Shown: in pieces, positions 1 to 37,899 of the stretch
Layout: every line of letters begins with the position of its first letter
Position numbering within the stretch: the first letter of the stretch is position 1
Assembly: GCA_900128395.1 (NCBI GenBank)
Contig: LT649322.1
Location: 1 to 37,899 of the forward strand
DNA from: Stramenopiles sp. TOSAG23-2
Lineage: Eukaryota; Sar
Direction: 5' to 3'
DNA: 37,899 nt
Notes under the pieces: generated by a model
Databases searched by the model: none
What the model was told of the DNA's origin: nothing
What the model saw: only the letters and a program-made list of their open reading frames with translations
Position numbers and translations under genes: made by a program

Positions 1-472
1 ACGCTGTTTCTGGAATTTATCAGATTTTTAATGCTCTATCTATGCTATTTAATGCTGTGTCCATCCTAAATTTCAGGTAGGTAAAGATTGATTAACTTTA
101 CTCACTATAGTCTTTTTTCCTATCAAAATGTTGTTAAGTAGGGTTTTCTGGATTTGAATTAAATCCATGACATAAATCGTCAGAAAATTGTTGAAAAAAA
201 TTGTTGAAAAAATAACGACGACGATTGTTAATATATCATCTATCTATGTATATCTTTCAAATTGTATTTTTCAAAAAATTTTAACCAAAAAGGAGATTAA
301 TGGTTTTGTAAGAAAAGGTATATATATATCCATCTCTATTACATTGTTCTATTAATTGGTTTCTTTGGTTTGTTTCATTTTTTTCGGTGGATAATTTTTT
401 AATTTTTTTTTAAATTTATATAATTATTATATTGCTAAAAAGATAAAACTACATAATATTCAAAAAAAAAAT
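1..472. other. AT-rich upstream region of ORC6
   Basis: No gene is visible here. The region is strongly AT-rich, with A and T runs close to the ORC6 start codon, as expected of a 5' leader. Positions 51-66 contain, on the minus strand, a GGATGGACACAGCATT element that recurs near 25316 and around 31.4-31.8 kb. No core promoter motif is recognised with confidence. Confidence 0.5.
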
Positions 473-1507
473 ATGGCGAATGTTAGATTAATATGTCGTA
501 AAATTGGTATAACTTCTTCACGTGTCATTGAAAAGGCAAGTGAATTATACCGTATTAGCAAAATACGTAGGCCTGTGTTAGGTCGTGCAGAATTTGCAAG
601 GAGTGCACTGTGTGTTGATTGTGCATGCCGAGTATGTGATGAAACACCTCGAGATATAAACCATTTAATTAAATTAGGTGGTATTAATAAAACCATGTAT
701 AATAGTTTATTAGGACAATTTCAAACCTTATTAAATATACGAGTAAAAGCAGCGCATTCCACGCGTAGTTTGGCGATCCAATTTGGCGTGTCAAGCATGG
801 TGCCATTTATTGAAGCAACGTTAGCAACATTTAAAGAGCGTTTCATCAATTCATTAGCAGAGGAAAGGAAAGCGCATGTTAAATTTACTAGTCCAGCATT
901 TAAAGCTGCAGCATTTTTTCTATGTGCACAAAAACGTAAACGTGTATTGGATAAATATAAATTATTAAAATTAACAGCCGTTGATGCACATGAATTTAAA
1001 AGTACATGTAATGTTATGTTGTTACATTGTTTTGATACATTAGGTGTAGGAGAAAAAAAAGATTTAATTGCTATAACTGATCATCGTGAATTAATGGATA
1101 ATTGTAAAGTATCTAATATTAATCAAAGTAGTGAAGTTGAAAAAGAACGTGAATATCAAGAATGGAAAAAAAAAGTTTTAGAAAACCGTCGAGCAGGTAG
1201 TAGTAGTAGTAGTAGTAGCAGTACCAGTAACAAGAATATAATAAAGAAACGCAAGCAATTGTTAGATTCTAATAATAATAACGCAAATGATGAAAATGTT
1301 CCAAACAAAAAAAAAGTAAAACAAACAACATTATTACCTTTACCAGCAATGATGAAAGAAAAAGGAAATGATAAAATTGTTAATGAAAAAACGACGACGT
1401 CGAAGAAGAAAAAGGCAATAACAACAACAGATATTAATGTGAAAAGTAAAACCCAACAACCAACAATTGATGATTTTGTAAATGCTTTATTGCAGCATGG
1501 AAACTAA
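473..1507 (+). CDS. ORC6: Origin recognition complex subunit 6
   Basis: This is a 344-residue homologue of eukaryotic ORC6, the TFIIB-like subunit of the origin recognition complex that helps load MCM helicase in the nucleus. Residues 1-200 follow the family pattern: an N-terminal helical cyclin-like fold with an 'INHLIKLGGINKTMY'-type segment (compare LIKLSGLNKETY in animals), then a second helical repeat. Residues about 226-238 (EYQEWKKKVLENR) match the short C-terminal helix that in animal ORC6 (EYEEWKRKILEN-like) binds ORC3. Here that helix is not terminal. A further roughly 100-residue, Ser/Asn/Lys-rich tail follows and ends with a PIP-box-like Q329-x-x-I-x-x-F-V. The start ATG lies after a nine-A run and gives the natural N-terminus. 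It faces the CmoA-CmoB gene tail to tail. Family assignment is by recalled sequence pattern; the PIP box is inference. Confidence 0.9.
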   Translation: MANVRLICRKIGITSSRVIEKASELYRISKIRRPVLGRAEFARSALCVDCACRVCDETPRDINHLIKLGGINKTMYNSLLGQFQTLLNIRVKAAHSTRSLAIQFGVSSMVPFIEATLATFKERFINSLAEERKAHVKFTSPAFKAAAFFLCAQKRKRVLDKYKLLKLTAVDAHEFKSTCNVMLLHCFDTLGVGEKKDLIAITDHRELMDNCKVSNINQSSEVEKEREYQEWKKKVLENRRAGSSSSSSSSTSNKNIIKKRKQLLDSNNNNANDENVPNKKKVKQTTLLPLPAMMKEKGNDKIVNEKTTTSKKKKAITTTDINVKSKTQQPTIDDFVNALLQHGN

Positions 1508-1644
1508 AAAAATAAAATATATATATAAAATGTGTATTTTAACATATCATATTAAATACGAGTATGTAATAACATCACATGTTATACATGTGTGATGTGT
1601 GGACTATTCCGCCTGTATCATTACCATATATTTTTATTTTTTTT
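1508..1644. other. Short convergent 3' intergenic with imperfect inverted repeat
   Basis: This 137-bp gap separates the 3' ends of ORC6 (+) and the CmoA-CmoB gene (-). Near 1572-1599 the sequence acatcacatg ... catgtgtgatgt forms an imperfect stem around a short loop. It is a plausible shared 3'-end structure; no canonical AATAAA dominates. Confidence 0.35.
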
Positions 1645-3630
1645 TTACACACTACCACCTCTCCTAGCTTTTAAATAATAACGTAATGGTCTTGAATACC
1701 CTTCAATAGTTTGCATTTGATCCTCACTCAATGCTTCTTTTAAACTACGTACATTAGCCCATTCTGTACGTCTTTGTTCCTCTGTTGATAACGGTTCCGC
1801 GAAAAAAACTTTAATATTTATAAAGCCACTACGAGTTAACCAATGTTTCAATGTCGATATAGTTGGTAAAAAATATACACCTTTCATATTTGCATATTTC
1901 TTTTTTGGGAAAAGTGCAACATCTTCCTCACCTTCAATACCTTGACAATCAACAACAATTTCACCTTTTGATTTTAAACTAGAATTGATTTTACGCAACA
2001 TTCCAACTGGATCTGGTGTATGGTATAATACTCCAAGACAAAACACAACATCAAATGTTTGTGGAAATAGATCCATATGTTCACCTCGTAATAATTCAAA
2101 TTTCAAATTTTTTATTTTCGTAAAATGTTGAAAGACTTGATATTCAAGCCATGCATGTAAATTAGGATCAAGACCAATTAGAAATTCAGGTTTTTCATTT
2201 AACATCCTATATAAAAAATAACCATTGCCGCATCCAACATCACATATTACTTTTCCTTTTAACTTCGGCATGTGTTTTAATATTCGTTCCCATTTCCAAT
2301 CACTTCTCCATTCTGAATCAACGTTCACACCAAAAATATTCCAAGGTCCTTTTCTCCATGGCTTTAAATCTTCTAGCAAATCTTCAACTTGTGCTTTACT
2401 TTTCGTATCAATTGCATTTTCTAAACCAATTTCAATAATACTTTGATTTACAACTAAATGTTTTGTTGATGGTGCAACATTAATTTCCTTTAATTTTTTA
2501 GCAATATTATCATATCCATCCAACGTTTTCGGGTTTAATCTTCCTTTTTGATAAAATACAGTACGTCGAGCATTTATTATTTTCTCATAATTTCGATATG
2601 TACCATTTGATAATGTATTTAAATATCTAGCTTCAGAATCAAAGAATGAATTTAAATTTGGTGTCTTGGCAACACTTCTACTTTGTAATTTTCCACGTTT
2701 ACGTGCAATAATTGATAAGAAACAATTCCATTTAACACATGTTTGTACGAAATCAAATCCAGCTGAATATAAGGAATCAATAATTTGTTGTTCAGTATAT
2801 GGTATTAAAACATTTTCCAATGCATTTTTTTTATTTGCAATGTATTCTTTGGTGTAACCACGTCGATGTTTAAAATCTTCATATACATATACACATGTAT
2901 TTTGTATATCCTTATCCGGGCTACGTACTTTTTCACTAATAAATAATATACCATCTTCATTTAAGTTATCATAAATCTTATGCAATAATTCATCTCTATT
3001 TTCATATTTAACAAATTGCAAGGTATAATTTAATATGCATATGGATGCATTATTAATTGGAATGTTACAAATATCATCTTTGATAATTGTTATATTGTGA
3101 TCTGCTTTACCATATTCCAATTTCTTTTTACATTCATTTATCATAGCGTCTGATTCATCAATTCCAATTAAATTCAATACATGTTCTGAAGCTGGAATTG
3201 CTTGAATTATATAATCAAACGTCGTTCCAGTACTACATCCTAAATCATATATATTAGTATTTGGTTGGTAATATTTTGCTACCATGTATAATAAAAAATC
3301 AATTGTTTCTGAATATAATGGCACAGAACGAGAAACCATATCATCAAACACATCAACTACTTCTTTATTAAATCGAAATGGTTTTGGTCCTTGCTCTGGT
3401 TCATTATATAAATTATCAACTGCTCCAACTAAATTTAATGAATATCGTATATCAGCTGGTGGTGGACCAAGTTTCGCACCAATATCATTGTAATCATTTT
3501 TAACGTTTCTCGTATCATTTGAAAATTGTTTGGAAGAAAATTTTTGATATATATAATACGCTGATGTACTAACAGCTGCACCACATATGATACCCAAATA
3601 GAATGGTTGCGAAGATGAAGATGTATTCAT
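1645..3630 (-). CDS. CmoA-CmoB fusion: carboxy-SAM synthase plus tRNA U34 carboxymethyltransferase
   Basis: This 661-residue protein joins two bacterial tRNA-modification enzymes. Residues ~85-312 match CmoA, which makes carboxy-SAM from SAM and prephenate. Seen: RSVPLYS with Y106 (E. coli Y39), the SAM loop YDLGCS at 128-133, and LNYTLQF with N201 (N132). The position of E. coli R199, which reaches into the neighbouring subunit, appears to be K268 (NKKNALENV). Residues ~325-661 match CmoB, which transfers the carboxymethyl group to 5-hydroxyuridine-34: PWRKGP (K427=K91), EWRSDWKW (W441, K446), CDVGCGNGY, GVLYH (Y536=Y200; L532 replaces M196), EEQRRTEW and the R650=R315 position. Both domains are near full length. 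Residues 1-35 are not bacterial and hold a hydrophobic stretch (YLGIICGAAVSTSAYYIY), suggesting a membrane anchor or organelle signal. The start at 3630 is preferred over an in-frame ATG at 3705, whose first 25 codons look like a T-rich/AT leader. E. coli comparisons are from memory. Confidence 0.9.
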   Translation of the reverse strand: MNTSSSSQPFYLGIICGAAVSTSAYYIYQKFSSKQFSNDTRNVKNDYNDIGAKLGPPPADIRYSLNLVGAVDNLYNEPEQGPKPFRFNKEVVDVFDDMVSRSVPLYSETIDFLLYMVAKYYQPNTNIYDLGCSTGTTFDYIIQAIPASEHVLNLIGIDESDAMINECKKKLEYGKADHNITIIKDDICNIPINNASICILNYTLQFVKYENRDELLHKIYDNLNEDGILFISEKVRSPDKDIQNTCVYVYEDFKHRRGYTKEYIANKKNALENVLIPYTEQQIIDSLYSAGFDFVQTCVKWNCFLSIIARKRGKLQSRSVAKTPNLNSFFDSEARYLNTLSNGTYRNYEKIINARRTVFYQKGRLNPKTLDGYDNIAKKLKEINVAPSTKHLVVNQSIIEIGLENAIDTKSKAQVEDLLEDLKPWRKGPWNIFGVNVDSEWRSDWKWERILKHMPKLKGKVICDVGCGNGYFLYRMLNEKPEFLIGLDPNLHAWLEYQVFQHFTKIKNLKFELLRGEHMDLFPQTFDVVFCLGVLYHTPDPVGMLRKINSSLKSKGEIVVDCQGIEGEEDVALFPKKKYANMKGVYFLPTISTLKHWLTRSGFINIKVFFAEPLSTEEQRRTEWANVRSLKEALSEDQMQTIEGYSRPLRYYLKARRGGSV

Positions 3631-4346
3631 TTTGTTTCTTTTAATATATATATATATTAAAATTATTAAAATGTAGAAAAAAAAAAAAAAAGAAGAGAAG
3701 ACCAAATTGAAAATAATTAAATAAAATTATTGTATCTTCCTTCTAATGCAGTAATCAATTGTTAAACGAACGATAGCTGATGGGAAAATCAACAGGATTG
3801 TGTGTTTTTAAATAGAATTTCTTATTGAACATGAAAACACATACAAGAAACGTGCAAACCGTATGCATATCTAATGTATAGAAATAATAAATAAATAAAT
3901 AATTTTTTTTGTGTTTTTTTTTTTTTTATGGTTTGTAATTTATTCTAATGCTGTGTACCCTGTATATAATATTTTAATAATTTTCTCTTTAATTACTACT
4001 ACTCATTCATTATTTTTGTTGTATCATCATATGTAGTTTATTTAGTGGCATTGCGCAAGTGTAAATACTCGTACGAACTTCGTAGTAGGGAAGAGACTTG
4101 GTCATAAGATATATATGACGTATATATAATGCGTAAATAAAATTATATAGATATATCATATATACTCTTGTATCTTTTTTTTTAACACATAAGAGAATTA
4201 TTTTTAATTTTTATATCTCTTTTCTCTGCTAGTGAAAAAAATCACAGAAAATACGTATGTTAAGGATTTCATATCTCTCTGACTATGATATATATCTGCA
4301 TATTATATATAAATTATATCTCATATCATACGCCGTGTATAAAAAT
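3631..4346. other. Intergenic, upstream of the CmoA-CmoB gene
   Basis: About 700 bp separate two minus-strand genes. The region should hold the promoter and 5' leader of the CmoA-CmoB gene and the 3' end of the next gene. It contains AT-rich sequence, T homopolymers near 3903-3927 and no persuasive ORF or RNA gene. At 3945-3960 an 'atgctgtgtaccc' string loosely resembles the dispersed ATGGAYAYAGCAT motif on the minus strand, but with mismatches. Confidence 0.4.
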
Positions 4347-5399
4347 TTAAAATCTTCTTATACTATCAATTAATGCACGACTGCCATCACCAACAAGCAT
4401 TCGTTGATTCTTTCGTATCAATTTTTTTTTTCCCTTAGTAGTGCTATTATTATAAACATCTTGATCATCATTTAAATGATATAATAAATCTTCTGTATTT
4501 TTCACTAATAAATTGCTTAATGATGGCAATTCTTGTTCCACAGTTTCAGATAACATACCAACAAATCTTACGGAATATATTGTTGGACCTGGTCGTAATA
4601 CAGTTTTCATAAATTCAATTTTAACATATAAACATGGTACATGGCCTAGACGTATATTATTCATACGTCCTTTGGATAGAAATTTCACCGTTTTCGCTAA
4701 ACGTAATTTTTTTTTACTTTTTTCCTCTCCAACATAAATTTTTACACTATCGCAATCTTTATTATAAATATCAACAGTAGATAATAAAGATGGACCATCT
4801 GTAAATTTAAAAATTATATATTCAGTTGAAACACCAGTCGCTTGCCAAAATTTCTTTTTATTTAAAATTCTCAAATATTTCGCTTCTTTATTACATGCTT
4901 GGCTGGAATATTTAACAATAGAATATTTTAACTTTCCAAAACCTGTACGATCAGCATATGATCCTGGTGATGGGGGTGGTATTTCTTCAGACGACGATGG
5001 TGGTGGTATTAAAGATGATGATGATTTTTGATTTTTTTTCTGCTTAATATTATTATTATTATTATTATTATTATTATCCTTATTATTTGAAATGATTAAC
5101 CCTTGATAGGATATATCATGAAAGGTTTGATTTTCAACTTCATCAACATGTGTTGAAATACTAAATACTTGTTGATTTTGTGTTCGCAAGGTTCTGTCAA
5201 ATTTACGATTGACTGCATATGGATCATATTCCGATATTCGTGATGCATTATATGCCAACACTTGAGGGTCCAAAGGTTCATTTAAGACTCCTAATTTCGA
5301 AGATGGGTTCGTTTTTAAGTATGCCAACAATGGATCATGTCGTTGTTGTTGCGACGTTGATATTCCACGATATTGCGACGTCAATGCAAACGAACTCAT
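4347..5399 (-). CDS. Hypothetical protein with possible beta-sandwich domain
   Basis: This 350-residue protein is not recognised. Residues 1-95 are polar and largely unstructured in appearance. Residues ~105-150 are low-complexity (poly-Asn, then Lys/Ser/Pro-rich with PPPSSSEE and PPPSPG). Residues ~155-290 look folded and beta-rich: FWQATGVSTEYIIFKF, LLSTVDIYN, VKIYVGE, LYVKIEFM and IYSVRFVGML follow one another. This loosely resembles a galactose-binding/discoidin/DOC-type sandwich, in which a WQ(S/A)xG strand is followed by IxIxF strands; that is only a fold guess. A basic C-terminal tail ends in RF. No signal peptide or membrane segment is seen. It lies head to head with BBS7 across 577 bp, so co-regulation with a cilium gene is possible. 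Function is unknown. Confidence 0.75.
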   Translation of the reverse strand: MSSFALTSQYRGISTSQQQRHDPLLAYLKTNPSSKLGVLNEPLDPQVLAYNASRISEYDPYAVNRKFDRTLRTQNQQVFSISTHVDEVENQTFHDISYQGLIISNNKDNNNNNNNNNIKQKKNQKSSSSLIPPPSSSEEIPPPSPGSYADRTGFGKLKYSIVKYSSQACNKEAKYLRILNKKKFWQATGVSTEYIIFKFTDGPSLLSTVDIYNKDCDSVKIYVGEEKSKKKLRLAKTVKFLSKGRMNNIRLGHVPCLYVKIEFMKTVLRPGPTIYSVRFVGMLSETVEQELPSLSNLLVKNTEDLLYHLNDDQDVYNNSTTKGKKKLIRKNQRMLVGDGSRALIDSIRRF

Positions 5400-5976
5400 T
5401 CTTTGGCGTCAAAAATATACATACATGTACTATATGGTATATCCTACAATTTATATCATGTTTTCCATCTCTTCTCCTGCAATTGTTTTTCATAATATTA
5501 TTTGTTTTTTTTTGTTATTTTTTAACGTTCTTCATCTTCTGGGGGGGGTAAAAATGATAATTAAGGTATAAAACAACAGGGGAAAATACCTTAGATATTT
5601 GTTGAAAATAAATTTGCATTTTAACATTACACAATGATAAAATAAGAAAGAGGAAACGTTCATTGTATTTCGGAAATTTCATACGTAAAAAATTAGTAAA
5701 AAGGGGTGACATATGGAAAATATGGAAACAGCATGCAGCCTTTTTTTTTTTTAAATTTTGAATCGTCGCTCCTAATTAGGATAATAATTATATTATACAA
5801 ACATAATACTTTATATTTATTAATAACTGTAGTAGTATAGATACATACATACATACATACATACATAGATCTGTAATTGTAAATATATTACTACGTATAT
5901 TGTATTTACAAAATAACTTTCTATATATTATTATTTGTTCGTGACATCAACTTATATTTTTAAAATAAAAAAAAAC
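5400..5976. other. Divergent upstream region shared with BBS7
   Basis: This 577-bp spacer separates two divergently transcribed genes, so it should contain both promoters. It holds an ATAC microsatellite at about 5841-5866, poly-T and poly-G runs (5511-5548), and AT-rich sequence. No RFX/X-box-like palindrome was recognised by eye. Confidence 0.45.
5841..5866. repeat. (ATAC)n microsatellite
   Basis: About six and a half uninterrupted ATAC units are directly visible in the divergent promoter region upstream of BBS7. Confidence 0.95.
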
Positions 5977-8799
5977 ATGGAATTAGCGTTAAAAAGACAG
6001 GATTATTTTCAAGTCAATTCATGTTCCCACCGAGATACAATGGTGATATTGCCAAAGTCAAAAAAAGGCAGGCAGTATATAACAATTGGGGACGATTCTG
6101 GAGAAATAAATACATTCGATATGAAACGTGGTGAGAAAAAGCAGAAATGGAGAAGTATTGTTAACAACGCACCAAAAGAAGAAGGTGGAAGAAAAATTCA
6201 TGGTAATATCAAAAATCAAAATGCAGCAAGTGTTGAGAGTACAGAAATAACAGCTTTGTCCTTATCAGGTGTGGAGGAAGTTAAAATATATGTATCAACC
6301 GAGAATGATGTATATGGAATATCTACAAGCAAAGGCAAAGAGGCCGGTACTAGACATTTTGAATCGAATATGACTGAAGTAATAGAAAATTTAAACGTGC
6401 AACTGGACCAATATTGGACGTCTGGAGAATACGTATTTAGTATGCATGAATATGATAATGATGGTACTAATGAACAACCGTTTAAAGAACGTGTTTTCTA
6501 TTCATGCCAAGATAGAATTAATGATTTTGATATAAAAAAAATAACAGCAAAACCAAATAGTTTAAAGACTGGTATTTTAGGATGTGATGATGGCACCATT
6601 CGTACTGTTGATGGGAAAACAGGAGAATTAGCAGCTGAGGTTAATGTGAAAAAATCAGTCACTAGAATTTATATACCAAAAATGGTATCCAATGGGGTTG
6701 GTATAACTGAAGAAAACTATGTATCTTCCAATGATGTTATCTTCGGAACACGTCGAGGTAATATGGGTGCTATATCTTTCAATGCAGACAATGAAGCAAA
6801 AAAATTATGGGATGTAAAAGGAAAAAGGAAAAGTAATTCTATCAATAGCTCGCCTAAAGGTATACGACAAGCAGCTATTACATGCATTAAAGAGTATGAT
6901 ATGACAGAAGATGGTAGAAACGATTATATTGTAGGTAGGGAAGATGGATCGATCCAAGTTTATGTAAAACGTGATGAAGATTCAAAACCATTTGAAAACT
7001 TTCGTTCATCCGTACAAGAAACGATACAAACACTCGCTGCTGGGTTTATATCAAGCCCGGAAAATAAAGAAATAATTATAAATACGTTTTCCGGTCGTGT
7101 CATGTCCTTTAAAAATGAAAGAGATTTAATGGAAAAGGTTGTGAATAAAAAAGGCTACACTTCGACGGTTGGTGCTAAGGCAAAAGAAGAAACTTTACAG
7201 GGTTTAGATACAGAGTTGAAAGAATTGAGAAAAGAAGTACAAAAAGAGACGAAAAATTTAAGAAAACAAATGGGGACGGAGAAAAACAAAGATAGTAACG
7301 CATATAGTATTATAAGGTCATTAGATATGAAATTTAAAGTCAAAGTAGTATTCGATTTGTTACAAGATGATGCAGCATATAAATTAGGCATTGAATGTTC
7401 AACTCCGATTGAACAAATTATATTAAAAAGTGATATACCAGTTGACATTATGGATATGGACGACACGGAAACAATAGTATCCATAACAAATACAAATTCA
7501 CAACAGCGTGGTCCGCAACCCATACTAGCGACTTTTAGAAATGATCAGATGGAAGAAACTGGATTTATCAATGGCATGGGCCAAGATAACAATGGCGAGA
7601 CGGAAAGTAAAACTAAAAAAAGTAAATCGAAATCAAAAAAATCTGAAGAAATCACATATCTTAGGAAAAAAAATCCAATTACCTCAAAGCGAATGGAATT
7701 AAAAGTACGTACAGTGGAGGGACAAGCTGGCGCAATTACGTTATATGTAATACCAGCAAATAACGAAAATTTCCAAGACGAAGGGGATGAAATTAAATTT
7801 GGCCAAACTGCGCATAGTGTCACTATTGGTGTGATGCCTTTATCACTTCATTGTAGAACGGAACGGCCAAAAATACCAATAGAAAAAATGCCATTAAATA
7901 TTTTAGAACTGCAAGGGTACAGTTCAATAAACCAAGTGCATGAGTGGTTACGTAACATACTGCCAAATTTTCCGCGTCGAGCTATGGATCAGCAAAATCA
8001 GGCTTATTTCTATGAAAATAGTCTTGTGGGATCATTGCTTGCTATAGAATATCTGGATAACAAAGTTTTATTGTCATCCGATTCAATATCGACAATATCG
8101 ATATTGAAAGAGACCATTAATAGACTTGCAATGCGTGTAAATGTTCGGATTAGCTTATCTATCCGTATCAATGAAATGTCAGTTGTCCGCTTCTTAGCTT
8201 TGGTTGAGCCAAAGCTACAAGCTCAGTTAGGCTTGGCAACAAAAATAAAATGGTTAGATGGCTTAGCAGAGGTTACAGGTGGTGGAAACCCGTCATATTT
8301 ATCAACTGAATTACGTAATACATTAAACAATGCAAAACAAATTAAATATGACTTTAAAAGAAGTGCAAAATTTATACAATTTTGGTATGGTGTAATTACC
8401 GATTTGTACATCGATTTAAATCGTTGCCGTGGTGTAAATGCTTCTCATAACATCCCAAATTTGATGAATGCTTTGGAAAATTTTAACATGGACAATATCT
8501 TAAACTTTTTTGGAGTTAAACGTGGAGATATAGATAAACATTTCGAACAGGCTGAAAAAGATAAAATGGAAATGAAATTAATGGAGAAAAAGCGCCGAAA
8601 GGAGCGCAAGAAGAAGAAGAAGAAAGAGAAAGAGAAAAAGTTACAGAATCGAAATAATAATGATGAAAAAAGTATGAGTGGTGGAGGTGACCAACAATTC
8701 GGTGAAAAGGGAAATAATGATAAAGGTGTTGAAGAAGAAGAAGATATTTCAAAAAGAAATGAAGATACTAATAATACAAATGGTAAAAAGAAGAAGTGA
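5977..8799 (+). CDS. BBS7: BBSome subunit BBS7
   Basis: This 940-residue protein is the BBS7 subunit of the BBSome, the coat-like complex that moves membrane proteins in and out of cilia. The N-terminus MELALKRQDYFQV aligns with the animal BBS7 start (MDLILNRMDYLQV-like). IGDDSGEI, the later VGREDGSIQVY and similar blades form a seven-bladed beta-propeller over residues ~1-380. A coiled coil follows at ~403-438 (KELRKEVQKETKNLRKQ), then the GAE/platform region including LKVRTVEGQAGAITLYV and DSISTISILKE, and a helical end (YGVITDLYIDLNRCRG ... FF at ~850). Differences from the ~715-residue animal protein are a charged insert at ~537-565 (KTKKSKSKSKK) and a ~90-residue Lys-rich tail. The ATG at 5977 is chosen because upstream in-frame codons run into the A-rich leader. 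It converges on the kinesin-like gene. Confidence 0.93.
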   Translation: MELALKRQDYFQVNSCSHRDTMVILPKSKKGRQYITIGDDSGEINTFDMKRGEKKQKWRSIVNNAPKEEGGRKIHGNIKNQNAASVESTEITALSLSGVEEVKIYVSTENDVYGISTSKGKEAGTRHFESNMTEVIENLNVQLDQYWTSGEYVFSMHEYDNDGTNEQPFKERVFYSCQDRINDFDIKKITAKPNSLKTGILGCDDGTIRTVDGKTGELAAEVNVKKSVTRIYIPKMVSNGVGITEENYVSSNDVIFGTRRGNMGAISFNADNEAKKLWDVKGKRKSNSINSSPKGIRQAAITCIKEYDMTEDGRNDYIVGREDGSIQVYVKRDEDSKPFENFRSSVQETIQTLAAGFISSPENKEIIINTFSGRVMSFKNERDLMEKVVNKKGYTSTVGAKAKEETLQGLDTELKELRKEVQKETKNLRKQMGTEKNKDSNAYSIIRSLDMKFKVKVVFDLLQDDAAYKLGIECSTPIEQIILKSDIPVDIMDMDDTETIVSITNTNSQQRGPQPILATFRNDQMEETGFINGMGQDNNGETESKTKKSKSKSKKSEEITYLRKKNPITSKRMELKVRTVEGQAGAITLYVIPANNENFQDEGDEIKFGQTAHSVTIGVMPLSLHCRTERPKIPIEKMPLNILELQGYSSINQVHEWLRNILPNFPRRAMDQQNQAYFYENSLVGSLLAIEYLDNKVLLSSDSISTISILKETINRLAMRVNVRISLSIRINEMSVVRFLALVEPKLQAQLGLATKIKWLDGLAEVTGGGNPSYLSTELRNTLNNAKQIKYDFKRSAKFIQFWYGVITDLYIDLNRCRGVNASHNIPNLMNALENFNMDNILNFFGVKRGDIDKHFEQAEKDKMEMKLMEKKRRKERKKKKKKEKEKKLQNRNNNDEKSMSGGGDQQFGEKGNNDKGVEEEEDISKRNEDTNNTNGKKKK

Positions 8800-8967
8800 G
8801 TTGTGCTTGTTTGACAACACTCTTATACAAGAAATAAATCAGACGCAACAGTCATGTGTGCATGTAGATAATACGAGTATCATATGATACGAATTGTACA
8901 CTAATATCGACATATATATTTAATAAAATCTCATATCATATGATATGATACACGCGTTTTTATTTTT
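8800..8967. other. Convergent 3' region with two perfect palindromes
   Basis: This gap lies between the 3' ends of BBS7 (+) and the kinesin-like gene (-). It contains the perfect palindromes GTATCATATGATAC (8877-8890) and TCATATCATATGATATGA (8931-8948), which share the core ATCATATGAT. Because both genes end here, a bidirectional 3'-end or termination function is plausible but unproven. Confidence 0.6.
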
Positions 8968-11900
8968 TTAACGATTGGTCTTATTATGTTTTAACAACTT
9001 CGTACATTCCTCCAAAGCCAATTTCAATGCTTTTTGAGATCTCTCAAACGATACTCTCAGTTTACGTTTATGATGCTCAGATGTTTCTAACTTTAATTCC
9101 ATTGAATTTAGATCATCAAATAAATTTTGTGATTTCTTCTTCTCGTTTATCAAATTTTTATTCAAGCTTCCAATCTCTTCTTTTAAACGAGCAATTTCTA
9201 AGGATTGTCTTTCTAGCTTTAATTTCTTTTTCATCTCTTCTAACTCCTCGTCGTCCTCATCGTTTTCGTCTAAAGCCAAATTGCTAATATTGTTTAATGA
9301 TACATTTGCTTTTGATTGTTGCTTCAAGCGTTTTTTTCGTTTATTAGTCTTAGATGAATTTCCACTAGCACCCACAGATATTGTAGATACATTTAAATTG
9401 TTCATAGTTTCCATCGCACCAGCAATTTTATTACGAACTAAATCCTCATCTTCTTGTATAGAGCTTAATCGCTTCTTTAAATGCGTTACTTCATTCCTCG
9501 AATTACGCAATTCTCGCTTGAAATTTTCCATTTCAATGGACAATGCCTCCTTCTGCTCAATTAACCTCATATTCATTTCCATGTGTTCGTTTATTGTATT
9601 TGTTGCATTATCCAACAATTTCTTATTTGTGCTCATAGCACCGTCCATTTTACTTTTCAGCAACTCCATTTGATCAAATAAATGTCTTTTATCACTCTCC
9701 ATATTTTGCATTTCAGAATCTTTTTCAATGATTTTCTTCTCCAATTGCAATATACGATCGTCTTTCTCCTTCATATTATTTTCAAACATATGGCCTTTCG
9801 TTTGTATTTGTTCATGATAGGTTTTTGACGCAAAATCACTTTGTTCCCTGGCATTTTTCTCCCGTTTTAATGCAGCGTCAATATTAACAACTTTTGCATT
9901 CAATTCTTCCTGCATTTGATGTGCATTAGCAAGTCGTCGCATGAGGCTTTCCCGTTCCGTATGAAGCTCCGTGATTTCATTGCTATGATTAACTTTCAAT
10001 GTCGAAATATCTTCAATCAACGTGCTTTTTTCCTCTGTAAACTTTGCATTTGTTGTTGCCATTTTTTTCTGCAGATCTTCAACACTATCAACAAGATTTC
10101 TATTGTGTTCTTGTGTGGAACTTAATTCATCGGAAATAATCTGCATTTTCTTTCGTGCTTGAATTAAATTGTTTGACAATTCGTTTGTTTTAGATTGTAA
10201 CCTACTAATTTCTGCTGCGTGTGAAGCTTGTAAATGATTCATCGAGTCCGACATCATTTGTCTCATTTGCGATGATCCAATTTCATTTGATTTCATTTTT
10301 GTTTCTAATGATAAACTTCGCTCCGATGCTAAGCGTAGACCATCTCTTGCCTTTGCAAGTGCAATCCTTAGCTTTTCCAATTCACCATCTTTCATAGATA
10401 TCAAGCTTGAATCGCGTTGATGTTTCATATTCAAACTTTCTTCCATATCTTTATACGCAGCAATACTTGCTTGGGCAGCCTTACGCTCATTTGCTAATAA
10501 TTCTTTTTCATTTTTTAATGCAAATTGTAACTTTTCATTTTTCTCATCGCTTATATTTTTCTCGTTACCGACATGCTGCAGTTTTTCTTTCATATTTTCC
10601 ATTTCTACTGTAATGACCTTATTGTTAATTTTGAATTCATCAGCTTCACTAATTTGTTTTTGTAAATCATTAGACAATTGCTCTATATTTAACTCCATTT
10701 TAGCAATTTTGCTTTCATATGTTTCAACGACTGATTGATTCAACATAGTTACATCACCACTTGTATTATTCTGATTATTCAATTGCGCACTAAGTTGTAT
10801 AATCTGTTCGTCTTTTACTCTAGACTCATGTTCTAGCGTTGCTCTTAAACGTTCCATTTGCAGTGTATGGTTATTTAGATGTTGTACTTGGCTCCGTAAC
10901 GTAGCATTTTCAGCCCACAAGCGCCTTGACGTATCATCTAATTCGCGATATTTTTCCATCACCATCTCAATTCTAGTAGTATATTCTGTAATTGTGTTTT
11001 GCAGTACTATGTTTTGTCTTGACATTTCCGCTTTTGTTTGGCGGTATTTATATTTTAGCTCGTCAATATTCAATACATTAAGATTAATTTCATCCTCGCC
11101 ATCAATATTATTCCCCATGGTGGTAGTAATGTTTGTTTGACGCAACACATTTTTATGGTAATGTGACATGATTGGCTGGCGTTGTGGTATACGAACAACG
11201 TTAAATGATTTGCTATTGTACTTTTGTGGTGTTGATGAAGATGGGGGTATAGAGGCAGCGGTTTCCCGCATTTGTTGTGATATTTCTTTTTCACGTGATG
11301 GAGAGGATTGTTTTTTAACGCTTTTCTTACTATTTGTTTGTCCATTTGCACGTATTGTTGTTGATGATTTTGTAAAGCCAAGTTTCAAACCCATTATCTG
11401 TGCATTTAATTTTTCAGCCAGCTTCAAGCCTTCATCATCTTGAACATCCATAGTCGTATTATTGTTATTATTCACTTGTTGTTGTTTTTCTTCTTCTCGT
11501 CTATTTTCATCATTTTCCTCATCTATGTTGTTTTTACTGCTTAAAATTGTGTTACCTTTATTGCCATTTGGGACGACAACGACACAAGTTGTATCCTCTG
11601 TAATTAATTCTTTTTCTCCTTCAACCTGGGTATTGGCAATTATTATTGAAGTAGTATTTTTATCAATATCACTACCATTGTTCTTTTCATCCGCTGTTGG
11701 ACTTGGTAATGATCCTATAGAATCTTCCAAATTGTCCATTATACCCCCGCCTGTAATAATTTTACTTAATTGCATTGGGGTGTTTAATTTGATCTTACCT
11801 TCTAAACCATCCAGCTGCAGTATCGGTTTCATCAATGTAACAGGTTTCACATCGTTTTTAGTATTCGTGCTAATATTACCAGGAAATTCGATACTATCGT

Positions 11901-13341
11901 CATTACCTAAATTTCTAACGACTAAATTATCGTTGTTGTTGTTAATGCTATTGTTGTTTTTGTTGCTGTTGTCATTCGTTGTTGTCGGTGAATCAATTGA
12001 AATATCCATTAAATCGGCAGCAGTATCAACATTTGTAGTATCGTTTTTACTATTTACGACAGGGCTCCATAATAAATTTCGATCGTTTTTCTCACCATTA
12101 CCTATGAGACTTATTCTTTCCATACCATTCGGGGTACTTTGTAACACTCTAGATGAAAATTTTAATGTTGGTAATACTTGCTCTGAGCTATGTTTCGAAC
12201 GTTGACTAACTTGTCCAATGAATATATTGGTATGCTTCTCTGTAAAAGAGGATTTCAACACGTATGTAAGTTTCGTATCACGACATGCTAGTAGACTGTC
12301 ATTTTTCTCTTGTAAATCTTTTGTACATCTTAAAAAGCTTGATAATGTTAATTGTACATTTTCTGCACCTGGATCATTATTAGTTGCTGCTGAAGATGAT
12401 AAATCTGCAAAATTGATGAAGCGAATGTATGATGTGGAACATTTCCAATTTTTATTAGATGATAATGATTTAGCTGGAGTTGTTCCCCCAAGTGCATTTA
12501 ACTTTGGTGTTTTTGATTTACTGTTTGCCATGATACCAGGTGACGTAGGATCTATACGAGTCCATTTTTCTAATTTAACTTTTACAATCATATGTTGCTC
12601 ATTTGTTGTATTATTATTTTTATTTTTCTTACCATGTTTTTTTTTATGTTTCTTTCGATGATGTATAACTCGTTTTATAACTTTGATAGCTTGATCAACA
12701 TCATCGACATATTTTTCACATAAATCAGGTATTAAAATATCATCATTTCCATCACTTTCCTCTGTTCGTAAATTTTTATTGCTTGTATGTATTAAATCGT
12801 TGATTTTATCTTTTATTATACCACATATTGATATTGATATTTTATATTTTACAAGTGGGCTTTTCTTTTTCATTCGTATTTTTCCGAAATAACTTGTAAT
12901 TGTGCGTGGTATGATACCTAGACCAACTTGCAATTCATCCCCGTGTGTTTTTCCCAGTAATGTATGCTTCCGGCCACTACCTTTTGCACCTAATATATAA
13001 ATGGAAACGTTTTCAGATTGATGAAATGTTTTATTAATATATTCATCTAAGTAAGAATATAAATCAATTTGATTTGTACCAGGGCCAAAGACAGTATCAT
13101 ATGAAAATTTATATTGCTCATCTAAAGTTTCTACATATTTAACAACACCAGCATTGTCATAATTTGTAAAGCTAAGTTGTTGTTTCACTTGGTCATCAGC
13201 TTTGTCATTATTATTATTATTATTATTGTTGTTCTTCCTCTTTGTCTTTTTCTTTTTAACAGGACTATTATTTAAATTATTGGAAGGAACCATACGAACC
13301 AATACACGCCATTCATTATTATTTGTTGTGTTTTTGTCCAT
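8968..13341 (-). CDS. Divergent kinesin-like coiled-coil protein with degenerate motor
   Basis: This 1457-residue protein has a recognisable but decayed kinesin motor at residues ~10-400. YKFSYDTVFGPGTNQ matches the YxFDxVFxxxxxQ segment. The P-loop position reads GAKGSGRKHT (118-127) instead of GQTGSGKTxT, so the catalytic Lys and Thr are replaced by Arg and Lys. The switch I SSRSH motif is not found; switch II reads FINFADLSSS (~306-315) rather than VDLAGSE. CRDTKLTYVLKSSF (~350) and TLKFSSRV keep the L12/alpha4 and alpha6 patterns. Residues ~420-750 are Asn/Ser/Asp-rich and disordered. Residues ~755-1450 form long heptad-rich coiled coil interrupted by a KTNKRKKRLK basic patch. ATP-driven motility is therefore doubtful, and a scaffold role is inferred. 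The subfamily cannot be assigned. The ATG at 13341 follows an A-rich leader and is preferred over one 16 codons upstream. It is divergent from the CEP350-like gene. Confidence 0.8.
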   Translation of the reverse strand: MDKNTTNNNEWRVLVRMVPSNNLNNSPVKKKKTKRKNNNNNNNNNDKADDQVKQQLSFTNYDNAGVVKYVETLDEQYKFSYDTVFGPGTNQIDLYSYLDEYINKTFHQSENVSIYILGAKGSGRKHTLLGKTHGDELQVGLGIIPRTITSYFGKIRMKKKSPLVKYKISISICGIIKDKINDLIHTSNKNLRTEESDGNDDILIPDLCEKYVDDVDQAIKVIKRVIHHRKKHKKKHGKKNKNNNTTNEQHMIVKVKLEKWTRIDPTSPGIMANSKSKTPKLNALGGTTPAKSLSSNKNWKCSTSYIRFINFADLSSSAATNNDPGAENVQLTLSSFLRCTKDLQEKNDSLLACRDTKLTYVLKSSFTEKHTNIFIGQVSQRSKHSSEQVLPTLKFSSRVLQSTPNGMERISLIGNGEKNDRNLLWSPVVNSKNDTTNVDTAADLMDISIDSPTTTNDNSNKNNNSINNNNDNLVVRNLGNDDSIEFPGNISTNTKNDVKPVTLMKPILQLDGLEGKIKLNTPMQLSKIITGGGIMDNLEDSIGSLPSPTADEKNNGSDIDKNTTSIIIANTQVEGEKELITEDTTCVVVVPNGNKGNTILSSKNNIDEENDENRREEEKQQQVNNNNNTTMDVQDDEGLKLAEKLNAQIMGLKLGFTKSSTTIRANGQTNSKKSVKKQSSPSREKEISQQMRETAASIPPSSSTPQKYNSKSFNVVRIPQRQPIMSHYHKNVLRQTNITTTMGNNIDGEDEINLNVLNIDELKYKYRQTKAEMSRQNIVLQNTITEYTTRIEMVMEKYRELDDTSRRLWAENATLRSQVQHLNNHTLQMERLRATLEHESRVKDEQIIQLSAQLNNQNNTSGDVTMLNQSVVETYESKIAKMELNIEQLSNDLQKQISEADEFKINNKVITVEMENMKEKLQHVGNEKNISDEKNEKLQFALKNEKELLANERKAAQASIAAYKDMEESLNMKHQRDSSLISMKDGELEKLRIALAKARDGLRLASERSLSLETKMKSNEIGSSQMRQMMSDSMNHLQASHAAEISRLQSKTNELSNNLIQARKKMQIISDELSSTQEHNRNLVDSVEDLQKKMATTNAKFTEEKSTLIEDISTLKVNHSNEITELHTERESLMRRLANAHQMQEELNAKVVNIDAALKREKNAREQSDFASKTYHEQIQTKGHMFENNMKEKDDRILQLEKKIIEKDSEMQNMESDKRHLFDQMELLKSKMDGAMSTNKKLLDNATNTINEHMEMNMRLIEQKEALSIEMENFKRELRNSRNEVTHLKKRLSSIQEDEDLVRNKIAGAMETMNNLNVSTISVGASGNSSKTNKRKKRLKQQSKANVSLNNISNLALDENDEDDEELEEMKKKLKLERQSLEIARLKEEIGSLNKNLINEKKKSQNLFDDLNSMELKLETSEHHKRKLRVSFERSQKALKLALEECTKLLKHNKTNR

Positions 13342-14387
13342 TTTTTTTTTTTTTAATATATGTAATTCACCAAACAAACAAACAAACAAAATTCCAGTGT
13401 CTTTTATTCAATATATAATATGATATTATCTCACACGCAATACTTCTATACTTTCTTTTTCGGTTTACCTTAGCACATGTATATATATGAATAGATTATG
13501 TATATATATACGTCTACTTTGTATGCTTTTTTCCATTGAATCACACGTACTCTCTTCAGCAATAAATAATATTTCTATAGTTGCTTTTGGAAATCCAGGA
13601 AAATATATAAGTTTATGTTAACGGCCGGATTGCCAGGATTGATTGTCGAATTATTACCTTAAATTGGGAACTTTTTTAACCGAACACGAACAAATGCTAA
13701 ATTATTATATTTCGTATTTTAATTGTATATTAATTAGTAAGTAAAGTGATGATGGATGGACTAATTTTGGTCATTTTTGGTGAAGATGAAAGTTGGATGA
13801 AAATTTAGGTCGGCGCACATGTCAGAGTTAACCCTCCCGAATAACCTTAATGCGAATCCAAACATCAACTCTCACTTAAACTGTTATTTTTATTATTACA
13901 TTTGGAATGGTGGATTGTGCAATTTAAATTTCAAATAATTATTATTATTTATTTCGAAAAAATTATTATCAATAAATAAAATAGAATTATACGAGGTAAA
14001 TAGCATTGTAAATCAGTGGTAAATTTTCATTCTTCCAAAATTTTAATTATTTAATTTTAATTTAAAAAAAACTACTCCAAGTGTTGATGAAAACCAATGG
14101 GAACAGCAGATACGAATGGCAAGAGAAAGATCATAACAGAAAACTTTATTTTTTGCTTCATTTCATATATATTGTAATAGACGATATTTAAACGTTATAT
14201 ATATATAGAGAGAGAGAGAGAGAAATTTTGCTTCATTTCATATATATTGTAATAGACGATATTTAAACGTTATATATATATATAGAGAGAGAGAGAGAGA
14301 AAGAAAGAAAAGTGACGTGATAGAAGTTAGAAATAGAAGAGTGAGGGGGAAAAAAATATCATAATTATTATCAAAATTAGGTAAAAC
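13342..14387. other. Divergent upstream region, kinesin-like / CEP350-like
   Basis: About 1 kb lies between two divergent genes. The right end carries a 75-bp tandem duplication and GA tracts next to the CEP350-like start. The middle (about 13610-13890) is somewhat less AT-rich than its flanks and contains no long ORF in either strand. No RNA gene was recognised. It probably holds two promoters and 5' leaders. Confidence 0.4.
14151..14301. repeat. 75-bp direct tandem duplication with GA tracts
   Basis: The segment beginning ttttgcttcatttcatatat at 14151 is repeated at 14226. The two copies are nearly identical, each ending in a TA stretch followed by a GA tract; the TA stretch differs by one dinucleotide. 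The second copy ends about 85 bp before the CEP350-like ATG. Confidence 0.95.
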
Positions 14388-17300
14388 ATGGCAGATAAAG
14401 TTGTTGTACCAAGAAGACCGCCAAATCCTATTGTAACAGGAAAACGTAGTATTCATATGACACGTGCACCACTTATATATACAAAAGGCACTGGTAGTCA
14501 ACGTGTGCCTGTGTTTGCAAGAGTTATTCCATCCATGCCAAAAGCACCGTCCGTGGAGACAAAAATACCGTTACCGCCATCCTCCACTACGGATCAACAA
14601 CAACAACCTATGACACCAACAAAGCGACAAAATATATCGCCAAATACCAATAACGATGGTGATGATACATATAACAATGATACCTTTAACAGAACACCGC
14701 CTGAATCACCAATAGATCCTAAAGTTGTAGGCTTAATGATAGAACAACGCAGAAAAGATTATGCGGAACGACTAAGGGAAAGACATAAACGTATATACGT
14801 CAAACCACAACATAATATATTGAAAATAGATTCAACAAATACTAGTAGGAAAAAAAATAATAATAATAATAGGAAACGTACACAAAAAGTTAAAGTAGTG
14901 AGGGATAAATGGGAAGGTCGACCAGAAGAAAAAGCTGCTATATTAACAAACAATGCAATTAAACGTAGCGAAGATGCTATGAGAAAGTTGAAAGAAGACC
15001 GTTTAATGGAACAAAGAAAAAAAGAAAGTGCAACTGCAAGGCGGTTACGTGTGAACGAAATGGGACGTTTAATACGGCAACAAAATAAAATAAGAATGCA
15101 AGAAGAGATGATGCGAGCAGCAACAGCAGCAGATGATGATGATAGGTTTGATTATGAAAATGAAAATTTTGATAATATATCTAATATGGGACAGGCAAAT
15201 ATAGATAAACAAAATGCGGTACACATTTTACGGAATGACAAAACTGGGGAACAGGAAATTTTAAAAACAGTTATAAGCGATAATATTCTTGGAACGAATA
15301 TGGAAGAAAATCAATTTAATAACATGGTAAAACGGAGTACGATACATCGTCCGCCTCAAACAAAAAGCAGAAAGTTAGTGATGAAAAATGCAGTGCCTCC
15401 ACGACCTAGGAAACCACGAGTACCGCGTTTAAGTGGTAATAGAAGTGTTGGAAATAATGCGAAAAAGAATAAACGAAATAGAGGATACGAGAGTCAAGTT
15501 AAAAAGAAGCGTAAACCACCTGTACCACGATTAAGTGGTAAAAGTAAAAGTAATACTCGAAATAACAATGGTGGTAATAATCACAATAACAACAACAATC
15601 GCAATAGTAATAAAACAAAAACAAGTAAAAATGGATTTAAAATAGCATCTTCCTCAAAAGTTAATTCTGCCACGAATCCGGTTAATAAGGATAACGATGA
15701 TGATGTAAATATAACTAAAGAGAATGAAAAAAATAGAATTCAAGAATTTATAAAAGAAAAAAGAAAACGTCGACGTCAGGAGAAAAAAAATGAAACTTTA
15801 AAAGAAGCAAAGGAGGATCTATTGAGAAGAAAACGTTTGAGACAATTAGATGAAAAATTTAAAAAACGTCGTGAAACCATTAAAAGACGAATAGCGGAGG
15901 AAGCAAGAGAAAAAAGCAAACGGAAAAAGGCAAGGAGAAAAATGATGAAGAGATTAAGAAAGGAAAAAAAACGGTCAAAAAAAACTACTATTGACGATTT
16001 ACCAAACCGTGCCAATTTAATTAGTGGTGATATATACAGCAATGCTGAATATGTCAATGACAATTTAGTGGACCAATTTGAATGGCAAGCAGTTGAAACG
16101 AATGGTGATGAGTATTACAATGATACCGATGATATGGGGTATGATAGACAATTAAGTCCAAGTCCAGTAAGCATGATGAATGATATTACGCCATCTAATA
16201 GCAGGCCTACAAGTAGTCTTGCACAGCCTTACTCTCAAAATAATATGAATATGGATCAAGGTGGTGAATATGGGAATGGAGAGGACGATGCTGATTTTCT
16301 AAATCGAGAAGCGTTGCTCAATGGAGTAGGTATAGTTTCAGATAGCAATGCCGTGAAACAACAGCAAGCGCCATCTTCGTTGCAAAAACAAAGTGATTCA
16401 GGAGATTTAAATATAAACTCAGATTATAGAAAATTAGTCGAGCAAAGTGCCGGTGGCCAACATGTTACTGATGAGCAGCAACAGGTTGATAATAGCAGTA
16501 GCGATCCACAAGAACGAGAAATTATTCTGAATCGAATGAATGCATTAAAAAGAGCAACTGAGCAATTATCTGCACGTATATCTGTATTATCGTCTCAAAA
16601 AGGAACGTCGGGGGATACGGGGGATATGGATGCAACGATCGTAAAACAAATGGCCATCCCAGCGGATTTGCAGGCGGAAGAGGCAATCGAAAGGGACAAC
16701 ATGCGAAGGGCTAAAGATACGTTAAAAAGTAACCAGCGGGTCGAAACTGAATCGGCGCGACACATTCATCGTTTAGTGAAAGAAGTTGCAAATGCTGAAC
16801 TGCCAGAGTATTTGGATGATGAAGATGCCAATAAATCGAAGGGTAATGTTAAAAAAAATGTTGAAAGAAATAATAAAAAAGTCCAAGTTGTTGAGGAATT
16901 CAATATCCAAAAGGATGATCTCAAGAAAAATAATAATAAGTATGAGGAAGAGGAAGATGATGAAGATTATGAGGATGAATTTGATTCAGATGGCTACGAT
17001 GATGACGAGGATGATGGAGAGAAACCTGGTGTAACATCATTATCGACCTCAGTCAGGCTAAATAATGATACATCTGTTAATGTACAGAACGATATTAGTA
17101 ATCGAGCAAAGAGTGTTGGAAAAGCAACAGGTTCTTCCCCAACGATAAAAGAAGTGCAGACATTGCAACAACAAGATTCACAATTTAACAATGTCTTAAA
17201 AGATGCTCATGACTTATTTCAGAAGCATTCGAAACTTGTCGATGAGAGTTATCCTGAGCAGAAATTGAAAATATCGTCTACTTATGATGCAGATGATATT

Positions 17301-20300
17301 AATACTATTCCAACCACAACTAACCCAACAGTTAACCTCAAGTTAGCTGCTGAAGCTGCTGCTGCTGTTGCTGCTGCTACGCGTGCCTCAAGAGAAGCTC
17401 TTGATAGAGCACGGGAACTAGAAGCCGATTCCAAAATTGGTATATTGTCTGTTAAAATTAATGGTACTAGGCGTGAGAATAATTTCGGTGGAAGCAATAA
17501 TGATGTCGTTCAAAACCCAGTTATCATAGAAAATGATTTCAAAATGTCACCAAGGGCGTATGATATAGTCGACTCATATAGTATATTAGACATATATGCA
17601 CAAGATGCAGTCCAACACGAACATTATCAAAAAGCTATGGTAATACGAGATGAAAAATTGAAGAAACAAGAGGAGGAAAAGGCGACAGAAATGGAAGAAG
17701 AGCAGAAGCAAGCGACGGTAGCGATCCAAACAGGTACATATTGGGACACGATGCTAATGAAGGATAGTTCACACAATGTGACTGAAGAGCGAGGTGTTGG
17801 TGGAAAAGGAGTTGTAGAAATCGATCCTAAAAATGAGCAACAAATACGAGAAAATTTACCATCTCCACATTTTCTAAATAATGATACTACAGATACAAAT
17901 AACGATATTAGTGTGGAAGATGTGCCGATGGTTCCTTACTCGCCCCCTCGAAGTTTACCAATGGAAACCGAGAAAATTAAACGTTTATCCCCCGGGTCAT
18001 TATCTCGAAAATTGCTTGCTGAGGTAGATCTATTACAAGAACTAACGGAGTCGGAAAAGCAATTAGATGCCATTGTACATGCAAACGAGTTACAAATGGC
18101 ACAAAAAGAAACAATTGAACTAGCTAATCAATGGAATGCGCAACAAGAAGAAGCAGCACAATTAGCAGAACGAGTTGCCGCAGAGCAGGCTCATGCTGCG
18201 GAAATGCAAATGCAGGCAAGTCAAATTACGTTGACCCTACAAGCTGCACACGAGGAGCAACTCCTTTCAATGAATGCGCACTTAGAAATGATACGCAAGG
18301 AAAACGAGGCTGCAAAGATTAGGGAAACTGGGGCTCAAACTACTCAAGTTGTTACTTTAAACCAAGGTACCGATCCAGAGCAAAGAAGTGCAAATAATCA
18401 AAGCATAGCGCTTAGCACTGGAGGTTTGATTTTTGATGCACGGTCGCCAAATGCTGATAGGACCGTAGATGATTTAATTGAAAACACGCAAGAATATTCT
18501 GCTGACTTTGAAATTGGAGACGATAGTACATTGCAAAGTTCGAAAAAGTCTATAAGAAAAAAAAGGAGCAGTAATGATGATAGCGAAATCCCTGATGAAA
18601 TTGATGAAAGCTTGTCTGCGCAACAGGAAACACAAAATCAAACGCAAATGGAAAGCATTGCGGAGGAGGATTTTGTGAACCATGAGGCATCCATGCAAAG
18701 TATCGTGGAAGATTATGTAGAAGATTTTGAATCTGTAAAATCTGAAGAAATATTAATTGATGACAGTATTAAAGAAGAAAATAGTGCTATTGGCCGGCTT
18801 GACGGTAGCAATAGAAGTATAGTAGAAGAGACAGATTTGGAAAGAAGTACCAAGCGTTTGATTAAGAAAATTCAAAAAGATATGGAAACTCGTCATAGAC
18901 ATGAGAACGAACTTTTAGATGTTCGCGAAGCAGCAATCAAAGAACGCACGAAAGAACGAATGAATTTATTAGAAGAAGGACAGCAAGTTCATTTGCAACA
19001 ATTATCAGTAGAGGAGATTGCTAATGAACGAGATAGAATAACATATACCTTTAAAAAGAATATCGCGGAGGTGCAACGACAACGAGCCTCGTTGCAAGTG
19101 CGCCATTATCGGGAGATTTTGAAGTTGCGATCTCGCCAAAAGATTTTGGATAAATTGTCATCAACGGAGAATGATGAGTACTCAAGTGACATGGAGTCTG
19201 ATATTGTTACAACAGATGATGATGGCGGCGGACGATCTAAATCACCGCAATCAATCGCTGAGGATAAAGATTTAATCATAGAAGAGCCTCAATCCGTTAT
19301 TGGAAAGGATAAAAACTTTTCCCGTGCTGAATCTTTTGTATTAGAAGTAAGGGAAGTTGATCATGTGGAAGATGAAGTGGTGGAAGTAGCGGACGAATTT
19401 GAACTGAATGTTCAGGAAGAAAGTGTCCAAGAAGACTTGAAATTCACTGATAACGAATCCTCTCGCGCATTAAAACGTAGTTTATCTCGTACATCGGAAG
19501 CTTCAGTCGATTACGTTGATGATTTTGAAGACGACTTTGAGGATGATGGTTTAGTAGATGATTCAATTCGAATGCAAGCAATTTCACAAGAATTAAAATC
19601 TTTGCAACGAAGGGTATCCTCAGGCGAGACACAGGAGTCCTCTACTGATTCGGAGGAGGCTCAAAGCCTAAAAAAGCGCGAGGCAGAATTGAAAAAGAGA
19701 CGAGAAAAGGCTGAAAAATTATTAAGAGAAAAACAGAAAATCGTTGAACGTGCTCGAAGACGCGAAGTATTGGAAGCGGAGGAGAAAAAAGTAAACGATT
19801 TATTGGAACGAGCATTAAAGTATGACGTGGAAGAGGAAATTAAAAAATTAAAGTCAGCAGATGAGCAAAATAAGACACAGATGCACCGTACTAGTAAATT
19901 GTCACCGGTGCAACAGCAATTATTGCAGAATCAAAAAATGCAGCGGGAGTTGAAGGAAGAACAAAATAATGACAAATCAGTCATATCAAATATTCCTTCG
20001 GAGGATGAAGATGTTGTGGATGAAGTAATAACCGTGCATGAAACAAGCACGTCTAGAATGGAAGATTCTTATGGCGATGATACTTTTGAAGATTCCAATC
20101 GTAGCATTACGAAGAAAATAATGTCATCCCCAACACCAGTAAAGAAGAAAGAAAATGAGGAGATCAGCGAAAGTCCCACTAATAATAAAAAGGCTAATAC
20201 TAAAACAACATTTACAATTGAAGATGACGAGGAGGAATCTATTTCAATCGAAAGCGACATTGTTATTGAAGATGATGATGTTGAAGATAATGTTGATATT

Positions 20301-22184
20301 GGCGAAAGTTGGAAAAATTCTATGACGTCGTTTGACCAAAATGACGATTACGATAGCAATGCTAGTAGTAGTTTCATGGGTAGTGCTGTAAAGGCACCGC
20401 TTTCTGCTCGAACTGATAGTGGAGATTCGAAGAGTAGGTCATTTAGCCAATCGCCAAAAAACTCTCCAAAACCAACAGTAGTCACGGAATTAGAACTTGA
20501 TGATGAAGTGAATGAATCTTCAAATTTAGAATCTTTTGACATGGTCGATGAAGCACGCACCCCTCGAAAACTTTCTCCAAGAAAAAATGTCAACAATAAA
20601 TCGATAAGTTCTACAAAGAAGAAACCTAGTCCTTTAAAAGTCCAGTCATTAGAACAGTCGCAACAAGAACAACAATCAATGCTAGACTCATTTGATATGG
20701 TAGATGATGCCAAATCACCTAAACGTATTTTATCTGCCAAAAAATCTCCAAAGAAAGGTAAAGATAAAAGTAAAACTCCATCTCCTAAATCTGAAAGCAA
20801 GAAAAGTGGAAGTAGAAAAAAGAAATCTCCTCGATCTTCTGGTAAGAAAGATAAGAAGAAATCTAATAAAAAGAGTAATTCCCCAAAAAATAAAGATGCT
20901 AAAGATGATAAATTTGGTGTAACAACTACGAAACAATCACCTAAAAAATCAGTTGTTGAAAAATTGGGTAAAGACAAAGCAGCGGAGGTGCTCACTGATA
21001 TGATTTTAAAAGACCTAGCAATAGATGCATCAAAATCTATTAAAGAAGCGACGGCTATAAAAAATGAAAAAGCCAAATCTGCACCAACCTTACAAGATCA
21101 ACAATTACAAGAAATCAAGGATACAAACAAGAATGCTTCTGCGGACGACGTAGAAGGTTATACGGATGATGGTGGTTCAGATTTTGTTGAGGAAAGTTTA
21201 GATATGGAGGATGATGTTGTAGGTGGCTTGGGCAACACACTGGATGGAGGCGGCGCTGTAGTTTTGAATAGCACTAATGAGGATTTACAAGAGGGAGAAT
21301 CGTCATTAAACGATACGGATAACAATCTTATCGTCGATGGTAACAACGAAGCGGAGGAAATAGATGAAGAAAAAGAGGATATGTATGAATTTGATGAAGA
21401 AGATTATTTAATTGATGATTCAAATAACAATGCTGAGGATAATATTGAAGATGGAACAAGCGAATCTGATACACTTTTACAAATGCAGAAGCTAGATGAA
21501 GAGCTTCGAAAATCATCACAGGCATGGAATGCAAAATCGAAAATTTACATTGACAATTTACTAAAATATGTGGGCTTGCATCCATCCAGCACAGGTTCAG
21601 AAGCTCGTATGAAAATGTTGATATTGGAACTGAAAGTTGATGAAAAAGATCAGTTTTTTGAAATGTTTGAAGATGGTATAATTAGATCAGATGTTTACAT
21701 GGATATAGAGCGAGAAGCAGAAAATGATGATGATGAAGGTATTTACAATAAATTAATCTTCGACGCTATTAATGAATGCATTGAAACTTTTAGGCAGAAA
21801 TATGACACGTCAGGAGATAAGCCATGGATACGAAAACATGGCCCACCGAACATAAGTTTAAATCATCAAAAAATGACAATATCGTTTTTGAAAATCATTG
21901 ATGAGATCATTCACAAATATGATGATTTCGATGCGGATCCAAAACGCGCACGTCGTTTTGCTGATCTAGATGTTGATACAGCAAGTGCATTATCGACAGC
22001 CCCTTTGACGTCTGATGAACGGCTAGAAGTTGTTTTGACAGCTGCTGCAATTGAAGTAGATAAATCTTGGAACGAAGATTATGAGAAAGTAGAAGCTCAA
22101 GTGAAAATACAAGTTGCTGATATGATTTTAGAAGAATTGTTGTATGATACCACATACAATGTGCATTTAGTGAAAGGCGATTGA
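14388..22184 (+). CDS. CEP350-like centrosomal / basal-body protein
   Basis: This 2598-residue, highly charged protein is largely disordered or coiled coil. The best homology signal is the last ~150 residues: LIFDAINECIETF (~2454) followed by PW, then SWNEDYEKVEAQVKIQVAD and ILEELLYDTT. This mirrors, from memory, the human CEP350 C-terminus (VFDLTREIFEEIF, WVNYDEDE...VKMQLADGIFE). A second match is REAAIKERTKERMNLLEE in the coiled coil at ~1483-1593 (human LREKALKEKTKAELAWLE). CEP350 binds centrioles and microtubules and recruits FOP/CEP19 at the basal body. No CAP-Gly domain, present in animal CEP350, was found. Other features are paired PVPRLSG boxes (~340-385), an Ala-rich helix (~984-1010), acidic DYVDDFEDDFEDD-type patches, a basic SPK/SPR region (~2054-2184), and a duplicated SFDMVD(E/D)A box (~2047, ~2100). 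The start aaaacATGG is favourable. Confidence 0.72.
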   Translation: MADKVVVPRRPPNPIVTGKRSIHMTRAPLIYTKGTGSQRVPVFARVIPSMPKAPSVETKIPLPPSSTTDQQQQPMTPTKRQNISPNTNNDGDDTYNNDTFNRTPPESPIDPKVVGLMIEQRRKDYAERLRERHKRIYVKPQHNILKIDSTNTSRKKNNNNNRKRTQKVKVVRDKWEGRPEEKAAILTNNAIKRSEDAMRKLKEDRLMEQRKKESATARRLRVNEMGRLIRQQNKIRMQEEMMRAATAADDDDRFDYENENFDNISNMGQANIDKQNAVHILRNDKTGEQEILKTVISDNILGTNMEENQFNNMVKRSTIHRPPQTKSRKLVMKNAVPPRPRKPRVPRLSGNRSVGNNAKKNKRNRGYESQVKKKRKPPVPRLSGKSKSNTRNNNGGNNHNNNNNRNSNKTKTSKNGFKIASSSKVNSATNPVNKDNDDDVNITKENEKNRIQEFIKEKRKRRRQEKKNETLKEAKEDLLRRKRLRQLDEKFKKRRETIKRRIAEEAREKSKRKKARRKMMKRLRKEKKRSKKTTIDDLPNRANLISGDIYSNAEYVNDNLVDQFEWQAVETNGDEYYNDTDDMGYDRQLSPSPVSMMNDITPSNSRPTSSLAQPYSQNNMNMDQGGEYGNGEDDADFLNREALLNGVGIVSDSNAVKQQQAPSSLQKQSDSGDLNINSDYRKLVEQSAGGQHVTDEQQQVDNSSSDPQEREIILNRMNALKRATEQLSARISVLSSQKGTSGDTGDMDATIVKQMAIPADLQAEEAIERDNMRRAKDTLKSNQRVETESARHIHRLVKEVANAELPEYLDDEDANKSKGNVKKNVERNNKKVQVVEEFNIQKDDLKKNNNKYEEEEDDEDYEDEFDSDGYDDDEDDGEKPGVTSLSTSVRLNNDTSVNVQNDISNRAKSVGKATGSSPTIKEVQTLQQQDSQFNNVLKDAHDLFQKHSKLVDESYPEQKLKISSTYDADDINTIPTTTNPTVNLKLAAEAAAAVAAATRASREALDRARELEADSKIGILSVKINGTRRENNFGGSNNDVVQNPVIIENDFKMSPRAYDIVDSYSILDIYAQDAVQHEHYQKAMVIRDEKLKKQEEEKATEMEEEQKQATVAIQTGTYWDTMLMKDSSHNVTEERGVGGKGVVEIDPKNEQQIRENLPSPHFLNNDTTDTNNDISVEDVPMVPYSPPRSLPMETEKIKRLSPGSLSRKLLAEVDLLQELTESEKQLDAIVHANELQMAQKETIELANQWNAQQEEAAQLAERVAAEQAHAAEMQMQASQITLTLQAAHEEQLLSMNAHLEMIRKENEAAKIRETGAQTTQVVTLNQGTDPEQRSANNQSIALSTGGLIFDARSPNADRTVDDLIENTQEYSADFEIGDDSTLQSSKKSIRKKRSSNDDSEIPDEIDESLSAQQETQNQTQMESIAEEDFVNHEASMQSIVEDYVEDFESVKSEEILIDDSIKEENSAIGRLDGSNRSIVEETDLERSTKRLIKKIQKDMETRHRHENELLDVREAAIKERTKERMNLLEEGQQVHLQQLSVEEIANERDRITYTFKKNIAEVQRQRASLQVRHYREILKLRSRQKILDKLSSTENDEYSSDMESDIVTTDDDGGGRSKSPQSIAEDKDLIIEEPQSVIGKDKNFSRAESFVLEVREVDHVEDEVVEVADEFELNVQEESVQEDLKFTDNESSRALKRSLSRTSEASVDYVDDFEDDFEDDGLVDDSIRMQAISQELKSLQRRVSSGETQESSTDSEEAQSLKKREAELKKRREKAEKLLREKQKIVERARRREVLEAEEKKVNDLLERALKYDVEEEIKKLKSADEQNKTQMHRTSKLSPVQQQLLQNQKMQRELKEEQNNDKSVISNIPSEDEDVVDEVITVHETSTSRMEDSYGDDTFEDSNRSITKKIMSSPTPVKKKENEEISESPTNNKKANTKTTFTIEDDEEESISIESDIVIEDDDVEDNVDIGESWKNSMTSFDQNDDYDSNASSSFMGSAVKAPLSARTDSGDSKSRSFSQSPKNSPKPTVVTELELDDEVNESSNLESFDMVDEARTPRKLSPRKNVNNKSISSTKKKPSPLKVQSLEQSQQEQQSMLDSFDMVDDAKSPKRILSAKKSPKKGKDKSKTPSPKSESKKSGSRKKKSPRSSGKKDKKKSNKKSNSPKNKDAKDDKFGVTTTKQSPKKSVVEKLGKDKAAEVLTDMILKDLAIDASKSIKEATAIKNEKAKSAPTLQDQQLQEIKDTNKNASADDVEGYTDDGGSDFVEESLDMEDDVVGGLGNTLDGGGAVVLNSTNEDLQEGESSLNDTDNNLIVDGNNEAEEIDEEKEDMYEFDEEDYLIDDSNNNAEDNIEDGTSESDTLLQMQKLDEELRKSSQAWNAKSKIYIDNLLKYVGLHPSSTGSEARMKMLILELKVDEKDQFFEMFEDGIIRSDVYMDIEREAENDDDEGIYNKLIFDAINECIETFRQKYDTSGDKPWIRKHGPPNISLNHQKMTISFLKIIDEIIHKYDDFDADPKRARRFADLDVDTASALSTAPLTSDERLEVVLTAAAIEVDKSWNEDYEKVEAQVKIQVADMILEELLYDTTYNVHLVKGD

Positions 22185-22411
22185 AAATGAGAGAGTGTTG
22201 TGTGTGTGATGGTTAAAATCTAAGTTTTTACTTTTTAAATAATTTTATACTTTTCCTGTGGTAAATAATACGAATACGCGTATGCTCAATACTCAATCTC
22301 AGGAATAATATGGAAATATACATGAGATAATGAATACAGTCTTGAAATGATATAAAAACTTTTTTTAATACGAACGTATTTTTTAAAAATACACAAACTA
22401 ACACAACCGTA

Positions 22412-22458
22412 CTCTGGACCCCAGAGATTTTCCTTGCCAGTACTCTGACAAGGAAAAT
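22412..22458. repeat. Two adjacent perfect hairpins
   Basis: CTCTGG (22412-22417) pairs with CCAGAG (22421-22426) over a 3-nt loop. Immediately next, ATTTTCCTTG (22427-22436) pairs with CAAGGAAAAT (22449-22458) over a 12-nt loop. The stems are perfect and abut with no spacer, in otherwise AT-rich sequence. Confidence 0.85.
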
Positions 22459-22533
22459 ACGACAACCGGTATAATACATCTCTAATTTCTCACACAACAC
22501 ATAATAACACACGAGATTAACATGGACTTGTTA

Positions 22534-22620
22534 ATATATATATATATATATATTATAATGTATTAAATATTATACACATTATATATATACATACACACAC
22601 ACACACATATATATATATAT
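22534..22620. repeat. TA and CA microsatellites
   Basis: A (TA)n run at about 22534-22553 and a (CA)n run leading into (TA)n at about 22591-22620 lie just downstream of the stop of the cysteine-rich gene. Confidence 0.9.
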
Positions 22621-22635
22621 GGACGAACAATTTAT

Positions 22636-23274
22636 TCATTTTCTTCTTAATAATGGTTTTTCAATACGAAGGTTTGGCTTTGGTTCTTTGGTTGGACCAG
22701 TTGTAACTTTTTCAACCTCACGGCAATCTGGTTGAAGATAGGTTATCGATTCACCAGTTTTCTTCGTTTTTGTGAAGTATTCTCTGAAGAATGGTTCTTG
22801 TCCCTCTGGGCATATGCAACGATCGAAGAAGTTACCAGAACATGCTTTATGTGCTGGATCTTCCTTTGGTAAGCCAAGGAAACCACATACTTTAACGTTT
22901 TTTGCGTCAATTAAAGCTGGCTGTGCTTTACAGAACATATGTCCTTTTTTGCACATTTTTTCAGCATTACTTTTTAACTCTTTACAAGACGTACCTTTTT
23001 TGATGCAGCATACGTGCATTTTGTTGCTTCCAATCGCACAATATGATTTAATTTCCGTCTCTGCATCGCATGAACAATACCCAGCATCTGGAATTTTTGC
23101 TGCATTCGACGCCCCCCAATGATGTATTGCTACAAAGGCAAGTTCCCTACTATATGCAGTATAACCACATTTGCAATTTTGACCTGTCTTTTCATTACAC
23201 TCCGCACCGTTTGAAAACGATGGTGCAACAAGGCTAAGGCCAATTAAACAAAGCAAAGCAATGACTTTATTCAT
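22636..23274 (-). CDS. Secreted cysteine-rich protein of unknown function
   Basis: This 212-residue protein begins with a clear signal peptide (MNKVIALLCLIGLSLVAPSF, cleavage likely after residue ~22-23). The mature part has 16 cysteines, an even number compatible with eight disulfides, including CxC at 34-36, 67-69 and 153-155 and a CC pair at 89-90. The last ~30 residues are basic and cysteine-free and end in LLRRK. No transmembrane segment, ER-retention signal or known domain is recognised. The spacing does not match EGF, LNR, kazal or defensin patterns that I can identify. The protein is probably secreted or cell-surface. The gene is short, compact and followed by TA/CA repeats. Its role is unknown. 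Confidence 0.8.
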   Translation of the reverse strand: MNKVIALLCLIGLSLVAPSFSNGAECNEKTGQNCKCGYTAYSRELAFVAIHHWGASNAAKIPDAGYCSCDAETEIKSYCAIGSNKMHVCCIKKGTSCKELKSNAEKMCKKGHMFCKAQPALIDAKNVKVCGFLGLPKEDPAHKACSGNFFDRCICPEGQEPFFREYFTKTKKTGESITYLQPDCREVEKVTTGPTKEPKPNLRIEKPLLRRK

Positions 23275-23726
23275 TTTTATTCTTTATATTTCCAAATGTT
23301 TGTATATTTATTTTACTGTTTATTCTTATATAACATTTTTTAATCTTACAGTAGTCTACTGTATATTTATATTTTATATTTTATATATATTTTTTTTTAA
23401 GCAATCCTTTGGCATAATAATATTAGCAAACAACAACAACTGGCAAAATCCCCCCCTTCTTTTTTTTAGTTGTTTTTCAATCTAAATCAGCTCAGCATCA
23501 ATGGTTTTATTTTTTTACCTTCAATGAAAAATTATACTTGAAGAAGAGTATAATAAATTACACTACTGACTACTGTATTAATTTTAATATTTTAATAGGA
23601 AACAATACAAATACAATGCTAATGTGCTAATGGTGGATGGCTGCTAAAAATCCTAATTTTTTAGAAAAAAATTTAGCAGCGTTTAGACGATACAAGTGGT
23701 ACATGTGTACTGTGTACATAACGTTT
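23275..23726. other. Intergenic, upstream of the cysteine-rich gene
   Basis: This stretch of 452 bp separates two minus-strand genes. It is AT-rich with homopolymer runs and should contain the promoter of the cysteine-rich gene and the 3' end of the membrane-protein gene. No ORF or RNA gene is convincing. Confidence 0.4.
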
Positions 23727-24872
23727 TTATAAATCTTCCTCTTCTATAATTTCCTTGACTAAAAATGCAAATTTGGATGACTCTTCCAAACTCAATATAT
23801 TCCCATTCAATGCTATCATAGACGATTTTGTTTTCATTTTCTTACTATTATTATCATTACTACTACTATTATTATTTTCGTTAGGCTTACTTTTCACTAC
23901 TTTCCATTTACCAAGTTCTGGTAAATATTTATTTAATAAATGAACAGATTCAATAATATCCTTTGTATCTGATGCAGACAATGTTTCGGAAAGTGCTTGT
24001 AAATTGACACCTTTACCTTTCGTCATATTATCCTTATTCAATGCCAATTTCAATTTTCTTCTTTTTTCTTTTAATTTTTCCTTCTTTTTTAGTTTTAAAT
24101 TTTTAGATTTTTTTTTTTTTCTAATATTTTTTTGCGATTTGTCATCATGTATCTTAAAAATTCTGTTGCGATGATATTTAATTGGGGAAGATGATGTTAT
24201 ATCTGGAAATCCAAACATATTTAATAATGCATACCCAATGCAAATAACAGTCAGAAAAAACGATATAAAAAAATAAATAAACATTTTGGATGGTTCAACG
24301 ATTGCAACATCAGCAACATTGTTGTCGTTGTTGTTGTTATTGTTTTTGTTGGAAGGAGCAGGAGCAGGATTCTTGGCATTGTTTTCAATTCTTAGTTTGT
24401 TATTATTTTGATCCTTATTTTTTTGTATCGATTCATAGGGAAGGTTCTTTCTTTTATCTTCCTGGTTATTTTTATTTTTGAGATATAACATACCAGACGG
24501 GATCATGCAATCTCTACGTTTTATATTTATAATTATATGTTGATATTTACCCTTTTGTATATGATCGATTCGATGATTTATAATAATCGCACATCCCCAA
24601 TTAAACGTAGGTAATTTCTTGACTATTTTTGACTCTATCCTGTTATAATTAATTGTTCTGCTTTCTATTAAGTTATTTAAATACAATGATGATGATGATA
24701 TTAAAAATACTAATTTATGATTTTCAAAGGATGATATATTCATAAAATCATCAAATTGTAATGTTACTTTGATAGTTTTTGTTGCGGAAGAAATAATTTG
24801 ACATTGGCAGATGAACATGAATGTAATTGTAATTATTACTATGAATAACAACAATACATATTTACAAACCAT
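23727..24872 (-). CDS. Single-pass membrane protein of unknown function
   Basis: This 381-residue protein has an N-terminal hydrophobic signal sequence (residues ~5-25), a lumenal or extracellular domain to ~150 with two cysteines (C94, C122), a low-complexity Asn/Lys linker (~150-190), a transmembrane helix at ~197-222 (IYFFISFFLTVICIGYALL), and a very basic cytoplasmic stretch (~245-280, repeated KKK and RKK). The C-terminal ~80 residues include LQALSETLSASDTKDIIESV and an acidic end (EIIEEEDL). This is type I topology by inspection. The layout is reminiscent of ER or translocon accessory proteins, but no specific family is recognised and no function is claimed. Confidence 0.7.
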   Translation of the reverse strand: MVCKYVLLLFIVIITITFMFICQCQIISSATKTIKVTLQFDDFMNISSFENHKLVFLISSSSLYLNNLIESRTINYNRIESKIVKKLPTFNWGCAIIINHRIDHIQKGKYQHIIINIKRRDCMIPSGMLYLKNKNNQEDKRKNLPYESIQKNKDQNNNKLRIENNAKNPAPAPSNKNNNNNNDNNVADVAIVEPSKMFIYFFISFFLTVICIGYALLNMFGFPDITSSSPIKYHRNRIFKIHDDKSQKNIRKKKKSKNLKLKKKEKLKEKRRKLKLALNKDNMTKGKGVNLQALSETLSASDTKDIIESVHLLNKYLPELGKWKVVKSKPNENNNSSSNDNNSKKMKTKSSMIALNGNILSLEESSKFAFLVKEIIEEEDL

Positions 24873-25315
24873 ATTATCAGAAATAATTTTATTTAAAACC
24901 GAAAATAAATGTTAAAACTCAAAATACTCAAAACGCCCAAATATACAAGAAAATGCCTTTAAATATTTCTATTATAACGATTAATTGATGTTTCAAAGGA
25001 GACAGTATTATACAGTATAATTTGTATCTCTGAACTTTCTAATAATATATACCATTCATTTTGTAATGTGTTACTAATTATTATCTAGACGACTATGGCC
25101 ATATTTATTTTTTTCAAACTTATGTATACATAACGTTTATCAATTGCAATGTGAACATTTTTTTATAACCCTATCAAATTTAACATATATTAGTATGATA
25201 TATAATAGTCTAAGTCGTTTGATCCAAAATCCAATAATGCCTAAATTGAAAATAACACCCCCTTGTGTCTATGCTATTGGTTTTAGGCGTAGTACTATGC
25301 TAGAATAATATTTAC

Positions 25316-25330
25316 CATGGACACAGCATT
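25316..25330 (+). promoter_or_regulatory. Dispersed motif ATGGAYAYAGCAT, intergenic copy
   Basis: CATGGACACAGCATT here closely matches sequences at 51-66 (minus strand), 31416-31430 and 31705-31719. All copies are intergenic. A regulatory or mobile-element origin is inference. Confidence 0.3.
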
Positions 25331-25415
25331 GTCTACGATCCCATTTCGCGGGTGAGGAAACGTGATTTAATGACGACCAACAAAGTACATTTACAACAAG
25401 GCCAACAAAGATATT

Positions 25416-25419
25416 AGAG

Positions 25420-25450
<31 letters not shown>
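25416..25450. repeat. (GA)n microsatellite
   Basis: A nearly pure GA run is directly visible, positioned about 125 bp before the ATG of the LRR/LNR gene. Confidence 0.95.
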
Positions 25451-25455
<5 letters not shown>

Positions 25456-25575
25456 ATAACTTTGTATCACACCCTGTCTATATACTTTACTGTCCTGTAC
25501 TGTCCTGTAGTAGTAGTCGTCTTCTCTCAAATAAATGTAGACACACGTATAATACCTTCTTTTGATGAAAGTATA

Positions 25576-26967
25576 ATGTCTGACGAAACAATCATTACAG
25601 CAAAAGAGATTGAGGTTGTTGAAAAAGTACAGGAAAAGAAGGAGGAAGTTGTTGCAAATGTACAGGAAAAGAATGAGGAAGTTGTTGCAAATGTACAGGA
25701 AGAGAATGAGGAAGTTGTTGAAAAAGTAGACGAAAAGAATGAGGAAGTTGTTGAAAAAGTAGAGGAAAAGAATGAGGAAGTTGTTGAAAAAATAGAGGAA
25801 AAGAATGAGGAAGTTGTTGCAAATGTACAGGAAGAAGATATAAATACCAATGTTGGCAGTACAAATGAAGATATTATTACAAGTGACAAAGACAAAAAGA
25901 CACCTGCTCTTAAAAGTAAAAAGAAAAGAAACCGTGCAAAAAGGGCAACATCGAGTTTAAGCGAAATTCTATATACAATAAAACAAAATATATCGTATAG
26001 AAAAAATGTTGCATGTAAAGGTACTTTTATATTATGTTTGAACTTATTTATTATAGGATTGTACGTCTATGGTTTTGTAGTGTATAGTGGATTTTCATGC
26101 GGAATGACCAACTGTCCTGGCACCATATTTTTCTTCATTTTTGGTCTATTAAATACATTATCATTTCTATATTTAATCCTACGATGGAAAGCAAAAGTTA
26201 AACGTAGAATAAAAATAATGTCTACTCCAAATTTTCAATCAAAGAATCCATTTCAACGAATATTAAAAATGTACTATACTAGATTTGGTTTACATGGAAA
26301 ATATTATTTATATAAATTATATGGATCGGAAATGTTAGAAAAAATTTCACAAACATATAATTATATATATATATATACATGTATTTTACCATATGAATTC
26401 ATCATGATGTTTTGTATATTGTACATAATTGATTCAGGTATATTAGTTAAAACAATGTATAAAAGTTTATTTGGTAAAAGGACAATTATATCAGCAACTG
26501 AACGTAATTTACAGTTAGCAAGAGATGTTGTATTTGATTTGATTTGTTTAACGCCTTTATTGATAGCGTATTTAATGTATAACATTCCAATAAATATTAA
26601 CGAAGCAATTTTAATATTCTTAATACCATCCATATCATTATATGGTAAAATACGTTGTCTTTTTAATGAAGCATTGGTTTATAATTTAGATATGTTAGTG
26701 ATAAAACGACAAAATAAAGAATCAGCTGCTATCAAACGACATCGTAAATCGATATATCATCAAGCTATATCTGAAAAACAAGAAAAAATACAAAGTAAAT
26801 ATTTTATAAAACCAGTACGACAAATATTATTATTTATTGGTATCGTACATGTATTGTTTTTTACAAGTATTTTTATTGTACAATTATCACATGGTATTAA
26901 TTTGAACAAACATGATGAAATATGTAGTAAACAATATCAAAATGATAATGATATTATTATGAATATC

Positions 26968-27002
<35 letters not shown>

Positions 27003-28169
27003 AACATCAAAATCTGATCATATAAATATTTGGAGTAACAATGGTTGTAAACTAAAAACACCATTTTGTTATAGTGTATTTGCACCAACATGTAATTGTG
27101 CATATTTATCTTTAGAAAGTGTCGATGTTAAAACTTTACCTTAAAAACACCATTTTGTTATAGTGTATTTGCACCAACATGTAATTGTGCATATTTATCT
27201 TTAGAAAGTGTCGATGTTAAAACTTTACCTGATAATATTGTATATGATATGAATTCATTGAAAAAATTGGAAGTTATTAATTGTAATTTAACAACACTGC
27301 CAAAGAATATGGAACATTTGAAATTAATGGCTTATGTTGATTTATCGTATAATAAATTAACAGAATTTAATGTTGATGTGAAGGAATGGGTATATTTGAG
27401 TCGATTATATTTCGGATTTAACAATATTAGTACATATAATATGGAATCTATTTGGCAACATTCCGCTTTGAAGTATTTGTATGCAAATGATAATCCAAAT
27501 TTTGTAATTTCAAATAAGGTTGAGATTCATATGCCAATGTTATTAGGGCTTGATCTTCGGAACAATAGCATGCAATTGCCAAATAAATTTGGAAAGGGTC
27601 AATTTCCAGCACTTTTGTATCTTTATTTATCTGGCAATAATTTAAATACATTTCCTGATAATTTTGATACATTGAATAATAATCTTTTGGGGATGTTAAT
27701 TGCTCGATGTCAGATATATACATTGCCATCCTATTTATCAACATGCAATAATTTAAATACATTTCCTGATAATTTTGATACATTGAATAATAATCTTTTG
27801 GGGATGTTAATTGCTCGATGTCAGATATATACATTGCCATCCTATTTATCAACATTTAAACGTTTGTTAGAATTTGATGCACGTGATAATAATATAAGTA
27901 TTGTTGATTCGACATTTCAATCCATATTTTATAATGATGAAAATGACAAGTCAAAGCGTGATACCAATCGTCGTGCATTATTTTCTGGAAATCCAGTATG
28001 CCATACAGATATAAATTTGAAAAATAGTTTTAGTTGTGAAAAAATGTGTTCAAAATATTGTTGGTATAAAAAAGAAGAAGTTGATCAAGGTGATGGTTAT
28101 TGTGATCCTGAGTGTAACTCTGAAGAATGTAATTACGATCAAGGAGATTGTAAAGGGAATTTAATTTGA
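25576..28169 (+). CDS. Multi-pass membrane protein with LRR and LNR ectodomain (frame broken by duplication)
   Basis: This gene encodes a putative cell-surface receptor-like protein. Its N-terminus (residues 13-88) consists of seven 10-11-residue acidic repeats with consensus EEVVxxVxEKN. Next come a basic patch and five or six hydrophobic helices between residues ~149 and 441 (for example FILCLNLFIIGLYVYGFVVY and ILLFIGIVHVLFFTSIFIV). A Cys-containing linker leads to leucine-rich repeats (LKKLEVINCNLTTLP, LYLYLSGNNLNTFP) and a C-terminal LNR/Notch-type module ending GYCDPECNSEECNYDQGDC. This architecture resembles oomycete LRR-LNR membrane proteins as I recall them. The first frame stops at 27142-27144 because an 89-bp segment is duplicated; the second frame continues to TGA at 28169. 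The frames differ by exactly the duplication, so this is one gene, either disrupted or misassembled. A further exact 111-bp in-frame duplication lies in the LRRs. Confidence 0.82.
25612..25839 (+). repeat. 33-bp coding minisatellite (EEVV repeats)
   Basis: Seven tandem units, one of 30 bp and six of 33 bp, encode variants of EEVVEKVEEKN or EEVVANVQEKN at the N-terminus of the LRR/LNR protein. The units alternate between ANV and EKV types in blocks, consistent with local duplication. Confidence 0.95.
27053..27230 (+). repeat. Exact 89-bp tandem duplication causing frameshift
   Basis: Positions 27053-27141 and 27142-27230 are identical by eye. Since 89 is not a multiple of three, the second copy shifts the LRR/LNR reading frame and creates TAA at the junction (27142-27144). 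Counting one copy only brings upstream and downstream frames into register. Confidence 0.97.
27634..27855 (+). repeat. Exact 111-bp in-frame tandem duplication in LRR region
   Basis: Positions 27634-27744 and 27745-27855 are identical by eye (37 codons). The unit covers about one and a half leucine-rich repeats and so interrupts the regular repeat period instead of adding whole repeats. Confidence 0.97.
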
Positions 28170-28826
28170 TCAGGTTGTAAAAGTTATAACTACAAATACC
28201 TGTACCTGTAAAAAGAGATTTAATAAAAAAGGAAGTGTGCATAAAAGGTTTTGTCACTGTACAGAGTAAAAAATTACGAGTAGTAAAAGTTGAACAAAAA
28301 AGTAATTTTACGTATTAAATAAGTATATTAATATTATCCGCGTTATTAAAAAAACTTTTACTCTCTCCGTTCCTCTCCTACATTCTTTGATAACTTGTAT
28401 AATGACGTATTTAATTCAAAAATAATAATATTTACTCCATTTTGTTCTTTATTATTTTCTTCCTCCTTATTTTTAAAACAATAGAAAATAATTTCTATAC
28501 CTTTAACTATAGATACAGGTAGATAGATTAAGATAGGATAGACTAAGACTATTGCAAACTAAAAAAACCCTTAATTTAATTAAAATCATCGCCCGGCGGC
28601 GGAGGAAAAAAAAAAGATCGAAGAATAATTTTATTACAAAAAAAAAATATATATAAAGTTGAAATATGATAAAGTGTGTAGATGGACAATGTAGCAAAAA
28701 AGAAAAGAAAGAAATTAACTGTAAACATCTAATTGTTCAAAAGACTGATATATATATATATATATATATAAGATTATTTGAAAAAGTTACTATTTATACA
28801 CACACATACACGGGTAAAAAAGCAAC
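28170..28826. other. Intergenic, LRR gene to HIU hydrolase
   Basis: This is 657 bp of AT-rich sequence between two plus-strand genes, with a (TA)n run at about 28748-28771 shortly before the hydrolase start. It presumably contains the LRR gene's 3' end and the hydrolase promoter. No ORF or RNA gene is supported. Confidence 0.4.
28748..28771. repeat. (TA)n microsatellite
   Basis: An uninterrupted TA run is visible about 55 bp before the HIU hydrolase ATG, probably within its leader or promoter. Confidence 0.9.
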
Positions 28827-29159
28827 ATGCCATCGCAAATTACAACACATATATTAGATACTGCATTAGGCAAACCAGCGGAAGGTGTGAAAATATCTTT
28901 ACAAAAAGCAGATGGGACGGAAATTGCATCTGGTAATACAAATGCTGATGGTAGAATATCTAATTTACTTGGTGATGACGATGCACTTGAACCTGGTGTA
29001 TATAAAATGGTATTTCAAACTGGAGAATATTATAAAGGGTTAGAAACAAAAACGTTTTATCCTGAAGTAACTGTAATGTTTGAAACATTTGATAAAACAC
29101 ATTATCATGTACCATTATTATTAAATCCATTTGGATATTCTACTTATCGTGGTAGTTAA
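28827..29159 (+). CDS. 5-hydroxyisourate hydrolase (transthyretin-like)
   Basis: This 110-residue protein is a complete HIU hydrolase, which opens 5-hydroxyisourate to OHCU in the oxidation of urate to allantoin. Catalytic signature residues are in place: H8 in THILD, R43 in DGRISNL, H94 in HYHVPLLL, and the C-terminal tetrapeptide YRGS that separates hydrolases from vertebrate transthyretin. The length matches the family (about 110-120). The protein has neither an obvious N-terminal targeting extension nor a PTS1-type C-terminus (the YRGS end is itself functional), so a cytosolic location is likely, or import by another route. The start caacATGC gives the canonical N-terminus. Urate oxidase and OHCU decarboxylase are not in this window. 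It converges on the peroxidase gene. Confidence 0.95.
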   Translation: MPSQITTHILDTALGKPAEGVKISLQKADGTEIASGNTNADGRISNLLGDDDALEPGVYKMVFQTGEYYKGLETKTFYPEVTVMFETFDKTHYHVPLLLNPFGYSTYRGS

Positions 29160-29449
29160 GCTTAATCTCGGTACGTACGAGTAAACAGAAATTATGAAAA
29201 TGTTATACAGTGTATACAGAGTGTGGTGTTGTAATTCATTTTGTCAAGTTGCATATATTTTTATTATTTACGTAAATATTACTATAAATCAAAAAATATA
29301 TTTTTTAAAACGTATTTTAACGCACACACTCTATTTGTCACACTCTTTCTCTCTCTCAGCAGTCACATATATACGCTTGTGTAATGCATTTATTATAAAT
29401 AATAAATTACAGCTCAATAAACTGGTACATATGCCGTTCTTCTTCTGTA

Positions 29450-30718
29450 TTATTTTGATAAAAATGCTATTGCATCTGGTTGATCATATTCGGTTGCAAC
29501 ATCTTTTGATGTTTGTCCTTTTTTGTTTTTAATAGAAGCATCTGATCCACCTTCAACTAATAATTTAATCACATTGACGTGTCCAAATTTACATGCATCA
29601 TGCAAAGCAGTATCACCATCAACATCTTGATCATTTATTGAAACTTTTAAATCATTTAATAAATATTTCACAACATGATCGTGGCCCCAAAATGCAGCTT
29701 TCATCAATCCAGTACGTCCACTGTTGACTTCCAATGCTAATGGATCTGCACCAGCTTTTAATGCTGTAATTGCGTGTTCTAAACTACCATGCATGCAATG
29801 TTCACGGAAAGTGGCACTTGGGGTAGGCTCTTTATTGCCTTCATCAGCATCATTCTCCTCTGGTGGAATACATTGCTCCGGGCATCCATTGGATAATAAT
29901 TTTGCATATGCTTTTGCAAAATGATTAAAAAATAATTTTTCATCATTTGCATATTTTTCAACCCATGGTTTAAATTTGTCATCTTGCATCAATGCATAAT
30001 CAGTTGGCAACATCATGTATTTTCCAGATTCATCTGCATATTGCACTGGACCATCCCATTCCCTTGGTTTCCATTTCATGTAAAATAAATTTTTAAAATA
30101 TGAATTATCAAATTTTAATGGATCTTGTGTCCATGGTCCATCGAAACCACTACGTGTTTTATGGCACCTTCCCATGGTATGAGCACCACTTAAAGCAACT
30201 ATTTCTTGGTCATTAAAACCTTGGCGATAAAATACGTCGCGTAAATGTTGTGCACCTTGCGCTGCGTCTGGTAAGCGGCCATCTGGTGGGCAATACGTCC
30301 CATTTGGCTTATCAACACGACCCATACGAACATCGATTTCTGGCCCACCGGAAAATTCCACACTAAACTTTCCACCTAAAGCCCATATATCTGCATGACT
30401 AACTTCAGGATGTTTTGCTTTTACTGCTTTTAATAAATCACGTGAAATATTTAAACCTGCATTTGCATCATGATTTTTCTCTGGTTCAAATCGCATCGTA
30501 GCACCATTTGATCCACCAGTACCATCGCTTTTATCAAATGTACCAGCTGCATGCCATGCCGTGCGTATTGCCATTGGACAAGCATTTGCTTTCCCATTAA
30601 TAATAGCTTGTCGTACATCACTTTTTAACGAGTTGACGTAAAACGTACTTGAAAAATCTACTGGGCATGTACGTTGTTTTTTTGCTGGTGGTTGTTCATT
30701 ATTTGTTACAGAGCTCAT
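29450..30718 (-). CDS. Class I haem peroxidase (ascorbate type) fused to ankyrin repeats
   Basis: Residues ~15-280 of this 422-residue protein form a class I haem peroxidase that reduces H2O2. Distal residues R52, W55 and H56 sit in IRTAWH; the proximal His is H180 in LSGAHTMGRCH; the proximal Trp is W196 in GPWTQDP, with D240 in LPTDYALM completing the His-Asp-Trp set. R189 (TRSGFDG) is the equivalent of ascorbate peroxidase R172, which binds ascorbate at the haem edge; yeast cytochrome c peroxidase lacks it. This favours ascorbate, or a dual APX-CcP activity. No transit peptide is seen; PAKKQR at 11-16 could be a nuclear signal. Residues ~300-422 hold three to four ankyrin repeats (SGRTGLMKAAFWGHDHVV, DGDTALHDACKFGHVNVI), suggesting a protein partner. 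The fusion is in one uninterrupted frame. Confidence 0.93.
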   Translation of the reverse strand: MSSVTNNEQPPAKKQRTCPVDFSSTFYVNSLKSDVRQAIINGKANACPMAIRTAWHAAGTFDKSDGTGGSNGATMRFEPEKNHDANAGLNISRDLLKAVKAKHPEVSHADIWALGGKFSVEFSGGPEIDVRMGRVDKPNGTYCPPDGRLPDAAQGAQHLRDVFYRQGFNDQEIVALSGAHTMGRCHKTRSGFDGPWTQDPLKFDNSYFKNLFYMKWKPREWDGPVQYADESGKYMMLPTDYALMQDDKFKPWVEKYANDEKLFFNHFAKAYAKLLSNGCPEQCIPPEENDADEGNKEPTPSATFREHCMHGSLEHAITALKAGADPLALEVNSGRTGLMKAAFWGHDHVVKYLLNDLKVSINDQDVDGDTALHDACKFGHVNVIKLLVEGGSDASIKNKKGQTSKDVATEYDQPDAIAFLSK

Positions 30719-31246
30719 GGTTACCTGTTTTTAAAATTTAAAAAAAAAAAATGTTGTTGTTTTTTGTGTTTTTTATTATATGAATCTTTTAAATAATAAA
30801 TATTTCAATTCTCTCTTCCTTTTTCTCTATTTGGTATATCGATGCATATATATTTATATATGCATGCATATAAAAATCTAGAATTATTAATTTTTTTGCC
30901 TCCTCATCATTCGTTTGGAAACTGGACCCCCCCCTCTATTATATTACTATTATGTATAAAAAATTAGAAAATCTTAATTTTTTACACTCACTTGACTTGC
31001 AACAGTTTCCTTTTTTCAAAGGAAGTCGTTTACACGTGTGCTCACTTTCTACTTAATATATAATTTCAAATATTTATATTTATAAGTAATTCACTCTTTG
31101 CTTCTTTAACTCTTTCTTTAGTTCACTTTACGCTTTATACAAATAATATTTATTCATGTAATGTATATCTGTTTCCGCGGGATATTCAAAACATAACTAA
31201 TCCCCACATGCTGAATTGTAGTATAGTGAACCTGGCTCATGTTCTA

Positions 31247-31352
31247 CGGACAATAATAAAAATAAAAACAAAAAAAGGAGGAAAGCGTAATAAAAAGGCG
31301 GACAATAATAAAAATAAAAACAAAAAAAGAAGGAAAGCTAAAGCGTAAAAAG
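31247..31352. repeat. 52-bp tandem direct repeat
   Basis: cggacaataataaaaataaa begins at 31247 and again at 31299. The copies continue with an A-rich stretch and a GGAAAGC-containing end and are slightly diverged. Confidence 0.9.
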
Positions 31353-31392
31353 GTGGTGTGGTAGTTAAGGCACGAACGAACCTTCAACTTCC

Positions 31393-31570
31393 AATATGAT
31401 CTTTAAGGTTATTATCATGGATACAGCATATGCAAAATTACGAGAAAAAGAGTCTGACGTCTGACTCTGACGACTGACCACGCAGACTAATTATAAATAT
31501 GATCTTTAAGGTTATTATCATGGATACAAAATTACGAGAAAGAGTCTGACGACGCAGACGACTAATTATA
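31393..31570. repeat. Imperfect ~103-bp tandem direct repeat
   Basis: aatatgatctttaaggttat begins at 31393 and again at 31496. Both copies carry the CATGGATAC element, ATTACGAGAAA and AGTCTGACG blocks. The second copy is shorter, with internal deletions. Confidence 0.9.
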
Positions 31571-31604
31571 ATCAAAGAGAATTAATTCAATTAAGGATGA
31601 TAAT

Positions 31605-31877
31605 GCAAAATGGACAATGAACAAAAGCATGTATATATTTGATAGGTTTGATATAGTATTTAGTATACAGTAAGTACGAACCAGGCCAAATTGTGAATTA
31701 TTATCATGGATATAGCATGCATGTATATATTTGATAGCTTTACTATAGTATTTAGATCAGTACAATTATTATGATGGATATAGCAGCAAAATGGACAATG
31801 AACAAAGGCTTGTAGCTTGTATATATTTGATAGGTATAATATTGTATTTAGTATATAATAAGTACGAACCAGGCCAA
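31605..31877. repeat. Imperfect direct repeat, about 90 bp, spaced 181 bp
   Basis: gcaaaatggacaatgaacaa begins at 31605 and 31786. Both copies run through TATATATTTGATAGGT and a GTATTTAGTATA block to GTACGAACCAGGCCAAA. A partial third copy lies between them (about 31716-31760). Confidence 0.9.
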
Positions 31878-32211
31878 AAAATTATAATATGTCTTTGTTA
31901 AAAACCGAGGAGCATGATTATTTAAGGAAGATGAATATAGATGAAATTCGACCGTAGAAAGGTGGGAATGGCTCATTAAATTAATATGGTATACAACGTA
32001 AAATTGAATTTTTTTTTTAATTTTGCCAAGTGTTGTTTATCGGTACAGCAATTCCCTTAATAGTCACGACGTCCAACACAAAAATGGTATATATATATTC
32101 GGATAGAACAACAACAACAACAAATGTTGTTTGAGGCAGCATGCATGTACGTAATGATGTAAAAAAAGAATATTATTATTTATATATATAAGACGTGCAG
32201 ATACTCGTGAT

Positions 32212-32212
32212 G

Positions 32213-32240
<28 letters not shown>
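32212..32240. repeat. TA/TGTA microsatellite
   Basis: A TA run grading into TGTA units is visible about 80 bp before the RWD-protein start. Confidence 0.85.
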
Positions 32241-32243
<3 letters not shown>

Positions 32244-32320
32244 ATGTATAATAAATAACGAAATACATAGTTTATGAAAGATATAAATATATTTTGTTCT
32301 GCGGCAATAAATCAATTATT

Positions 32321-32341
32321 ATGACATCATTTACCACAGAT

Positions 32342-32373
<32 letters not shown>

Positions 32374-33898
32374 AATTTCCCAAATAAATATAGAAGAAGA
32401 TGATGACGATGAAGAAATGCAACTTGATGAAATGGAAGCATTAAATTCTATTTTTGGTCATAATTTTAAAATATTAAAACATACTGTACCTAGAATGATA
32501 GAAATTGATAATATAGAGAATCATATAAAATTAATTGCTTCAATGCCATCTACTTATCCATCAATACAACCACCCAAATGTACGCTATCAATTATTTCAA
32601 ATGATATAATAAATACAAAAAAAACATTAAAACAATTTATATCTTCATTTATGTTTCCACCTTTTACGAAAGGTGGTATGGGTTGTATTTTTGATTACGT
32701 ACAACATGTTGTTGATAATTTTCCTACTTCAGTTTTACATCATGCTGTAGGAAAATGCCCACATGAAGATAAACAATTAATATCAGATAATCGATATCAT
32801 CATCATCATCATCATGATCAGGTGGTTGATGAAAATCAAGATGAAAAAGTTGTTTTATTTATTGAACATATGAATGATTCAATTTCCTATCGGAAAATAT
32901 TAAAACGATGGTCTTCAAACTATACTTTGTTTTTAGAAATATGGTATCGACTTCCAAAAAAAGTAATATCCGCTAATATCAATAATAATAAAAAGAAAAA
33001 GAATAATATATTTATTAAAAATAAAAAAATGAGAGTTGAAGATGTTTATGTATTGCTTGAAGGGGAAAAGTCTAATATTACTAAGTTTCTACAAAAGTTA
33101 AAAATTGAATATATTGATGTAAATAAACAAGGTGTCAAATGTAAAGAACGTAAATCTACAGTATTAATGCGAATACCGGTTAACAGCAACAAAAAATGTA
33201 TGACATCTTCAACAAAAATTGTTGAAATAGAATATGTAAACAAGAATGTAAATAAATTAAATGAACGATTAGCTGATTTTGGATACTCCTTGGATAATAA
33301 TAAAAATACTGATGTAGTTGTGTCTTCGTCATTATCATCAAAAATTGAAACTGTTGATATGAAAAATGATGAAAAAAATACAAAAAATAATACGATGATA
33401 AATCGTGTAATATTAATCAAATTTGATCATATTAAATCAAAGAAGGTTCGTAAAGGTATCAAATCAATTGCATTAAGTCTTAATTTAGGTGGCATCATGC
33501 GTCCAGGAAAACCAGGGTTAGTATGTATAGAAGGTAATAACAATGTAGTCTCGATTTTTGAAAAACAAATTCGTTCACAATTTTCTACTTGTACACGTTA
33601 ACGTAATGGTGGATGTTGGGGTCCAGCAAATCATCATTTCCAATCAATTAGTGTTATAGGAGAAAAAGATGTAGACGATTTTTCACGATGCCATTTTAAT
33701 ACGATTTTTGAAGAATTTGAAACGGAAACTATAATGCATGCAGCTCACTTATTTGCAAATGTAGGATTGAAAGATTTCTTTTTTTCATCATCTGGATTAA
33801 ATATAGAATGGGAAATTCCACAAACAGTTGGAAACCCTGATCCATATTTAAAACCTCGAGGTGGAACACGACGAAAATGTTCAAACAAAAGGATCTAA
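32321..33898 (+). CDS. RWD/DUF1115 protein (RWDD2-like), in-frame stop or short intron
   Basis: The first open stretch gives 426 residues: a poly-Asn segment, an RWD domain (~20-140; LDEMEALNSIFG, TYPSIQPP), a His/Lys/Asn-rich insert, then the DUF1115 domain typical of RWDD2 proteins (MRPGKPGLVCIEGNNNVVSIFE, compare PGKPGVVCVEG). The frame meets TAA at 33599-33601 but continues open to TAA at 33896-33898, and that extension looks like the family C-terminus (NTIFEEFETETIMHAAHLF...GLKDFFF, compare FSIFEEKVF...QLYQFL). The stop lies in a stretch that appears to be an insertion relative to the family. A GT...AG segment at 33591-33626 (36 nt, a multiple of three) would remove it cleanly. The start used is the ATG at 32321. 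Function: RWD domains mediate protein contacts; the exact role is unknown. Confidence 0.75.
33591..33626 (+). other. Candidate 36-nt intron containing the in-frame TAA
   Basis: The segment begins GTACACG and ends GGTCCAG. Removing it joins a split TCA codon, deletes the TAA at 33599-33601 and keeps the frame. A 30-nt alternative (33597-33626) also works. It would be very short for an intron and no other intron is seen in the window, so stop-codon readthrough, a base error or a pseudogene remain possible. Confidence 0.4.
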
Positions 33899-34236
33899 AA
33901 GAGAAAAAAATGTTACACACTACGACGGGTCGTATGATGTAAAAAAATACTTCGTAGTGTCACAGAGGAGATAAAAGCGAGAGAGTGTTTTAACAAAAAT
34001 GCGCATGTGCGTGGCGCGTTAAAAAAATATTTTTACGAACATCGTGTCGTATATTTTTTATATAAAATATTTGTACGATCGTAAATAAAAACCAAGAGGC
34101 TTTTTTTAAAAATAAAACAAGAGAGAAAAATATTTAAAATCTCTCTCTCTGATATCATTACGGAGCTTCGTTTTTATATAAAAAAAAATTTGCGAGACAA
34201 GCTGTTTATAAAAAAAAAAGAGGACGCACATAAGCA
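33899..34236. other. Convergent 3' region with long inverted repeat
   Basis: This 338-bp gap lies between the RWD gene (+) and the antiporter gene (-). It contains ACACTACGA (33917-33925) matched by TCGTAGTGT (33952-33960), with an inner ACGAC/GTCGT pair, and a GC-containing stretch near 34000-34018. It is probably the shared 3' end region; no gene is visible. Confidence 0.45.
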
Positions 34237-37200
34237 TCATCCCGTCTCATATAAAAATCTTAATTGATCCTCCACTTGCAATTTTTTTAACCTACGTTTA
34301 TGAGCTTGTCCAGCTGTCACTAATTGAGAACAGTCTCCAACATTTGCTACTGTCTCAATAAAAATCTCCTTCGTACTTCTCATTGCTAATGCATCAGTCT
34401 GCATTACAAAATGTGCACCTGCTTCATATAATTGAATAGCTTCAATATTATTATGAGTACAAGCAATAAAAATAGTGTGACTTTCGTGTTTTTGTAACCA
34501 TTTCATAATTGCTTTTTCAGCGTGTCTTGCCCCTTTCATAGTGCACACTATCATAAATGCTTCATCCATTTCTAATTCCTCCCAACATTCAGGGTCATGA
34601 ATGTCAGCATATTCACAATGAACACCACGTTTTAATGTCTGATCTTCAGCAGTAATTGAATTTTCATCATCATTATTATTATTATTTTCAACCGTTTCCT
34701 CACTGTTTATTGAAGTATTTGATGATGATTTGTTTTTCAAGTTCACCTTTCCCTTTGAAGATCTTTTTTCTGCATGATCTTGCGTACGTTTTTCTTCATT
34801 ATACATTTTTTTCACTGCATTAATTTTCATCGGATCGTACTCAACCACAACAACATCTTTATTAGTTGCATCTGCTAAAGCGAGAACTGCAGGAAACATT
34901 TCATTGTAGCCAATACAAATAATTTCATTACGATGATCGTGTCCAGCCATACGAATTTCAACTGAATTTGATCTTTGCAATCTTGACCTTATTAAAGTAC
35001 CATCTGTTGAAGTAGATGATTTACTACGATCATGAATTGCTTCTCGGATGAGTGCCCGATGATATGCAATTGGATTTAATTTTGTTGTAGCAACAGTCAA
35101 TGCATCTTGCCAATCCGAATAGTCATGTGAGGAATGATCTTCAAGGCCATGAATTGCAAGTTTCATTGTATCTTTTTCAAATGAACTAGTATGACTGTGA
35201 CGATGCATATGACTTAATACAATTGTCCATTCCCATGGATGTACTTCTTCTTCTTCATCAGAATCCGAATCTGAAAAATGTGTGGTTTCAACTTTTTTCA
35301 AATTTAAGTTTTCCAATTGCTGTGATAGATCACTTTGTTCACCACTAAATCGTCGAGATTTTTTAATGAACATTTTGTTTCGTACTAACTTTGATGTGTT
35401 TTTTGAACGGCTATCAATTTCTGTTTCAACACTTAATATTTGCATCCCAGAAATATCCCAAACACTTGTTGGTGGAATGTGCCCAACATCATGTTGATCT
35501 TCCCAAAACAACATACGTCCACTACGTAATGTACAAAATAATAAATGATGATCAACAATTACAAAACCTTCAATCATTCCATGTATAATATCAGATGCAT
35601 GGGAGGTTTCCAATGCATGATGTAGACGTTTCTCATCTGCTGTTGCTGCCATCGTTGATCTTACTTTCTCAAGATTTTTATCAACATTAATAAGATCTTT
35701 TCGTAATTGTTCTATACTGCGAATTTTCAATTGATCTGGAATTGGTAAATCCCAATCAATTTCCTCCGCGTCATGTTTTTTTTCTATTTCTATTTCCTCG
35801 CTGATTGGCACTGCAGCTGCAGGTGTCATCGGATTTTTAACTTTAGTCATTTCCATTTCTTTCGTTTCCATATGACTTTGCTTACGCTTTACTTGATGTT
35901 TGCGATGATGATCTTCCACACATCGTAAGCACCGCCAACGATTTATTTTCTCATAAATATTATCAATAAAAATATGACCTATGCTACTGATAACAATTGA
36001 TACGACAGCAGCAATTGTCATCACGGTAAGTACTATTGGCTGCAATACACCCGCACGGACACACAAAGTGCAAAGAATCAAACTAAATTCTGAAATTTGA
36101 TTCATCAATAAACCTAACATAAATACATTATGTGCTTTCAATTTCGCCAATGTACCTAATAAAATAAACAACGGAAGCGTTGCAAAAATAGTAAATACAG
36201 CCAATGCAAACCCAATAGGAAGCATTTCTACCATCTTTTGGTTGACTTCTAATTTCAAACCAAGGGTAATGAAAAATATAGCAACACCTAGAGATTTAAT
36301 AGGTTCCATTTTTGTTTCAATATGCATTTTGTATGGTAATTGAGCAATTGAAACACCGGCTAAAAATGCAGTAATTTCGCCAGAAAACCCTGTCATCACT
36401 GCAATACTTGCCAAGCCAGTAGCATAACCTAATGAACCTAGATATAACAGTTCAAACGAACGTGCAAATTCTCCAAATAATTTCTTTAAAACATATCGTT
36501 CTAACAAGAAACAGATAATACAGGCAGCGATTAATTTTAAAAATAACATGACAATGCTAAGCAACACACCACCACCCTCTGGTTCTTGAAATACACACAT
36601 GGAGCCAAGTGAATTACACATCAGAATTCCACCATCGCCATCTGTATTTGTTGATAGATCAACAGTGTCACAAACATTTGTACAACTAAATGAAGATGTT
36701 GTATTGCCAATTGTAATGTTTCTCATACTGCATCCATTTCCAAGTGCATTGCATGCATTTGCACTTGTAGCACCATTACAATCTGCCACATTTACTTGAA
36801 CACAAGTTCCAACTCCACTGCCTAAACCACTTAAAACAGCAATACCAAGTACAGATGCTGCATCTTGTAATACCAATGTTCCTAAGCATAGCTGCCCATA
36901 TACGGTGCCCATTGTACCTGAATTTTTTAAATAGCCTAATACTAAAATAGTTGACGAAAAGCACATGCAAAGTCCAAAATATACTGCCGCCTTCATAGTT
37001 ACAGTTGTACCTATAGCGGGTAAAACTAATAATGATGAAATAGCAAAAAAAGTTGTAGTAACTACAATTTGTCCAACACCTATAATGGTAACCGTTTTCC
37101 ATTTTTCTATAAATGCTTCAAGCTCTACCTCTAATCCAGCCATGAAAAGCAAAATTAATATCCCAACTTCAGAAAAATGCCCAAGCGTTGTCGTTTCCAA

Positions 37201-37356
37201 TTTTGTGACACCAACTGAATTAACCATAACACCAACAAGAATAAAAGATATAATAGTTGATTGCTTGGCATAACTTAACAATAATGCAACAATTGCAGTC
37301 AAACCTAATAATAATCCTAATGGTTCGATAAAACTATCTTCTCCACCACCAGCCAT
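34237..37356 (-). CDS. CPA2-family K+/H+ antiporter with Cys-rich luminal insert and RCK-like tail
   Basis: This 1039-residue protein is a cation/proton antiporter of the KefB/C-KEA type. About 12-13 hydrophobic helices span residues ~11-480, including ILILLFMAGLEVELEAF and VLQDAASVLGIAVL, where Q164-D165 matches the QD ion site of CPA2 antiporters. Between helices, residues ~180-263 form an insert with eight cysteines (185, 193, 202, 209, 225, 229, 247, 254) and two N-glycosylation sequons (N213, N218), expected to lie on the outer or luminal side. I do not know of this in plant KEAs or bacterial Kef. The long cytosolic tail has a charged linker, then a TrkA-N/RCK-like domain (~805-1010; NEIICIGYNEMFPAVLALAD, VVVVEYDP) whose glycine motif is degenerate, so nucleotide control is uncertain. 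Membrane location is unknown. The start is the first ATG, following an AT-rich leader. Confidence 0.88.
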   Translation of the reverse strand: MAGGGEDSFIEPLGLLLGLTAIVALLLSYAKQSTIISFILVGVMVNSVGVTKLETTTLGHFSEVGILILLFMAGLEVELEAFIEKWKTVTIIGVGQIVVTTTFFAISSLLVLPAIGTTVTMKAAVYFGLCMCFSSTILVLGYLKNSGTMGTVYGQLCLGTLVLQDAASVLGIAVLSGLGSGVGTCVQVNVADCNGATSANACNALGNGCSMRNITIGNTTSSFSCTNVCDTVDLSTNTDGDGGILMCNSLGSMCVFQEPEGGGVLLSIVMLFLKLIAACIICFLLERYVLKKLFGEFARSFELLYLGSLGYATGLASIAVMTGFSGEITAFLAGVSIAQLPYKMHIETKMEPIKSLGVAIFFITLGLKLEVNQKMVEMLPIGFALAVFTIFATLPLFILLGTLAKLKAHNVFMLGLLMNQISEFSLILCTLCVRAGVLQPIVLTVMTIAAVVSIVISSIGHIFIDNIYEKINRWRCLRCVEDHHRKHQVKRKQSHMETKEMEMTKVKNPMTPAAAVPISEEIEIEKKHDAEEIDWDLPIPDQLKIRSIEQLRKDLINVDKNLEKVRSTMAATADEKRLHHALETSHASDIIHGMIEGFVIVDHHLLFCTLRSGRMLFWEDQHDVGHIPPTSVWDISGMQILSVETEIDSRSKNTSKLVRNKMFIKKSRRFSGEQSDLSQQLENLNLKKVETTHFSDSDSDEEEEVHPWEWTIVLSHMHRHSHTSSFEKDTMKLAIHGLEDHSSHDYSDWQDALTVATTKLNPIAYHRALIREAIHDRSKSSTSTDGTLIRSRLQRSNSVEIRMAGHDHRNEIICIGYNEMFPAVLALADATNKDVVVVEYDPMKINAVKKMYNEEKRTQDHAEKRSSKGKVNLKNKSSSNTSINSEETVENNNNNDDENSITAEDQTLKRGVHCEYADIHDPECWEELEMDEAFMIVCTMKGARHAEKAIMKWLQKHESHTIFIACTHNNIEAIQLYEAGAHFVMQTDALAMRSTKEIFIETVANVGDCSQLVTAGQAHKRRLKKLQVEDQLRFLYETG

Positions 37357-37899
37357 TGTAGCTATTTAAATCAAATAAATTTGTTATATATATTATTTTA
37401 CATAAATATATACGTGATTATCGTAGATCGTAATTGTATATATATATTATATTTAATATATGTGTGCTTATCTATTCTTCTATATTGTGTTACTGTTGTG
37501 TATGACATAGAGAGTTATAGAAGAAGATATAAAAAATAATAATAATTGAATAATTGGTGTTATTTTGGCCAATTGTACTTGGCTTTTGTATAAAAAATGA
37601 TAGGGAAAAAAATTACATCAATTCTAGTGACAGTGTAATGCCCACTCCATTATATATATAATCTAAGTGCCTAAATATTCTAAATACATATTATGATGAT
37701 AAATATATTCTTTGATATATTACGAGAAATATATATATATAAAAATAATTAGACAAACGGATTGATATTTTATTCACAAAAAAATTGTTACAAATAGATA
37801 ACAAGAATTATTTATTCAAACCTACATATCAAGAAAAAAATTTCCATCTCCTTTTTTTATAAAAGCTGTTATTCGTATGCTAGCCAGCTGGCCCAGCAC
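37357..37899. other. AT-rich region upstream of the antiporter
   Basis: This is 543 bp of AT-rich sequence with TA runs, presumably the promoter and leader of the antiporter gene. No further gene, RNA or repeat is recognised before the window ends. Confidence 0.4.

Follow-up and report, generated by a model that had tools for sequence, protein, structure and literature searches.

A eukaryotic CmoA-CmoB fusion family with a plausible role in tRNA wobble-uridine modification

The genome of Stramenopiles sp. TOSAG23-2 encodes, in a single open reading frame, a carboxy-SAM synthase domain (CmoA) followed by a tRNA ho5U34 carboxymethyltransferase domain (CmoB), and this fusion belongs to a family of common ancestry that extends to other eukaryotes. 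The protein is apparently a eukaryotic, fused and membrane-anchored variant of an enzyme pair known from bacteria, and a role for it in the formation of cmo5U34 is plausible. The gene lies on contig LT649322.1, whose positions 1–37,899 were analyzed as a whole (hereinafter the window; contig C89 of a 17.45-Mb assembly of 793 contigs), and its product has a single match in the assembly. The features of the window that bear on it are:

1645–3630, minus strand: CmoA-CmoB fusion gene, a single open reading frame of 661 codons plus stop
2698–3417, minus strand: CmoA half (carboxy-SAM synthase), residues 72–311, from NCBIfam and fold matches
1660–2532, minus strand: CmoB half (tRNA ho5U34 carboxymethyltransferase), residues 367–657, from NCBIfam and fold matches
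2350–2352, minus strand: codon for Lys427, equivalent to CmoB Lys91, the residue by which E. coli CmoB prefers carboxy-SAM to SAM
2827–2829, minus strand: codon for Lys268, which stands where E. coli CmoA has Arg199
3547–3603, minus strand: N-terminal hydrophobic segment, a predicted membrane anchor, residues 10–28 (Kyte-Doolittle mean 1.26)
3631–3690, minus strand: A/T-rich leader preceding the ATG
473–1507, plus strand: neighboring gene for ORC6, a eukaryotic origin recognition complex subunit
5935–8799, plus strand: neighboring gene for BBS7, a BBSome subunit
8968–13389, minus strand: neighboring gene for a kinesin motor protein

The fusion gene and its genomic setting

The frame at 1645–3630 on the minus strand runs from an ATG to a TAA without an internal stop and codes for 661 residues. 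Its CmoA half passes the NCBIfam equivalog cut-off for TIGR00740 (208 bits; cut-off 193.3) and scores under that of PRK15451.1 (156.4; cut-off 285), while its CmoB half passes both TIGR00452 (320.9; cut-off 275) and PRK15068.1 (327.7; cut-off 209). All 23 members of an alignment of the family match the same four CmoA and CmoB models at 1e-20, and the profile scores rule out a chance origin of the similarity. An AlphaFold2 model built from this number of aligned sequences (mean pLDDT 85.5, pTM 0.65) recovered CmoB structures from E. coli and Vibrio, together with a Pseudomonas homologue, as the first 13 Foldseek matches (target TM 0.82–0.89; 288–347 aligned columns, i.e., most of the length of CmoB), followed at ranks 14–19 by E. 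coli CmoA and the homologous YecO of Haemophilus (target TM 0.91–0.93 for 4gek and 4iwn). The observation from which this work started, CmoA and then CmoB in one frame, is confirmed by these cut-offs and by the match of the model to both crystal structures. The family models leave the first ~31–35 CmoB positions unmatched; these are the positions of the dimer helices described for E. coli CmoB (PMC4482062).

The gene is at home in a eukaryotic genome, as the first-pass annotation had proposed: it sits among the genes for ORC6, BBS7 and the kinesin, is preceded by the A/T-rich leader, and its codon use correlates with that of eight neighbors at 0.82–0.97, against 0.76–0.95 for the neighbors among themselves. 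The six matches to the neighboring BBS7 include one from the oomycete Aphanomyces invadans, at 27%. Bacterial contamination or an assembly chimaera would fit the bacterial nature of the nearest relatives outside the family; nevertheless, given the neighbor-like codon use, the eukaryotic genes on both sides and a 99% identical near copy (P0002) that comes from ENA data, we consider this explanation very improbable.

Other frames of the window show architectures of their own: one (29450–30718, minus strand) combines a haem peroxidase domain (PF00141) with ankyrin repeats, another (34237–37356, minus strand) a sodium/hydrogen exchanger with a weakly matching TrkA_N nucleotide-binding domain, and a third (14388–22184, plus strand) codes for 2598 residues with no Pfam match at 1e-3.

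The fusion family and its bacterial relatives

A homologue search restricted to proteins 0.55–1.75 times the length of the query retrieved 74 matches at 1e-10 among 5685 candidates, of which a profile check found 60 to carry both halves in one frame (61 of 75 once the query is counted); the remaining 14 have one half only or, in P0059, CmoA with a short piece of CmoB. One of the 60 is a separate bacterial fusion (P0058), leaving 59 of eukaryotic type. The fusion is thus a family and not a peculiarity of one protist, and the protein database search proposed beforehand did return eukaryotic-type homologues. A further profile search added, among 120 of its 475 matches, 58 new entries, all of 315–359 residues and none a full fusion. 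Of the 74 length-restricted matches, P0066–P0074 have CmoA-like domains within longer multidomain proteins, such as one from Reichenbachiella (P0066) that also carries a DNA cytosine methyltransferase domain.

Only a few members carry a source label. P0013 comes from the diatom Chaetoceros tenuissimus, where it lies on a 2.4-Mb contig; P0007, P0021 and P0026 are MMETSP transcripts; and the EukProt entry P0025 bears the prefix Pgem, which we take to stand for the ichthyosporean Pirum gemmata. For most other members, which come from public assemblies, the label 'eukaryotic' rests on kinship, the anchor and the intron site described below. For one C. tenuissimus genome the sequenced culture is described as axenic (PMC8613185), and we assume that P0013 derives from that genome; the database name of the diatom protein, 'tRNA (mo5U34)-methyltransferase', is probably an automatic label.

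In 25 of the 59 eukaryotic-type matches (25 of the 61 fused frames when the query and P0058 are included) the protein runs off the family sequence at one common place: what follows ...SM[K/G/R]xx is Val and then Ser or Arg. As V-[SR] is the translation of GT(A/G)AG, the run-off reads like a single conserved GT-AG splice donor, predicted here from protein sequence. P0057 and P0061–P0063 end near a second place and P0025 and P0054 elsewhere, while the gene in the window continues through both run-off places. This donor-like run-off in 25 members and the long diatom contig speak further against contamination.

The source of the two halves was sought in a scan of prokaryote genomes, the figures from which refer to the best 80 of 581 loci. 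None of the 80 is fused; both genes are present in the fetched stretch at 63, and at 50 of these 63 they are adjacent in the order cmoA-cmoB. In 21 of the 50 adjacent pairs, under a match ranking that favors this arrangement, the two genes are in the same frame, some with a single stop between them (L015, L024 and others), so that fusion would be a small step.

Separate trees of each half, suggested in advance by the first-pass annotation, place the eukaryotes in one group in both (CmoA: SH-aLRT 94, with 24 of 88 rows eukaryotic; CmoB: SH-aLRT 100, with 22 of 73). In a concatenated tree of 43 chosen rows (17 eukaryotic, 25 bacterial loci and P0058) the 17 eukaryotic fusions form a clade with support 100/100, and they are joined at 100/99 by cyanobacterial-type pairs, these being Arthrospira L036, Lyngbya L057, L038, L040 and L035, with L024 and L039 associated more loosely. 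L036, L057 and L038 are from cyanobacteria, L040 is from Anaerolineae, and L035 and L024 are from Myxococcota; L024 falls outside the eukaryote-sister group in the tree of CmoA only. Sampling within the eukaryotes is patchy, and spread among them may have been vertical or lateral. Among the best 80 loci, then, the nearest bacterial relatives are cyanobacterial-type pairs and not the gammaproteobacterial pair that had served as the initial reference. Unlike the fusion, they are encoded as two open reading frames, in the same order and with the second start within about 0.6 kb of the end of the first.

The bacterial fusion P0058 (563 residues, from a metagenome) resembles the eukaryotic proteins in having both halves in one frame, but it lacks the hydrophobic N-terminus, has Arg at the place of CmoA Arg199 and groups with gammaproteobacterial-type sequences. 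Its placement points to an independent event, so that CmoA-CmoB fusions arose at least twice.

Three other sources were considered. A gammaproteobacterial origin is unsupported by the CmoA, CmoB and concatenated trees. An origin from the cyanobacterial plastid is likewise unsupported, since the eukaryotes fall beside, not inside, the cyanobacterial-type pairs and matches are rare in the phylum: only 7 of 292 genomes of Arthrospira's phylum, Arthrospira included, have a match at 1e-20, and only two have a eukaryote-like pair. A viral carrier is also unsupported, as 30 viral loci, retrieved with patterns built on the CmoA half alone, hold CmoA without CmoB in the fetched stretch, and none of 82 phage records with a match covers 80% of the query. 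One record labelled Salmonella phage (OR851014.1, 3445 bases) matches CmoA and CmoB at 37% and is probably host DNA.

Active-site residues and the N-terminal segment

Bacterial CmoA and CmoB share with the fusion their two folds, the operon order and most cofactor contacts; the fusion differs from them in being one polypeptide, in its anchor-like N-terminal segment, in a Lys for Arg199 and in its eukaryotic host. The first-pass annotation had listed carboxy-SAM contacts as kept. By alignment to solved structures the residues it named do map correctly: Y106 and N201 correspond to Tyr39 and Asn132 of E. coli CmoA (numbering of PMC3663124), and K427, W441, K446, Y536 and R650 to CmoB residues 91, 105, 110, 200 and 315 (Trp105 is counted as a cofactor contact on the authority of that annotation). 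Two places in the CmoA half, however, have changed, Arg199 to Lys268 and Asn90 to Glu159.

Arg199 of CmoA makes a salt bridge to the carboxylate of carboxy-SAM (PMC3663124, section 3.3). Its place is taken by Lys in all 55 eukaryotic rows. Nine of the 64 bacterial rows have Lys there as well, among them all seven of the cyanobacterial-type sister group; Arg is thus not universal, and the Lys of the sister group makes it likely that the substitution predates the fusion. The place of Asn90 is Asn in 48, Thr in one and Glu in six of the 55 eukaryotic CmoA halves, Glu being limited to P0001–P0006, the clade of the window's protein. Of the seven SAM contacts of CmoA considered besides Arg199, this protein retains six (Y106, D129, S133, D158, D186 and N201) and has changed Asn90, and the equivalents of Tyr39, Asp62, Gly64, Ser66, Asp89 and Asn132 are all present in it. 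Across the eukaryotic rows the places of Asp62, Gly64, Ser66, Asp89 and Asn132 are kept, as is that of Tyr39 in 54 of 55 (with one gap). Asp occupies the Asp117 place (D186 in the window's protein) in 46 of the 55 eukaryotic rows and in 57 of the 64 bacterial ones.

In the CmoB half, the equivalents of Lys91, Trp105, Lys110 and Tyr200 show no variation in any of the 56 eukaryotic or 81 bacterial rows. The place of Arg315 has Arg in 30, His in one and a gap in 25 of the 56 eukaryotic rows, and, in a separate 58-row alignment, Arg in 30, a gap in 25, His in two and Ser in one. The carboxymethyl-recognition residues Lys91, Tyr200 and Arg315 are all present in the window's protein, as is Lys110 (K427, Y536, R650 and K446). 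In E. coli CmoB the K91A substitution abolishes cmo5U synthesis, while Y200A and R315A are described as retaining it (PMC4482062).

The N-terminus ahead of the CmoA half, initially noted as non-bacterial, is better described as a predicted membrane anchor. In the window's protein it was modelled by AlphaFold2 as a helix over residues 8–37; the hydrophobic segment itself is preceded by a stretch of net charge 0 and followed by 15 residues that carry a net charge of +2. We surveyed 57 family rows (P0001–P0057, 54 of them with an N-terminus) for 19 residues that include no K, R, D or E and have a Kyte-Doolittle mean of at least 1.2. Such a segment occurs in 49 of the 54 (median start at residue 12, median hydrophobicity 1.78) and beats 95% of shuffles in 47 of the 49; P0008 and P0031 are equally hydrophobic with one Lys inside, P0044, P0052 and P0054 are without the segment. 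Over the 49 rows the net charge averages +0.24 ahead of the segment (where at most 15 residues were counted) and +1.80 in the 15 residues that follow it; the second value is higher than the first in 36 rows, equal in six and lower in seven. By the positive-inside rule, the side with the more positive flank faces the cytosol, and this charge bias would place the catalytic halves on the cytosolic side. Signal anchors of the outer mitochondrial membrane are moderately hydrophobic with basic residues behind them; the membrane in question is most likely this one or the ER.

Alternatively, the N-terminus might be an import signal or inner-membrane anchor, with the fusion acting on organellar tRNAs in mitochondria or plastids. 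A hydrophobic stretch close to the start, bacterial donors in the tree, and the longer N-termini ahead of the segment in P0011, P0016 and P0035 would suit this, and organelles use few tRNAs with U34. A mitochondrial presequence, however, differs from the mostly uncharged stretch found here, the basic residues on average come after the segment, and a chloroplast review states that mass spectrometry of Chlamydomonas revealed no xo5U derivatives (PMC8877259). We consider organellar action unlikely, though it is the foremost of the rivals to a cytosol-facing enzyme.

Pathway context and proposed function

If the fusion carboxymethylates U34, its substrate would be 5-hydroxyuridine, and we searched the assembly for the enzymes that could supply it. 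PF17773, the family of the TrhO N-terminus, is matched twice (L002 and L003), each time with the rhodanese loop CTGGxRC (at residue 195 in L002); L002 passes the NCBIfam TrhO equivalog cut-off (211.2; cut-off 170), and L003 falls just under it (156.7). No match to the TrhP family PF01136 was found in the assembly (8 of 14 control genomes were positive). Sakai et al., 2019 note that trhO homologues occur widely in eukaryotes and take this to suggest that an xo5U-type modification is present there (PMC6599085), and a review gives the human homologue TSTD2 no known function (PMC10135228). As TrhO homologues are reported from many eukaryotes, their presence here lends weak support to the pathway.

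CmoA depends on prephenate in bacteria. Prephenate dehydratase, chorismate synthase and EPSP synthase gave no match in the assembly (each positive in 14 of 14 control genomes), nor did the light-harvesting family PF00504 (positive in 1 of 14). The organism looks like a heterotroph without the shikimate pathway, and with these three families not found the assembly shows no source of prephenate. The assembly nevertheless appears incomplete, which makes the absence weak evidence. It yielded few tRNA genes: ARAGORN read at least 11, two of them tRNA-Sec, and with the Rfam model RF00005, for which 63 of 786 candidates were scored, there were 11 matches, nine of them read by ARAGORN (Thr, Ile, Val, Ala and Pro with A34; Arg-UCG, Arg-CCU, Phe and Ser-GCU). 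A TPsiC-box pattern hit 55 sites against 45 in the control, mostly by chance, and 30 of its loci returned only two tRNAs, both known before. The two tRNA-Sec genes, found in 20 further stretches read by ARAGORN, are in tandem with anticodon TCA (L161, 114–200 and 293–379, minus strand), and selenocysteine may be used in this organism.

These absences raise the prospect that, in the lineage of the window, the CmoA half is idle for want of prephenate and the CmoB half makes mo5U from SAM, or that prephenate comes from prey or symbionts. E. coli CmoB has a SAM-dependent mo5U side activity (PMC4482062), and the Glu at the place of Asn90 is confined to this clade, in keeping with such a loss; the six conserved CmoA places kept in the window's protein, the invariance of the carboxy-SAM selector Lys91 and the state of the assembly argue the other way, and we judge this reading marginally less probable than organellar action. 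The fusion might instead make carboxy-SAM for a target other than U34, in another RNA, DNA or protein. Phages have repurposed CmoA in this manner, their CmoX also using CmoA-made carboxy-SAM in DNA cytosine carboxymethylation (PMC12783734), and TrhO homologues alone are no proof of ho5U in eukaryotes. CmoX, however, is a homologue of DNA C5-methyltransferases, whereas the transferase half of the fusion is CmoB, aligned over most of the CmoB structures; we think a different target improbable, and more so than the two preceding readings.

U34 probably has a eukaryotic modifier already. An Elp3 homologue is present as three pieces on contig C549 that jointly span model positions 80–522 (scores 143.7, 129.9 and 66.7, each under the cut-off of 350), and the usual eukaryotic U34 modification probably coexists with any cmo5U. 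For Arabidopsis, Populus, yeast and calf liver a survey table records no cmo5U (PMC2956550), and a literature search over titles and the beginnings of abstracts, with preprints and most subscription-journal papers outside its scope, returned nothing on CmoA, CmoB or a cmo5U pathway in eukaryotes.

The explanation that we moderately favor is a membrane-tethered, cytosol-facing bifunctional enzyme that makes cmo5U34 on tRNA and descends from a bacterial gene pair. A TrhO homologue would generate 5-hydroxyuridine at tRNA position 34, the CmoA half would convert SAM to carboxy-SAM, and the CmoB half would transfer the carboxymethyl group onto 5-hydroxyuridine 34 to give cmo5U34, with the N-terminal signal anchor tying the enzyme to the membrane and both catalytic halves in the cytosol. 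The substrates would be nucleus-encoded tRNAs with U34 for four-codon boxes, and the fusion may channel carboxy-SAM from one half to the other. The source would be a bacterial cmoA-cmoB pair like those of present-day filamentous cyanobacteria, fused once en route to the eukaryotic family and carried by the diatom and other microbial eukaryotes. A fuller version, in which TrhO and the anchored fusion form a pathway on cytosolic tRNAs beside Elongator after a single bacterial acquisition, with some heterotrophs using prephenate from prey or symbionts or another carboxyl donor, is one that we advance tentatively, at somewhat less than even chances. The first-pass annotation had read the gene as part of a possible cmo5U wobble pathway in a protist; the real fusion, its eukaryotic setting, the CmoB contacts and the TrhO homologue sustain that interpretation. 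It needs amending as to the nearest relatives and the N-terminus, and the Lys at CmoA Arg199 and the shikimate families not found weigh against it.

The conserved eukaryotic fusion is a candidate for the missing second step after TrhO in eukaryotes, and Chaetoceros tenuissimus is a cultured organism that carries it and is open to direct test. If the proposal is true, it would bring a new wobble chemistry, tied to the shikimate pathway, into eukaryotic decoding and provide a natural fusion for carboxy-SAM chemistry. With the fusion present in the diatom and in numerous uncultured relatives, a tRNA modification that is considered bacterial may occur in eukaryotes as well.
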